A DNA stretch of 64,000 nt from Rhodovulum visakhapatnamense (GTDB lineage: Bacteria; Pseudomonadota; Alphaproteobacteria; Rhodobacterales; Rhodobacteraceae): assembly GCF_004365965.1 (NCBI RefSeq), contig NZ_SOEB01000013.1:1-64000 (forward strand). The letters run 5' to 3'. Below the pieces are notes generated by a model, which was not told where the DNA came from, made no database searches, and saw nothing but the letters and a program-made list of their open reading frames with translations. The position numbers and the translations under genes are program-made. Of this stretch, positions 1 to 64,000 are shown one piece after another (within the stretch, counting starts at the first letter, position 1; each line of letters opens with the position of its first letter).

Positions 1-2561
1 TGAAACGCGCCCCTCGCAGCCGTCAACGCCATGATTTATATGCGAAATATCACGATTACGACAGCGAAATCAGCGACTTACTTGGAGAATGTGGGCTGAA
101 AGAGGCCTTCAACCAGATCAACCGCTATCACCGCCACAGCTTTGGTGCGGGCAACGCGCTGTTCCAATATGTACAGCTTTTCGTGATCTCGAACGGGGTG
201 AACACGAAATACTACGCCAACAACCGGCATCAGGATTTCAAGCAGACGTTCTTCTGGGCGGATGAGGACAACACCCCGATCACGCGGCTGGAGGCCTTTG
301 CCGACGCCTTCCTTGAGAAGTGCTTCGTGTCCAAGATGATCGCGAAATACGTGGTCCTGCATGAAAGCGACCAGCTGCTGATGGTGCTGCGGCCCTATCA
401 GTATTACGCGGTCGAACGGATCCTCGACCGGGTGATGAAGGGGCGCAAGAACGGCTATATCTGGCACACGACCGGATCGGGCAAGACGCTGACCAGCTTT
501 AAGGCCAGCCAAGTGATCGTCGAGAATCCGAAGGTGGCAAAGGTTGTCTTTGTCGTGGACCGGGCCGATTTGGACTATCAGACGACCAAAGAGTTCAACT
601 ACTTCTCGCCCGGCTCGGTCGATGGCACCGACAACACCACAGCGCTTGTGAGCCAGTTGGCCGATCCTGATACAAAGCTGGTCGTGACCACGATCCAGAA
701 GCTGAACACCGCCATCACGCGCGAACGGCACGCGGCGACGATGGAGGCACTGAAGGATGAGCGGATCGTGTTTGTGTTTGACGAATGCCACCGCAGCCAG
801 TTTGGCGACACGCATAAGAACATCGTGGCCTTTTTCGCGAAGGCGCAGATGTTCGGCTTCACCGGCACGCCGATCCTGAAGGAAAACGCCATCGGCAAGC
901 GCACGACCGCGAAGCTGTTCGAGGAATGCCTGCACCGCTATGTCATAACCGACGCAATCCGTGACGAAAACGTGCTGCGTTTCTCCGTCGAGTATTGGGG
1001 CAAGCTGCGCCATAAGGACGGGACCTCCATCGCGGAGGAGGAGGTTTCCGGCCTCGATTTGAAAGAATTCTTTGAAAGCGACAGGCGAATTGACGGTGTC
1101 GTGGACTGGGTCATCGAGAACCACGACCGCAAGACGCACAATCGCGATTTCGCTGCCATCATGTGTGTGGGATCCGTCGATGCGCTGACCAAGACCTACG
1201 AGGCATTTCAGCGCAAGAAGGCCGAGGGAAAGCATGACCTCAAGGTCGCCACGATCTTCACCTTTGCGGCCAATGAAGAAGACGAGGATGCCAACGGCCT
1301 GATCGGCGAGCCAGATGTGACTGGCGGTCCAGTTAGCGCGGCGACCCAGCACAGCCGCGACAAACTGGCTGGCTATGTGGCCGACTACAACGCGATGTTC
1401 GGAACCAACCACAGCGTGAAGGACGGAAAGGCCTTCTACGTTTACTACAAGGCGCTGGCGAAGCGTATGAAATGGCGAGATCGCAAGGACTACATTGGTG
1501 GCCAGGGCATCGACATCCTGCTGGTGGTCAACATGTTCCTTACCGGTTTCGATGCCAAGACCTGCAACACCCTCTATGTCGACAAGAACCTGCGGTATCA
1601 TGGGCTGATCCAGGCATTTTCCCGAACGAATCGTATTCTCGGTCAGAAGAAATCGCAGGGCAATATCGTCTGCTTCCGCAACCTCAAGGCCAAGGTGGAC
1701 GAAGCGATTGCATTGTTTTCGAACAAGGATGCCGACGAGACGATCCTGATCGCGCCCTACCAAGAGTACGTTGACCGGTTCAACGAGGCGGTGATGGAAT
1801 TGCTCGAGATTGCACCGACACCGTCGGCCGTGGACAAGTTGGTTTCAGAGGACGACATCCTCGCCTTCGTGCGCGCCTTCCGTGAGCTGATCCGCATCCG
1901 AAACGTGCTGACCAGTTTCACCGAGTTCTGCGATGACGATCTTGCTCTGGACGCACAGCGCTTCGAGGATTTTAAAAGTAAGTATCTCGACATCCATGAC
2001 CGGATGAAGTCCGACCGCGACGATGACCACAAGGCTTCCATCTTGGATGAGGTTGATTTCGAGCTCGAACTAATCCGCCGCGACAATATCAACGTCGCCT
2101 ATATCCTGGCGCTCTTGGCTTCTATCGTTGCCGAGCAGCAGGAGGCGGAGGACGCAGTGGACACTGCAAGCAAAACCAAGACGATCCTCGATTTGCTGGG
2201 CTCTGAACCTCGCCTGAGGAGCAAACGTGAGCTGATCGAAGAGTTCATCACGACCTATATGCCTGCAATGAAAAGCCCCGAGCAGACGCACGAGGCATTC
2301 CAAGGTTTCTGGGCTGAGAAACGTGACAAAGAATTTGATGAAATTTGCGCCGCCGAGAACCTTGATCGAGCAGGGTTCGCGCATCTTCTTGAAGTATACC
2401 AATTTTCGGGAAAACGCCCTTTGACCGACGAAGTTGTTGCGATCATGAACGTTTCTCCGGGTATCTTACAGCGCAAAGCATCCGCCGAGCGAATAATGTC
2501 CAAGCTTGAGAGCTTTATCGAGACTTTCGATGAAGGGATCGGCGAGATGGAAACTGCTTAG
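1..2561 (+). CDS. hsdR: Type I restriction enzyme R subunit (HsdR), 5' end outside window or lost
   Basis: This is the motor/nuclease subunit of a type I restriction-modification system, which translocates DNA and cuts it away from the recognition site. From about base 96 the frame reads like HsdR: the segment KEAFNQINRY, then VISNGVNTKYY, the Walker A motif WHTTGSGKT (about base 460), the DECHRS box (about base 780) and motif VI QAFSRTNRI (about base 1615), ending in a helical C-terminal domain. The frame is open to the window edge, so the ATG at 183 is internal. In homologues the segment just before KEAFNQ carries the nuclease E-x-K motif (as in IELKRRG). Here the preceding 30 codons (YDSEISDLLGECG) do not resemble it, so the catalytic part may have been lost at a junction near base 95. 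No hsdM or hsdS is visible downstream. The helicase identity is firm; activity is doubtful. Confidence 0.88.
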   Translation, partial: KRAPRSRQRHDLYAKYHDYDSEISDLLGECGLKEAFNQINRYHRHSFGAGNALFQYVQLFVISNGVNTKYYANNRHQDFKQTFFWADEDNTPITRLEAFADAFLEKCFVSKMIAKYVVLHESDQLLMVLRPYQYYAVERILDRVMKGRKNGYIWHTTGSGKTLTSFKASQVIVENPKVAKVVFVVDRADLDYQTTKEFNYFSPGSVDGTDNTTALVSQLADPDTKLVVTTIQKLNTAITRERHAATMEALKDERIVFVFDECHRSQFGDTHKNIVAFFAKAQMFGFTGTPILKENAIGKRTTAKLFEECLHRYVITDAIRDENVLRFSVEYWGKLRHKDGTSIAEEEVSGLDLKEFFESDRRIDGVVDWVIENHDRKTHNRDFAAIMCVGSVDALTKTYEAFQRKKAEGKHDLKVATIFTFAANEEDEDANGLIGEPDVTGGPVSAATQHSRDKLAGYVADYNAMFGTNHSVKDGKAFYVYYKALAKRMKWRDRKDYIGGQGIDILLVVNMFLTGFDAKTCNTLYVDKNLRYHGLIQAFSRTNRILGQKKSQGNIVCFRNLKAKVDEAIALFSNKDADETILIAPYQEYVDRFNEAVMELLEIAPTPSAVDKLVSEDDILAFVRAFRELIRIRNVLTSFTEFCDDDLALDAQRFEDFKSKYLDIHDRMKSDRDDDHKASILDEVDFELELIRRDNINVAYILALLASIVAEQQEAEDAVDTASKTKTILDLLGSEPRLRSKRELIEEFITTYMPAMKSPEQTHEAFQGFWAEKRDKEFDEICAAENLDRAGFAHLLEVYQFSGKRPLTDEVVAIMNVSPGILQRKASAERIMSKLESFIETFDEGIGEMETA

Positions 2562-2775
2562 GCCACCCCGCACGGGGCTATGGCAGAGCTGACAAGATAC
2601 CGCCGGTCATAGCGGACACCAATGCCCCACCTCTGGCTGTTGGGAAGTCTTGCAGGGTTCGCGCGGGACAAATTCCCTGACGATAAAGGGCATTTCAGTT
2701 TTGAGCTCAAAATCGCCCCGATAGTTTTCAATGGCTTATCCCAAGCCAAAAGGACAAAATCGGTGACTCTCGACA

Positions 2776-2780
2776 CACTA
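2776..2780. repeat. Candidate target-site duplication, left copy (CACTA)
   Basis: CACTA directly precedes the left end of the Tn7-like element and recurs directly after its right end at 25727-25731. Five base pairs is the duplication length of the Tn7/Tn5053 superfamily. The left terminus then starts TGC before the conserved repeat, a 3-bp offset relative to the right terminus, so the exact boundary is slightly uncertain. Confidence 0.6.
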
Positions 2781-2783
2781 TGC

Positions 2784-2808
2784 TGCCAATGCACCATAAG
2801 CTTGCACG
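2784..2808 (+). repeat. Left terminal inverted repeat of the Tn7-like element
   Basis: The sequence begins TGCCAATGCACC and ends GCTTGCACG. It is the perfect reverse complement of 25702-25726 over 25 bp, and recurs unchanged at 25733-25757. Confidence 0.85.
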
Positions 2809-2920
2809 ATTTGGCGTTTTTCATGCACACCCCCTGTCAAGAGGCTTGGGGCGCCGTGTCGAAGGTTTCTTCTAGCACACTGGGGTAGAACGGTATTTCA
2901 GCATACCCCGTGGCTAGCGG

Positions 2921-4939
2921 TCACTTACCTCCCTGAGATTTCAGGAGTGCCACAACCGGCTCAACAGCGTTGCGAAGATAGACCGGTCCCACATCCAAGC
3001 CGTTCGGACGGAACGGCTGGATACCTTCGTTCTGCAGAACGGCCCGAATCGTGTTCAAATGCGCAGCGGTTTCGGCCGACAGCATCGATGGCGTCGTATA
3101 GCTGGCCTCGAACGCAGCGATGTCGTCGCGGCTCATGCGCCATTCCCGACGCCTGGTCGTAGGATTCAAAACCAACATCGCAGGCGTGTAACCACCTTCG
3201 ATCAGAGCCAGGAATTGACCTTTCCCCCGAATACCCGCCGACCGGGCGAAGGCCGCTGCGGTCACCTCTCCTTGGCTGATCGATGGCTTGCGCTTCGGCG
3301 CGACCTTCGCCTTCAACGCTGCAACTTCAGTGATTTCCACCACAAGCCCGTGGTAACCGAACACATCAGGATGCTGACCAAGGCGCAGAGAACCCGTCCG
3401 GATGGCCGCAATGATCTCTCCAACAGGAAGGTCCAGCCGCTTGTGAACGCGCTGGATCGTCTCCCACCCTGGCTCCTCTGGGGCAACCGGCTGCGCATAG
3501 GCCTCCAACTCCTCGAGAAGAGCGTGGCCGTCCGCAATCCGCCAAGGCGATTTGATCGTTGCGACATTGGTCCTCGGGACGAGGACACCGTCTGCCTTCA
3601 ACCCGTTCAGTTCGGCCAGGGTTGCGCCGATTGCCTTTCGCAGCGCAATGGGACCAACCAGTGTCGGGATTTCATCAAGAATGTGCTGCCAGGCCTTCGC
3701 ATCAAAGGTCTTGCGGGCATCGGCACGCTTGTCACCGGGCGCAAACGCGCCCGCTTCTGTCAGGAAATCATCCAGCACAGCCGGGCCGATGCCGGTTTCC
3801 TTGGATGCTGACGTGAGGGAGTGGAGGCGCCGCTCTGTCACGGCCTGCCCGAGAAGGTCATCCCCTGGCGCCAACGGCCATATTTCCAGAAAATAGTCAC
3901 GAAGGATGCTGCGAAAGCCCGCAAAGGTATCGTCATCAAGATAGCTGCCCCTAAGGTGTCGGAGGAGCGGACCCAACTCTCCCTGCGTTACGATGTGGCC
4001 TCCGTCCTCCGATCGCATAAGAATGTCCAGAGCCGCTCGGACCCCATCAGGGCCTTGCGAGACATAGGCAAAGCCCGTGGCCTTGGCGCGCCGATCGTCC
4101 GGGGCCTTGCCCTGTTTGCGCAGCAAGGCGGAACCGATGAACTCACAGAGTGTGATTGCCGGAAACACCGACTGTGACGCCAGCCATGTGTCGTCCGCAG
4201 CGATACCCTGCGATAGACGCTTATCAAGCCAAAGGTCATAGTCGGTAGGATCAATGCGCGCGCAGTCGAATGATCCTGCTCGCAGGTCCGGCAGGATTTC
4301 CGCCAATCTCGCTCCAATGTCATCCCGCTCAATGGGGCGCGAGCTAGACCACAAGGGAACCAGCGGATGGTGGTGCTGGTGGCAAATATCAACGCCCCTG
4401 CAGAGCCAGTCCCCCCGCAAGGCAATGTGCCGCAATGGATGGGGCTGATCAGCTGCCTGCTCACGCATGCAGTGTGGACAGCCCCGAATGATCGGGTTTC
4501 GTAGCGCCCGCGAGACGAAGACTTCCTTCCGAAACCGCATCCGGACGTCTCCAATGCGTTCACCTGTCCAGGAGAGCAGCTCGACGAGCTGCGTGGCCGA
4601 CACCCCTGCGCGTTCTGCAAAAATCGCGACGGCCTCTTCGTCCTGCTCCAGGATACGCCGAAAGGTGATCCCGAGATCGAGGGCGAAGTTGGCAGCGTCG
4701 GTTCCATTCAGGATTGCAATGCGCGAAAACAGCGACGGGAGCGTCTCGCGGTCTACCGGCTCCACCGTAAGGGCAAGTCTCCGCAGCAAATACACCTCCT
4801 GTGTTCTCAAACGCCCTATGTGTTTGGATATGCGGTTCCATAGCCGTTTCGGGATCGGAAGCGAAGTCGCCATTCGCTGCAGCCGCGGATGAGACATGTG
4901 CAAAGCCGGAGGCTGCTGTGACCTCTGATCGAGCGGCAA
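2921..4939 (-). CDS. tniQ: TniQ/TnsD-family transposon targeting protein
   Basis: TniQ-family proteins choose the target site and bridge it to the TnsC ATPase during Tn7-like transposition. The 672-aa product has a TniQ-type N-terminal part with a zinc-binding signature (CPHC at about residues 154-157, then CRGVDICHQH around 180-189), and a long C-terminal helical part with helix-turn-helix-like stretches, as expected for a TnsD-length member. I chose the TTG at 4939 because GGGGAGG sits 6 nt upstream; ATG codons at 4897 and 4873 have no clear ribosome site. The gene begins 72 bp after the stop of the giant gene C, on the same strand, so it may be transcribed with the cargo operon and not with tnsABC. 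Its last 178 bp are duplicated at 25870-26048. Confidence 0.85.
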   Translation of the reverse strand: MPLDQRSQQPPALHMSHPRLQRMATSLPIPKRLWNRISKHIGRLRTQEVYLLRRLALTVEPVDRETLPSLFSRIAILNGTDAANFALDLGITFRRILEQDEEAVAIFAERAGVSATQLVELLSWTGERIGDVRMRFRKEVFVSRALRNPIIRGCPHCMREQAADQPHPLRHIALRGDWLCRGVDICHQHHHPLVPLWSSSRPIERDDIGARLAEILPDLRAGSFDCARIDPTDYDLWLDKRLSQGIAADDTWLASQSVFPAITLCEFIGSALLRKQGKAPDDRRAKATGFAYVSQGPDGVRAALDILMRSEDGGHIVTQGELGPLLRHLRGSYLDDDTFAGFRSILRDYFLEIWPLAPGDDLLGQAVTERRLHSLTSASKETGIGPAVLDDFLTEAGAFAPGDKRADARKTFDAKAWQHILDEIPTLVGPIALRKAIGATLAELNGLKADGVLVPRTNVATIKSPWRIADGHALLEELEAYAQPVAPEEPGWETIQRVHKRLDLPVGEIIAAIRTGSLRLGQHPDVFGYHGLVVEITEVAALKAKVAPKRKPSISQGEVTAAAFARSAGIRGKGQFLALIEGGYTPAMLVLNPTTRRREWRMSRDDIAAFEASYTTPSMLSAETAAHLNTIRAVLQNEGIQPFRPNGLDVGPVYLRNAVEPVVALLKSQGGK

Positions 4940-5011
4940 TTCACGCCTCCCCAGCGACGAAGCAGGTCGGTAACGAACTTTATGATAAGAGGTTTCGGAG
5001 AAGACTCGTGT

Positions 5012-8000
5012 CTATTTCTCCGTCTCCCTGGCGAGCAGATCGCCAAGTGCGGAGCGGCGGATGCGTCCAGCTTTCTTCTTGAACCAGGTCGCAAGACCGG
5101 TTGCGACGAGGTCCGGCCCGATGTCGACAAGATCGGCTCCTGCGTGATCGCGCAGGATCTCGTTGAAAGTGTCAGCGTCTTCGTCATCCCCCATGTCGAG
5201 AATGGAAAGGGCTTTGCCCAGGGTGCCATTGAGAAGTCCTGCCGGCATACGGAAAGACACCTTCCATTCCCGAGCGACTTCCAGCGGGTCTTCCGCCACC
5301 CGCATCGCGGAGATCAGCTTGATGGTTTCGGAAGGGATGCCGCCGGCCGCCGCAAGAATGGCGGACCGCATCGGCTTGGTATCGAGCTCCACCTTTTCGA
5401 TATGGCTCAGGTGGATTCGGATCATCTCCGCCCCCCAGGCGGTGAGAAACTGGCTCTGTTCGGGCCGCCGCGTGGCGATGTCGCGCATCTCCGTGTTGGC
5501 GGCATCGAGAAGGAGAAGCGGGCGAACCTGCTTATTGAGAACCCGCGGCTGATGTTCGAGCCAGGTCAGCGCATCATGCGCCTCCTTGCGATCTTCCGGT
5601 GTGAAGACGAGGATCACCGGGTTTTGCGAGGCGCCCTTGCGTTCGACGGGTGCGCGCAATTCGCGCTTGCTGCGCACGATCTCCACGTTGATCCCCTGCT
5701 CGGGGGCTCCGGGCAGGTGGCCGGATTCGGCAATGCGCTTGAGCGACGAGCCGACCTTGGAAAGCCCGAGGGCCTCAAGGCCGCAGACGATCTGTCCGGT
5801 CGCATCCTGGGGCTGGACGATGCGCTCGATCTGGAGGTCGGTGAGCGGGCAGTAGGAAAACTCGCCCTGGTTGCCGGAGGTGTTCAGTTTGTAGCGCCGC
5901 CGATGGACGGAGCGGTCATAGGCTACCTCCGGATCCTTTTCCTCGATTTCGGCGAGCGCATGGTAGATGTCGTCCTCGGAGCCGAGCATGGTCGCGACCT
6001 GGCGCGAGCCCAGCAGGTAGCGGAAGCGCTTGGTTCCGGGGATCGGAACGCGGCCGAGAACGCCAAGGTCGAAGAGTTCCTCGAGCAAGGCTTCGAAGGC
6101 GGCGAGGGCCGGGATCTCGGAACTGCGCGGCCAGAAGGTGCTCGCCTCGTCGAGAAGCTCGCGTGGATCGAAGCCGGTGACCCGGGCCTTGTCTTCCTGG
6201 CCCTCGACGTTGAGCCTGCCGAGCGTATAGGCCACGAGCGCGTAACGTGGATCGAGATTCAGCGTGAGGTGGAACTTGAAGCGGATCCGGTTCTCGATCT
6301 CGCCAAAGCCGCGGTGATCAAAGAGGGTGTCGCTCGAGATCGGCCAGAGGGGATCGCCCTCGGGCAGTCGATAGGGCTTGCCCGAACCGCTGCCGTGGAG
6401 AGTGGAGAGAAGCCCCTTCATGTATTCCTGGATCAGAGAGGGGTAGTAGTTGGCCCAGGCCAGAATTTCCTCGATCGCCTCGTGATTCTCGAAACGGAAG
6501 CCCGCGGCGCGCATCGGCGAGACGACGAGATCATGCGCGGCGCGCTTGTCGTCCTCGGTCCGGTTCAGCGGACCGATGCAGATGGGCAGGCCGAGATGGG
6601 CGAGCGGAGAGTTCGGCTGGTGAGACATCCGCTGGACGTTGTGAAGGCCGGCGAAGACGACCTTGAACGCGCGCCCGCTCTCTTCCATCAATTTCTTGAG
6701 GCGGGCGAGCTCGGGGTAGTCGTCGCGGGTATCAGCATCCATGAAGTTGTCGGCTTCGTCGAACATGGCGACGATGTGACCCTGTCGATGGTGCATGAGC
6801 CAGGCCTTGATGTCACGCGAGACATCCTCGGCGTTGCGGCTGGCGGGACGCACGATCTCGGGTGAAAGCATCGAGGCGAGATGGGACCAGATCTCCGAAG
6901 GCTTCTCGGATTTCCCAAGCGGTCGGACCTCGCGCGTCACGACGATCCGGTCCTTCTCGGGGGCATGCTCAGTACGGGCGATATGGCCCAGAAGGGCGGA
7001 CTTGCCGAGCTGACGCCCGCCGTAGACGAGGCAGCCGTCAGCCGTTTTCGACATGATGAGGCGGATCTCTTCGCTGCGCCCGAAGAACATCTCGGGCGGC
7101 AGCTGGCCCGCGTCCGTTGTGTAGGGCTCGACGCGGCCATAGGGCAATCCGCATTCGAAGATGGTCCGGGCCCTGGCCTGACGGCGGGTTCCCGCGAAGG
7201 TAATGAGGGTCTCGTCGATGAGGAGTGCGGGGATCGCGTTGTCGCGCAGATGTTCGGCGAGTTCACGCCGCCGCTGGGCATCAATGACGCCGGCGAAAAG
7301 AAGGATCGCTGGCATGTCCGAAGAGAGAGTCTTCACGAGGTTCTCGGGAAGGGTATCGCGTCCGATTAGCACGAGATGAGCGCCGGCCCCGTTTGCGGCC
7401 TGCGAGCCGAAGACCGGCGGCAGGAACCAGTCGCCGGAGCGGAGGGGTTGGATCCGGCCGCCAAGCTGGGCCTGCCACAGTCCGGAACGGCCGACCGGCC
7501 GGGGGTTGTGGATCTTCACGCTGTCGTAGCCGATCTCCTCGAAGAGCACTTTAACCTTCGGCAGGTCGGGCTGCTTCGATTGCATCGAGGTGCCGATGGC
7601 GCGGTAGAGATGGATGAGATCAAGGCCGGCGCCGCGACGATCTTCCTCGATATGCAGAGGCCCCGCCGCGGCGACGGTGCGCTCGAGCGCTTCGCTGGTC
7701 GTGGGCCATTGCGCAGAGTTCGCATAGGCGAGGAAGTCGGGCAGGAAGTCGGACACGAGCCCGCCAAGTTCGGTCTGGAAGATCGCAGCGGAGCGACCAT
7801 CGCGAAGTTGCGCGATGCGGTCTTCGGCCGCCTCGACCGTGATGCCGTCGAGAGCCCCGAGCAGGGTGTCGGCTTCTTCCGAGTTGCGGTCGTTGCGGTA
7901 TTGGTCGATGCGCTGGACCTGGTCAGCGCGGATCTTGGCCTCGATCTGGGCGCATGTGGCGTCGATCTCGGCCGCAGCCGCCGGTAGTTCGGCAAGGTCG

Positions 8001-11000
8001 TGGACCTCGGATCCGTTGTCGACCGCCGTGAGGCGCCCCAGAAGGATCTCGCAGAGTGCAAGGCGCCTGGAGATCTCTTCCTGGTGCTTGTAGTCGACCT
8101 TCGAGAGGGTCTTGAGGCGGCGGACGCGGGTGTTGATCTCCGCGCTCCAGGTTTTCGCGAAGACCTTCATGTCATGGGTCAGGCCGTCCTGGACGTCGAT
8201 GCCGAAACGGCTGCCGAGACGGGATGCGGTATCGAAGGCGCCTTCCTCGCGCGCCTGGGCCAGGGCGCCTTTGGGATCGGGAATGACGGTTTTGTTGAGA
8301 AGATTGCTGAAGGCGTCGAAGCGGCCCTCGGGGATATCGAGCGTGTCACGCACCGAGGCGGGCAGAAGATCGCGTTCCGCGGCGAGCGCTTCATCGAGCG
8401 TCGCGAAGGCGCCGGTATCTTCTCCGCGCAGTGCCTGCAGGACTTCGCGGACCTGATCCGCAACCCAGTGGGCAGTTGCTCCAGCAAGTGTGTCGGGGGC
8501 GCTTGTCGCCTCCGCCCGCAGCCCGGTTTCGGCTTTCTGGAGGCGGGAGTTGAGGTTGCCGACGATGGTGCGCAGACGCGCCTCGGATTTCTGCCCCTGG
8601 CTGCCCTCGCGCATGGTTGCGTCGATCCAGCTGTCGAGAAGGCCGAGGGGCTCCTCGAGCTGGCGCTCGAGATACTCGATCCCCTTGGGGTGCAGGCGGG
8701 CCGTGTTGCGCCCGGCCTCGCTCGCGTATTCCGCGGCCAGCGTCTCGATTTTCGAGGCGGAAGAGAGACCGTCGATCGCCTCGCGGGCGAGGCTGGCCGC
8801 ATTCTTGTTGCCGTTACTGATCGCGGAGAGAGCCGCGCCGATGGGGCCGGCGGGCGAGGCGATGTGGTGCATGATGGCGGTGGCGAAGGGCCAGCGCGAG
8901 GTCTTGGCCGACACCGTGTCGGCCCATTTCCCGAGCTGGGCCGCAAGCCTCTGTTTCTGGGGCGTGCGTTGGCCACCGGAGAGGCTCGCCAGCTCGTCGG
9001 CGTCGGGCGGGAAGTCGTAATCGAGTTCCGAGATCGCATCGGTGGCCTGCTGCAGGTGCTGCCCGAGGCTGCCGCGGCAAAGCTCGTGGAGAATATTGCG
9101 CAGGCTGGAGAGGGAAGTCTCGAGCAGCGCGGGCCGGATCAATGCTCCGAGGAGCAGGATGGATCCGACATCGGATGCGGCGTCACCCGCCCCACGGGTG
9201 GCGAGTTCCAGGAACCGCTGGGTGTCAGCCCCGTATTTGCGATGGGGCGTGCGGCTGCCGGCGGCGGCCTCGAGGACAACGGCCCGGATCGGCCAGTGCT
9301 TGCCTTCGTGTTCGAAGCTCTTCGCCGCATCAGCGGCGATCCCGAGGAGATTGCGATGGATCAGGCTTGCCAGCACCGAGACTGGGACCGGCGGGGTGGT
9401 GTCGATGTCGATCTCGGCCACATAAGTTTCAGGCTCAATCCGAGGGATGAGATCGGGAAGCGCCTCGGGTTCAGAATATCTATCTTCCGCCGTTTCAATG
9501 GCAGACTGAATCGGTGCGTCTTCGAGGGGATTCTCGATATCGACGGAATCGGCGTCAGGCTGGGGATCGACGTCCTGCGGTTCGATCTCCTTCGCCGCGC
9601 CTTCGTTCTCATCGATGCCTGCGTGAGTGTTTTGCGCCTCGACGGTGTCTTCCTCGTATGCATCGGTGACAGTCGGCTCAGATGTGTTCCCCTCCGCCTG
9701 ATCGTGCCCAGCGGTTTCGGGATCATCGCTATTCACGACGTCGGAGGAGACGCTCGTGGCGTCGATGGGCGAGTTGTCCTCGACCGCGTCTTCGGGGTCG
9801 ACATCGTCCGCGGCGGTGTGGTCTTCGACAGGGTTTTCTTCGGCGTCGGGCAGGGTGAAGAGTTCGGATGCCAGGGAAGCATCGGCCTCGGCGTAGTCTT
9901 CTGTGTCCGGGTCGTTCTTCTCGATGAAGGCGCGCAGCTCGGCCAGCGCAGCATCCTGATCTTCCGTTGTGCCAGAGACCAACTCGCCAAGGCAGAGAAG
10001 AATGGCCTCCTGAACCTCGCGCGCGACGCGCAGGGCTTCCTTCTCCTCCCCCGCCTGCGGCGCGAGGCGGGTGAGAAGGGCGTAATCTTCCTCGGCATTC
10101 GCCGCGGCGATCGCCTCCTTGGTTTCCGCGATCTTTTCCTCGAGGTCGGCAATGGCAAGGTCCTGGATACGCACCCGCATGACGAGCCCCGCATCCAGCG
10201 CGGCAGAAAGCGTGGCGACCGCTTCGTCGGTGACGAGGTTGAGATCCACCTCGATTCCGAGTTTCCGGACATGTTCGATCACGGTTTCCTTGCGCGGGTT
10301 CTGCAGCAGCTTTGCCTGTTTTGCCGCGGCCCCGGAGAGTACCATGATGCCTTCAAGATCGTCGGCGCTGCTCGTCTGCGTGATGTGCTGGCTGAAATGC
10401 TTCAGGGTGGCGATGAGGTGGAGATGGAGGTGCTCGGAGACGGCGTCAGGGTAGTCGGACATGAGGGATGAGATCAGGGATGCGTGCTCGTCCCAATCCT
10501 GGATGTCATCGATCTGGCCGAGCTCGACCATGATGATGTCGGCAGGGCTGATATCCGATAGGATCTTCCTCGCCTCGATGTAGTGCTCTTCGAAGAGGCT
10601 CTTGTTTTCGATCTTCTGGTAGTAGGCCTCGATCGCGTATTCGCAGAAGGCTGCCACGGCGATATCGGGGACGACCGGCGGAAGAAGAAGTTCGCCTGTC
10701 CGCTCATGGAGATGTGGGTTTGCCTTGAGACGCAGTTTCGAAAGAGGAAATTTCTGCAGGACGTGGGAAACCTTGTTCTTGTTCTTGAAACCGCCGTTCT
10801 TGACCCTTTGCGGTGCGATGATCGTCTCGAGTATTGGAAGAACCCAGGGAGCCCCTTCGGCGCGCTCGAGGATGATGTGATAGATCGCCTCCGCATCGTG
10901 ATGATCTACGTCGAGGCCGAAGGTCGAGACGATATTGCGGAGGTCGCGCGCCGAGAAATGGCCTGCCTGCGCAAAGTAGGCTGGAGCCTCAGGGCAGATT

Positions 11001-11224
11001 TCCAGAAGGGGAAAGTCACCGAAGCTTTCGAGCTTTTCCCAGTCCTCGGTCGTCCATCCGGCCATGACGATGCAAGCGGGATGGGACTTCGGGAAATCCG
11101 TCTTTCCAGGGGTCTTCCTGGAGATGGAGAACTCCGTCATCGTCGAACGGACAGTTGGATCGAGGGGTTTGTGCTTGAGCATGAAGGCGCCTGTCTGTCT
11201 TTCGATGTGTTTCAGATGTCCCAT
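5012..11224 (-). CDS. Giant STAND-like P-loop ATPase, third gene (C) of putative defence operon
   Basis: The product is 2070 aa and I do not recognise a named family over its full length. Visible architecture: an N-terminal helical region (1-430), a very acidic low-complexity linker (about 435-600, rich in D, E and A), a long helical middle, then a STAND/AAA-like core. The core opens with FFGRSEEI (about 1378), has Walker A GGRQLGKS (about 1403) and Walker B IVAMFDEAD (about 1488), and is followed by a winged-helix-like stretch and a basic C-terminus ending in KKKAGRIRRS. The FGR-plus-GKS arrangement is typical of STAND switches that sense and then activate. The start overlaps the end of gene B by 13 bp, so translation is probably coupled. 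ATG codons at 11182 and 11140 are alternatives. A sensor or effector role in phage defence is inference from context. Confidence 0.7.
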   Translation of the reverse strand: MGHLKHIERQTGAFMLKHKPLDPTVRSTMTEFSISRKTPGKTDFPKSHPACIVMAGWTTEDWEKLESFGDFPLLEICPEAPAYFAQAGHFSARDLRNIVSTFGLDVDHHDAEAIYHIILERAEGAPWVLPILETIIAPQRVKNGGFKNKNKVSHVLQKFPLSKLRLKANPHLHERTGELLLPPVVPDIAVAAFCEYAIEAYYQKIENKSLFEEHYIEARKILSDISPADIIMVELGQIDDIQDWDEHASLISSLMSDYPDAVSEHLHLHLIATLKHFSQHITQTSSADDLEGIMVLSGAAAKQAKLLQNPRKETVIEHVRKLGIEVDLNLVTDEAVATLSAALDAGLVMRVRIQDLAIADLEEKIAETKEAIAAANAEEDYALLTRLAPQAGEEKEALRVAREVQEAILLCLGELVSGTTEDQDAALAELRAFIEKNDPDTEDYAEADASLASELFTLPDAEENPVEDHTAADDVDPEDAVEDNSPIDATSVSSDVVNSDDPETAGHDQAEGNTSEPTVTDAYEEDTVEAQNTHAGIDENEGAAKEIEPQDVDPQPDADSVDIENPLEDAPIQSAIETAEDRYSEPEALPDLIPRIEPETYVAEIDIDTTPPVPVSVLASLIHRNLLGIAADAAKSFEHEGKHWPIRAVVLEAAAGSRTPHRKYGADTQRFLELATRGAGDAASDVGSILLLGALIRPALLETSLSSLRNILHELCRGSLGQHLQQATDAISELDYDFPPDADELASLSGGQRTPQKQRLAAQLGKWADTVSAKTSRWPFATAIMHHIASPAGPIGAALSAISNGNKNAASLAREAIDGLSSASKIETLAAEYASEAGRNTARLHPKGIEYLERQLEEPLGLLDSWIDATMREGSQGQKSEARLRTIVGNLNSRLQKAETGLRAEATSAPDTLAGATAHWVADQVREVLQALRGEDTGAFATLDEALAAERDLLPASVRDTLDIPEGRFDAFSNLLNKTVIPDPKGALAQAREEGAFDTASRLGSRFGIDVQDGLTHDMKVFAKTWSAEINTRVRRLKTLSKVDYKHQEEISRRLALCEILLGRLTAVDNGSEVHDLAELPAAAAEIDATCAQIEAKIRADQVQRIDQYRNDRNSEEADTLLGALDGITVEAAEDRIAQLRDGRSAAIFQTELGGLVSDFLPDFLAYANSAQWPTTSEALERTVAAAGPLHIEEDRRGAGLDLIHLYRAIGTSMQSKQPDLPKVKVLFEEIGYDSVKIHNPRPVGRSGLWQAQLGGRIQPLRSGDWFLPPVFGSQAANGAGAHLVLIGRDTLPENLVKTLSSDMPAILLFAGVIDAQRRRELAEHLRDNAIPALLIDETLITFAGTRRQARARTIFECGLPYGRVEPYTTDAGQLPPEMFFGRSEEIRLIMSKTADGCLVYGGRQLGKSALLGHIARTEHAPEKDRIVVTREVRPLGKSEKPSEIWSHLASMLSPEIVRPASRNAEDVSRDIKAWLMHHRQGHIVAMFDEADNFMDADTRDDYPELARLKKLMEESGRAFKVVFAGLHNVQRMSHQPNSPLAHLGLPICIGPLNRTEDDKRAAHDLVVSPMRAAGFRFENHEAIEEILAWANYYPSLIQEYMKGLLSTLHGSGSGKPYRLPEGDPLWPISSDTLFDHRGFGEIENRIRFKFHLTLNLDPRYALVAYTLGRLNVEGQEDKARVTGFDPRELLDEASTFWPRSSEIPALAAFEALLEELFDLGVLGRVPIPGTKRFRYLLGSRQVATMLGSEDDIYHALAEIEEKDPEVAYDRSVHRRRYKLNTSGNQGEFSYCPLTDLQIERIVQPQDATGQIVCGLEALGLSKVGSSLKRIAESGHLPGAPEQGINVEIVRSKRELRAPVERKGASQNPVILVFTPEDRKEAHDALTWLEHQPRVLNKQVRPLLLLDAANTEMRDIATRRPEQSQFLTAWGAEMIRIHLSHIEKVELDTKPMRSAILAAAGGIPSETIKLISAMRVAEDPLEVAREWKVSFRMPAGLLNGTLGKALSILDMGDDEDADTFNEILRDHAGADLVDIGPDLVATGLATWFKKKAGRIRRSALGDLLARETEK

Positions 11225-14200
11225 TGCGGGTCAATTTTGACGCCGGCATCGAGCAGGATCGTCTCGATCCATGCCTGGGCCGGGCGGCGATTGAACATGT
11301 GCCAGTGGCGCTGGTTCGAATAGTCGTTGAGGCAGCGCGTGCAGCTGGTGATGCAATCGGGGTTGGGACAGTTGAGGATCTTGCGGGCGGAGAGAAGGAG
11401 ATCTCGCGCGAGATACCCGGTCTCGTTTGTCAACCGCGTGGCGTAGCCCGCCCCGCCGGAGACGGAATCGTAGATGACGACAACGATGAGGCCGTCGAGT
11501 TTCTGAACGAGCGCGCGAAGGTCACGCGGATTGGTTTCCAGGAGTTCGGCGGCGCCGAGCCGCAAGGCCTCCTGCAGCGTGCGTTCGAGCGAGTTGTCAG
11601 AGGAGATGGCGTCCCCCGAGGGGGTTGCGGGGAGGCTCTCGAAGAGAAGACCGCGGACATCGGTTTCGAAGACATGGGCGAGATCGATCGGCCAAGCCTG
11701 TTTGGTGGGATCAAAACGGCAAGGCTGTCCGCTGCGTGGGTTGACATGGGGAGCGAGAAGCGTCGGCTGTTGCCAGGCGAGGTCGGGACCATGTCCATGC
11801 GCAGGCACGGCGTGCTCGCAGCTCGGGCACCAGGCGAAGCCGCCGCCATGGCGTCCGCGATTGACGGTGATGATGCGCCCGAGTTCATCCTCGGGCCGGT
11901 TCGAGCCCGGCGCGTGGAAGGTCAGGATGCCGGGCAGGTCGGTCGCGGTGTATTTGGAGCGTGGAGCCTCCGTGAGAAGCAGGGCCTCATCGGAGATTGT
12001 CGGACGGATCCGGGTCGCGCCCGGGTCGCGCCCCTGACCATCGGCGACGGAAGTGACGAAACCATGGGGCCGGATGAAGGCCCGGGTCGCATTGGTCTTG
12101 TGGAACACGGCGCCGCATTGCGGGCAATGCTTCTTTGGCTCCACGCCCTGGAGGGTGATCTGGGGAGAACGGCAGGCACCGCAGACCCGGTATTGGGATC
12201 GTTCGATGAAGGCGTCGTCTCCGGTGAATTTCGATCGCTTGGAAATCCCGGCGCTTACCCAGACTCGGCCTCCGGCGACGATCTCGGCGCTCGGCGCGTA
12301 TTCGGAAATTCCGATCGAGCCGTCGCGGTCGAGTTCGAGCACGGCGGTGTCGGCGGTCTGACCGGCCGTATTGAGAACCTCGAGCGAGACCGAGTGAACC
12401 GGAAACGAGTAGGTGGGGATGATCGCTCGCCGCGATAGCTGGTCGATCAGGAATTGGTTCATGTAGAGCTTCTGTTGGGTGCGCAGGGCGCCCAGCGACC
12501 GGTCGATCTTGATGAACTTGTCGGCTTCCGTCTTTTGGAGATCGTTTCGGCGTGCCTCGAGGTCGTCGATTGCTTCCTGCATCAGTCCGAAACGACCCCA
12601 GGCCATGTCCGCGAATTGCGAGATCCGCTCGCTCAGGGCGGCCTTCAGACCTGCCGCGTCGAGCGCGATCGATCGAAGGGAAGGAGGCAAGCGGGTGGCC
12701 AGGTCTGCGGCGGCCTCAAGGTCCGGGTCCGCCCGCTCGATCCAGTCGGCGAAGGAGGTGTCGAACGTCTTTCTGGCCTCCTCTGTCAGGGCATCGGCGA
12801 AGACGTCACGCATGCGGGGAGATCCCGTCCGGGTGTATCCCGCGAGGCGGTGTTCGAGGAAGCGCGCGAGCAGCATCGAGAGCTGGTGACGACGGAAAAA
12901 GCCCGCGTTGTCAAGGCTGAGGTAGGGGATGATCGGCTGGGCCGCGAGATATTCGGAGAACTTCTCGAAGACTGCCCGGTCATAGCGCCCGGAACGCGCA
13001 GTGGTGAGTACGATTGGCGCGACCTGGGCGCGGCGTCCGGCGCGTCCCGCGCGTTGCTGGTAGTTGGCGATCGAGGGCGGGACGTTCTTGCACAGGACCG
13101 ACTCGAGATCACCGAGGTCGACCCCCATTTCCATGGTGGTCGTGCAGGACAGGAGGTTGACTTCGCCTGCCTTGAATTTCTCCTCGATCTCGGACCTGAT
13201 CTCGCTGGAGATCGCCGCGGTATGTTCGCGCGCAATGCCCATTTGCGGATGCTCGCGGTAGCGGGCCACGTAGTGGTTGCGAGCATCGAGGGTCTGGCGT
13301 TCGTCCCGCGGAACCTCGTGGAGCTTTCCATTGCATCTCATGGACTGGCAGACGCCGGCAGTATCGAATTGGGTTCGCGTGCCGCAGGACAGGCATTGGT
13401 AGAGCGACACCTCGGAGCCGGGAAGAATGAAGAGGCCCCGGTCGAGTTTCAGGCCGCGTCCCACACCATGTTTCGAGGTCATCGATTTCGGGTGCTCGAT
13501 GGCTTTCCAGAATTGGGTCAGAACATCGCGGACCTGGTTCTCGTCGATTGTCGTGCCGCAGGCCTGGGCCATGCGTTCGAGAAGGTTGGTGAAGCGGTTC
13601 TGCCGGCCGGCGGTCGGCACGAGGCTGAGCGGAAGGTTCGTGTGGGGATTGCGCTCACGGCTCACGCAGCGGTTCTGTTGTGAGGCGATACGCGTCCAGA
13701 TCGACTCGTCCTCGAGGTCGATCATGCCGGATTCTTTCTGCGCGATCGCGCGGTGCTCGCGGATCATTTTCAGCAGGTAGCGGACGTAGGTATCGGCGTA
13801 GGGTTTCATGGCGTCGGGAAGATCGCGCCGGACCATCTCGACGGGCCGTGCGATGGCGTCATAATCCACCCCGATGAGACCGAAGCCCTCGAGGCTGAGA
13901 CGTCCCCGCCCGAAGACCGTGATCTCGGCGGCGACGAGAGCCTTGAGGCGGAGACGTTCGTTTTCCCCGGTCTCGCGCTCGGGAACGACGCCGGGACGGT
14001 AGAGGCGAAGCCCGTCGGCCTGAAGCTCGCGCAGGATCGCGCCGGTGATGTTGTCGATATCCATGCGCCCGCTGCGCTCGACGACTCGAAGGATCGCACT
14101 GCGCACTGCCTGTTCGCGTGATGTGCGCTCGAAGAAAGGGGCGAAGAAAGCGGCATCCTGGCGGTTATCGGAGAAGACGAGGAGATTGCGTCCGCCCATC

Positions 14201-16152
14201 GGGGGGGTGGTGCCGAGATCGTGTGACGGCATGGATTCGAGGAGGGTCTGGGCGGCGACTGCCGCGATCGCCTCGTCGCCGGGACGTACGGTTGTGATGG
14301 GCTCATTGAATCGCGCGGAGCGATGATTGCAGGCCACGCAGCGGTGCATGTAGCGCTTGCCGTCATCGGGATCCTGTTCGAGAGTCACGGCCTCGAGGGC
14401 AACCGTGCCGGGTGTTCCCTCCTCCATCGGATGCCCGTTCGAGGGATCGAGATGGACCATCTGGCCGGGAAGGGCGATCTCGGTGTCATCTTCCCCCTCG
14501 ATCGCCAGCCCGCCCGGCACAAGCCGCAAGAGATGGCGGTCTCCCGCGCCAGGCGTCGGGTCGAGGGAAATGCCGTTGTCCCAAGCTTCGAGGTAGGGCT
14601 CGCCGCAGTTGCGGCAGACGTAGAGCTCGTAGACCGGGCGGTCCTCGTCGTCACGTTCGGCCCCGATCAGGACTTCGCGGAGATTGTCAGCGCCGCCGGC
14701 CGCAAGCGAAATCCCGGTGCGGTCCGGCGCCCGCGAGATCAGGTGATAGCGGGCAGGAAGAAGCGGAAAGACCGCTGCGTCGGCACTGACGGCGAGAACG
14801 CCCACGGAAATCAGCCCGACGAGCGCGGCGACGGCCGCTTCCCCTTCATCGGGAAAGACCTCGCGCGCGAGGATTTCGATTGCGACCGATCCGCCTTCGA
14901 GACGCCGGGCGATGCGGTGGATTTCCTCGAATCCGGCGAGCCTTTCGATCAGCGCATCGCCGAGAGAGGGGGCGTCATCGAGGTGCAGTCTGGGAAGGTC
15001 GAGAAATTCGGTCTCGAGATTCCAGTCCTCGATCGACATCGGCGTGTCGTTCTGGACCGCGTCGCGCGCGGCTTCGGCAAGATCTCGTGCCCGCGCCCAG
15101 TGTTCGGGAGAGAGGCCGCTCGGCATGGCGCCGCCGGCCAGGCTGGGATGGATCTTGCGTTCCGAGGTGATGACGGAGATCTCTCCGGCGAAGGGTTCGC
15201 CGAAGAGCCGAGAGGCGAAATCCGCAAGTTCCGACTTGCGGCGGGGATCGAGCGAGGCCGAGGTCCCGGTGCAGCGGATCTGCCCGTCGGGGATGCCGAG
15301 ATGGGCCTTGAGCCTGCGCAGCAGGAAGGAGACCTCGATCGCCTGGGCGCCGGCATATGTGTGGATCTCGTCGAGCACGATACGGCGCAGGTCAGCGCCG
15401 GCCAGCAGTTGCCGATTGGTCGGAAGGAGCAGGATGTGCTCGAGCATCGCGTAGTTGGTGATCAGGATGTGCGGCGGAGCCTCGCGCATCTCCGCGCGGG
15501 AAAGGAGCCAGTTCGCGGGCACGTCGGCATCCTCGCCGAATGCCTCGAGGAAACTCGGGGAGGATCGAAGGCGCGTGATTTCCTCATCCCGCGTGGCGCG
15601 CGACTTGATCTGGCCCGTGTATCTTCCCAGCGTGATGCCGGGATCGCCTAGGTCGTGAAAGAGGAGCTTCGCTATCCGCCCCAGTTGGTCGTTGGCCAGC
15701 GCGTTCAGGGGGTACACGAGGATCGCGCGCACTCCCGGGCGTTCGAGATCCCCCTGGGACAGGATGTCGTTGACCAAGGGGTAGAGGAAGCTTTCGGTTT
15801 TTCCTGAACCGGTTCCGGTGGCGACGAGGTAGTTGTCCTGCCGCCTGATTGCCGCTTCCTGGTGAGCGTGCAGGGGCCGGGCGAAGACGGCAGGAGCTGT
15901 CGAGGCGAGGGTTTGCCAATGCGGCGTGAGAAGGCCTTCTTCATGGAGTCCGCGGAGAGATTTTCCCTTCTCGAAATCGGGAAGGGTCTCGACATAAGGC
16001 CCTTTGACGAAGTCGAGCTGCCCGATGACGTTCCTGAGCTCCTCCGCGAGACGGGGCGCACGGATGTCGTTGATTGGCGAAGACGTCGCGACAAAGCGCG
16101 CAAGGACGTTGTTGAGATGCTCGCGGAAATCGTTGGGATTGAGGGTCGTCAT
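11212..16152 (-). CDS. DEAD/DEAH helicase with C-terminal DUF1998 (DruE-like), gene B of putative defence operon
   Basis: This 1646-aa superfamily 2 helicase has Walker A ATGTGSGKTES (about residue 112), a DEIH box in RRIVLDEIHTYAG (about 261), a C-terminal helicase lobe with TTTMEMGVDLGDL and motif VI QQRAGRAGRR (about 1036), and a final cysteine cluster CPNPDCITSCTRC (about 1597) characteristic of DUF1998/MZB proteins. Several CxxC pairs lie in between (VCRNCGE, HRCVACN, QCLSCGT with CQSMRC, VCGACRS with CPQCGA, WCPSCEH), so it probably binds several zinc ions. Helicase-DUF1998 proteins are hallmarks of Druantia (DruE) and, split in two, of DISARM (DrmA/DrmB); bacterial MrfA has the same layout. 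It overlaps gene A by 4 bp (ATGA) and gene C by 13 bp. Helicase function is firm; membership of a named system is not. Confidence 0.88.
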   Translation of the reverse strand: MTTLNPNDFREHLNNVLARFVATSSPINDIRAPRLAEELRNVIGQLDFVKGPYVETLPDFEKGKSLRGLHEEGLLTPHWQTLASTAPAVFARPLHAHQEAAIRRQDNYLVATGTGSGKTESFLYPLVNDILSQGDLERPGVRAILVYPLNALANDQLGRIAKLLFHDLGDPGITLGRYTGQIKSRATRDEEITRLRSSPSFLEAFGEDADVPANWLLSRAEMREAPPHILITNYAMLEHILLLPTNRQLLAGADLRRIVLDEIHTYAGAQAIEVSFLLRRLKAHLGIPDGQIRCTGTSASLDPRRKSELADFASRLFGEPFAGEISVITSERKIHPSLAGGAMPSGLSPEHWARARDLAEAARDAVQNDTPMSIEDWNLETEFLDLPRLHLDDAPSLGDALIERLAGFEEIHRIARRLEGGSVAIEILAREVFPDEGEAAVAALVGLISVGVLAVSADAAVFPLLPARYHLISRAPDRTGISLAAGGADNLREVLIGAERDDEDRPVYELYVCRNCGEPYLEAWDNGISLDPTPGAGDRHLLRLVPGGLAIEGEDDTEIALPGQMVHLDPSNGHPMEEGTPGTVALEAVTLEQDPDDGKRYMHRCVACNHRSARFNEPITTVRPGDEAIAAVAAQTLLESMPSHDLGTTPPMGGRNLLVFSDNRQDAAFFAPFFERTSREQAVRSAILRVVERSGRMDIDNITGAILRELQADGLRLYRPGVVPERETGENERLRLKALVAAEITVFGRGRLSLEGFGLIGVDYDAIARPVEMVRRDLPDAMKPYADTYVRYLLKMIREHRAIAQKESGMIDLEDESIWTRIASQQNRCVSRERNPHTNLPLSLVPTAGRQNRFTNLLERMAQACGTTIDENQVRDVLTQFWKAIEHPKSMTSKHGVGRGLKLDRGLFILPGSEVSLYQCLSCGTRTQFDTAGVCQSMRCNGKLHEVPRDERQTLDARNHYVARYREHPQMGIAREHTAAISSEIRSEIEEKFKAGEVNLLSCTTTMEMGVDLGDLESVLCKNVPPSIANYQQRAGRAGRRAQVAPIVLTTARSGRYDRAVFEKFSEYLAAQPIIPYLSLDNAGFFRRHQLSMLLARFLEHRLAGYTRTGSPRMRDVFADALTEEARKTFDTSFADWIERADPDLEAAADLATRLPPSLRSIALDAAGLKAALSERISQFADMAWGRFGLMQEAIDDLEARRNDLQKTEADKFIKIDRSLGALRTQQKLYMNQFLIDQLSRRAIIPTYSFPVHSVSLEVLNTAGQTADTAVLELDRDGSIGISEYAPSAEIVAGGRVWVSAGISKRSKFTGDDAFIERSQYRVCGACRSPQITLQGVEPKKHCPQCGAVFHKTNATRAFIRPHGFVTSVADGQGRDPGATRIRPTISDEALLLTEAPRSKYTATDLPGILTFHAPGSNRPEDELGRIITVNRGRHGGGFAWCPSCEHAVPAHGHGPDLAWQQPTLLAPHVNPRSGQPCRFDPTKQAWPIDLAHVFETDVRGLLFESLPATPSGDAISSDNSLERTLQEALRLGAAELLETNPRDLRALVQKLDGLIVVVIYDSVSGGAGYATRLTNETGYLARDLLLSARKILNCPNPDCITSCTRCLNDYSNQRHWHMFNRRPAQAWIETILLDAGVKIDPQWDI

Positions 16153-19100
16153 GCGGAGGGGGATCCATCCTTGCTGGCATGCGCCCAGAGCGCACGGAAA
16201 TAGGCGAAAAACTCGACGCCGCCCCTCAGCATGAGGGTCAGTGCCTGCCCGACTTCGCGCCGGGGTAGGCCGGTTCGAAACACGACGTCATCGACGAAGG
16301 CGTGAGACCGGCGTTCGGCGCAACTGCGGGCAAGGCGCTCGACCTGCGCGGCGATCCGGGCGGGAAGCGGGTCCGCACCTCCGCCCGTATCGAAGGAGCG
16401 AAGTTTCTCGAGGCCTTCAACATGGGCGCCGCAGATCAGCTTGACGGTTCCCGCAAGCGTCTCTTCCCCGACGAGGTCGTGGAGATCGGTTTCCTTGAGC
16501 CGCCAGCGCAGGGCCTGGAAGGCATGCTGGAGCCTGTCTGCCTGGAATCCGGTTGGGATGCCAGCACCCGTCGAGACGCGCCCGAGCCAGTCCGAAAGTG
16601 GCGTATCTCCATCGACGCGCGGAGGCGGCACGGGCGAGGGTTCTCCGGCCATGTCGGAGATCGGCGCAAGGCCGGTGTCGGTGTCGAGGCCGCCGAAGGC
16701 GATCGGGCTTGCCTCGAAGATCCAGGGAGTGGCGCCGACGAGGTCGTGCCGGGGTGGCTGCCGATCCTCCCGGACAACGGCGAGCAGAGGCTTGATCGAT
16801 CCGAGCATGTGAGACTTGCCGACGTGATCCAGTGCCGCCTCGTAGGCTGGCGAGAGAGCCCGACCGATTTGTCCGCCCAGGCTGTCCGGCTGGGGTTCGG
16901 CGAGAAAGCGGGCAAGATCGAGGAGATGGCCTCGCTGCGGCGTGTCGATCTCTCCGGCAAGCCCGATCGCGACCGGTGCATTGCGGACATCGCGAAGCGG
17001 AAGGAGTACCCCCGCGTTGTCGCGCAGAAGAAAGGTGGCGCGCGCCGGCGCGGGCAGCTGCGAAGGATCGAGGATGACCTCGACCTGGCTGGTCGCGGGA
17101 TCGCGCTTGGAGCGAACGCCCTGAAGCGAAGGAAGGTCGAGGGGTGCGCGGCCGAAGGCATATTCCCCCTCGATCAGGGCTCCGCGGACGGGCTCTATGC
17201 GAACCCGAAGGGCGTCGCAGTCTGTCCGGGGGGTAAAGCGCAGGCGGATCTCATCGGGGTCTTCGCTGATTTCGAGGCCCGCCGGGTCGGTGGCGCGGCG
17301 AAGCCGGGCGAGAAGATCGACGCGCCCGTCCGCCCTCCGCAGGGCAATGCGGTCGTCTTCAGTGTCCTCTTCGAGATCCGCCGCACCGATCTCAATGGTC
17401 TGTCGTCGATAGAAGGGACGCCGGGTCTCACGGCCGAGAACGAGAAGCGAGGCGTCGCGGTCCGGCGAGCCCAGGATGAGGGCATCGTGTCGGTTGGCGT
17501 GACCGAAGACCAGCGTGGCCCCGCGCGGGACGTAGACCCTGTCGCCGCGGGCCACCCGGAAGTGCCAGAGTTTCTCGCCACGGGCGACAAGGCGAAATTC
17601 GTGAACTCTGTCAGGACCGGAAAGCCCGAGGATCGGGGTTTCCTGGTCAGCCTCGGGATCGACCGAGAGGCGCCCGTCGATCGCGCGCAGCCCGGCGCTG
17701 CGCGCAGGGTCAAAATTGGCAGGGATCGGGACGTCCGCAAGGTCACCGTCGGGGGCGGAGATGCCGGGCCATATCCAGCAGCGCGTGGTCAGGGCGACCC
17801 GCGCCTCGAGGTCTCCGGCCGCCCCGGGCGTAAGGACCTCGAAGAGGACTTCCGCTGGATCAGCGAGGGCTTCGAGATGGGCGTCGGCAAAGGCCATGCG
17901 GAGTTCGCCGGTGGCGCCGAGATCGACCTGGTGGAAACGGACCTGTCCGCCGATGCGGGTCCGGATGATCCGGGTTGGCCCGCCGATCTCCGGGTCGATC
18001 CGCACCTGCAGCCCGCCGTTGCAGGCATAGAGGGCCCTGCTTCCGTCGCGCCCGAGAACCGGAGCGTCGATCCAAATGGCGTCTTCGACCGGACGCGTGA
18101 ATGAAAGGTCGGAGCGACCCTCGAAAGCGAGGGTTTCGTCCGCATTGACCCAGGCAATTCTGAAGGACGCATCCTTTGCGGGGATGGCATCGCCGAAAGA
18201 AAGGCTTGTGAAAGGGGCTGCGGAAAGGACGATGAGCCGTTCTGCGGCAATTTCCAATTCCCCCTGTTCAGAGGAGAGGCGAGAGAGCATGGCGCCGGTG
18301 TCGGCATCGAAGACCAGAACCTCACCTTCCGCAGGGGCAAGGGGGATGTCCCGGGAGAGGGTGCCCGCGGTCCAGCGAATGGTCGGGCGCCAAGGCGGGG
18401 GCACCTGGAGGCGTTTGCCGCCAGCAAGTCGAGTCGGGATGGCCCCGAGCCGCAGGGATTGTAGTTCGCGCGACGTCTCGGTTTCGAGGGTGAGGTGATC
18501 TCCCGTCCAGACGAGGCGCGGCGGGCCGACGATGTCGGCTCTTGAACGACCAAGGCTTCGTGCCGCCTGATCATAAGCTTCGAAGAGATGGGCTTCGGTA
18601 TCTCCCACGGGGCTTTCGCCCTGTCGCCAGGCCTCGAAGCGGCGGGCGACATGGGCGGAGGTGTCGAAGGCGATGGTCGCCTTGAGGCGGGCGAGTCCTG
18701 CACAGCGATCGGCCACAATTCTTCTCTGCCAGCGCCGTGCGGAAGCCGTATCCTCGATTGCTGGCGGGCCAATGTGGAGGGCGGCACCGACAAAGGCTCG
18801 GGCGAGATCACCGTGGTGGGCATGGGCCGGACCGAGTGGTGCGAAAAAGAGGCCTGTCGGCTCGTTGCCGAATACCGGCAGGCCGAGAGCCCGGGCGGTG
18901 CGGCGGTAGCGGGTCTTGAGATCCTCGCGGGCCTCCTGTTCATCAAAGCTCTCGCCGACGAAGCGGCTGATATGGCGGTAGACCTCATTGGTCGAGATGC
19001 CGTAGTTGCGCGCAAGCGGGATGAGAACGGCCCAGACCGCGAGCGTCGGGGCAGAATTGAATAGGCGCCACAGCGGTATCTCGTGAGCGAAATGTGCCGC

Positions 19101-19283
19101 CTCGTCGAGGAGATCACCGCGAGTTTGGATGTCTGTGATAAACGGAGTAGAAGTTGGACCGGTCCATGCGGCATTGAAGGCAGTTTCGACCCATGCCAAT
19201 CGATCAAGCGACACATTACTCTCGGCACTCAAGCGGGAGAACCCTCCGTTTATAATATTGTTTTTACTGATAAAACTGTACAT
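16149..19283 (-). CDS. Large protein of unknown family, first gene (A) of putative defence operon
   Basis: The 1044-aa product has no motif I recognise: no P-loop, nuclease or methylase signature, transmembrane segment or signal peptide. The N-terminal third is helical. The middle, rich in short V/L/F strands with many D, R and P residues (about 300-750), looks like repeated beta-sandwich modules. The C-terminal 120 residues are helical and may be winged-helix-like. The annotated start (ATG 19283) has no ribosome site. A TTG at 19232 lies 9 nt after GGAGGG and downstream of an AT-rich, promoter-like stretch, so a 1027-aa protein is at least as likely. It overlaps gene B by 4 bp. As the first gene it may supply specificity or an adaptor for the helicase; that is inference. 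Confidence 0.7.
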   Translation of the reverse strand: MYSFISKNNIINGGFSRLSAESNVSLDRLAWVETAFNAAWTGPTSTPFITDIQTRGDLLDEAAHFAHEIPLWRLFNSAPTLAVWAVLIPLARNYGISTNEVYRHISRFVGESFDEQEAREDLKTRYRRTARALGLPVFGNEPTGLFFAPLGPAHAHHGDLARAFVGAALHIGPPAIEDTASARRWQRRIVADRCAGLARLKATIAFDTSAHVARRFEAWRQGESPVGDTEAHLFEAYDQAARSLGRSRADIVGPPRLVWTGDHLTLETETSRELQSLRLGAIPTRLAGGKRLQVPPPWRPTIRWTAGTLSRDIPLAPAEGEVLVFDADTGAMLSRLSSEQGELEIAAERLIVLSAAPFTSLSFGDAIPAKDASFRIAWVNADETLAFEGRSDLSFTRPVEDAIWIDAPVLGRDGSRALYACNGGLQVRIDPEIGGPTRIIRTRIGGQVRFHQVDLGATGELRMAFADAHLEALADPAEVLFEVLTPGAAGDLEARVALTTRCWIWPGISAPDGDLADVPIPANFDPARSAGLRAIDGRLSVDPEADQETPILGLSGPDRVHEFRLVARGEKLWHFRVARGDRVYVPRGATLVFGHANRHDALILGSPDRDASLLVLGRETRRPFYRRQTIEIGAADLEEDTEDDRIALRRADGRVDLLARLRRATDPAGLEISEDPDEIRLRFTPRTDCDALRVRIEPVRGALIEGEYAFGRAPLDLPSLQGVRSKRDPATSQVEVILDPSQLPAPARATFLLRDNAGVLLPLRDVRNAPVAIGLAGEIDTPQRGHLLDLARFLAEPQPDSLGGQIGRALSPAYEAALDHVGKSHMLGSIKPLLAVVREDRQPPRHDLVGATPWIFEASPIAFGGLDTDTGLAPISDMAGEPSPVPPPRVDGDTPLSDWLGRVSTGAGIPTGFQADRLQHAFQALRWRLKETDLHDLVGEETLAGTVKLICGAHVEGLEKLRSFDTGGGADPLPARIAAQVERLARSCAERRSHAFVDDVVFRTGLPRREVGQALTLMLRGGVEFFAYFRALWAHASKDGSPSA

Positions 19284-20070
19284 TTCGGTAATGTATTGTT
19301 TTTTCGAGTTTAGCGATATTCGCGCACAAGAAAAGAGTTGCGGTGTTCCGCAACTGTTACGCTCATGGTTGAATGTGGTTCACTCTGACGGACAGGTAAT
19401 CGGCTTGCAAGGGCCGCATCGCCTCGCCGTAGCTCCTGGAGCTCCTGCGCCTGTGGTGGCGCGATGCATGCCTTCAGGCCAAAAGGTCGGGGGTAGATGG
19501 TTGGCAGGGCAATAACGGTCGATTTCGCCGATGACAGAAGCGGACGGGTTAAGACACCCCGCGACTGTCGATAGAGCGCGACGGCGAGCTGTCGTTCCAG
19601 AGTATGACCTGCTGAAAACGGACATTCGTGCGATGTGCTGCGAATGCCCGCTTCGGCCAATACAAATTGGCGGGCCGCATGGCTCATGCTCTTGGCGAAG
19701 TGCGGGCGCCGCCCAAGACACCTGACCGGTCAGTCGGCCTTGTGTTTGCGAAAAACCAAGTCCATTTTTCACAATTATATCAGCACATTAGAATCACTTG
19801 CGGTGGCTTGAGCGCTATGGCATGGGCGCTCCGGATAATCGTCCACTCCCGATGGAATGGTGCGTCCCTCCCATGTCTGCTTTCCAGTGAGTGCCCGATG
19901 ATACCTGCGCTACATACCCTTAGCTGACACTGAACTCTTCCTGGCCGGCCAGCCTCCGGCTCAGAGAGATGTTCGACGCACAGCGAACTCAGCCTTCCCT
20001 CCAATCCAAGGCTCTGCCCGCATGACCGCCGTCATGGCGGCTGGCGGAGCCATGACGAAAGCCCCCATCC
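19284..20070. other. Divergent intergenic region between cargo operon and transposition operon
   Basis: This 787-bp region has no convincing gene; short open frames on both strands lack family resemblance and ribosome sites. It must contain the promoters for the leftward triad and the rightward AAA-tns operon. Visible structure: a perfect hairpin AGTTGCGG/CCGCAACT with loop TGTT (19334-19353), followed on the - strand by CTTTTCTT like a weak terminator or attenuator ahead of gene A; an AT-rich stretch 19745-19795; and CATGAC/GTCATG inverted arms near 20021-20036. Confidence 0.5.
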
Positions 20071-21168
20071 ATGCCCAAAATCCGCTTCATCTTGAGCAAA
20101 CAGCCCGATCCCGCGCTAGAAGAGGCCGCGATCATCAAGCGTCTCAAGGAATTCCATAGCCGCTTGCAGGACAAGCGGCAGATTTCCGACGGCATCCCCC
20201 TGGAAGAGCGCGCTGCCCACAATGAATTATGGCGTTACCCGCAGAATGAGCTCCCGAAGGCGCTCGAGATCCGGATCAGGCGGTGGGCGCAGAAGATCCA
20301 TCGTAACCATCTGAAGGACGTCGAGCCAACCCGACTTTCACGAGAAGACCGGGCGATGCTGGAAGGATGCCGCGGCGGCGCCGAGATATTCGACCTGCGC
20401 TCGGCGCATCATATCGACGAGATCGCAGCGGCGCTTCATGCGGAGTTTCCCTGGATCGCGGAAGCGACAACCCATGTTTGGCGCAGCCTTCATCATAGCC
20501 TGGCAAGTGGCATGCCCGGCGCCCGATTTGCACCAATTCTTCTCGATGGCCCGCCTGGGATCGGGAAAAGCGCATGGGCACGGCGTCTCGCGCAGCTTCT
20601 GGGAACGCCGGATATGATCGTGGATGCCACCGGAGAGAATGCCAGTTTCGGACTTGTCGGAAGTCAACGCGGCTGGTCAAATGCCGGCCCCGGCCGGCTC
20701 GTGAGCCTGATGCTGATGCGGCAGATTGCAAATCCGCTCGTCATCATCGACGAGATCGAGAAGTCCGGCTCGGTCATGTCCGACAAGGGCCGGTCTTTCA
20801 GTCTGCCGAATGCGCTTCTCCCGCTGCTCGAGGAAATGACAGCCTGCCGCTGGACCTGTCCATATTTCCAGAACCAGTTCGATATGTCTTTCATCAACTG
20901 GGTCTTCACCTCCAATAGCCTGCGCGGACTGCCGGAACCGCTCGTGTCACGGATCCGCGTCGTCAGCGTACCGTCTCCCACCCAGGAACAAATCAATGAG
21001 CTCGTCCTGCGTGAGGCCGAGAGGCGGCAGCTTTCCCCGCTCATCACCGCGGCCATCACGACCGCGCTGGCTGAGGCGTTCGAGGCAGGCCATCAGATCA
21101 ACATCCGGACCGTCAAACGGATGCTGGAGCTGGGCTCGGACCAACAGGGGCGGCCGATGCTCCATTGA
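20071..21168 (+). CDS. AAA-family ATPase (Lon/ClpX-like core) in the transposition operon
   Basis: The 365-aa product has a helical N-terminus of about 130 residues, then an AAA+ core with Walker A GPPGIGKS (160-167), Walker B LVIIDEIE (223-230), a sensor-type VFTSNSL and an arginine-finger-like LVSRIRVVSV. It resembles the ATPase module of Lon-type proteins, without a protease domain. It lies directly upstream of tnsA on the same strand, separated by about 310 bp. It is not one of the canonical Tn7 proteins, since the tnsC-type ATPase is a separate gene at 24545. It could be an extra remodelling or regulatory ATPase of the element, or cargo. The function is unknown. Confidence 0.7.
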   Translation: MPKIRFILSKQPDPALEEAAIIKRLKEFHSRLQDKRQISDGIPLEERAAHNELWRYPQNELPKALEIRIRRWAQKIHRNHLKDVEPTRLSREDRAMLEGCRGGAEIFDLRSAHHIDEIAAALHAEFPWIAEATTHVWRSLHHSLASGMPGARFAPILLDGPPGIGKSAWARRLAQLLGTPDMIVDATGENASFGLVGSQRGWSNAGPGRLVSLMLMRQIANPLVIIDEIEKSGSVMSDKGRSFSLPNALLPLLEEMTACRWTCPYFQNQFDMSFINWVFTSNSLRGLPEPLVSRIRVVSVPSPTQEQINELVLREAERRQLSPLITAAITTALAEAFEAGHQINIRTVKRMLELGSDQQGRPMLH

Positions 21169-21480
21169 CTGGAGTGGCCCAGATTATCCATTAAAAATCA
21201 GATGGTTGAATGAGTTTTCCACATTCATGAAGGCCTGGCGACGCGTTTTCAATTGGGATTTTCGCCGACTTCGCGGAAAATGAGCGCATGGCCCACCCAA
21301 GCACTGTCGGGTGGGTCAGGTCGGAATTTCGCCCAGGACGGGCACCAGAAGCAGAGGTACTGCCGCATCATCACATCTGTCACGCTACCGACAGCGGTTG
21401 GGCGTGGCAAGAGTGGCATGTCCTCTTGAAAAGAAACAAAAATGCACCCGGCGCAACGCTGTTCCGGGAACGGAGAAGTC
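21169..21480. other. Intergenic spacer upstream of tnsA
   Basis: No gene is visible. It contains an inverted repeat CCCACCC/GGGTGGG (21292-21298 and 21309-21315, 10-nt loop) without a T-tract. The tnsA ribosome site (CGGAGAAG) lies at the far end. Confidence 0.4.
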
Positions 21481-22233
21481 ATGTCTGCCGATCAGACTAT
21501 TGATCATGACAGCTGGAACTACTCGCCGGCGAAGCTGCCCAGGCAGTCCAAGATCAAACTCGGGCGGATCCACGGTGTCCTGCCTTTCACCGGCGTTCGC
21601 AATCCCGGCTTCCGGAGCTCGAGCTCGCATCGGGTGTGGATGACGTATAGGACCATCGCGAATGACTTCCAGCCCAAGTCCGGCATTGCCGAAAGTGCAG
21701 CGGAAGCCGCCGTCGCCCACGAGCTGCTGCTCTCGCCTCTCCTCTATGATCTGCAATTCCAGCCGCTGACGGTCTATCTGCGTCCTGGTGACCGCAAAGG
21801 TCCGAGCTATACTCATGACCTGCTTGCCACTTTCGTGGATGGACGGCGCGTACTCGTCTTTGTCCGCAATTCCGACAGCTTGGAAAAGCCCAAGACATGG
21901 CGCGAAATCGAAACGATCCAAGCGGTGACACCCTCGAGCGCTGCAGATAGCATGATCATCGTCGATGCTGGCCGCTATTCGCGACAGCGACGGGAAAACC
22001 TGTTCCGGCTGCATGAGGCCGTCCAGACACCCGATCCGGAGATCGACGACGTGGTGCTCTGGACAGCCCGCAGCCATTGTTCACTCTGGCTGATGCGGGA
22101 TCTTTTTCCGCTGCTCGACTTGCCGCAGAAGACGGTCTTTAAATCCTGCTACCGCCTGATCGCGCGTGGCGCCCTGCGTGCGAACCTCGATCATGTGATC
22201 GCGGAATGGTCGCGCGTCGAGGTTGCGTCATGA
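21481..22233 (+). CDS. tnsA: TnsA-like endonuclease subunit of transposase
   Basis: TnsA nicks the 5' ends of Tn7-like elements so that they move by cut-and-paste together with TnsB. The 250-aa product has TnsA organisation: a restriction-endonuclease-like N-terminal half and a helical C-terminal half. Candidate catalytic residues are a glutamate in IAESAAEAAVAHE (71-81) and D113 in YTHDLLATF. Where homologues carry an E/Q-x-K after the strand, this protein reads VFVRN (127-130), so the lysine position is arginine (R129) and the acidic residue is F127. It may therefore be impaired or use a variant site. I chose ATG 21481 because GGAG precedes it; upstream in-frame ATG 21442 lacks one. It overlaps tnsB by 4 bp. 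Confidence 0.75.
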   Translation: MSADQTIDHDSWNYSPAKLPRQSKIKLGRIHGVLPFTGVRNPGFRSSSSHRVWMTYRTIANDFQPKSGIAESAAEAAVAHELLLSPLLYDLQFQPLTVYLRPGDRKGPSYTHDLLATFVDGRRVLVFVRNSDSLEKPKTWREIETIQAVTPSSAADSMIIVDAGRYSRQRRENLFRLHEAVQTPDPEIDDVVLWTARSHCSLWLMRDLFPLLDLPQKTVFKSCYRLIARGALRANLDHVIAEWSRVEVAS

Positions 22234-24503
22234 CGATCGCGCCTCGCTACAACTTCGAAGCCGGAACCGAAATCGTGGTCCAGGGGCGTGACCTCTTGCT
22301 CCACAAGGTCGGTGCGCAAGGCTATGAACTCGCGGACCCGACGGGCGGCCAGATGAGTATTCTTGGGTTCTCGTCCTTCGTCGAAATGATGAAATCCGGC
22401 GCCGTGACTTTCGCCCCTTCCCAGCTTTTGCCAGAGGGGAGTGCCAAGCTGAGGTTGGGTGGTCTGAGCGTTGCGGCCCAACTCTCAGATGAGCAACGGA
22501 CTTATGGCCGTTTCCACTACGCGTTATGCAGGGCGATCGACGAGCTCCATCGGCACCGAACCATTGTCGAGGGCAATGAGGACTTCCGGATTTCCATCGG
22601 CGCCTTGAACGACCCCGCGAACAGGAAGTTTTTGCGTCCGCTCGTCGAAGCCTTTTTTGGCGAGCGTGTGCATCTTGGAGCAGCCACCTTGAAGGGCGGC
22701 CGGCAGAAGAGCTGGTTTCTCTACAAAGGGCGGACGCTAAAGAAATACTACGGGATCTATCAGGGTCTCCAGGACGGTGATGATGTCATCGCTGGGCTGG
22801 CAACACTTGATCACCTCAAAGGCAACGAGAAACCGCGTCTGCCCTTGCGTCTGAAAGAACTCATGACAGCGGCGTGGGAGGAGATCGGCCTGGATCTCAA
22901 GGGACCGTCGGTGGCGAATGTGCATGGCTACCTTGCAGCACTGATCAACAGGGAAAACGGGCAGCGGGCGCTCAACGACCTCCCCGCGCTCCCGGTCCCA
23001 TCCCATCAATCCGTTCTTCGTCACCGCAAGGAGCTACTCACGCCGACCGAATACATGGTCGCGACGAAGGGCGAGCGGCACGCGCGCAACAAGCGGGGCC
23101 GCGGCAGTTCTGACGTGCGGGCGCTCATGATCGGCGAATTCTGTGAGATGGACGAGTGTCGGGCGTCCCTGATTACCTCGGCCAAGGCCAAAGGCTATTG
23201 GCATACGCTCTCTGAAGACATGAAGAAGGCCATGGAATGGGCGGATGAGGAGATCCGCAGCCGCCTCAGCATCCTTGTCATGATCGATGTCGCAACACGC
23301 ATGCCGCTGGCCTGGGTTGTCAGCGACCAGCCAAAAGCGGAAGCCACGATGCAGCTGCTGCGGATGGCAACGCGCGACAAGACCCGCGAAAGGCGCATCT
23401 ACGGTTGCGAGGGCGAGGCTATGCCGGGCATGGGGCTCGGCATGGTGCGCAACGACAACGGTACCGGTCTGCGGAACGCCGAGGTCAAGTCCGCGCTCAT
23501 GGGGATCGCATCGGCGAATACCGATGTGCGGACCCACGCCTCCGCCGACAAGCCGTATGTCGAGCGGATGTTCGGCACCACCGAATCCGTCTTGTTCAAA
23601 CTGCTTCACGGCTACACGGGTCGCAAAGCAGGAGAGCTGCCTGGATATGACGCCAAGAAATCAGGCGTCCTGGATATCGATCTCCTCTATGAAATCCTGA
23701 CCAAGTTTTTCATCGACGAGTACCCGTCCCTGAAACACATGGGCGTCGGTATGAGCGGGCGCCGCCCAGCAGAGGTCTATCAAGAACTGAATGAGACCAG
23801 GGAGACATTTCGTCTTTTGGATGAAGATCTCCGTCGCATTCATCTGGGCTGGCCATTCAAGGTGCAACCCAACGATGAGGGTGTGCGTGTGCTTGAAGGC
23901 CTCTTCTATTCGTCAGACGAGTTCCAGACTGCCCGCGAACACCACCAGGGCAAGGTCACCGTTTATATCGACCCGGACGATCTGAGCTTTGCGACCGCAG
24001 TGCTTCCGCGAGATCCCGACCCATACAGGCTGGCACTCCAGACGACCGTCTTCGCAGATCTGACCGTGTCCGAATTCTTGGAGTTGATGACGCAGTACCG
24101 GCGCGAAAACCCCGAGTTGACAACGCTCTATGAAGATCGGATCGCAAAGGTTCGCCTCGAGAGACATGAACAGCTCAAGAAAATCGGCGTCGAGCGACGG
24201 CTGCCCAGGAGCTATGTCAATGTGGGTGAAGCCCGCAAGATGGCCAAGAGCCTGTTTGCCTCATCTCGGCTGGTCACCACGCACGTGCCGGTCGACACGG
24301 TCGCCCCAGGTACTCTGGCCACCGCGATCTCGGGCCCGGGGATCCTGCCACTCGGCGGAGCAAGCCTCATCGATCACGCGCCTGTGGAGACGACCTCTAC
24401 GCCAGCACTACCAGCCAGGACATCGAAGCCCAAGGCGGAGAAGCCGTCGTCGGAGCCCCCTGTCCGGCTCGGCCGCCCCGCCCAGAAGGGCGAGCTCTCG
24501 TAA
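22230..24503 (+). CDS. tnsB: TnsB-like DDE transposase (rve integrase core)
   Basis: This is the 3'-end cleaving and strand-transfer subunit of the Tn7-like transposase, 757 aa. The integrase core shows D308 (in FCEMDEC), D409 (in VRNDNGTG) and E445 (in PYVERMFG); the last two are 35 residues apart, the classic DD35E spacing. N-terminal DNA-binding helix-turn-helix regions and a Mu-transposase-like C-terminal barrel follow the family plan. The C-terminal tail is proline/lysine rich, as expected for a segment that contacts TnsC. The ATG overlaps the tnsA stop (ATGA) and follows a GAGG site, so expression is coupled. Confidence 0.92.
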   Translation: MTIAPRYNFEAGTEIVVQGRDLLLHKVGAQGYELADPTGGQMSILGFSSFVEMMKSGAVTFAPSQLLPEGSAKLRLGGLSVAAQLSDEQRTYGRFHYALCRAIDELHRHRTIVEGNEDFRISIGALNDPANRKFLRPLVEAFFGERVHLGAATLKGGRQKSWFLYKGRTLKKYYGIYQGLQDGDDVIAGLATLDHLKGNEKPRLPLRLKELMTAAWEEIGLDLKGPSVANVHGYLAALINRENGQRALNDLPALPVPSHQSVLRHRKELLTPTEYMVATKGERHARNKRGRGSSDVRALMIGEFCEMDECRASLITSAKAKGYWHTLSEDMKKAMEWADEEIRSRLSILVMIDVATRMPLAWVVSDQPKAEATMQLLRMATRDKTRERRIYGCEGEAMPGMGLGMVRNDNGTGLRNAEVKSALMGIASANTDVRTHASADKPYVERMFGTTESVLFKLLHGYTGRKAGELPGYDAKKSGVLDIDLLYEILTKFFIDEYPSLKHMGVGMSGRRPAEVYQELNETRETFRLLDEDLRRIHLGWPFKVQPNDEGVRVLEGLFYSSDEFQTAREHHQGKVTVYIDPDDLSFATAVLPRDPDPYRLALQTTVFADLTVSEFLELMTQYRRENPELTTLYEDRIAKVRLERHEQLKKIGVERRLPRSYVNVGEARKMAKSLFASSRLVTTHVPVDTVAPGTLATAISGPGILPLGGASLIDHAPVETTSTPALPARTSKPKAEKPSSEPPVRLGRPAQKGELS

Positions 24504-24544
24504 CTACCGCCATCTCAACGACGTCCAGCAATTCAAGGATACCC

Positions 24545-25519
24545 ATGGGTTTCATCGACCAGAACCGCGTCAACGCATCACTTGCTCTGCAGCGTGGCCA
24601 CTATACCTTCCCGCGCGCGGCAAAGCTCCGCGAAGCTTTCGAAAACTGCCTGCACGACTACTACGTCAAGGCCTCCATCGGCGGGCATTTCGAAGTACGC
24701 GGCATGCTGGTCACCGGAGAATCCCGGGTCGGCAAGACTTCCGAGACAGTCAGGCTCATAGAGGAATTCAACGCCAGCATGACGAAAATGCCCAACGGGA
24801 AGGTTGGCAAGATTATCTACTGCAAGCTGGATGGGTCGATCAGCTGGAAGGATCTGGGTCACAAGACTCTTGAGGCACTCGGTTACCCCGCGAACCCCCG
24901 GCGCACCCAAGGGGAACTCTGGAACATGGTTCGCCACCAGTGCCGCGAACAGGGCGTCATTGGCCTCTACTACGACGAATGCCAGCACGCCTTCACCTCC
25001 GGAAAAACGTCCAACGAGAAGCTCCTCGACCGTTTCAAAGCACTGATGAAGGAGCCGGATTGGCAGTTGATGCTCATCTTGTCAGGCGTCCCGGTCTTGG
25101 CCAAACATGTGAACTCTGAAGAGCAGATCGCCCTTCTCCTCTCCCATATCCATTTCGATGAGATCCACCTGGGCAGGTTCGCTGATCCGACAAGGGATCC
25201 GGACATGATCGAACTGAACAAGCTCGTCTACACCTATGCCGAACGCGCCGATATCGATGTCGAAGAGCTTGTTGATGTCGATTTTCTGCAGCGCCTCGAT
25301 TTTGCCTGCGCTTCCAGGTGGGGCCTCGTCATCGAGCTGCTGATCCGCGCCTTTGGCTTGTGCCGACTTCGCGGCCAGACGACCGCCACGGTCAAAATCT
25401 TCTCCGAGGCCTATGCCCAGAACTCCCGCCTGCCTCAGGGCCTGTGCCCCTTCACCGCACCCGGTTATCGCGACATGATCGACGGCGACAAACTCATGGA
25501 GATGGTGCTGGACGATTAG
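24545..25519 (+). CDS. tnsC: TnsC/TniB-like AAA ATPase, transposition regulator
   Basis: TnsC-type ATPases form filaments on target DNA, link TniQ to the TnsAB transposase and give target immunity. The 324-aa product has Walker A GESRVGKT (58-65) and Walker B GLYYDEC (D144, E145), with the AAA_22/TniB layout. It lies 41 bp after tnsB and is the last gene of the operon, followed by a strong terminator. It is shorter than Tn7 TnsC (about 555 aa), closer to TniB and CAST-type TnsC. Confidence 0.9.
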   Translation: MGFIDQNRVNASLALQRGHYTFPRAAKLREAFENCLHDYYVKASIGGHFEVRGMLVTGESRVGKTSETVRLIEEFNASMTKMPNGKVGKIIYCKLDGSISWKDLGHKTLEALGYPANPRRTQGELWNMVRHQCREQGVIGLYYDECQHAFTSGKTSNEKLLDRFKALMKEPDWQLMLILSGVPVLAKHVNSEEQIALLLSHIHFDEIHLGRFADPTRDPDMIELNKLVYTYAERADIDVEELVDVDFLQRLDFACASRWGLVIELLIRAFGLCRLRGQTTATVKIFSEAYAQNSRLPQGLCPFTAPGYRDMIDGDKLMEMVLDD

Positions 25520-25548
25520 CGGCTGGCCAATACCGGTGTGGACGTTTC

Positions 25549-25575
25549 AGGGCTCGCATTGCGGGCCCTTTTTTT
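25549..25575 (+). terminator. Rho-independent terminator after tnsC
   Basis: The stem AGGGCTCGC / GCGGGCCCT (nine pairs, one G-U) closes a 3-nt ATT loop and is followed by seven T residues, 29 bp after the tnsC stop. Confidence 0.9.
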
Positions 25576-25585
25576 GGCCGTAGCC

Positions 25586-25619
25586 GTGCATGCTTATGTG
25601 TCAACTGTGCATGCTTATG
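25586..25619 (+). promoter_or_regulatory. Candidate TnsB-binding repeats in the right end
   Basis: GTGCATGCTTATG occurs at 25586-25598 and again at 25607-25619, 21 bp apart. The terminal repeat carries the variant GTGCAAGCTTATG at 25703-25715. Repeated sites of about 20 bp inside the ends are how Tn7-family transposases recognise their element. Confidence 0.65.
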
Positions 25620-25701
25620 CCTTGCGGTGAAGAGCGCCCTACGGCAAGCACCTGAAATAAATAACATATTTATGTACAACACAGCTGCCGAATCATCTGG
25701 G

Positions 25702-25726
25702 CGTGCAAGCTTATGGTGCATTGGCA
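25702..25726 (-). repeat. Right terminal inverted repeat of the Tn7-like element
   Basis: A perfect 25-bp inverse of 2784-2808, ending GGTGCATTGGCA at the element boundary. Confidence 0.85.
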
Positions 25727-25731
25727 CACTA
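25727..25731. repeat. Candidate target-site duplication, right copy (CACTA)
   Basis: It matches 2776-2780. The 6-nt CACTAT separates the right end of this element from the left end of a second, related element. Confidence 0.6.
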
Positions 25732-25732
25732 T

Positions 25733-26048
25733 TGCCAATGCACCATAAGCTTGCACGATTTGGCGTCTCTCATGCACACCCCCTGTCAAGAGACTTGGGG
25801 TGCCATGTTGAAGATTTCGCCTAGCACACTTAGATAGAACGGTGTTTCGGCATAACCCGTGGCTAGCAGTCATTTTTCTCCCTGAGTTTTCAAGAGTGCC
25901 ACAACCGGCTCAACAGCCTTCCGAAGATAGACCGGCCCGGCATCCAAGCCGTTCGGTCGGAACGGCTGGACCCCCTCGTTCTGGAGAACGGCCCGGATCG
26001 TGTTCCTATGCGCACCGGTTTCGGCCGACAGAACCGTTGGTGTCGTAA
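25733..26048 (+). repeat. Relic left end of a second, related Tn7-like element (316-bp direct repeat)
   Basis: This stretch aligns without gaps to 2784-3099, with about 39 mismatches by hand count (about 88% identity). It begins with an identical 25-bp terminal repeat, runs through the non-coding left end and ends inside tniQ. After position 26048 the similarity stops abruptly at an hsdR remnant. Confidence 0.9.
25870..26048 (-). pseudogene. tniQ: 3' fragment of a second tniQ
   Basis: The frame encodes the last 58 or so codons of a TniQ protein closely similar to the one at 2921-4939 and ends at its own TGA. The ending LLKTQGEK differs from LLKSQGGK in the intact copy. Everything upstream is missing, replaced at 26049 by hsdR sequence. 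The divergence shows it came from a related element and is not a recent copy of this one. Confidence 0.88.
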
Positions 26049-26290
26049 CTCACACTGTAGTCGATCAGTTGGGCGAACTGCCCCTTGTAGTGCGGATAAA
26101 CCTCATTGAAGCGGTCGACGATGAACCGGGCATGCTTGCTGTTCTTGGCGAAGATGATCGTCTTGCCAAGCCGGTCACCGCCTTCGACTTTGATCCCGTT
26201 GCCGGTGGCCATTACCAGAAGAGCTTTACGTTGGGCATCCCGCTCGATGGCCTCTCCGACCCTGCGGATGGCCCGCTGTTGGTAGAGACG
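26049..26290 (-). pseudogene. Internally deleted fragment of a second type I hsdR
   Basis: Read on the - strand, the frame gives LYQQRAIRRVGEAIERDAQR and KALLVMATG (the helicase motif I region), then jumps straight to IKVEGGDRLGKTIIFAKN and KHARFIVDRFNEVYP, a motif IV-region block that lies hundreds of residues further on in intact EcoAI/EcoEI-like HsdR proteins. Motif I reads ATGNG where ATGTGKT is expected, marking the deletion joint. It belongs to a different HsdR subfamily from the gene at 1-2561. It is cut by the tniQ fragment on one side and an IS3 fragment on the other, and cannot be functional. Confidence 0.8.
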
Positions 26291-26329
26291 CCCGCCATTG
26301 TCCTCGGACCAATGGCGGACAATGGCTCA

Positions 26330-26450
26330 CTCCGCTTGAGCTTGGCGTCCTCGGCCTCGAACTCCCGCAGCCGCTTGGCGTCAGATGCTTCCATCCCGCC
26401 GAACTACTTCCGCCACGTATAGAACGTCGCCCTGCTGATCCCGTGTGTCG
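26330..26450 (-). pseudogene. IS3-family transposase OrfA fragment
   Basis: The - strand reads THGISRATFYTWRK, a stop codon, then FGGMEASDAKRLREFEAEDAK. This is the helix-turn-helix and linker part of an IS3-family OrfA, interrupted by an in-frame TAG. Neither the N-terminus nor OrfB is present. A 10-bp inverted repeat GCCATTGTCC/GGACAATGGC (26294-26303, 26317-26326) lies at the junction with the hsdR fragment. The recognisable host chromosome begins just beyond. Confidence 0.75.
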
Positions 26451-26682
26451 TGCGCCAGGGACGCAGCCACGGCGGCCGCGTCGACCGCACCGCAGCGCAG
26501 ACGCCGCAGGCGAGACTTTGATCCTCTACCTGTTTGCGCGATCGGCCCGGAGCTTGCCGACGCGATCCCGGGGTCCGAGATCGGTCAGAGCACAGGGTCC
26601 CCGCCCGCAACCGGCCCCGGGATCGGCCCCCGCGTTGCGGAAGGCACTGGCTCCGGGCGCGCGGCGCCGCTATCTCTGCGCC

Positions 26683-27468
26683 ATGCTCGCGACACATGTT
26701 CACGGCGATGCCACAGCCGCCGCGCCCCTTCTGATCGTCCATGGCCTCTTCGGGTCTGCCCGGAACTGGGGCGCCATCGCGCGGCGCCTGTCCGACAGCC
26801 GCCGGGTGATCGCAGTCGACATGCGCAACCATGGCGACAGCCCATGGAGCTCGACCCACAGCTATCCGGACCTGGCCACCGATCTGGCCGAGGTGATCGA
26901 GGCCGAGGGCGGGCGCGCGGACGTTCTGGGTCATTCGATGGGGGGCAAGGCGTCGATGGTGCTGGCGCTGACGCGTCCCGAACTGGTCGACCGGCTGATC
27001 GTAGCCGATATCGCGCCGGTGGCCTATGACCATACCCAGCTCGGGCTGATCCATGCGATGCGCGGGCTCGACCTGTCCGCCATCGAGCGGCGCGGCGACG
27101 CCGACCGGGCGCTGGCCGCCTCGGTCGAGGATCCCTCGACCCGGGCCTTCCTGCTGCAATCGCTGGATCTGCGGGCCGACCCGCATCGCTGGCGGCTGAA
27201 CCTCGACACGCTGGAGGCCGAGATGCCCCGGATCATGGGCTGGCCCGAGGCCATCGACGGGCAGTTCGACGGCCCGACGCTGGTTCTGGCCGGGGCGAAC
27301 TCGACCTATATCCGCCCCGAACATCGCGACCGTATCAAGGCGCTGTTCCCGGCCGCGCGCTTTGCGAAGATCCCCGGCGCGGGGCATTGGCTCCACGCCG
27401 AGAAACCGAGAGAGTTCGAGGCGGCGGTGCGCGCCTTCCTCGACCTGGCGCCTAGCCCTCGGCCTTGA
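26683..27468 (+). CDS. Alpha/beta-fold hydrolase (YbfF-like esterase)
   Basis: The 261-aa product has the alpha/beta hydrolase plan: oxyanion-hole region HGLFGSARNW near the N-terminus, nucleophile elbow GHSMGGKA, and a catalytic histidine in GAGHWLHAEKP near the end. The closest well-known relative is the YbfF type of small acyl esterase. The open frame extends upstream to 26443, but the upstream 80 codons do not look like protein; ATG 26683 starts directly at the hydrolase domain. Its last 17 bp overlap the convergent cytochrome b561 gene. The substrate is unknown. Confidence 0.85.
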   Translation: MLATHVHGDATAAAPLLIVHGLFGSARNWGAIARRLSDSRRVIAVDMRNHGDSPWSSTHSYPDLATDLAEVIEAEGGRADVLGHSMGGKASMVLALTRPELVDRLIVADIAPVAYDHTQLGLIHAMRGLDLSAIERRGDADRALAASVEDPSTRAFLLQSLDLRADPHRWRLNLDTLEAEMPRIMGWPEAIDGQFDGPTLVLAGANSTYIRPEHRDRIKALFPAARFAKIPGAGHWLHAEKPREFEAAVRAFLDLAPSPRP

Positions 27469-27940
27469 GCATCCGGGTCAGGGTGCCGTCCTTCTTGATG
27501 TATTGCCCCATCAGGGCGGCCGCCACGTGCAGCAGGATCAGCAGCACCAGGATCACGCGAAACCCGGCATGCAGCCCCGCGGCCAGGCCCGAGCCCAGCG
27601 ACCAGGCCAGCATACCCGAGACGGGCAGCGCCACCATCAGCACGTAAAGCCCGCCATGGATCACCCGTGCCAGCAGGACCTGCGCGGGCGAATGGGCCGG
27701 ATCGGGCGCAGGCACCCCGTGCAGGAAGCGCAGCCCCAGCCGCCAGAAGGCCAGCACCAGGATCGACAGCCCGATCAGGATATGCAGCCCCACCAGAAGG
27801 CTGAAACCCTTCTCGCCCGTGTCCATGTATTGCCCGAAGGCATGGCCCATGCCGTTCCCGAACAGGAACTGCACCACGACCAGCCCGAACACCGCCCAAT
27901 GCAGGCGGATTTGCATACTTGAATAGCCCTTGACCGACAT
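27452..27940 (-). CDS. Cytochrome b561-type membrane protein
   Basis: The 162-aa product has four predicted transmembrane helices (around LHWAVFGLVVVQFLFG, LLVGLHILIGLSILVLAF, VIHGGLYVLMVALPVSG and AGFRVILVLLILLHVAAAL), with histidines placed in them as in prokaryotic b561 proteins that bind two haems and shuttle electrons from quinol. It resembles the YodB/YceJ group. The ATG at 27940 (MSVKGYSS) is chosen because homologous sequence begins there. Confidence 0.87.
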   Translation of the reverse strand: MSVKGYSSMQIRLHWAVFGLVVVQFLFGNGMGHAFGQYMDTGEKGFSLLVGLHILIGLSILVLAFWRLGLRFLHGVPAPDPAHSPAQVLLARVIHGGLYVLMVALPVSGMLAWSLGSGLAAGLHAGFRVILVLLILLHVAAALMGQYIKKDGTLTRMLKAEG

Positions 27941-28226
27941 CGATGGCCCTCCGATCGTCCTTTGCCCGAAACGACCGCCGGCATCGCGGGCGGTCGGAAG
28001 ATGGCCCAGCGCCATTCGCCAGAACGCCGGCACGGCCACCGCCTGCCTCGCCGCTGCGGCGGGCGAAAATCGGTATCGGCGTGCCGTCGCCCGGTGCGGA
28101 GACGGCGGCAAGGCTCACACCCGGAAAGGTAGAGGAATTCCGCGCGGCGGGCAGTGCGGCTTGGCGAAGCATCCAGCCGGTCGGGGGCGCGCGGGCCGGT
28201 GGGAACACGCCGCCCCGCGCGACCGT

Positions 28227-28667
28227 TCAGAACGACCAGACCCGGCTCTGGCGGTCCAGCAGATCGCGCGCCATGGCATCGGGTTTCGCGACGCCCACGC
28301 CCTCGATCAGCGCCTCGGGTCCGGCGGCCCGCCCGGGCAGGTAGATCGCACAGACCTCGGCCCGGGCCCCCTTGCCGATGGCCGCCGCAAGGGCGGCCTG
28401 CGGGCTCATCCCCGCCGGGGGCTGGGGCTCTGTGGCCGCCGCGGGCGGGTCTGCCAGCGCGATATCGCCCGCAGGCCCGCACAGCAGGACCCTGACCGCC
28501 GCCCCGCGCTCAAGCGCCTGCAGCGTCAGGACCAGGCCCATCAGCTGGGTCTGCGGGTTCGGATCGGTCAGCACGGTGACAAGCGTGCGCACATCCCTGG
28601 CCGCCGCCGGGGCCGCTGCCAGCGCCAGTGCGACCGCCGCGATCAGGGCCGTTTTTCGGGGTGTCAT
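28227..28667 (-). CDS. Exported DsrE/F-like family protein
   Basis: The 146-aa product carries a Sec signal peptide (positively charged MTPRK, then a hydrophobic alanine/leucine run ending AAAR). The mature part resembles the DsrE/DsrF fold: VLTDPNPQTQLMGLVLTLQA, then VLLCGPAGDIAL and AEVCAIYLPGR with a cysteine in the usual second position. Such periplasmic members have no assigned reaction. ATG 28667 follows AGGGAGAG. Confidence 0.75.
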   Translation of the reverse strand: MTPRKTALIAAVALALAAAPAAARDVRTLVTVLTDPNPQTQLMGLVLTLQALERGAAVRVLLCGPAGDIALADPPAAATEPQPPAGMSPQAALAAAIGKGARAEVCAIYLPGRAAGPEALIEGVGVAKPDAMARDLLDRQSRVWSF

Positions 28668-28864
28668 GAGGTCTCTCCCTGTTTTCGAAACTCTTGCGCA
28701 GAGGGAATAGACCGCCGGGCCGGACCGGGCAGTGACTAAGGCACAGAGGCGCGGTGACAAGGCCGGGCCCGGGGGCTGACGCGCGGAAAAACACTTGACC
28801 GGAATCAAACGGACAGCACGGTATCCATGCTAGACTTGGCTTGGCGCATCAGGGGAAGACAGGG

Positions 28865-29140
28865 ATGATTTCGCTCGACGATATCGAGGACATGACCAGC
28901 CTGACCCGCGACGAGATCGCGGCCATCGCACTTCACGAGCATGTGCCCGAGGCCGATGCCTCGCTTTTGGGCGAATACCTGATGCATGTCCATAACGGCC
29001 CGCAACGGGTGATGGCCATGATCTGCGACGACATCCGCGCCGCCCTGCATGCCGACGATCTGGAGGGTGCGCGCGCGCTTTACGGGGTGCTGCATGCCTT
29101 CCTGATCGCCCATCCCGACGCCGCCCGGGGTGCCAGCTAA
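28865..29140 (+). CDS. Small conserved-looking protein of unknown function
   Basis: The 91-aa acidic helical product begins MISLDDIEDMTSLTRDEI and has no transmembrane segment. ATG 28865 is preceded by AGGGGAAG; an in-frame TTG at 28841 would add 8 residues but lacks a ribosome site. It stands alone between divergent and convergent neighbours. Confidence 0.7.
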   Translation: MISLDDIEDMTSLTRDEIAAIALHEHVPEADASLLGEYLMHVHNGPQRVMAMICDDIRAALHADDLEGARALYGVLHAFLIAHPDAARGAS

Positions 29141-29181
29141 GACCCCGACAGCGCACCTGCCGGGGCCAATCAGACGGTCGG

Positions 29182-29424
29182 TCAGACTTCGGGCAGGCCG
29201 CCCCTCAGGCGGTCGGCCTCGGCGCGTGTCGGCCAGCGCGGATCGGATTGCTTGATCCGGCGCGAGACGACATAGGCCGCGGGCCAGGCCAGGACACAGC
29301 CGATCCCGGCGCCGATGGCGACCGCGATCCAGCTGTAAAAGCCCAGCGAGAACATGACGATCACCAGCATCCCGGTGATGACGGCCCCGGTCATCGGGGT
29401 CAGAAGCAGGCTCAGACGGTCCAT
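29182..29424 (-). CDS. Small two-helix membrane protein
   Basis: The 80-aa product has two hydrophobic segments (about residues 8-28 and 32-53) followed by a basic, soluble C-terminal tail RRIKQSDPRWPTRAEADR. No family function is recognised. Confidence 0.7.
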   Translation of the reverse strand: MDRLSLLLTPMTGAVITGMLVIVMFSLGFYSWIAVAIGAGIGCVLAWPAAYVVSRRIKQSDPRWPTRAEADRLRGGLPEV

Positions 29425-29543
29425 GAATACCCTCCCTTGTCATGGGTCACGCAAGGGCACTACGCAGACGGGGCCACGGCGGATGCATCGGCCGCGGCCA
29501 CGGCGCGTCACGAAGCGGTGAGCGTTGGGGAAAAGGCCCGGCG

Positions 29544-29933
29544 CTAGGGCACGGCGGGCAGCCGGGCGGTGACCTCGATCTCGATCTTCATCTCGGGCTC
29601 CATCAGCCCGGCCAGGATCATCGTGGCCGCGGGCCGGGCCCGGGCAAAGGCCTCGGACAGGACCGGCCAGCAGGCGGGCCAGTCGGCCCGGTCGGGCAGG
29701 ATGTAGCGGACCCTGACGACATCGTCGAGCGAAGCGCCCGCCTCGGCCAGCGCCGCCGCGATGGTGGCCAGCGCATTGGCGCATTGGGTCTCGACCGCGG
29801 CGGGCATGGTCATGGTGGCATAGTCATAGCCGGTCGTCCCGGCCACAAAGACCCAGCCATCGGCGATGACCGCGCGGGAATACCCGATCTTGGCCTCGAA
29901 GGGCGAGCCGGTCGAGATCAGACGGCGGGCCAA
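29544..29933 (-). CDS. RidA/YjgF-family protein
   Basis: RidA-like proteins hydrolyse reactive enamine/imine intermediates of PLP enzymes or act in related pathways. The 129-aa product has the family's YSRAVIADGWVFVAGTTG opening and the ending EIEVTARLP. The canonical arginine of active RidA is expected near the VRVRYIL strand and is plausible there. The start codon appears to be TTG (29933), 3 nt after the clpX stop, suggesting translational coupling with clpX. Confidence 0.85.
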   Translation of the reverse strand: MARRLISTGSPFEAKIGYSRAVIADGWVFVAGTTGYDYATMTMPAAVETQCANALATIAAALAEAGASLDDVVRVRYILPDRADWPACWPVLSEAFARARPAATMILAGLMEPEMKIEIEVTARLPAVP

Positions 29934-29936
29934 GGC

Positions 29937-31202
<1,266 letters not shown>

Positions 31203-31371
31203 GTCGGTCCTCTGCGGTCGTCGTCTGTGCCGCCCTGTCCGGGCAGAAGCGGCTGGCTTACCTCGGTTGCCTCGGCCTCGGGTCAGCGTAGGCCAAGGCG
31301 CACCGGGGCACAATGTCAAATTCCGCACCATGCGGCGGGGCCGGATCGGGCCCCGCGCCGGGCGAAAGCGG

Positions 31372-32001
31372 TTACTTCGCGTCCTCGACCGCGCTGCGGC
31401 TTTCGACGATCTCGTCGATCAGGCCCCAGGCCTTGGCGGTTTCGGCATCCATGAAATTGTCGCGTTCCAGCGCGTCGATCACCGACTGAAGATCCTGCCC
31501 GGTATGCTTGACATAGATCTGGTTCAGCCGGTCCTTCAGCTTCTGGGTTTCCTGGGCATGGATCATGATGTCGGTCGCCTGCCCCTGGAACCCGCCCGAG
31601 GGCTGGTGCACCATGATCCGGCTGTTGGGCAGCGAGAAGCGCATGCCCGGCGCCCCGGCGGTCAGCAGCAGCGAGCCCATAGAGGCCGCCTGCCCGACCA
31701 CCAGCGTCGAGACCTTCGGCTTGATGTATTGCATCGTGTCGTAGATCGACAGGCCCGAGGTCACAACGCCGCCCGGGCTGTTGATGTACATCGAGATGTC
31801 CTTCGACGGGTTCTCGGCTTCCAGATGCAGAAGCTGGGCCACGATCAGGCTCGACATGCCGTCGTGAATCGGGCCGGTGATGAAGATGATCCGCTCCTTC
31901 AGGAGGCGCGAGAAGATGTCATAGGCCCGTTCGCCACGAGAGGTCTGTTCGACCACCATGGGCACCAGGTTGTTCATGTAATGCTGGATCATGTCGGTCA
32001 T
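31372..32001 (-). CDS. clpP: ATP-dependent Clp protease proteolytic subunit ClpP
   Basis: A 209-aa serine peptidase with the catalytic triad visible as S107 in GQAASMGS, H132 in MVHQPSGG and D181 in ERDNFM. It is the standard length and forms the tetradecameric chamber used by ClpX (downstream on the same strand). Confidence 0.98.
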
Positions 32002-32279
32002 AGTCGCCTGCCTCTGGGTACGTTCGGCCGTTGGATGCTGACGGGCGTGGATGCGCCCCGCGTGTCAGAACGAGTCTTAGTTTCGCGCCAGACCCCCTGC
32101 AAGGGCCATGGGATCTTTTCCTTTCCGCCGTTCCCGCCCCCTGCCCCGCCCGGGGTGCGGCCGCACAGGTCGGGGACGGCCTGCCCAGGCTGCGCCGCGG
32201 CGCGTTAACGATCCGCTTCCACGGGCGGTCGGCGCCCCGGACTGCTGCACCTCGACGCAGCGTCGCCGCGCGCGGCTGC

Positions 32280-32765
32280 CTATTCTTCGGGCAGGGTTTT
32301 CCGGATATCGCCCAGATCGAGGACGGGCGCCGCATCGAGATGCCCCGCATCCAGCAGCGCCGCAACCCGTTCGAGCGCGGCGACCAGCATCGCCTGTTCA
32401 TAGTCCGGCAGCTTTTCGAAGGCGGTGACATAGCGGTCATGCAGCGGATCGGGCGCCCGGTCGATGGCGGCCCGGCCTTCGGGCGTGATCGCGATGTTCA
32501 TCTGACGGCGATCGGCTTCGGACCGGCGCCGGTCGACCAGACCCTTGGCCACCAGCCGGTCGATGAGGGTGGTCATCGTCGCCTGCGACACGCCCATCCG
32601 GGTCGCGATCGTCTTGGGCGTGCTCTGCCCGGTCTCGGCCACGATCTGCAGCACGCGGATCTGCACCGCGGTCAGCCCGGCGGCGCGGGCCAGTTCGCGG
32701 CCATAAAGTTCGGTCGCGCGGAGGATCCGGCGCAAGGCGATCAGGCTCAGTTCGGACCGTTTCAC
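32280..32765 (-). CDS. MarR-family regulator adjacent to the ectoine operon (EctR-like)
   Basis: The 161-aa winged-helix protein has MarR features: LTAVQIRVLQIVAE, the recognition helix VSQATMTTLIDRL and the wing VDRRRSEADRRQMNIAIT. It is divergent from ectA with 275 bp between. MarR proteins (EctR/CosR) control ectoine genes in other halophilic proteobacteria, and three TGAAATTYYGT repeats sit in the shared region. Control of ectABC is therefore inferred, not shown. Confidence 0.85.
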   Translation of the reverse strand: MKRSELSLIALRRILRATELYGRELARAAGLTAVQIRVLQIVAETGQSTPKTIATRMGVSQATMTTLIDRLVAKGLVDRRRSEADRRQMNIAITPEGRAAIDRAPDPLHDRYVTAFEKLPDYEQAMLVAALERVAALLDAGHLDAAPVLDLGDIRKTLPEE

Positions 32766-32885
32766 GACCCCTCCATGGTTCGGCAGCCCCTTGACGGCGC
32801 ACGGTTTTCACCAAACGGCGCCGGGCGCAAGAGGCATGCGCTTCGCATGACAAAATTCCCTGGAACAATGGCAGCAATTCAGGGT

Positions 32886-32978
32886 TGAAATTCCGTAACG
32901 CACTCGATGGCTCGTAGTTCATTTTTGCGGCAATACGTGAAATTTTGTGCCTTTTGCATCGGCATATTGAAATTTCGT
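32886..32978. promoter_or_regulatory. Three direct repeats TGAAATTYYGT upstream of ectA
   Basis: TGAAATTCCGT (32886-32896), TGAAATTTTGT (32938-32948) and TGAAATTTCGT (32968-32978) are all on the + strand. The related inverse ACAAAATTCC is near 32852. The last copy overlaps a possible -35 (TTGAAA, 32967-32972) with TATATT (32988-32993) as -10, although the 15-bp spacing is short. The repeats are candidate operator sites for the divergent MarR regulator. Confidence 0.5.
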
Positions 32979-33040
32979 ATGGCTAACTATATTCCAGACC
33001 CGTGCGACGCAGCCCGTGCCACAAGGAGGACAGCAGAGCC

Positions 33041-33580
33041 ATGACGACCACGATCCAAGCAAGCCCCCGGCGCCCGAAGACGCCGATCACCTTCCGATCG
33101 CCCACCGGCGCGGACGGGCCCGCCGTCTGGGCATTGATCCGCGCCTGCAAGCCGCTCGACGAGAATTCGATGTATTGCAACCTGATCCAGTGCGATCACT
33201 TCGCAGAGACCTGCATCCTGGCCGAGATGGACGGCGAGATCGTCGGCTGGATCTCGGCCTATCTGCTGCCGAACGATCCCGAGACGCTGTTCGTCTGGCA
33301 GGTCGCGGTGTCGGACAAGGCACGCGGCCACGGACTGGGGCGGCGGATGCTGTTCGAGCTGCTGGACCGCGAGGCCTGCGATGGCGTGATGCGGCTGAAA
33401 ACCACGATCACCCGTGACAACGATGCTTCCTGGGGGCTGTTCCGCGGCATCGCCCGTCGCCTCGGTGCGCGCATCGAGGACGAACCCCATTTCACCCGGT
33501 CCGACCATTTCGACGGACGCCACGCCACCGAACACATGGTGACGATCCGGCTGGCCGAGGCCCTGACCCGGGCGGCCTGA
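33041..33580 (+). CDS. ectA: L-2,4-diaminobutyrate acetyltransferase (EctA)
   Basis: EctA acetylates diaminobutyrate at the gamma amino group, the second committed step of ectoine synthesis. The 179-aa GNAT-fold product has the acetyl-CoA loop VAVSDKARGHGLGRRM and the EctA block CNLIQCDHFAETC. ATG 33041 follows a strong AAGGAGGA site. It is the first gene of ectA-ectB-ectC-ask. Confidence 0.96.
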   Translation: MTTTIQASPRRPKTPITFRSPTGADGPAVWALIRACKPLDENSMYCNLIQCDHFAETCILAEMDGEIVGWISAYLLPNDPETLFVWQVAVSDKARGHGLGRRMLFELLDREACDGVMRLKTTITRDNDASWGLFRGIARRLGARIEDEPHFTRSDHFDGRHATEHMVTIRLAEALTRAA

Positions 33581-33634
33581 CGACGTTCTTCGTGCCTTTC
33601 GCTTTCCCGTTTCCAGAAACCCGAGGACATTCCC

Positions 33635-34918
33635 ATGTCGACTGTTGAGACAGCCGAAACCGCCATTTACGACCGCCGCGAATCGGAGGTCCGGTCCTAT
33701 TGCCGGAATTTCCCCGTCAGCTTCGCCCGCGCCGAGGGCGCGACGCTGACCGATGCCGAGGGCAATGCCTATACCGACTTCCTCGCCGGGTGCTCGTCGC
33801 TGAATTACGGACATAACGATCCCGACATGAAGGCCGCGCTGATCGCCCATATCGAGCGCGACGGGCTGGCCCATGCGCTGGATCTGCATACCGAGGAAAA
33901 GGCTGCCTTCCTGACGGCCTTCGAACACCACATCCTGCGCCCGCGCGGCATGGACCATCGGGTGATGATGACCGGCCCGACCGGCACCAACGCGGTCGAG
34001 GCGGCGCTGAAACTGGCGCGCAAGGTCACCGGACGGCGCAACGTGATCGCCTTCTCGAACGGCTTTCACGGCATGACGCTCGGCGCGCTGGCGCTGACCG
34101 GCAATGCCGGCAAGCGCGGCGGCGCGGGCGTGCCGCTGCCCGACGTGACCCACATGCCCTTCGAGAACTCGATGGGCGATCTCGACACGCTCGACTATCT
34201 CGACACGATGCTGTCGAACCCGTCCTCGGGCATCGACGCGCCCGCCGCCTTCATCGTCGAGCTGGTGCAGGGCGAGGGCGGGCTCAATGCCGCCTCCTGC
34301 GAGTGGGTGCAGGGTCTGGCGCGGCTGGCCGAGAAGCACGGCGCACTCTTCATCGTCGACGACATCCAGGCCGGGATCGGCCGCACCGGCAGCTTTTTCA
34401 GCTTCGACCATATGGGCATCGAGCCCGACATGGTGACGCTGGCCAAGTCGCTGTCGGGATTCGGGCTGCCCTTCGCCTGCGTGCTGGTCCGGCCCGACCA
34501 CGACATCTGGAAGCCGGCCGAACACAACGGCACCTTCCGCGGCAACACCCATGCCTTCGTCACCGCCCGCGTCGCGCTGGAGAAGTTCTGGGCCGATGAC
34601 GACCTGCGCAACGAGGTCGCGCGCAAGTCGCAGGTGCTGGAAGAACGCCTGAGCCAGATTGCCGGGCGGATCGAGGGCGCGGCGCTGAAGGGCCGCGGCA
34701 TGATGCGCGGCATCGACGTCGGTGACGGCGATTTCGCGGCCCGGATCTGCGCCGACTGCTTCCGGCGCGGGCTGATCATCGAAACCTCGGGCGCCCAGGA
34801 CGAGGTGGTGAAGGTGCTGGCGCCCCTGACCATCCCGATGGAGCAGTTCCGAAAGGGGCTCGACATCCTCGACGCCGCTGTCGAAGCCTGCGCCCCTTTT
34901 CCCATCGCAGCGGAGTAA
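33635..34918 (+). CDS. ectB: Diaminobutyrate-2-oxoglutarate transaminase (EctB)
   Basis: This class III PLP aminotransferase of 427 aa converts aspartate semialdehyde to 2,4-diaminobutyrate with glutamate. Visible are the PLP-binding segment [14 protein letters not shown] and the Schiff-base lysine in [11 protein letters not shown]. The length fits EctB. It lies 54 bp after ectA; ectC starts 4 bp after its stop. Confidence 0.96.
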
Positions 34919-34922
34919 GACA

Positions 34923-35318
34923 ATGATTGTACGCGATTTTCACAAGCTCAAGGATACCGATCGCGCGGTGTCGGATGCGCGCTGGACCTCGGTCCGGATG
35001 CTGCTGGCCGATGACGGGATGGGCTTTTCCTTCCACATCACGACGCTGCAGGCGGGCTCGGAACACACGTTCCACTACAAGCACCATTTCGAAAGCGTCT
35101 ACTGCATCTCGGGCAAGGGCTCGATCACCGACCTGGCCTCGGGCGAGACCTTCCAGATCCGCCCCGGGGTGATGTACGCGCTCGACCAGCACGACCACCA
35201 CACCCTGCGGGCCGAGGAAGAACTGGTGATGGCCTGCTGCTTCAACCCGCCGGTCACCGGCACCGAGGTGCACCGCGAAGACGGGTCCTACGCGCCCGTC
35301 GAGGAACTCGCCGACTGA
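34923..35318 (+). CDS. ectC: Ectoine synthase (EctC)
   Basis: EctC cyclises N-gamma-acetyldiaminobutyrate to ectoine. The 131-aa cupin has the family start MIVRDFHKL and the metal/ligand residues in [18 protein letters not shown] and in [11 protein letters not shown]. There is no ectD (hydroxylase) gene after it, so hydroxyectoine is not predicted from this locus. Confidence 0.97.
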
Positions 35319-35366
35319 CTCCCAATACAGGACGCTCCCGGGGCAACCCGGCGGGCGCGACACACA

Positions 35367-36797
35367 GTGACCAAGCGACATCATACCGTCGAGAAGATCG
35401 GCGGCACCTCCATGGCGCGGGTCCACGAATTGGTGGACACGCTTTTCACCCGGGGCCGAGAGGCGCCGGAGTACGGCCGCATCTTCGTGGTCTCGGCCTT
35501 CGGCGGCATCACCGACCTGCTGCTGGAACAGAAGAAAACCGGCGAGCCCGGGGTCTACGGGCTTTTTGCCAATGCCGATAACGACCACGCTTGGTCGGAC
35601 GCGCTGAACCGCGTCGCGGGCGCGATGCGCGAGGCTCATGCATCGGTCCTGGGCCATCCCGCCGACATCGCCGCCGCCGACGATTTCGTGCGCGAACGGA
35701 TCGAGGGCGCGCGCTCCTGCCTGATCGACCTGCAACGGCTTTGCTCTTACGGGCATTTCCGGCTGGCCCATCACATGGGGCTGATCCGCGAGCTGCTGTC
35801 GGGGCTGGGCGAGGCGCATTCCGCCTTTGCCACGGCCGCCCTTTTGCGGCGGCGCGGGATCGACGCGCGCTTCGTCGATCTGTCGGGCTGGCGGGACGAA
35901 ACCGAATGCACCCTCGAAGACCGCATCGTCGAGGGGCTGCGCGATGTCGACATCTTCCACGAGATGCCGATCGTGACCGGCTATGCGCAATGCTCCGAAG
36001 GGCTGATGGCCGAATTCGACCGCGGCTATTCCGAAGTGACCTTCGCCCGGATCGCGGCCCTGACCGGCGCGGGCGAGGCCATCATCCACAAGGAGTTCCA
36101 CCTGTCCTCGGCCGACCCGAAACTGGTCGGCGCCGAGGCGGTGGTGAAGCTGGGCCACACCAATTACGACGTGGCCGACCAGCTGTCGAACATGGGCATG
36201 GAGGCCGTGCACCCCAAGGCCGCCAAGATGCTGCGGCAGGCGGGCATTCCGCTGCGCGTGACCAATGCCTTCGAGCCCGAGGACCCGGGCACGCTGATCG
36301 ACGATGCCGAGGCCGAAACCGCGCGGGTCGAGATGGTGACCGGGCTGGGCGTCTATGCGCTGGAGCTGTTCGAACAGGACATGGTGGGCGTCAAGGGCTA
36401 TGACAGCGCGATCCTCGACGTGCTGACCCGGCATCAGGTGCGGATCGTCGCCAAGACCTCGAACGCGAACACCATCACGCACTATCTCGATGCGCCGCTG
36501 AAATCGGTGCGCCGGGTCGAGCGCGATCTCGAGGCCAAGTTCCCGGGCGCCACGCTGACCGCGCGCAATCTGGCGGTGGTGGCCGCCATCGGGCGCGATC
36601 TGAAGGGGCTGAAGGTGCTGGCCCGCGGGCTTGCCGCGCTCGACGCGGGCGGGATCGACCCCGTCGCCGTGCAGCAGACCACCCGCGATGTCGATGCCCA
36701 GTTCGTGGTGCCGCGCGAGGCCATGGACGACGCAATCCGCGCGCTGCACAGCGCCCTTGTCTCGGAGGGGCGGCAGCCCGAGGCGCTGGCCGCCTGA
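35367..36797 (+). CDS. ask: Aspartate kinase of the ectoine operon (Ask_Ect)
   Basis: It phosphorylates aspartate to supply aspartate semialdehyde for ectoine. The 476-aa product has KIGGTSMA at the N-terminus (the kinase K-x-GGTS motif) and C-terminal ACT-like regulatory modules. The start is GTG 35367, 48 bp after ectC. Ectoine clusters often include a dedicated kinase that escapes normal lysine/threonine feedback; its position argues for that type. Confidence 0.95.
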   Translation: MTKRHHTVEKIGGTSMARVHELVDTLFTRGREAPEYGRIFVVSAFGGITDLLLEQKKTGEPGVYGLFANADNDHAWSDALNRVAGAMREAHASVLGHPADIAAADDFVRERIEGARSCLIDLQRLCSYGHFRLAHHMGLIRELLSGLGEAHSAFATAALLRRRGIDARFVDLSGWRDETECTLEDRIVEGLRDVDIFHEMPIVTGYAQCSEGLMAEFDRGYSEVTFARIAALTGAGEAIIHKEFHLSSADPKLVGAEAVVKLGHTNYDVADQLSNMGMEAVHPKAAKMLRQAGIPLRVTNAFEPEDPGTLIDDAEAETARVEMVTGLGVYALELFEQDMVGVKGYDSAILDVLTRHQVRIVAKTSNANTITHYLDAPLKSVRRVERDLEAKFPGATLTARNLAVVAAIGRDLKGLKVLARGLAALDAGGIDPVAVQQTTRDVDAQFVVPREAMDDAIRALHSALVSEGRQPEALAA

Positions 36798-36822
36798 CCC
36801 GCGCCGTGGCAATGGCCTGCCG

Positions 36823-36843
36823 CCCGGGCCCCGGCGGCCCGGG
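36823..36843 (+). terminator. Possible terminator hairpin after ask
   Basis: Perfect arms CCCGGGCC/GGCCCGGG enclose a 5-nt loop, 26 bp after the ask stop. There is no T-tract, so factor-independent termination is uncertain. Confidence 0.35.
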
Positions 36844-37036
36844 AGCGGAAAGGCGGGAAAGGAACCGTCGGCGAGGCTGCGCCTAACCCGCGCAACTTGA
36901 CCGAATGATCTGGAAAAAATGACTGGACCCCGTTCGGACGCATCCTTTCCCGGGCACAGTGTCTCGTGACGCCGCCTGCGAGGCAACTTGGGGAAAACCC
37001 GCAGATCCGCCCCCGGGAGGGCAATTCAGGCCACTT

Positions 37037-37579
37037 TCAGACCCGGTCGAGCGGGCGGTGCGGCCCGGGCGGCAGCTCGACCCCGACCGGATCGCCCGGC
37101 CGCAGCTCTCCGCCGGTCTCGACCACGCCCATCACCCCCGCCTTCCGCCGCAGGCTTCCATCCGCCCGGTGCTCCAGCACTTCGGCCAGAAGCCCCGGCC
37201 GAAAGCTCTCGATCTGGGCGCAGGGATTGCGCAGCCCGGTCAGCCGGACGCGGGCTGTCGCGCCCAGATGCAGCACGGTCTCTTCCGGCAGGCCCAGAAG
37301 ATCGAGCCCCCGCGTCAGGACGTTCTCGCCCAGATCGCCCGGCGCCAGCGCAAAGCCCTTTGCGGCCAGCGTTTCCAGCAATTCGGCTCCGATCAGGTGA
37401 ACCTGCCGCAAGTTGGCCACCGTCGGGTCCCGCCGGACCCGCGACCGGTGCTGCACCGTCACCCCGGCATGGGCGTCGCCCTCGACGCCAAGCCCCGCGA
37501 TCAGACGGATCGACGGTTGGCAGGTCTTGGAAAACCGGTGCGTTCCGTCCCGGGCGACCGTCACCACCTTGCCTTGCAT
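37037..37579 (-). CDS. MOSC-domain protein
   Basis: MOSC domains are the sulfur-carrier folds found at the end of molybdenum cofactor sulfurases. The 180-aa product shows family features such as GLGVEGDAHAG, VHLIGAELLE, LGENVLTRGLDLL and LTGLRNPCAQIE with the conserved cysteine in NPC. A stand-alone MOSC protein; the partner enzyme is not visible here. Confidence 0.88.
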   Translation of the reverse strand: MQGKVVTVARDGTHRFSKTCQPSIRLIAGLGVEGDAHAGVTVQHRSRVRRDPTVANLRQVHLIGAELLETLAAKGFALAPGDLGENVLTRGLDLLGLPEETVLHLGATARVRLTGLRNPCAQIESFRPGLLAEVLEHRADGSLRRKAGVMGVVETGGELRPGDPVGVELPPGPHRPLDRV

Positions 37580-37725
37580 CCTCGCCCCCTTACCCTGACA
37601 GATGACACTTGCGGGGACCGCTCCGGTCCCGGCGGGACGGGTTTACACGGGCTTGTGCGACAGGTCCGTTTCATTTTTGATCTTTCCCGGCCCCCGCGCC
37701 GGGCCGCCATGAAGGAGACTGCCGC

Positions 37726-38961
37726 ATGCGCCTGACCGCCTCCCGTCTTGCCCGGGCCTGCCTTCCGGGCCTGCTGACCGGACTTGCGCTGCCTGCGCTG
37801 GCCGCAGGCCCGGACCCGGACCCGGCCGACTGGCCCGCCGTGCTGGCCGAGGCCCGGGGCCAGACCGTCTACTGGAACGCCTGGGGCGGGGCTGCGGCCA
37901 CCAACGATTTCATCCGCTGGGCCGCCGGCGAGGTCGGGGACCGCTACGGCGTGACGGTCGAGCATGTGAAGCTCGCCGATACCGCCGATGCGGTCAGCCG
38001 GGTGCTGGCCGAAAAGACCGCCGGCAAGGACACGGGCGGCGCGGTCGATCTTGTCTGGATCAACGGCGCCAATTTCGCCGCGATGAAAGAGGCGGGGCTC
38101 TTGTTCGGCCCCTGGGCCGGGGATCTGCCCAACTGGCGCTTCGTCGATACCGTGGGCAAGCCCGCCGTGACCGCCGATTTCACCGTCCCGACCGACGGGT
38201 TCGAGGCGCCCTGGGCGATGGCACAGGTGGTCTTCTATCACGACACGGCACGGCTCGGCGATCCGCCAAGGACCATGCCCGCACTGCTGGACTGGGCCCG
38301 CGCCCATCCGGGCCGCTTCACCTATCCGCAGCCGCCCGACTTCCTCGGGACCACCTTTCTCAAGCAGGCGCTGTACGAGCTGGCCCCCGACCCGTCGGTT
38401 CTGCAAACCCCCGCCGACGAGGCCGGATATGACGCCGTGACCGCACCGCTTTGGGCCTTTCTCGACGATCTGACCCCGCATCTGTGGCGGCAGGGCCGGG
38501 CCTATCCGCAATCCGGCCCGCAACAGCTGCAACTGATGGCCGATGGCGAGATCGACCTTGCGATCTCGTTCAGCCCGGGCGAGGCGTCGACCGCCATTGC
38601 CAATGGGCAACTGCCCGACACGGTGCGGACCTTCGTGCTGGAGGGCGGCACCATCGGCAATGCCAGCTTTGTCGCCATCCCCTACAACGCCTCGGCCAGG
38701 GCGGGCGCGATGGTGCTGGCGAATTTCCTGCTGTCGCCCGAGGCGCAGGCCCATGCCCAGGACCCCGACATTCTGGGCTATGGCACGGTGCTGGCGATGG
38801 ACAAGCTCGCCCCCGACGACCGCGCCCGCTTCGAGGCGCTCGATCTTGGCATCGCCACCCTCTCGCCCGCCGAGCTTGGCCCCGCCTTGCCCGAGCCGCA
38901 TCCCTCCTGGGCCACCCGGATCGAGGCCGACTGGACCGCACGTTACGGCACGGCCCGGTAG
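37726..38961 (+). CDS. ABC transporter substrate-binding protein (YnjB-like)
   Basis: The 411-aa periplasmic protein has an N-terminal signal peptide (LTGLALPALAAGP). The mature sequence starts with the YnjB-type opening VYWNAWGGAAATNDFI. It is first of a three-gene ABC cassette (binding protein, permease, ATPase), with 3 bp to the permease. The substrate of YnjBCD-type systems is not established. Upstream MOSC is divergent. Confidence 0.87.
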   Translation: MRLTASRLARACLPGLLTGLALPALAAGPDPDPADWPAVLAEARGQTVYWNAWGGAAATNDFIRWAAGEVGDRYGVTVEHVKLADTADAVSRVLAEKTAGKDTGGAVDLVWINGANFAAMKEAGLLFGPWAGDLPNWRFVDTVGKPAVTADFTVPTDGFEAPWAMAQVVFYHDTARLGDPPRTMPALLDWARAHPGRFTYPQPPDFLGTTFLKQALYELAPDPSVLQTPADEAGYDAVTAPLWAFLDDLTPHLWRQGRAYPQSGPQQLQLMADGEIDLAISFSPGEASTAIANGQLPDTVRTFVLEGGTIGNASFVAIPYNASARAGAMVLANFLLSPEAQAHAQDPDILGYGTVLAMDKLAPDDRARFEALDLGIATLSPAELGPALPEPHPSWATRIEADWTARYGTAR

Positions 38962-38964
38962 CCC

Positions 38965-40653
38965 ATGCGCCCGCTGCGCGCCGCGCCCGCGCTGACGCTT
39001 GTCCTGATGCTGGGGCCGGTATTGGCCGGACTTGCCGGAACCCTCGCCCCGGCGCTGGGGGTCTTCCCGGCGCTGGGCGGCCACACGCTCAGCCTCGAGC
39101 CCGCCCGCGCGCTTGCCGCCTGGCCGGGCCTTTGGCAGGCGGTGGCGCTGTCGGTCGGGACCGGCCTGGCCGCGACGCTGATCGCGCTTGGCGCGGTCAC
39201 GCTGTTTGCCGCCGGATGGGCGGGTACACGGGCGATGGGCCTGCTTGAACGGCTGCTCTCGCCGCTTCTGGCGGTGCCGCATGTGGCCGCCGCGCTGGGG
39301 CTGGCCTTCCTGATCGCCCCCTCGGGCTGGATCGCGCGCGCCCTGTCGCCCTGGGCCACCGGCTGGCAACGCCCGCCCGATCTGCTGATCCTGCAGGACC
39401 CGATGGGGCTGGCGATGATCGCGGGGCTCGCCGCCAAGGAGATCCCGTTTCTGCTTCTGATGACACTGGCCGCGCTGCCGCAGGCGGCACCCGCCCGGCG
39501 GCTGACCATCGCGCGCGCGCTCGGATACGGGCGGACGACCGGCTGGCTCAAGGCGGTCTTTCCGGCCGTCTATGCCCAGATCCGCCTGCCGGTCTATGCG
39601 GTGCTGGCCTATTCGATGTCGGCGGTCGATGTGGCGATCGTGCTTGGCCCGTCGACGCCGCCGCCGCTGGCGGTGCAGGTGGTCCGCTGGATGTCCGATC
39701 CCGACCTGAGCCTCAGGTTCCGGGCCGCCGCCGGAGCGATCCTGCAACTGGGGCTGGTCCTCGCGGCCCTTGCGCTCTGGCGGCTGGGCGAGGTGGGCGC
39801 GGCCCGTCTCGGCCGCCGCTGGGCCGAGGGCGGTGCGCGGCACATGGCCGAGCCGGTGCTGCGCGCCGCCGGTCTGGGGCTTGCGGCGCTGGCGGCGGCG
39901 GCGGTGATCTTCGGGCTTGCCGGGCTCGCGCTCTGGTCGGTCGCGGGCTTCTGGGGCTTTCCCGACGCCCTGCCGGACGGCATCGGGCTGCGAAGCTGGG
40001 CGCGCCACGGCCAGGCGCTGATCGCGCCCGCGCGCGAGACCCTGCTGCTGGCCGGTCTGGCCACCGCGCTGGCGCTGGCCCTGACGCTGGCCTGCCTCGA
40101 GGCCGAGCATCGCTTCGGGCTTGCCCCCGGCAGTCGCAGCCTTTGGCTTCTGTACCTGCCGCTGCTGGTGCCGCAGGTGGCCTTCCTGCCGGGGCTTCAG
40201 ACCCTTGCGCTGAGCCTCGGCGCGGGGACCGGGCGCGGCACGGTGGTGCTGGCCCATCTGGTCTTCGTGCTCCCTTATGTCTTTCTCGCGCTCTCGGCGC
40301 CCTGGCGGGCCTGGGACCCGCGCCACGCCACCGTGGCCGCGGCCCTTGGCGCCGGTCCCGGCCGCATCTTCCGGACCGTGCGGCTGCCGATGCTGCTGGC
40401 GCCGGTGCTGACCGCCGCAGCGGTAGGCTTCGCCGTCTCGGTCGGGCAATATCTGCCGACGCTGCTGCCCGGTGGCGGGCGGATCAGGACGCTCACGACC
40501 GAGGCGGTGGCTCTGGCCGCAGGCGGCGACCGGCGGATCATCGGCGTGACCGTTCTGGTCCAGACCGCCCTTGTCGCAGCCCCCTTCGCACTGGCTTTGG
40601 CCGCCCCCCGGCTGATCTACCGCCACCGCCGCGGGATGCGGGGGGCCGGATGA
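38965..40653 (+). CDS. ABC transporter permease with two fused permease domains (YnjC-like)
   Basis: The 562-aa integral membrane protein has about twelve hydrophobic segments in two halves, each with a binding-protein-dependent permease loop (ALGYGRTTGWLKAVFPA and ALGAGPGRIFRTVRLPM). The duplicated layout matches YnjC and ThiP. Its stop overlaps the ATPase start (ATGA). Confidence 0.88.
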   Translation: MRPLRAAPALTLVLMLGPVLAGLAGTLAPALGVFPALGGHTLSLEPARALAAWPGLWQAVALSVGTGLAATLIALGAVTLFAAGWAGTRAMGLLERLLSPLLAVPHVAAALGLAFLIAPSGWIARALSPWATGWQRPPDLLILQDPMGLAMIAGLAAKEIPFLLLMTLAALPQAAPARRLTIARALGYGRTTGWLKAVFPAVYAQIRLPVYAVLAYSMSAVDVAIVLGPSTPPPLAVQVVRWMSDPDLSLRFRAAAGAILQLGLVLAALALWRLGEVGAARLGRRWAEGGARHMAEPVLRAAGLGLAALAAAAVIFGLAGLALWSVAGFWGFPDALPDGIGLRSWARHGQALIAPARETLLLAGLATALALALTLACLEAEHRFGLAPGSRSLWLLYLPLLVPQVAFLPGLQTLALSLGAGTGRGTVVLAHLVFVLPYVFLALSAPWRAWDPRHATVAAALGAGPGRIFRTVRLPMLLAPVLTAAAVGFAVSVGQYLPTLLPGGGRIRTLTTEAVALAAGGDRRIIGVTVLVQTALVAAPFALALAAPRLIYRHRRGMRGAG

Positions 40654-41336
40654 CCGGGCTGCGGCTTGAGACTATCGTCCTCGCCCGGGGGGGCGAACCG
40701 CTGATCGCGGTCGAGGCCCATGTCGCCCCCGGCGAGGTTCTCAGCGTGATGGGGCCCTCGGGCTCTGGCAAGTCGACGCTGCTGGCCGCAGTGATCGGCA
40801 CCCTGCCTCCGGCCTTCACCATGACCGGCCGCGTGGTGCTGAACGGGCGCGACGTGACGGCCCTGCCGCCCGAAGACCGGCGGGTCGGCATCCTTTATCA
40901 GGACGAGCTGCTGTTTCCCCATCTCAGCGTCGGCGGCAACCTCGCCTTCGCCCTGCCCCGCGCACTGCGCGGCCGCAAGGCCCGCCGCGCGCGGATCGAG
41001 GCCGCGCTGGACGAAATCGGCATGGCGGGGTTTGCCGACCGCGACCCGGCCACTCTGTCGGGCGGCCAGAAGGCTCGGGTCGCGCTGATGCGGATGCTCC
41101 TGGCCGAGCCGCAGGCGCTGTTGCTGGACGAGCCCTTTTCGCGGCTCGATGCGACGCTGAGGGATCAGATCCGCGCGCTGGTCTTTGCCCGCGCGCGGGA
41201 CCGGGGCCTGCCGGTCCTGCTGGTCACCCATGACCGGGCCGATGCCGAGGCGGCAGGCGGCCCGGTGATCGCACTGTCAGATCAGATGACGACGACGTCC
41301 AGGGGCGGGAAACCGTTGAAACCGACCGAGGAATAG
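40650..41336 (+). CDS. ABC transporter ATP-binding protein (YnjD-like)
   Basis: The 228-aa ATPase has Walker A GPSGSGKST, signature LSGGQKARVAL, Walker B LLLDEPFSRLD and H-loop VTHDRADAE. It is the third gene of the cassette. Its final 55 bp overlap the convergent decarboxylase gene. Confidence 0.92.
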   Translation: MTGLRLETIVLARGGEPLIAVEAHVAPGEVLSVMGPSGSGKSTLLAAVIGTLPPAFTMTGRVVLNGRDVTALPPEDRRVGILYQDELLFPHLSVGGNLAFALPRALRGRKARRARIEAALDEIGMAGFADRDPATLSGGQKARVALMRMLLAEPQALLLDEPFSRLDATLRDQIRALVFARARDRGLPVLLVTHDRADAEAAGGPVIALSDQMTTTSRGGKPLKPTEE

Positions 41337-42454
41337 CTGGACGTATAGGCGCCGCAGTTGCGGATGATGACCTTGTCGCCCGAGCGAAGACCCACCGGCA
41401 GCTGGACCGGACGCTTTTCGTACAGCACATCGGCGCTGTCGCAGGACGGACCGGCCAGGATGCAGGGGCCGGTCGCCTCATGGTCGCGATCGGTCGCGAA
41501 CTGGTAGCGGATCGCCTCGTCCATGGTTTCGGCCAGCCCCGAGAACTTGCCGATGTCCAGATAAACCCAGCGATAGGTGTCGTCGTCGGATTTCTGCGAC
41601 ACCAGCATCACCTCGGCCGCGATGGCGCCGGCCTCGGCCACCATGCCGCGCCCCGGCTCGGCCATCACCCGCGGCACCGCGCCGAAACGCTCGGTCACCA
41701 GGCGCATCACCTCGGCCGCATACAACGCGGGCGGCTGCACGTCCTCGCCGTAATAGGCCGGGAAGCCGCCGCCAATGTTCAGGAGGTCCAGATCATAGCC
41801 CTCGGCGCGCGCGGCATGCCAGATCTCGGCCACCTCGTTCAGCACCGGCAGCCACATCTCGGCGCGGCGGGTCTGGCTGCCGACATGGAAGGACAGCCCG
41901 GCCGGACGCAGGCCCAGCGCGACGGCGCGCGCCATCAGCGGCGCGACCTTCGCGGGCGCGCAGCCGAACTTGCGGCTGAGCGGCCAGTCGGCCTGCGAGG
42001 CGGTGACGAGCACACGGATATAGACCTCGGCGCCCGGGGCATGTTCGGCGATCTTGTCCAGCTCTTCCTCGGCATCGGCCGCGAAGAGGGTCACGCCCGC
42101 GCGATGGGCGAAGGCGATGTCGGCGACGCGCTTGACGGTGTTGCCGAAGGAGATCTGGTGCGGCGCGGCGCCCAGCCCGAGGCACAGTTCGATCTCGCCG
42201 CGCGAGGCGGCGTCGAAATGGCAGCCGAGGCCGACGAGGCGCTCGATCACTTCGCGGGCGGGGTTCGCCTTGACCGCGTAATGGATGGCGGCCTGGCCGA
42301 GCCCCGCGCGCAGCGCGTGGAAGCGGTCGGCGACGCGATCGGTGTCAAGCACCAGGGTCGGGCGCTCGAAGCTGTTGGCACGAATGTAGGATTCCACGCG
42401 GGAAGTCGACAGCACATCAGTGCCGCCGACGAAGTCGGCTTGCGTAGCGTACAT
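41282..42454 (-). CDS. Ornithine/lysine decarboxylase, fold-type III PLP enzyme
   Basis: The enzyme makes putrescine (or cadaverine) from ornithine (or lysine). The 390-aa product has the PLP lysine in YAVKANP, the histidine in SFHVGSQ, the glycine loop GGGFPAYYG, the phosphate site EPGRGMVAEAG and the catalytic cysteine in GPSCDSADVLYE, as in alphaproteobacterial ornithine decarboxylases. ATG 42454 is preceded by GGAG at 6 nt; ATG 42460 is an alternative. Its leader (42455-42700) is long, which could hold a regulatory structure. Confidence 0.92.
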   Translation of the reverse strand: MYATQADFVGGTDVLSTSRVESYIRANSFERPTLVLDTDRVADRFHALRAGLGQAAIHYAVKANPAREVIERLVGLGCHFDAASRGEIELCLGLGAAPHQISFGNTVKRVADIAFAHRAGVTLFAADAEEELDKIAEHAPGAEVYIRVLVTASQADWPLSRKFGCAPAKVAPLMARAVALGLRPAGLSFHVGSQTRRAEMWLPVLNEVAEIWHAARAEGYDLDLLNIGGGFPAYYGEDVQPPALYAAEVMRLVTERFGAVPRVMAEPGRGMVAEAGAIAAEVMLVSQKSDDDTYRWVYLDIGKFSGLAETMDEAIRYQFATDRDHEATGPCILAGPSCDSADVLYEKRPVQLPVGLRSGDKVIIRNCGAYTSSYSSVGFNGFPPLDVVVI

Positions 42455-43718
<1,264 letters not shown>

Positions 43719-43724
43719 GGCGCC

Positions 43725-45128
43725 TCAGCCGCCGATCCGCGCCCGCACCCGGGCGATGAAATCCTCGCCGCGGCGCTCGAAGCTGTCATACTGATCGAAG
43801 CTGGCCGCGGCGGGAGCCAGCAGCACGACCTCACCGGGCTTGGCCTCGTCGGCGGCGCGGGCGACAGCGGCTTCCATCGTGGTGCAGACCTCATGCGGGA
43901 TGTCCTTGAGGTGCAGCGCGAAACCCGCCGCCTCGCGGCCGATCACATAGGCCTTCGCGACATGGCCGAGATAGGGCAGAAGCGGCCCCAGACCGCCCTC
44001 CTTTTCCAGCCCGCCGCAGATCCAGCGGATCTCGGGGAAGGCCGCCAGCGCCATCGCGGCGCTCGCCGCATTGGTGGCTTTGCTGTCATTGACGAAGCGC
44101 ACGCCCTCCGCCTCGGCCACCAGCTGGCTGCGATGGGGCAGCCCCGCGAAGCTGCCCAGCGCCTCCTCGATCTGTTTCGGCCCGATCCCCAGACAGCGCG
44201 CCGCGGCATAGGCCGCACAGGCATTCTGGTGGTTATGCGCCCCGGGCAGTCCGGCGATGGCGCGCAGGTCGATGCTGGCCACCTGCCGCCCCTTGCGCCA
44301 TTCGGTCAGGAAGCCCTTGCGGGCAAAGACCAGCCAGCCCGGCCCCGACAGCTTCTGCCCGGACGAGATCCGGATCACCCGGTCATCCGCCGCGCCCTCG
44401 GCCAGCTGGTTGGCCAGGAACATCCCTTCGGGCTCGTCCACGCCGATGATGGCGCGGTCCGGCCCGCCCTCGGCAAAGAGCCTGCGCTTGGCCGCGAAAT
44501 AGCCGCCCCGGCCGCCATGCCGGTCCAGATGGTCGGGCGAGAGATTGGTGAAGACCGCGATGTCGGGCGTCAGCGCCCGGGCAAGATCGGTCTGGTAGGA
44601 CGAAAGCTCCAGCACCACCGCCGCGCCCTCTCCCGGCGGGTCGATATCCAGCACGCCCCGGCCGATATTCCCGGCCAGCTGGCTGGGCCGGCCCGCGCTT
44701 TCCAGCACGTGATGGATCAGCGCCGAGGTGGTCGACTTGCCGTTCGAACCGGTCACCGCGATCACCTTGGGGGTCGCCTCGAGCCGGTCCCAGTCGGGCG
44801 TCGCGAAGGACCGGAAGAACAGCCCGATATCGTTGTCGACCGGCACGCCCGCCGCCCATGCGGCCGCGATCACGCGGTTCGGAGCGGGATAGAGATGCGG
44901 GATGCCGGGGCTCACGATCAGCGCGGCCACGTCCTCGAAGGCGCCCGCGCGGGTCAGATCGACGGGCTGGAAGCCCTCGGCCTCGGCGGCGGCGCGGGCC
45001 GTCTCGTTATCGTCCCAGGCCAGGACCTCGGCGCCGCCCGCGCGCAGTGCCCGCGCGGCCGACAGGCCCGAGCGGCCCAGCCCCAGCACGGCCAGCCTCT
45101 GGCCCTCTACCCCACGCACCGGAATCAT
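43725..45128 (-). CDS. murD: UDP-N-acetylmuramoylalanine-D-glutamate ligase (MurD)
   Basis: MurD adds D-glutamate to UDP-MurNAc-L-Ala in peptidoglycan precursor synthesis. The 467-aa product has [13 protein letters not shown] at the N-terminus, P-loop [17 protein letters not shown] and the C-terminal domain motif [11 protein letters not shown] 45128 begins [14 protein letters not shown]. It is the last visible gene of the dcw operon. Confidence 0.97.
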
Positions 45129-45323
45129 GCCCTGTCCTTTCGCTGTCAGCGGCGCGACGATGCCCCCGGGCACAGCCGGGCGCAAGCGGCGGCGGGCCGG
45201 GCGACGGCCCCGAACACGGGATGGCGGAACGGACAGGCGCCCGCTCCGGTCAGGAGGCGGGCGCCAGGGATCACGCGTCGCAACGCACCTCCGGGGCCGA
45301 CCCCCGGACCGGGACCGGAAAAC

Positions 45324-45725
45324 TCAGCCCAGCAGGTAGGACCAGCCCAGCATCACCGGCGGCACGACCGCCACGGCGAAGGAAAAGGCCAGACCGGTGG
45401 CCTTGTTGCCGCCCATCCGCTGCACCGCGCCCGCAAGCGCCGGGGCCAGGATGATGCCCGCCACGAAGATCGGGATGATCTTGCCGAAGATCGGTGCGCA
45501 GTTCTGCGGCTGGGCGAAATTCGCCTCGCAATAGGGCACGATCTGGTCGGAGAAGATCACCGCCAGGACCAGCAGGTAGCCAATGCCTGCCCAGACCGCA
45601 TAGGGCGGAACGCCGTTCCAGGACCTGAGCTTCACGTCGGGCGTGACCGCGTGCAGGGACGGGGTGCCGAGCCGCGCGGCCGGCGCAAGATAGTTGTAGG
45701 TGTTTTCGACCGGGTTCATCTGCAT
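45324..45725 (-). CDS. Small membrane protein between mraY and murD
   Basis: The 133-aa product has three hydrophobic segments (IGYLLVLAVIFSD, IIPIFVAGIILAPALAGA and ATGLAFSFAVAVVPPVMLGW) and an N-terminal soluble part rich in N and P. No family function is recognised. It lies inside the dcw operon between mraY and murD. Confidence 0.75.
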   Translation of the reverse strand: MQMNPVENTYNYLAPAARLGTPSLHAVTPDVKLRSWNGVPPYAVWAGIGYLLVLAVIFSDQIVPYCEANFAQPQNCAPIFGKIIPIFVAGIILAPALAGAVQRMGGNKATGLAFSFAVAVVPPVMLGWSYLLG

Positions 45726-45756
45726 ATCTCTTCTCCTCGGACCCCCGCCCGACCAC

Positions 45757-46842
45757 TCACCGGACCTTGAGGGTCGCCAGACCGATCAGCGCAAGGATCA
45801 GGCTGATGATCCAGAATCGTATCACGATCTGGGGCTCGGCCCAGCCCTTCTTCTCGAAGTGGTGGTGGATGGGTGCCATCAGAAACACACGTTTCCCGGT
45901 CGCCTTGAAGTAGGCCACCTGGATGATGACGGACATCGCCTCGACCACGAAAAGCCCGCCAACTATGGCCAAAACGATCTCGTGCTTGGTCGCGACGGCA
46001 ATGGCGCCCAGAGCGCCGCCCAGCGCCAGCGACCCGGTATCGCCCATGAAGACGGCGGCGGGTGGGGCGTTATACCACAGGAACCCAAGCCCCGCGCCGA
46101 TCAACCCTGCGGTGAAAACCAAGATCTCGCCGGTGCCCGGCACGTAATGCACATCGAGATACTCGGTAAAGTCGACTCGGCCGACCGCATAGGCGATCAC
46201 GCCCAGCGCGCCGGCCGCGATCATCACCGGCATGATCGCCAGCCCGTCCAGCCCGTCGGTCAAGTTCACCGCGTTGGCCGAGCCCACGATCACCAGCATC
46301 GCGAAGGGGATGAACAGCACCCCCATATGGATCAGCGTGTCCTTGAAGACCGGCATCGCCAGGTTGTAGCTCAGATCCGCCGGATGCGCCCAGGCCGCCC
46401 AATATCCGGCAATGGCCGCGATCAGCAGCCCCAGCCCGAAGCGCACCCGCCCGGGCACGCCCTTGGTGTTGTTCTTCGACACCTTGGCATAGTCGTCGGC
46501 AAAGCCGATGGCGCCGAAGGACAGCGTCACGAACAGCAAAAGCCAGACATAGGCATTGTCGAGCCGCCCCCACAGCAGCGTCGACACGATCAGCCCGCCC
46601 AGGATCAGCACACCGCCCATGGTGGGGGTGCCCGCCTTCGAGGTGATATGGCTTTCGGGGCCGTCCGCCCGGATCGGCTGGCCGTTTTTCTGCCGCTTGC
46701 GCAGCAGGTTGATCAGCGGCCGCCCGAACAGGAAGCCGAAGACGAGCGCGGTGAAGAACGCGCATCCTGCCCGGAAGGTGATGTAGCGGAACAGGTTGAA
46801 GACGCCACCGCCATCGGACAGGTCGGCAAGCCAGTAGAGCAT
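45757..46842 (-). CDS. mraY: Phospho-N-acetylmuramoyl-pentapeptide transferase (MraY)
   Basis: MraY transfers phospho-MurNAc-pentapeptide to undecaprenyl phosphate, forming lipid I at the inner membrane. The 361-aa product has ten hydrophobic segments with [35 protein letters not shown] and the HHHFEKKG loop, all family hallmarks. ATG 46842 shares one base with the murF stop. The frame is open far upstream but only as a murF shadow. Confidence 0.98.
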
Positions 46843-48290
46843 TACGAAAGATCCTCGTCGGAGCCGGAGCCGCCTTGCCCCAGCCTTTTCAGCGCGTCGA
46901 CCACGACCGACACGCGGCTGCCTTTCGATCCCTTGACCAGCACCACATCGCCGGCATCGACCAGCGAATGGACCTTGGCGGCCAGGGGATCGGCTTCGTC
47001 GAACCACTGCCCTCTCTGCGAGAGCGGCAGGGCAAAATAAAGGGCGCGCATCCGCGGCCCGACGCAATGCACCAGATCGACGCGCGCCATCGCGGCCAGA
47101 TCGGCCAGGCCCGCATGCATCGTCTGTTCCTCGGGGCCAAGCTCCAGCATGTCGCCCAGGATCGCGATCCGCCGCCCGCGCGCCACCCGCCCAAGCCCGT
47201 CGGTCGGCCGGGTGGCGGCCAGCACCTCGAGCGCAGCGGCCATCGAGGCCGGGTTGGCGTTGAAGGCGTCGTCGATGACCTCGACCGACAGGCTCTCCTC
47301 GACCGGGTCGAGCGGGATCCTCAGCCGCGCGCCGCGCCCGCCGGGCGGGCGCCACTGGCCCAGATCGCAGGCCGCGACCACAAGATCGATGCCCAGCGCC
47401 TCGGTCACCGCCAGCACACCCAGCGCATTGGTCGCGAAATGACGCCCGGCGGCGTGGATCTTGAACAGAATCTCGTGCCCGCGCGCCTCGGCCTGCACGA
47501 CCGTCGAGTGGGCATGCAGATCGGCCCGCATCAGGCGGAACTCGCAGCCCTCGGCGGCGCCGAAACGGGTCTCGGCCGCGGCATGGGCGGCGGCGCCCGC
47601 CGCCAGCACCGGGCTGGTGTCCAGATCGCCCGGATAGATCGCGATACCGCCCGGCTCCACCCCCTCGAAGATCGCGGCCTTCTCGGCGGCGATGCCCGCA
47701 AGCCCGTCGAAGGCCTCCAGATGCGCGGGCGCGATGGTGGTGATCAGCGCCACATGCGGCCGCGCCAGCCGCGCCAGCGGCGCGATCTCGCCGGGATGGT
47801 TCATGCCGATCTCGAGCACGGCGAACTGGGCGTCGCGCGGCATCCGCGCCAGCGTCAGCGGCACGCCCCAATGGTTGTTGAAGCTCGCCTCGGCGGCATG
47901 GACCCGCCCCTGCCCGGCCAGCACGGCGCGCAGCATCTCCTTGGTCGAGGTCTTGCCGACCGACCCGGTGACAGCAACGACCCGGGCGTCGCTGCGCGCC
48001 CGTCCGGCCCGCCCCAGCGCGCCCAGCGCCGCCAGCACATCGGGTACGATCAGCAGCGGCGCGGTCTCGTCCACGCCCTCGGGCAGCCGCGACACCAGCG
48101 CAGCCCCCGCGCCTCGCGCCAGCGCATCGGCGACGAAATCGTGGCCGTCGCGCTGATCCTTCAGCGCAACGAACAGATCGCCCGGCTTCAGGCTGCGGGT
48201 GTCGATGCTGACGCCGGTGACCGACCAGTCCCGGGTGACGCGCCCGCCGGTCGCCTCGGCCGCCTCGGCCGACGTCCAGAGCGCGGTCAC
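46842..48290 (-). CDS. murF: UDP-N-acetylmuramoyl-tripeptide-D-alanyl-D-alanine ligase (MurF)
   Basis: MurF completes the cytoplasmic precursor by adding D-Ala-D-Ala. The 482-aa product has P-loop [10 protein letters not shown], the [10 protein letters not shown] segment, and [11 protein letters not shown] with the DNxxNANP-type Mur signature. It overlaps murE by 4 bp and mraY by 1 bp. Confidence 0.97.
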
Positions 48291-49774
48291 GAAAGCCGCC
48301 CGTCAAGCGCCGCGACGGCCACGCTGGCCTGTTCGGCATCGTCGAAGGGATAGACCGCGTCGCCGACGATCTGGCCGGTCTCGTGGCCCTTGCCCGCGAT
48401 CAGCAGGGCATCGCCCGGCTCCAGCGCATCGACGCCGCGCAGGATCGCCTCGGCGCGGTCTCCGACCTCGATCGCCTCGGCGCAGCCTTGCAGTATTTCT
48501 GCACGGATACCCTTGGGTTCTTCGGATCTCGGGTTGTCGTCTGTCACTATCACAACATCCGCCTGTTCGCAGGCGACCTGCCCCATCAGCGGCCGCTTGC
48601 CCCGGTCACGATCCCCGCCCGCGCCGAAAACGACCACGATCCGGCCCATCACATGGGGCCTCAGCGAGGCGATGGCGGCGGCCAGAGCGCCCGGCTTGTG
48701 CGAATAGTCCACAAAGACGGTGGCCCCGTTCGCACGGGTCGCCGCCAGCTCCATCCGCCCCCGCACGGTCACCAGCTCGGGCAGGGTCGCGAAGACCCGC
48801 CCGGGTGCCTCACCCGCCGCGATGACAAGCCCGGCCGCGGCCAGCACGTTCTCGGCCTGGAACCCCCCGATCAGGTCGAGCCGGATCTGCTGCGGGCGGC
48901 CCTCCCAGGCAAAGCGCAGATCCTGGCCTGTGGCGTCGTAACGCTGCGCCAGGATGCGCAGATCCGCCTCTTCGGCGCGGCCAACGGTCAGGATGGTCTG
49001 GCCGCGCGCCCGGGCATGGCCCAGCATCTGCGCACCGCGCGGATCGTCGATATTGATCACCGCGGTCCCGTCCTCGGGCAGCACCCGGTCGAACAGCCCC
49101 GCCTTGGCCGCGAAATATTCCTCGAACCCCGCGTGGTAATCGAGGTGATCCTGGCTGAAATTGGTGAAGGCCGCCGCCTTCAGCGCCACCCCGTCCAGCC
49201 GCCGCTGTTCAAGCCCGTGGCTCGAGGCCTCCATCGCCGCATGGGTCACGCCCGCGCGCGCCATCTCGGCCAGCAGCCGGTGCAGGGTGATGGGTTCGGG
49301 CGTGGTATGCGACAGTGGCGCCTCATAGGCGCCCTGCACCCCCATCGTCCCCAGATTGCAGGCCGCGCGACCAAGCCCGGTCCAGATCTGACGGGTAAAG
49401 CTCGCGACCGAGGTCTTTCCCGCGGTGCCGGTGACCGCCACCATGGTCGCGGGCTGGGCGCCGTAAAACAGCGCCGCCGCGCAGGCCAGCGCCTGGCGCG
49501 GGTCCTCGGCCACCACCAGCGCGGCCTCGCTGCCCGCCAGCGCCTCGGCCGCAATGCGTGCACCCGCGCGGTCGGTCAGCACCGCCACAGCCCCCATCCG
49601 CAGCGCGAAGGACACGAATTCGGCGCCATGCGCCCGCGTCCCCGGCATCGCCGCGAAAAGATGGCCCGGTTTCGTGTGGCGGCTGTCGACCGACAGCCCC
49701 GTGATATGCGCCTCTCGCCCGCCCTGGGCCGTCAGCCCCAGGTCGGCGAGCGTCGTTTCAGTCCGGATTGTCAT
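48287..49774 (-). CDS. murE: UDP-MurNAc-L-alanyl-D-glutamate-2,6-diaminopimelate ligase (MurE)
   Basis: MurE adds meso-diaminopimelate. The 495-aa product has P-loop [30 protein letters not shown] and the diaminopimelate-specifying DDNPRSE motif. Thirteen bases separate it from ftsI. Confidence 0.97.
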
Positions 49775-49787
49775 GATCCCCGCGCCT

Positions 49788-51566
49788 TCAGTTCGCGGTC
49801 AGTGTTACCCCGAAGCCCTGCGCCTGTTCAATCTCCGGCCGGAGCCCCAGAAGCGGCGCGGCGCGGCGGATGATCTCGGCGCCGACCGGCACGGCGGTCC
49901 AGCCCGCGGTGCGGCGCGGCTGCGGGCCGGTGGTGTCCTGCGGCTCGTCGAGGGTGACGATCAGCACGTATTGCGGCGCCTCGGCCGGGAACATGCTGGC
50001 GAAGGTCGCGATCACCTTCTTCTCGTAATAGCCGCCGGTGGGCTTGGGCTTGTCGGCGGTGCCGGTCTTGCCGCCGACCCGGTAGCCTGGCACGTCGCCG
50101 AAGGTCGCGGTGCCATGCACCACCACCTCGCGCAGCATCGAGCGGATCTGGCGCGAGGTCTCTTCCGACACGACCCGGTCGCCCAGCGTCCCGCCCCCCG
50201 CCAGCAGCGTCGGCCGCACCCGCTGGCCGCCATTGGCCAGCGTCGCATAGCCCGCCGCCAGATGCAGCGGGCTGGCCGACAGACCGTGCCCGTAGGAAAT
50301 CGTCATGGTCGAGATCTCGCTCCATTTCGCCGGGAAAAGCGGCTTGGCGCCCGCCGCCTCGACCAGTTCGACCGGCGTCGGCTCCAGAAGGCCGAGCTTG
50401 CCAAGGAATTCCTTCTGCCGGACCCCGCCGATCCGCTGGGCGATCCGCGCGGTGCCCACGTTCGAGCTTTTGACCAGCACCGTGGTCACCGACAGGCTGG
50501 ACCCGTAATTGTGCAGATCGCGGATGCGGTAACGTCCCCAGACCAGCGGCCCCTTGGTGTCGATCATGGTGTTGGGGTTGACGATGCCCTCGTCCAGCGC
50601 CTGCGACAGGGTGAAAGTCTTGAAGGTCGAGCCCAGCTCGTAAAGCCCCTGCACCGCCCGGTTGAAAAGCGGACTGTCCGAAGGATCGCCCGTCACCTGC
50701 TGGCGGGGCCGCTCGTTCGGGTCGAAATCGGGCAGCGAGACCATCGACAGGATCTCGCCCGTATGCACATCCATCAGCACGGCGGCCGCGCCCTTGGCAT
50801 CCATCAGCTTCATGCCGCCCGCCAGCACCCGCTCGACCGCGGCCTGCACCGTCAGATCCAGCGACAACCGAAGCGGCTGACCGCCATTGGCCGGGTCGCG
50901 CAGGTAGTCGTCGAAGTATTTCTCGACCCCGGCGACGCCGATCACCTCGGCCGACTGCACGCCCTCGCGCCCGAACCCGGCGCCCCCGAGGATATGCGCG
51001 GCCAGCGCCCCGTTGGGGTAAAGCCGCATCTCGCGCGGACCGAAGCTGAGCCCGGGATCGCCGATATCGTGCACCTGCTGCATCTGTTCGGGGCTGATCT
51101 TCTTCTTGATCCAGACGAACTTGCGGCTGCCGGTGAAGTCCTTGACCATCCGCGCCTCGTCGAGATCGGGGAAGATCCGGGCCAGTTCCCGCGCCACCGC
51201 CTTAGGGTCGATCATCAGCGGCGGCTGGGCGTAAAGCGAATGGGTGGCAAGGTTGGTTGCAAGAATGTTGCCGTTCCGGTCGACGATATCGGCCCGCTGC
51301 GCCACGATCGAGGCGCCCGGGGCGATGGCACGCGGCTCGGACGGGTCCGACCCCGCCAGAAGCCCCATCCGCACCCCGACGACGGCGAAAGCCGCGAAGA
51401 ACACCACGCCCAGCACCAGAAGCCGCCCCTCGGCCCGGACCCGGGCCTGATCGCGCATCGTCTCGTGGCGCAAGCGCTTGTTCTCGCGCTCGATGGCGTC
51501 GGGATTCTCGCCCCGGGCGCGGGCCTCGAGAATGCGGGCCAGCGGGCGCAGCGGCGTGCGGATCAT
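49788..51566 (-). CDS. ftsI: Peptidoglycan D,D-transpeptidase FtsI (PBP3)
   Basis: The septal transpeptidase, 592 aa, anchored by an N-terminal transmembrane helix (about 49-70). Active-site motifs are STFK (nucleophile S313, K316), SSN (367-369) and KTGT (500-503). Its start overlaps the ftsL stop by 4 bp. Confidence 0.96.
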   Translation of the reverse strand: MIRTPLRPLARILEARARGENPDAIERENKRLRHETMRDQARVRAEGRLLVLGVVFFAAFAVVGVRMGLLAGSDPSEPRAIAPGASIVAQRADIVDRNGNILATNLATHSLYAQPPLMIDPKAVARELARIFPDLDEARMVKDFTGSRKFVWIKKKISPEQMQQVHDIGDPGLSFGPREMRLYPNGALAAHILGGAGFGREGVQSAEVIGVAGVEKYFDDYLRDPANGGQPLRLSLDLTVQAAVERVLAGGMKLMDAKGAAAVLMDVHTGEILSMVSLPDFDPNERPRQQVTGDPSDSPLFNRAVQGLYELGSTFKTFTLSQALDEGIVNPNTMIDTKGPLVWGRYRIRDLHNYGSSLSVTTVLVKSSNVGTARIAQRIGGVRQKEFLGKLGLLEPTPVELVEAAGAKPLFPAKWSEISTMTISYGHGLSASPLHLAAGYATLANGGQRVRPTLLAGGGTLGDRVVSEETSRQIRSMLREVVVHGTATFGDVPGYRVGGKTGTADKPKPTGGYYEKKVIATFASMFPAEAPQYVLIVTLDEPQDTTGPQPRRTAGWTAVPVGAEIIRRAAPLLGLRPEIEQAQGFGVTLTAN

Positions 51567-52027
51567 TGCTCGGCCTCCTCGTCCTGGGCCTCAAGCGCCT
51601 CCTCAAGCGCCTCGGGCACGGCCGAAGCAGAGGCCGCCTCCTCGACCGGCACGGTCGGGCTGGCGCTCTGGGCCGGCTGGTCGGCCTCGGCCAGGATCGA
51701 CTTGAACAGCTCGTCGGGCAGGACGATGTCGGGCAACACCATTTCGGGGTAGGAGACCTGGTCGATCTGGCCGAACTGCTCGGGCGCGAGGGGCCCAAGC
51801 GCCAGCCGGTCATAGTTCAGCGCCGCCAGCTCGCGCAGCCGCTCGGGCCGGTTCAGATAGGCCCATTCGGCATTCTGCATCGCCAGCTGCTCGCGCAGCG
51901 ATCCGATCGCGCGGTTCAGCCGCTCGACATTGTCGAGCGCGGCCTGGGTGCGGTAATTCTCGCGATAGGCCCAGAAGGCCAGCGCCATCACCGCCAGGGC
52001 CGTCAGCACATAGACGAAGCTGCGCAT
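51563..52027 (-). CDS. ftsL: FtsL-like cell division protein
   Basis: The 154-aa bitopic protein has one N-terminal transmembrane helix (about 4-20), a coiled-coil-like stretch (about 27-60, LDNVERLNRAIGSLREQL) and a long acidic C-terminal tail. Position between rsmH and ftsI plus this architecture identifies it as FtsL; the sequence itself is poorly conserved. The acidic tail is longer than in the E. coli protein. Confidence 0.85.
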   Translation of the reverse strand: MRSFVYVLTALAVMALAFWAYRENYRTQAALDNVERLNRAIGSLREQLAMQNAEWAYLNRPERLRELAALNYDRLALGPLAPEQFGQIDQVSYPEMVLPDIVLPDELFKSILAEADQPAQSASPTVPVEEAASASAVPEALEEALEAQDEEAEQ

Positions 52028-53035
52028 CTAGTCCTCCATGATCTTCGGCAGCCCCAGCAGACCGCGGTCGACCGGCCCCGCCGGGGCGTCGGTGCGGACC
52101 CCGACCCTCAGCTTGGCGGATCGCGCGCGCGGGTTGGCGTCCAGCTCGGCCGGATCGGGGGCCACCGCGCGGCGGGTGAGCAGATCGAACCGCGCGGGCT
52201 CGGGCTTCGCCTCGGGCGCGTAGCGGCTGCCGCCCGCGGCCTGACCCGACCGGACCTGCAGGAAGCGCTTGACGATCCGGTCCTCCAGCGAATGGAAGGT
52301 GACGACCGCCAGCTTGCCGCCGGGGTTGAGCGCGCGCTCGGCCGCTTCGAGCCCGGCCACCAGCTCGCCCAGCTCGTCATTCACCGCGATGCGGATCGCC
52401 TGGAAACTGCGGGTCGCAGGGTGGCTCTGGCCCGGGCGCTGCGGCGGCAGGCAGCGGGCCACGACCTCGGCCAGTTGCGCCGTGGTCACGATGGGTGCGA
52501 CCGTGCGGGCCTTGACGATGGCGCGCGCGATCCGGCGCGAGGCGCGTTCCTCGCCGTAATGAAACAGAATATCGGCCAGCGCGGCCTCGGAGGCGGTGGC
52601 GACCAGATCGGCGGCCGACATCCCCTCGGCCCCCATCCGCATGTCGAGCGGTCCGTCCTTGGCAAAGGAGAACCCGCGTTCGGCCTGATCGAGCTGCATC
52701 GAGGACACGCCCAGATCCAGCACCACCCCGTCAAGCGGCGCCTCGGCATGACGGTCAAGGTCCGAAAAGACGCCCTCGACCAGACGCAGCCGGTCTCCCC
52801 AGGCCCCGGCCCAGGGCGCGGCCAGATCGGCGACACTGGGGTCGCGGTCGACCCCGATCACCCGGTCCGCGCCCGCATCCAGCAGCCCGCGGCTGTAGCC
52901 GCCCGCGCCGAAGGTGCCGTCCAGCCAGAGCCCCGTGACCGGCGACACCGCCTCGAGCAGGGGGCGCAGCAGGACCGGGATATGCGGCGGATCGGCGGGA
53001 ACGGAGCGGTCCGCGGCGGCCATGGCCTCAGCCAT
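52028..53035 (-). CDS. rsmH: 16S rRNA (cytosine(1402)-N4)-methyltransferase (RsmH/MraW)
   Basis: RsmH methylates C1402 of 16S rRNA. The 335-aa product has [13 protein letters not shown], the SAM motif [21 protein letters not shown] with the D-x-G-x-S signature and the ending GVRT. ATG 53035 overlaps mraZ by 8 bp; ATG 53023 is an alternative with a GAGG site. It abuts ftsL with no gap. Confidence 0.97.
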
Positions 53036-53552
53036 CCCCGGCCGGACCGGCCACCGCCCCGGCACCGTCGAGGAAGCTCAGCGGATCGACATCCTCGGGC
53101 AGGTCGTCCAGCCAGGCCTCGGTCTTGGCCAGTTCCTCGGACTCGTAGGTCTCGGGCTTCCAGATCTGGAAGGTGTCGCCCGAGGCGATGAAGAAGGCCT
53201 CGCCTTCCAGCCCGATCTTGTCGCGCAGCTTCTGCGGCAGGGTCAGACGGCCGTCATTGTCGACCTCGGTCGGGTGCGACTGGCCATGGAACATCCGTTC
53301 CAGCATCCGCCGCTGCATCGACCCGCGCGGCAGCGCCGCGATCTTGTCATCGACCTCGTCGATGGCCTCGATGGTGTAGCATTCCAGATATTTGCGGCGG
53401 TGATCGCCATAGACGATGACCAGTTGCGGGCGGAGCCCCTCGGTCCAGTCCGGGTCGCAGGCCTCGAGCACACGGCGAAAGAGGGCCGGGATCGACACCC
53501 TGCCCTTCGCATCCACCTTGTGCTGGCTTTCGCCTCTGAACCTGCGCGCCAC
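53028..53552 (-). CDS. mraZ: Transcriptional regulator MraZ
   Basis: MraZ is the conserved first gene of dcw clusters and represses its own promoter in E. coli. The 174-aa product has two AbrB-like DNA-binding modules ([16 protein letters not shown] and [16 protein letters not shown]). The start is probably GTG 53552, with GGGAG 10 nt upstream, as no ATG fits. The C-terminal tail is longer than in E. coli MraZ. Confidence 0.95.
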
Positions 53553-53605
53553 CTGTCCGACGCTCCCTTGCCTCGCCGTCCGCGACCGCCGCGCGGCCGT
53601 TTCAA

Positions 53606-53817
53606 CGAAAACGGCGGATTGGGCTGCTGCCACCGCCCAATCCGCCGCCCTCGTCCCGTTCCGGGGTGCCCGGCTGCGCGTGCCACCTGGGGGATGTCTG
53701 CTCGCCCGCGCGCCGGATCTCGTATGGAGGCAATGGCGGGTGCCTGTATGAAACTGCTTTCTTGTCGTTGGGAGGCTGTATCCGCCCCTTGATCCGTCCG
53801 ACCGCCATCGCCTTTGT
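53606..53817 (-). ncRNA. upsM: UpsM-like sRNA from the mraZ leader
   Basis: In Rhodobacter sphaeroides the dcw operon has an unusually long 5' leader from which a 206-nt sRNA, UpsM, is released by premature termination. Here a promoter (53824-53852) and an intrinsic terminator (53608-53647) upstream of mraZ define a transcript of about 210 nt in the same place and of nearly the same length. Identity rests on position, size and terminator; I could not compare the sequences. Confidence 0.7.
53608..53647 (-). terminator. Terminator/attenuator in the mraZ leader
   Basis: Perfect 13-bp arms CGGCGGATTGGGC / GCCCAATCCGCCG with a 10-nt loop, followed on the - strand by TTTT. It lies about 55 bp upstream of the mraZ start, so dcw transcription must read through it. 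Confidence 0.85.
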
Positions 53818-53823
53818 GTGATC

Positions 53824-53852
53824 GTTATGCCATGGGATTTCATGGAGATCAA
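53824..53852 (-). promoter_or_regulatory. Promoter of the dcw leader/UpsM
   Basis: On the - strand, TTGATC and CATAAC are separated by 17 bp, a good housekeeping-type match. Predicted start is near 53817. Confidence 0.6.
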
Positions 53853-54219
53853 CTGACTTTGGCGGGAATATGGTGGACCCGGCCCCCTCCAAAGGCGGAA
53901 ATACGCCTTGCCCGAAAAGCGCTCGGAGCAGCCGGAACACCGCCAATTGCGAGTGCCGGGCCTCAATCCGCTAGATGTCGTGGTTAACGGCCATTCTGCG
54001 ACGTTTGCGCGAAGTTTGAAAAATTTCTTCGCGCCATGGTTGCGAAAAATGCGCCCCACCCGGCTGACCGGGCCATTCCCGGCCCCACCCCGCGAAACTT
54101 CCCGGAAAATCGCACCGAATCACGCGGGCGAGAGGCTGGTTCCGTGCGGGGCCATGAATTCCCGTAAGACCCGGCCCGATCCCGGCCAGGAGGCGTCCGG
54201 TCCCGCGCGGGCCGCGATA

Positions 54220-55302
54220 TCAGGCCATGCCGCCGCCGATCAGACGGGCGGCGATCCGCGCATAGGCGTCGGCCATCGGGCCGTCGTCCAGCGCGACCGG
54301 ATGCCCGGCATCGCCCGCCTGCCGCACCTCCAGCGCCAGCGGCAGCGCGCCAAGGAAGGGCAGGCCCAGCTTGCGGGCCTCGGCCTCGACGCCGCCATGG
54401 CCGAAGATATGCGCCTCATGCCCGCAATTGGGGCAGATATAGGTGGACATGTTCTCGATCAGCCCCAGAACCGGCGTGCCGAGCTTGGCAAACATGTCCA
54501 GCGCCTTGCGCGCGTCCAGAAGCGCCACGTCCTGCGGGGTCGAGACCACCAGCGCGCCGGTCAGACGGGTCCGCTGGCACAGTGTCAGCTGGATGTCGCC
54601 CGTGCCCGGCGGCAGGTCGACCACCAGCACGTCGAGCCGCCCCCAGTCGACCTGGCCCAACAATTGCTGAAGCGCGCCCATCAGCATCGGGCCGCGCCAG
54701 ACGACCGCTTCGTCCTCTTTCAGCAGCAGCCCGATCGACATCATCGCCACACCATGTGCCCGGACCGGCTCGATGATCTTGCCGTCGGGCGAGGCCGGCC
54801 GGCGGGTCGTGCCCATCATCCGCGGCAGCGAGGGGCCGTAAATGTCGGCATCCAGCAGACCGACGCGCCGCCCCTGCCGCGCCAGCGCGACCGCCAGGTT
54901 GCTGGCCACCGTCGACTTGCCGACCCCGCCCTTGCCCGAGGCTACCGCCAGGATGCGGTCGACGCCCGAGGGGTTGCGCGGGCCGTCATCGGGCGTCGGG
55001 TGGCGGCCGATCCGCGGCCCGGGCGCAGGGGCCGCAGGCGCACCGCCCTGCCCCCTGTCATGGGCGGTCAGCACGACCGAGGCCCGGCCAACGCCGGGAA
55101 TGGCCTCGATCGCGGCCTGGGCGGCGGCCCGCACGGGCTCCATCCCGCGCGCCATCTCGGCCGAGTCGGCCTCGATGACGAAGCGCACCGTATCACCTTC
55201 GACCGACAGCGCGCGGATCAGGTCGCGCGAGACCAGATCGCCCCCGCCGGGCAAAGCGATTCGGGACAATTCGGCAAGGATGGCATCATTGGAAAGAGGC
55301 AT
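54220..55302 (-). CDS. mrp: Mrp/ApbC-family iron-sulfur carrier ATPase
   Basis: Mrp-type P-loop proteins deliver Fe-S clusters to target enzymes. The 360-aa product has an N-terminal DUF59-like domain (1-80), a deviant Walker A SGKGGVGKST, DADIYGPS, VDLPPGTGD and the cluster-binding CPNC in the STYICPNCGHE segment. ATG 55302 starts MPLSNDAIL. Confidence 0.95.
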   Translation of the reverse strand: MPLSNDAILAELSRIALPGGGDLVSRDLIRALSVEGDTVRFVIEADSAEMARGMEPVRAAAQAAIEAIPGVGRASVVLTAHDRGQGGAPAAPAPGPRIGRHPTPDDGPRNPSGVDRILAVASGKGGVGKSTVASNLAVALARQGRRVGLLDADIYGPSLPRMMGTTRRPASPDGKIIEPVRAHGVAMMSIGLLLKEDEAVVWRGPMLMGALQQLLGQVDWGRLDVLVVDLPPGTGDIQLTLCQRTRLTGALVVSTPQDVALLDARKALDMFAKLGTPVLGLIENMSTYICPNCGHEAHIFGHGGVEAEARKLGLPFLGALPLALEVRQAGDAGHPVALDDGPMADAYARIAARLIGGGMA

Positions 55303-55553
55303 CTGAGACTCCGTTTCACGCGAGGCTTCCCATTTACTTGGCCGGATACCCCAAAAGGGCAAGAGTCGTTTCACCGTTGCCCGATCCTGCACCAGCGGCC
55401 CCGAACTCGCCCAAAACAACGTCAGAACGACTTATGCATTTTCCGCATGGCAGCAATTCAGCCGCCAGCCATTGTGCAGGTGCAGCAAAAGCGTATTTAT
55501 AGGACCAACGGCGCGGTTGGGACTGCCCGGCACAGCCGAAGGTTCCCCGCCCA
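55303..55553. other. Spacer upstream of the CcsR-like array
   Basis: No gene is visible. In R. sphaeroides the array is preceded by the small DUF1127 gene ccaF1; no such frame exists here on the + strand. It contains the mrp upstream region on the - strand and the array promoter on the + strand. Confidence 0.5.
55472..55501 (+). promoter_or_regulatory. Putative promoter of the CcsR-like sRNA array
   Basis: TTGTGC (55472-55477) and TATTTA (55494-55499, 16-bp spacer) or TTTATA (55496-55501, 18-bp spacer). A start near 55508 would place the first hairpin about 45 nt into the transcript. In R. sphaeroides the array is transcribed by alternative sigma factors (RpoH type); this cannot be judged here. 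Confidence 0.45.
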
Positions 55554-55594
55554 GAGATAGGAAACCCCTCCTCCTCCCTGGGTTTCCTCATCTC
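55554..55594 (+). ncRNA. CcsR/cuckoo-like sRNA 1
   Basis: The stem AGGAAACCC/GGGTTTCCT, extended by GAGAT/ATCTC, holds the anti-Shine-Dalgarno-type loop motif CCTCCTCCC at 55570-55578. It is the first of four tandem hairpins with the same loop, matching the CCUCCUCCC stress-induced RNAs (CcsR) of Rhodobacter. Confidence 0.85.
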
Positions 55595-55635
55595 GCGGCG
55601 ACACCTACCTCCTCCCAGGTGTCGCCGCACTTTTC
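55595..55635 (+). ncRNA. CcsR/cuckoo-like sRNA 2
   Basis: Perfect 12-bp arms GCGGCGACACCT / AGGTGTCGCCGC enclose a 10-nt loop with CCTCCTCCC (55608-55616), followed by ACTTTTC. Confidence 0.88.
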
Positions 55636-55661
55636 ATTCGGGGCCCCGGCTCCATCGGAAT

Positions 55662-55703
55662 ACGGCAGTTTGTCTCCTCCTCCCTGACACTGCCGTTGTG
55701 CGG
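55662..55703 (+). ncRNA. CcsR/cuckoo-like sRNA 3
   Basis: Arms ACGGCAGT / ACTGCCGT (plus an inner GTC/GAC) enclose a loop with CCTCCTCCC at 55676-55684. Confidence 0.85.
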
Positions 55704-55745
55704 AACGGCGGCGCCCCTCCTCCCTGGCGTCGCCGTTTCTCTTTT
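55704..55745 (+). ncRNA. CcsR/cuckoo-like sRNA 4 with terminator
   Basis: A 12-bp stem AACGGCGGCGCC / GGCGTCGCCGTT (one G-U) encloses CCTCCTCCC at 55716-55724 and is followed by TTCTCTTTT, which would end the array transcript. Confidence 0.88.
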
Positions 55746-56833
55746 CAGCAGTCCTGTGATCGGAAGCCGGTCAGCGGCCGCGTCAGGCGGCGGCGCCGAC
55801 CCCCGGGCCGTGCTCGAACAGGGCGCGCCTCGCAACTGCGCAGCACCGGGCGGACCGGCGGCGGTTGCACGGCCTCGCCCGCGTCGAGGTCGAGATCGGG
55901 GAAAAGCCCCGGAATCTCGCGCGCGAGCGGGTCCGGCGGCACCGGCCGGGCTGAGCGGTGGCGGAAGAGATCGCCGAGGAAAAGACTGCCGCAGGCCACG
56001 TCCCCGGCGCGCACCAGTTCATGCCGTGCAAACAGCAGATGGACAGTGCGGATCGTAGCCGGAGCCTCGCGCAGCGCGGCGCCGCCGACGCCCAGCACCG
56101 CCAGCACCCACGCGGGCACCAGCACCTCGCGCACCCCGACCAGGGACTGCGCCCGGGGCGCGCGATAAAGCCCCGCGCCTGCCGGGCCGACCATAGCCGA
56201 CGCGTATTGCCGAAGGCGCCGGGCGGGATCTCGACCGGGGTCGAGCGGCCGCTGCCCGGCATCGCACGCTGCCCGACCCAGACCAGCATCTGCGGCCCAT
56301 GATCCACCGTCTGGGCGGTCATGCCCGGCACCAGGCTCGCGGCCCGCACCGGCACGCGCGGGGTCGCGATCGCCGTCTCGCCGGGGAAACAAAGCCCGGA
56401 CAGCCCCGGATCGCCGCCCGGCCGGGCGTCATGGACGAAAAACGCAGGCGCATGCCCGCCCCGAGCATGGGTGCGGTACCAGGCAGCCAGGTCGACGCCG
56501 GGGGTCCAGACCACCTGAACCGGCGCACCGGTGCGGTCGATGCCCTCGAAGACCACCGCATGCCCGGCCCCGTCGGCCGCCTCATCCGACCGGATCACCG
56601 CCGCATCGCACAGCTCCTGTCCCCCCCTGGCCCCGCCAGACGAGATCCTGGCGGTCGCCCGGCTCGAACGGCCCGGGATCGGGGTCGCCCGGCCGCGCGG
56701 TCACGACCAGGCCACAGGCCGCGCCCGGCGGGCCGTCGAAAATCGACGTGTCCGCGCCACCGGCATTGCTGCCGACATTGGCGCCGCTGGAGATCGCGAA
56801 TTCTGTGTCCCGGACCGGAAAGCTGATACGCAT
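55745..56833 (-). pseudogene. Hint (hedgehog/intein) domain protein gene with two frameshifts
   Basis: Hint-domain proteins are common and mostly uncharacterised in Rhodobacterales. Three consecutive frames together give one protein: MRISFPVRDTEFAISSG to about base 56625, then the frame with CFPGETAIATPRVPVRA and DHGPQMLVWVGQR to about 56180, then the frame with APRAQSLVGVREVLVPA and HLLFARHELVRAGDVACGS. The first shift falls in a run of seven C residues (56621-56627); removing one base restores the frame. The second lies near 56170-56182. Either the gene is decayed or there are two homopolymer-type sequence errors. Confidence 0.75.
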
Positions 56834-56956
56834 CGCGCCCCTCCTCCGGCCGACTGTTGCCCGGCGCCTTCGAAAGAAGGGTTAACGCTGCTCGCCATTC
56901 GGGCGCGGTGCGCGGGATCGCTGCCGCGCCCCGGCCCGATACCTGTAAGGATGGGC

Positions 56957-59437
56957 CTAGAGAGGAATGTCGTCGGCGCTGGCCGCGGCGACCACGAATC
57001 GGGCCACGACCTTTTTGCTCCCCGCCTTCTCGAAATCGATGTCGAGCTTGTCGCCCTCGATCCCGGTCACGACGCCATAGCCGAATTTCTGGTGGAACAC
57101 CCGCGTGCCGGTTTCGAAGGCCGGGACCGCCTCGGCGTCGATCACCATGTGGCGGGCCTGGCTTGGCTGCGACACCGGCCGGGCGGCGCTGCGCGCCTGC
57201 AGCCGCTGCCAGCCCGGCGACTTGTAGACATCCGCGCGCGAGGCGCGCTCTTCGATCCCAGAGCCCCCGCCATGGGACGGCGCCGCCGCGCCATAGCCGC
57301 CGCCGCAAAGCCCGGGCGGCGTCAGCACGTCGACATGGGACGCGGGCAGTTCGTCGATAAAGCGCGACGGCAACTGCGACTGCCAACGACCGAAAACCCG
57401 GCGGTTGGCGGCGAAGGAAATCGTGCACAGCTCTTCGGCCCGGGTCAGCCCGACATAGGCCAGCCGCCGTTCCTCCTCGAGCCCCTTCAGCCCGGTCTCG
57501 TCCATCGCGCGCTGGCTGGGAAGCAGCCCGTCCTCCCAGCCCGGCAGGAACACCACCGGAAATTCCAGCCCCTTGGCGGCATGCAGCGTCATCACCGAAA
57601 TCTTAGCCCCGGCCATCTCGCTGTCTTTGTCCATGATCAGCGCGACATGTTCGAGGAAGCCCTGCAGGTTGTCGAATTCCTCCAGCGCCTTGACCAGTTC
57701 CTTTACGTTCTCCAGCCGTCCCGGCGCCTCGGGCGTCTTGTCGGCCTGCCACATCGCCGTATAGCCCGACTCGTCCAGAATGCGCTCGGCCAGTTCCACA
57801 TGGCTCGACGCGGCGCCGCGCCCAAGCGGCACGGTCTCGTCATCGATCAGCGCGGCCTCATCCAGCACGACCGACGGGCCCGCGGCCCGCACCTCGCCAT
57901 GCCAGCGCCCAATGGCCTCGATCAGCTTGCGCAGCTCGGCCCCGCCCTTGCCGCCCAGCCCGCCGGCCTCGAGCAGACGCCGCGCGGCCTCGACCAGCGG
58001 CACGCCCTCGGCCCGCGCCACGGACTGGATCTTCTGCTGCGCCTTGTCGCCGAGCCCGCGCTTGGGGGTGTTCACGATCCGCTCGAAAGCCAGATCGTCG
58101 GCAGGGCTGACGGCGAGGCGGAAATAGGCCATCGCATCGCGGATCTCCATCCGCTCGTAGAAGCGCGGACCGCCGATCACGCGGTACGGCAGCCCGATGG
58201 TCAGAAAGCGGTCCTCGAAGGCCCGCATCTGGTGGCTTGCGCGCACCAGAATCGCCATGTCATCCAGCGAGAAGGGCCGCATCCCGCGGCTGCCGCCCTG
58301 CAGCGCCTCGGCCTCTTCGCCGATCCAGCGGGCCTCTTCCTCGCCATCCCAATGGCCGATCAGCCGAACCTTCTCGCCGCCCTCGGCCTCGGTCCAGAGC
58401 GTCTTGCCCAGCCGCCCCTTGTTGGCCGCGATCAGCCCCGAGGCGGCGGCGAGGATATGCGGGGTGGACCGGTAGTTCTGTTCCAGCCGGATCACCACAG
58501 CGCCGGGAAAATCCTTTTCGAACCGAAGGATGTTGCCGACCTCGGCGCCGCGCCAGCCATAGATCGACTGATCGTCGTCGCCGACGCAGCAGATGTTCTT
58601 GTGCCCGCCCGCCAGCAGCCGCAGCCACAGATACTGGGCCACGTTGGTATCCTGATACTCGTCGACCAGGATATAGCGGAACCAGCGCCGGTACTGGTCC
58701 AGCAGGTCGGGATGGGCCTGAAAGATCGTCACCACATGCAGCAGCAGATCGCCGAAATCGGCCGCGTTCAGGGTCTTCAGCCGCTCTTGATATTGAACAT
58801 AGATTTGCCCGACTGTTCTCTTGTAGCCGGTTCCGTCCCGAAAGGCGTTAGGAAGCCGCTCCACCTCGGGACCGCCGCTTTGGCCGACTTTGTCGGAAGA
58901 TAGGCCTCGATTCTTGTAATTTTCAATGTGTAACGCGAACCAGCGATCTGTCCAACGCTTCTGATCAACGCTCTCGGCCGCAATCAGCTGCTTGATAAGC
59001 CTAAGCTGGTCATCCTTGTCGAGGATGGTGAAATTCGACTTGAGCCCCACCAGCTCGGCATGCCGGCGCAGCAGCCGGACGCAGATCGCGTGGAAGGTGC
59101 CAAGCCAGGGCATGCCCTCGACCGTCTCGCCCATCAGCCGCCCGACGCGCACCTTCATCTCGCGCGCGGCCTTGTTGGTGAAGGTCACCGCCAGGATCTC
59201 GTTCGGCCGGGCCTTGCCGGTGACCAGCAGATGCGCGATCCGCGCGGTCAGCGCCCGGGTCTTGCCGGTGCCCGCCCCCGCCAGCATCAGCACGGGGCCG
59301 TCCAGCGTCTCGACCGCCTGGCGCTGGGCGGGGTTCAGCCCGTCCAGATAGGGCGCCGGCCGCACCGCCATGGCACGGACGGACAGGGGGACCTGGGCGG
59401 CGGCCTCGAAGGCGTCGAAATCGTCGATGGGACACAT
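56957..59437 (-). CDS. uvrD: UvrD/PcrA-type DNA helicase
   Basis: A superfamily 1A 3'-5' helicase for repair and replication, 826 aa. Visible motifs: LNPAQRQAVE (Q motif), Walker A AGAGTGKT, VTFTNKAAREM, VDEYQDTN (motif II), DDQSIYGWRGA, LEQNYRST, TLHAAKGLEF and AYVGLTRAEE, ending with the basic, RNA-polymerase-contacting type C-terminal region of PcrA/UvrD. ATG 59437 starts MCPIDDFDAF. Confidence 0.96.
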   Translation of the reverse strand: MCPIDDFDAFEAAAQVPLSVRAMAVRPAPYLDGLNPAQRQAVETLDGPVLMLAGAGTGKTRALTARIAHLLVTGKARPNEILAVTFTNKAAREMKVRVGRLMGETVEGMPWLGTFHAICVRLLRRHAELVGLKSNFTILDKDDQLRLIKQLIAAESVDQKRWTDRWFALHIENYKNRGLSSDKVGQSGGPEVERLPNAFRDGTGYKRTVGQIYVQYQERLKTLNAADFGDLLLHVVTIFQAHPDLLDQYRRWFRYILVDEYQDTNVAQYLWLRLLAGGHKNICCVGDDDQSIYGWRGAEVGNILRFEKDFPGAVVIRLEQNYRSTPHILAAASGLIAANKGRLGKTLWTEAEGGEKVRLIGHWDGEEEARWIGEEAEALQGGSRGMRPFSLDDMAILVRASHQMRAFEDRFLTIGLPYRVIGGPRFYERMEIRDAMAYFRLAVSPADDLAFERIVNTPKRGLGDKAQQKIQSVARAEGVPLVEAARRLLEAGGLGGKGGAELRKLIEAIGRWHGEVRAAGPSVVLDEAALIDDETVPLGRGAASSHVELAERILDESGYTAMWQADKTPEAPGRLENVKELVKALEEFDNLQGFLEHVALIMDKDSEMAGAKISVMTLHAAKGLEFPVVFLPGWEDGLLPSQRAMDETGLKGLEEERRLAYVGLTRAEELCTISFAANRRVFGRWQSQLPSRFIDELPASHVDVLTPPGLCGGGYGAAAPSHGGGSGIEERASRADVYKSPGWQRLQARSAARPVSQPSQARHMVIDAEAVPAFETGTRVFHQKFGYGVVTGIEGDKLDIDFEKAGSKKVVARFVVAAASADDIPL

Positions 59438-59576
59438 GGCGCCCAATCTAGCGCGCCCCGGCGACGAGTTAAAGAAGCGTTCCCCGTCCGTTCCTGTTCC
59501 GAAGCGTTTTTTGCCATCGCAGTTGCAATTTCGCGCATAAGGCGAATAGTCGGAACAAACGGGGGTGAAAGCGCGA

Positions 59577-59903
59577 ATGAGTCGATATCGCATCCTTCTG
59601 GCAGGTCTGGGGCTGGCGACGCTGGCCGCCTGCGGCACGCCCGAGCGGCCGCAAACCGGCGTTCCCAAGGTCATCACCCCCGAGATGCTGCCCCATGCGC
59701 CCGCGGCCTCGGCGCCCGCCTGCACCGCAGAAATGGCGGCGCGATTCCATCAGCCCGAGGCGGGGATCTTCCAGATCGGCACCGGCCCCACCGCGGCCGG
59801 GTTCTGGATCGACATGAAAATGGCCGGGCGCGACGGCACCTGGCGCTGTCAGACCACGCGCGAGGGGCGTGTCGTCACCGTCACCCCGATCTCGTCGTCC
59901 TGA
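59577..59903 (+). CDS. Small lipoprotein of unknown function
   Basis: The 108-aa product has a lipoprotein signal peptide with lipobox LAAC (MSRYRILLAGLGLATLAACG), so it is probably anchored in the envelope. The mature part has no recognised domain; it contains CTAEMAARFHQPEAG. An in-frame GTG at 59565 is an alternative start. Confidence 0.75.
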   Translation: MSRYRILLAGLGLATLAACGTPERPQTGVPKVITPEMLPHAPAASAPACTAEMAARFHQPEAGIFQIGTGPTAAGFWIDMKMAGRDGTWRCQTTREGRVVTVTPISSS

Positions 59904-60089
59904 CCGGGCCGCGCCGCGAAACAGCGGCACCGGCGGGTGCCTTGCGGCCACCGGTGCCGACCGGCACCCGTCGCGAGACAGGCATGCCCGGTCTCGGCCC
60001 CGCCTCCGCTGGCCCTTTGCTTCGCTGCAACGCAGCTTTAAACCGTTAACAATCGGCTGCGCGCCGCAGTTGCAGCCCGAACCGACCCG

Positions 60090-63000
60090 ATGGAGGCCCC
60101 GCCCTTGACCGATTTCCAGAAGATCCTCGTCGCCAACCGGGGCGAGATAGCCATTCGCGTGATGCGCGCCGCCAACGAACTGGGCAAGCGCACCGTTGCC
60201 GTCTACGCCGAGGAAGACAAGCTGGGGCTGCACCGGTTCAAGGCCGACGAAGCCTACAAGATCGGCGAGGGGCTGGGCCCGGTCCAGGCCTATCTGTCGA
60301 TCGAGGAAATCATCCGCGTCGCCAAGATGTCAGGCGCCGACGCGATCCATCCGGGCTATGGGCTTCTGTCGGAAAACCCTGCTTTCGTCGAGGCTTGCGC
60401 CGCCGAGGGCATCGCCTTCATCGGCCCGAAGGCCGAGACCATGCGCGCGCTCGGCGACAAGGCCAGCGCCCGCAAGGTGGCGATCAAGGCAGGCGTGCCG
60501 GTGATCCCCGCGACCGAGGTCCTGGGCGATGACATGGACGAGATCCGCCGCCAGGCCGACGAGATCGGCTATCCGCTGATGCTGAAGGCTTCCTGGGGCG
60601 GCGGCGGGCGCGGCATGCGCCCGATCAAGGGGCCCGAGGAGCTGGCCGAGAAGGTGCGCGAGGGCCGCCGCGAGGCCGAGGCCGCCTTCGGCAATGGCGA
60701 GGGCTATCTGGAAAAGATGATCACCCGCGCCCGCCATGTCGAGGTGCAGATCCTCGGCGACCAGCACGGCACCATCTATCACCTGTGGGAACGCGACTGT
60801 TCGGTCCAGCGCCGCAACCAGAAGGTCGTCGAGCGCGCCCCCGCCCCCTACCTGTCCCATGCCCAGCGCGAAACCATCTGCAATCTCGGCAAGAAGATTG
60901 CCGAGGCGGTGAATTACGAATGCGCCGGCACCGTCGAGTTCCTGATGGACATGGAGACGGGCAATTTCTACTTCATCGAGGTCAATCCCCGCGTCCAGGT
61001 CGAACATACCGTCACCGAAGAGGTGACCGGCATCGACATCGTCCGCGCCCAGATCCTGATCGCCGAGGGCAAGAGCCTGGTCGAGGCGACCGGCGTCGCC
61101 AGCCAGTATGACGTCGATCTCAGCGGCCATGCCCTGCAATGCCGGATCACGACCGAGGACCCGCTGAACAACTTCATCCCCGATTACGGCCGCATCACCG
61201 CCTATCGCGGCGCGACCGGCATGGGGATCCGGCTGGATGGCGGCACCGCCTATTCCGGCGCGGTCATCACCCGCTATTACGATTCGCTGCTGGAGAAGGT
61301 CACCGCCTGGGCGCCGACGCCCGAGGCCGCCATCGCCCGGATGGACCGGGCGCTGCGCGAATTCCGGATCCGGGGCGTCTCGACCAACATCGCCTTCGTC
61401 GAGAACCTGCTGAAGCACCCGACTTTCCTGAACAACGAATACTCGACCCGCTTCATCGACGAGACGCCCGAGCTGTTCAGCTTCGAGAAGCGGCGCGACC
61501 GGGCGACGCGCATCCTGACCTATATCGCCGACATCACCGTCAACGGGCATCCCGAGACGACGGGCCGCGCCAAGCCGCCCGCCGAGGCCCGCGCCCTGCG
61601 CCCGCCGGTCCCCCGGCGCGAAAGCTATGCCCCGGGCACGCGCCAGATCCTCGACCAGTTCGGCCCCGAGGCGCTGGCCGACTGGATGGCCTCGCAGAAA
61701 CAGCTGCTGGTGACCGACACCACGATGCGCGACGGGCACCAGTCGCTGCTGGCAACGCGAATGCGCTCGATCGACATGATCCGCGTGGCGCCCGCCTATG
61801 CCCATAACCTGCCGCAGCTTTTCAGCGTCGAATGCTGGGGCGGCGCGACCTTCGACGTGGCCTACCGCTTCCTGCAGGAATGTCCCTGGCAGCGGCTGCG
61901 CGACCTGCGCGCGGCGATGCCGAACCTGATGACCCAGATGCTGCTGCGGGGCGCGAACGGCGTCGGCTACACGATCTATCCCGACAATGTGGTGCAGGGC
62001 TTCGTCAGGCAGGCCGCCGAAACCGGCGTCGACGTCTTCCGCGTCTTCGACAGCCTGAACTGGGTCGAGAACATGCGCGTCGCGATGGATGCGGTGCTGG
62101 AAACCGGCAAGGTCTGCGAGGGCACGATCTGCTATACCGGCGACATCCTCGACCCGGCGCGGGCCAAGTACGACCTGAACTATTACGTCGCGATGGGGAA
62201 AGAGCTGAAGGCCGCTGGCGCCCATATCCTGGGGCTGAAGGACATGGCGGGTCTGCTGAAACCCGCCTCGGCCACGGTTCTGGTCAAGGCGCTAAAGGAC
62301 GAGGTCGGCCTGCCGATCCATTTCCACACCCATGACACCTCGGGCATCGCCGCGGCCACCATCCTGGCCGCAGCCGAGGCGGGCGTCGATGCGGTCGATG
62401 CCGCCATGGACGCCTTCTCGGGCGGCACCTCGCAGCCTTGCCTCGGGTCGATCGTCGAGGCGCTGCGCAACACGCCCCGCGACACCGGCATCGACATGGC
62501 CGCCGTGCGCGAGATCTCGGATTACTGGGAGGCCGTGCGCCAGGAATACGCGGCCTTCGAATCGGGCCTCTCGGCGCCCGCCTCCGAGGTCTATCTGCAC
62601 GAGATGCCCGGCGGCCAGTTCACCAACCTCAAGGCCCAGGCGCGCAGTCTGGGGCTGGAAGAACGCTGGCACGAGGTCGCCGAGACCTATGCCGATGTGA
62701 ACCAGATGTTCGGCGACATCGTGAAGGTGACGCCCTCCTCGAAGGTGGTGGGCGACATGGCGCTGATGATGGTCAGCCAGGGCCTGACCCGCGCCGAGGT
62801 CGAGGACCCCGACCGCGACGTGGCCTTCCCGGATTCCGTCATCGACATGATGCGCGGCAATCTGGGCCAGCCTCCGGGCGGCTTCCCCGAGGCGATCCAG
62901 GCAAAGATCCTGAAAGGCGAAAAGCCCTTTACCGACCGGCCCGGCAAGCATGTGCCCCCGGCCGATATCGACAGGATCCGCGCCGAGGTCGAAGGCCAGT

Positions 63001-63548
63001 TCGAAGACCTGACCCTCGATAACGAGGACCTGAACGGGTACCTGATGTATCCCAAGGTCTTCACCGATTACGCCACGCGGCACCTGCAATACGGGCCGGT
63101 CCGCACCCTGCCGACCCGCACCTTCTTCTACGGGATGGAGCCGGGCGAAGAGATCGAGGCCGAGATCGACCCCGGCAAGACGCTGGAAATCCGGCTGCAG
63201 GCGGTGGGCGAGACCGCCGAGGATGGCGAGGCGCGGGTGTTCTTCGAACTGAACGGCCAGCCCCGGGTGATCCGGGTGCCGAACCGCAAGGCCAAGGCCA
63301 GCGTGGCCCGCCGCCCGAAGGTCGAGCTTGGCAACCCCGCCCATGTCGGCGCGCCGATGCCGGGGGCCGTGGCCACTGTCGCGGTCGCGGCCGGGCAGGA
63401 GGTCAAGGAGGGCGACCTGCTCCTGACCATCGAGGCGATGAAGATGGAAACCGGGCTTCACGCCGAGCGCGACGGCAAGATCAAGGCGGTCCATGTCGCC
63501 CCGGGCCAGCAGATCGACGCCAAGGACCTGCTGATCGAGTTCGAGTGA
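60090..63548 (+). CDS. pyc: Pyruvate carboxylase
   Basis: This biotin enzyme makes oxaloacetate from pyruvate, bicarbonate and ATP, refilling the citric acid cycle. The 1152-aa single chain has the biotin carboxylase domain (ILVANRGEIAIRV, GGGGRGMRP, FIEVNPRVQVEHTVTEE), the carboxyltransferase domain (DTTMRDGHQSLLATRMR, FRVFDSLNWV, HFHTHDTSG) and the C-terminal biotinyl domain with EAMKMET (biotin on K1118). The length is typical for single-chain PYC. Confidence 0.98.
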   Translation: MEAPPLTDFQKILVANRGEIAIRVMRAANELGKRTVAVYAEEDKLGLHRFKADEAYKIGEGLGPVQAYLSIEEIIRVAKMSGADAIHPGYGLLSENPAFVEACAAEGIAFIGPKAETMRALGDKASARKVAIKAGVPVIPATEVLGDDMDEIRRQADEIGYPLMLKASWGGGGRGMRPIKGPEELAEKVREGRREAEAAFGNGEGYLEKMITRARHVEVQILGDQHGTIYHLWERDCSVQRRNQKVVERAPAPYLSHAQRETICNLGKKIAEAVNYECAGTVEFLMDMETGNFYFIEVNPRVQVEHTVTEEVTGIDIVRAQILIAEGKSLVEATGVASQYDVDLSGHALQCRITTEDPLNNFIPDYGRITAYRGATGMGIRLDGGTAYSGAVITRYYDSLLEKVTAWAPTPEAAIARMDRALREFRIRGVSTNIAFVENLLKHPTFLNNEYSTRFIDETPELFSFEKRRDRATRILTYIADITVNGHPETTGRAKPPAEARALRPPVPRRESYAPGTRQILDQFGPEALADWMASQKQLLVTDTTMRDGHQSLLATRMRSIDMIRVAPAYAHNLPQLFSVECWGGATFDVAYRFLQECPWQRLRDLRAAMPNLMTQMLLRGANGVGYTIYPDNVVQGFVRQAAETGVDVFRVFDSLNWVENMRVAMDAVLETGKVCEGTICYTGDILDPARAKYDLNYYVAMGKELKAAGAHILGLKDMAGLLKPASATVLVKALKDEVGLPIHFHTHDTSGIAAATILAAAEAGVDAVDAAMDAFSGGTSQPCLGSIVEALRNTPRDTGIDMAAVREISDYWEAVRQEYAAFESGLSAPASEVYLHEMPGGQFTNLKAQARSLGLEERWHEVAETYADVNQMFGDIVKVTPSSKVVGDMALMMVSQGLTRAEVEDPDRDVAFPDSVIDMMRGNLGQPPGGFPEAIQAKILKGEKPFTDRPGKHVPPADIDRIRAEVEGQFEDLTLDNEDLNGYLMYPKVFTDYATRHLQYGPVRTLPTRTFFYGMEPGEEIEAEIDPGKTLEIRLQAVGETAEDGEARVFFELNGQPRVIRVPNRKAKASVARRPKVELGNPAHVGAPMPGAVATVAVAAGQEVKEGDLLLTIEAMKMETGLHAERDGKIKAVHVAPGQQIDAKDLLIEFE

Positions 63549-63655
63549 TCGCTGCCCGCCCGGGCCGCCCCCCGCCGGGCGGTTCGGGCGGCCGGCCCGA
63601 CGACGGCACCGGGTCTTGCGCCCGGCACCTCCCGCGGTTTTTCGCATCGGGCCGA

Positions 63656-63756
63656 ATTTTCCCCTTGCAGGCTCCGGCCGGAGTTTATAAATCCCCCCTC
63701 ACCCAATGGATGCGGGCGTAGCTCAGGGGTAGAGCATTACCTTGCCAAGGTAAGGG
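63656..63756 (+). repeat. Upstream copy of a tandem duplication around tRNA-Gly
   Basis: Bases 63656-63756 repeat at 63900-64000 with a single mismatch (GGCTCC versus GGCCCC). The period is 244 bp and the second copy runs off the window. Confidence 0.9.
63665..63691 (+). promoter_or_regulatory. Putative tRNA-Gly promoter
   Basis: TTGCAG (63665-63670) and TATAAA (63686-63691) with a short 15-bp spacer, 20 bp upstream of the tRNA; the same elements precede the second copy. Confidence 0.4.
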
Positions 63757-63786
63757 TCGTGAGTTCGAATCTCATCGCCCGCTCCA
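63712..63786 (+). tRNA. tRNA-Gly (anticodon GCC), CCA encoded
   Basis: The full cloverleaf is visible: acceptor GCGGGCG / CGCCCGC, D arm GCTCAGGGGTAGAGC, anticodon arm TTACC-TTGCCAA-GGTAA, T arm with GTTCGAATC, discriminator T and encoded CCA (63784-63786). Confidence 0.97.
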
Positions 63787-63955
63787 ATTTCTCTCGACAG
63801 GATCGACAGTCGCGGCACCGGACCGGTGCTCTCGCGGCTTTTGGCGCGCCTCCCCCGGGCGTTCTGCCGCGCGCCGGAACGCGCCCGTCCGTTCCCGCGA
63901 TTTTCCCCTTGCAGGCCCCGGCCGGAGTTTATAAATCCCCCCTCACCCAATGGAT

Positions 63956-64000
63956 GCGGGCGTAGCTCAGGGGTAGAGCATTACCTTGCCAAGGTAAGGG
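63956..64000 (+). tRNA. tRNA-Gly (GCC), second copy, cut by the window end
   Basis: The first 45 bases are identical to the copy at 63712, including the anticodon arm. Confidence 0.93.

Follow-up and report, generated by a model that had tools for sequence, protein, structure and literature searches.

The window, the whole 64,000-nt stretch of DNA that was analysed, contains three large genes, designated A, B and C, that follow one another head to tail, all on the minus strand, and carry no internal stop codons (Table 1). A and B overlap by 4 bp and B and C by 13 bp; the coordinates, lengths and overlaps given in an earlier note on this DNA were all reproduced. The triad sits in an element of 22,943 bp, at both ends of which lies a perfect inverted repeat of 25 bp. 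The repeat was matched three times in the window, compared to a mean of 0.00 in 100 shuffled sequences, and the third match, at 25733, is the one further copy in the assembly beyond the two ends of the element. The Tn7-like hallmarks TniQ, TnsC/TniB and terminal inverted repeats were all present; the TnsA and TnsB matches fell below their cut-offs. The left flank ends CACTATGC and the right flank begins CACTAT. HsdR is encoded just outside the left end, in agreement with the restriction-gene neighborhood described in the earlier note.

That note also held the triad to be the only cargo of the transposon. Its location inside a Tn7-like element was borne out, but it is not quite the sole non-tns gene set, because the AAA ATPase ORF also lies inside the element and is conserved (94.5%) in a sister copy in Sinirhodobacter ferrireducens (L051). 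This ORF may be either cargo or a transposition helper. In S. ferrireducens, the triad comes with TniQ, the AAA ORF, TnsA and a portion of TnsB, at 88-95% identity, and in Paenirhodobacter enshiensis a 97%-identical stretch of 14.7 kb comprises the triad and short flanks, without tns genes.

Table 1 The A-B-C operon and the Tn7-like element that carries it (window positions)
Feature	Position	Strand	Description
Left terminal inverted repeat	2784..2808	+	perfect 25-bp repeat
TniQ-domain gene, 672 aa	2921..4939	-	PF06527 68.2 bits, cut-off 27
Gene C, 2070 aa	5012..11224	-	triad-type N-region, acidic linker, helical middle, predicted STAND/Orc-like ATPase, C-terminal alpha/beta region
ATPase part of C, predicted STAND/Orc-like	5930..7129	-	residues ~1366-1765; FFGR box, Walker A GGRQLGKS, Walker B MFDEAD
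Gene B, 1646 aa	11212..16152	-	DruE/YprA-family SF2 helicase with MZB zinc cluster, without nuclease tail
Gene A, 1044 aa	16149..19283	-	predicted helical N-part, beta-only Ig-like array and helical C-part; proposed sensor; no family match
AAA ATPase ORF, 365 aa, Lon-like	20071..21168	+	PF00004 35.7 bits, cut-off 21.2
TnsA-like ORF, weak match	21442..22233	+	NF033179 15.9 bits, cut-off 110; adjoins TnsB-like ORF
TnsB-like transposase, weak match	22206..24503	+	rve 20.8 bits, cut-off 32.6
TnsC/TniB-like ATPase	24545..25519	+	TniB 41.0 bits, cut-off 22.4
Right terminal inverted repeat	25702..25726	-	perfect 25-bp repeat

The left end of a second transposon (25733-26047) begins 6 nt behind the right repeat and shares 88% identity over 300 nt with 2784-3083. 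It may be the remnant of a related element or a tandem insertion beside one.

A tail-less DruE-family helicase and its partner gene

The earlier description of B as a DEAD/DEAH helicase with a DUF1998 cluster was confirmed by Pfam matches to DEAD (PF00270, 58.9 bits), Helicase_C (47.8 bits) and MZB (PF09369, 42.9 bits), the last being the 'DUF1998' cysteine cluster; all three exceeded their cut-offs. The motifs GTGSGKT, DEIH and QRAGRAGR are intact, as are seven CxxC. In searches with PADLOC models, B was matched by seven DruE models at 303-551 bits and by all non-DruE models at 91 bits or less. The best model was DruE1 of type I (550.6 bits), slightly ahead of DruE3 (538.9 bits), a lead also seen in two A-B pair helicases, one cyanobacterial and one Meiothermus helicase. 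Since B itself is a DruE-family helicase, as is found in Druantia of any type, A-B-C is a relative of Druantia rather than an unrelated system. A and C match no named system, in line with the earlier note.

The number of residues beyond a cut point behind MZB was 37 in B and 37-44 in seven triad rows, compared to 394-403 in six canonical DruE rows. The helicases of A-B pairs were mixed in this respect (L044, 360 aa; L048, 355 aa; L069, 409 aa; L042, 29 aa; L047, 26 aa; L045 is cut by the contig end). Judged from these alignments, B is a DruE-family helicase without the C-terminal tail, ~400 aa long, that canonical DruE of Druantia III carries. That tail is described as PLD-like in two papers (PMC12458937, PMC13192584). 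In a tree of 24 helicases, for which the program warned of long branches and in which the base of the B clade has no resolution, the triad and A-B pair helicases formed one clade of 13 (100/100) and the six canonical Druantia III DruE a separate clade (100/100). A near-duplicate (L003), broken or split genes (L043, L046) and a gene at a contig end (L068) were left out of the tree. Bell et al. 2025 (PMC12458937) describe a separate Druantia III-like branch, III-B, whose DruE-type helicases also stand apart from canonical type III and most often lack the nuclease. B may belong to this branch, whose representative is GIH50614.1; in the 24-row tree, B falls apart from canonical type III. A C-type ATPase was not found in the text of PMC12458937 that was consulted.

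A matched no family in PADLOC, Pfam or NCBIfam (E 0.1), as the earlier note had maintained. An AlphaFold2 model built from 14 sequences (pLDDT 79.1, pTM 0.53) predicted a helical N-part (residues 26-243), a beta-only Ig-like array (256-775) and a helical C-part (784-1036). Searches with A returned Ig/FN3-type domains; DruH 9tud_A was not among the matches listed, which excludes nothing. Comparison of A with eight DruH by hhalign gave a probability of 0.1, and the PADLOC DruH models had no match in seven distant relatives of A (E 1), so that homology of A to DruH was not detectable at the sequence level. PMC13192584 describes DruH as having Ig-like and baseplate-J-like domains and three central alpha/beta domains, as a likely phage sensor and as more divergent than DruE. 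A likewise diverges faster than B in L005-L008 (47-64% compared to 68-82%). With this divergence, its Ig-like content and the position of DruH, A may work in an analogous way.

The operon thus resembles Druantia type III in having a large partner gene with Ig-like content directly before a DruE-family helicase, in gene overlaps of 4 bp, which are common in type III, and in its mobile carriers. It differs in that A is not a detectable DruH, B has no C-terminal tail and a third gene, C, is present. Druantia I, II and IV were rejected, since the partners DruA-D, DruM/F/G and DruF/L were absent, and neither A nor C matched any PADLOC family (E 0.1), the outcome of the defence-model search that the earlier note had proposed. 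DISARM and ARMADA share a YprA-family helicase with the triad, but A, B and C include no split DrmB, BrxHII-like helicase or PglX-like methyltransferase. DISARM was rejected because DrmA scored 52.9 bits against B, compared to 550.6 bits for DruE, because MZB lies inside B, and because A and C have no DrmB match; ARMADA was rejected on the partner genes.

Two other arrangements were observed on plasmids. Three cyanobacterial plasmids (L053:4116-14312, L054:4319-14195, L055:3468-14306) share an operon in which a gene of ~310 aa and a DruE-family helicase of 2.1 kaa accompany one or two genes that add up to ~900-1150 aa (L053, 967 aa; L054, 898 aa; L055, two genes). On a Rhodobacter plasmid (L058:2755-18232), DUF1156 and DUF499 genes lie directly before a pair of STY4851 (DruH-type) and helicase genes.

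Conservation of the triad and the wider distribution of C

Among 14 relatives found with C in genome contigs, seven (L002-L008) have all three genes in unchanged order. Two others have a DruE-type helicase with C (L009, L010), only C was found in four more (L011-L014), and the last (L015) is a scar. A decayed copy on a Sinorhizobium plasmid retains A in three pieces, the end of C and IS elements, and B had no match there. At this scar (L015:6716-7144), the first 55 aa of A meet C residues 1956-2022, as would be expected after deletion of the operon; it may instead be an assembly fault.

Genome searches, scored for at most two candidates per genome, detected A in 14 and C in 9 of 394 family genomes, the genome of the window included. 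Both were found only in the four genomes with triad-type A, compared to 0.32 expected (hypergeometric 1e-4); this overlap is not independent evidence, because these genomes have a common descent. A and C each occurred in 3 of 385 genomes of the class sample, the genome of the window again counted, and A in 3 of 398 of the phylum sample, one of them a weak match with stops. The triad is therefore rare. Of ten non-triad A loci that were opened (the A-positive genomes G096 and G109 were left out), nine have B adjoining A, and the tenth (L052) has a split A without B. For L042, L045 and L068, the absence of C is taken from the genome searches, because the stretch examined ends with B or shortly beyond it. 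The proposed co-occurrence of A, B and C was thus found in half of the C relatives, but A-B also recurs without C, which indicates that a two-gene, Druantia-III-like unit is the core.

The AAA_16 and ATPase_2 matches of C were both below cut-off. Its Walker A and Walker B residues are conserved in all 16 relatives aligned, and the predicted fold of this part is STAND/Orc-like, which upholds the STAND-like ATPase of the earlier note. C shares this predicted fold and the motifs with STAND NTPases and archaeal ATPase_2/Orc-Cdc6 proteins, and differs from them in its very large flanks without a family match.

Outside the triad, C was found beside canonical Druantia III genes. Upstream of C, L010 encodes DruH (90.6 bits; the contig ends within the gene) and DruE3 (1951 bits), and in L020 C comes before a short gene D, a DruH gene (1356 bits) and a helicase of DruE type. 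In L009 and L096, a helicase assigned by BLAST precedes C, and in genome G386 DruE- and DruH-like matches lie ~7-11 kb from C. In Azospirillum, a protein of 3256 aa that matches pPIWI_RE_X, MID and RNaseH over cut-off has the C-family ATPase as its C-terminal part; the triad itself has no PIWI, MID or RNaseH domain. Other relatives of C have neither A-B nor DruE in view (L012, L017, L018, L077), and L094 has a triad-type C without A-B upstream (best B-like match in the genome, 46 bits). A cyanobacterial relative (L073:7594-14463) has an ORF that starts with four sigma-70 regions. At L095:7804-16599, a C-family ORF of 2931 aa, which is a fusion or over-long, matches an EamA transporter ahead of its C part.

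D, the gene just after C in these other systems, ends in R-x3-A-H in 13 of 13 aligned loci, which we take to be the signature of a HEPN RNase. All 13 rows conform to the R-x4-6-H motif of such RNases; they were chosen as ORFs after C with D similarity, which left out L021, L073, L074, L076, L093 and L094, where no such ORF follows, and tblastn matches in L011, L013, L089 and L098 lie outside them. The Pfam HEPN matches of D were below cut-off, and at least one copy has an AAA_33 kinase-like domain over cut-off. The D profile had no match among the triad proteins and flanking ORFs (145 targets at nine loci), and some C relatives outside triads are also without D.

Because A-B occurs without C, and C occurs beside canonical Druantia III or fused to pPIWI-RE, C is an add-on. 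We tentatively suggest, as a real possibility, that C, often with the HEPN-RNase-like D, is a portable switch-and-effector module that was attached separately to canonical Druantia III, to the A-B pair and to pPIWI-RE, and that in A-B-C it functions in the absence of D and with a helicase that has no nuclease.

Proposed action of A-B-C

We infer a defence role for A-B-C and joint action of its three products. At roughly even confidence, we propose that the triad is an anti-phage system that arose from a two-gene unit like Druantia III: A would be the sensor, B would engage DNA, and C would stand in for the missing tail as switch and effector. By analogy with DruH, A would recognize a phage product through its Ig-like array, and B, if it acts as DruE does, would load on phage DNA intermediates with single-stranded parts. 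C would then be switched on by A/B, oligomerize and, instead of the missing tail, deliver the response. The HEPN-like partner seen after C elsewhere was not found at the triad, so this output would probably lie within C itself, perhaps in the N-region of the triad type; no nuclease or toxin activity of the triad was located. The unit travels as Tn7-like cargo and by other routes. The strongest findings against coupling of A, B and C are the A-B pairs of L042 and L047, whose helicase is tail-less and which lack C, and the triad-type C of L094. Further points against the proposal are the failure of A to match DruH by sequence and the slight lead of DruE1 over DruE3 for B.

A somewhat doubtful alternative is that the operon is an ordinary member of the Druantia III-like/III-B branch of Bell et al. 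2025, with A an over-diverged DruH, B a tail-less DruE and C a dispensable accessory. The usual lack of a nuclease domain in that branch (PMC12458937), the Ig-like array of A in the place of DruH and the survival of A-B without C are consistent with this reading. However, C is kept in all eight intact triads, hhalign did not link A to DruH, the PADLOC DruH models matched neither A nor its seven distant relatives, and the center of A is beta-only in the model, where PMC13192584 places the three alpha/beta domains of DruH. The words DruH, NTPase and HEPN are also absent from the main text of Bell et al. (PMC12458937). It is unlikely that C is an independent defence gene that shares the operon with A-B by chance and without cooperation: its relatives without A-B or DruE, and L094, fit such a reading, but the genes overlap, their fixed order is kept over 45% identity of C, and DruE-type helicases stand beside C again in L009, L010, L020 and L096. 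That the operon serves the transposon or DNA repair is very improbable, since, although it lies inside a transposon and YprA-like helicases include repair enzymes according to PMC12458937, the tns genes of the window, the only ones compared, had no match in the stretches examined around triads L002 and L004-L008, and all seven DruE models outscored all other PADLOC models for B.

We therefore regard A-B-C as neither an unrelated new system nor plain Druantia III; it would be a Druantia variant with a portable ATPase module, and the portable C(-HEPN) module would be its newest part. No description of A-B-C or of a C-HEPN module was found in searches of open PubMed Central, judged from titles and, for some papers, from their text. 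How Druantia III works, as a sensor with a helicase-nuclease, is only beginning to be understood. With a tail-less DruE and a STAND-like ATPase in one system, the final blow would be uncoupled from sensing and helicase loading, and how DruE hands on its signal would thereby become directly testable. The portable C module, if true, would mean that DNA-targeting systems have been turned into STAND-type, possibly abortive, responses. A switch ATPase common to Druantia and pPIWI-RE would link two systems that have been treated as unrelated, and a profile of this shared ATPase would help to find more.
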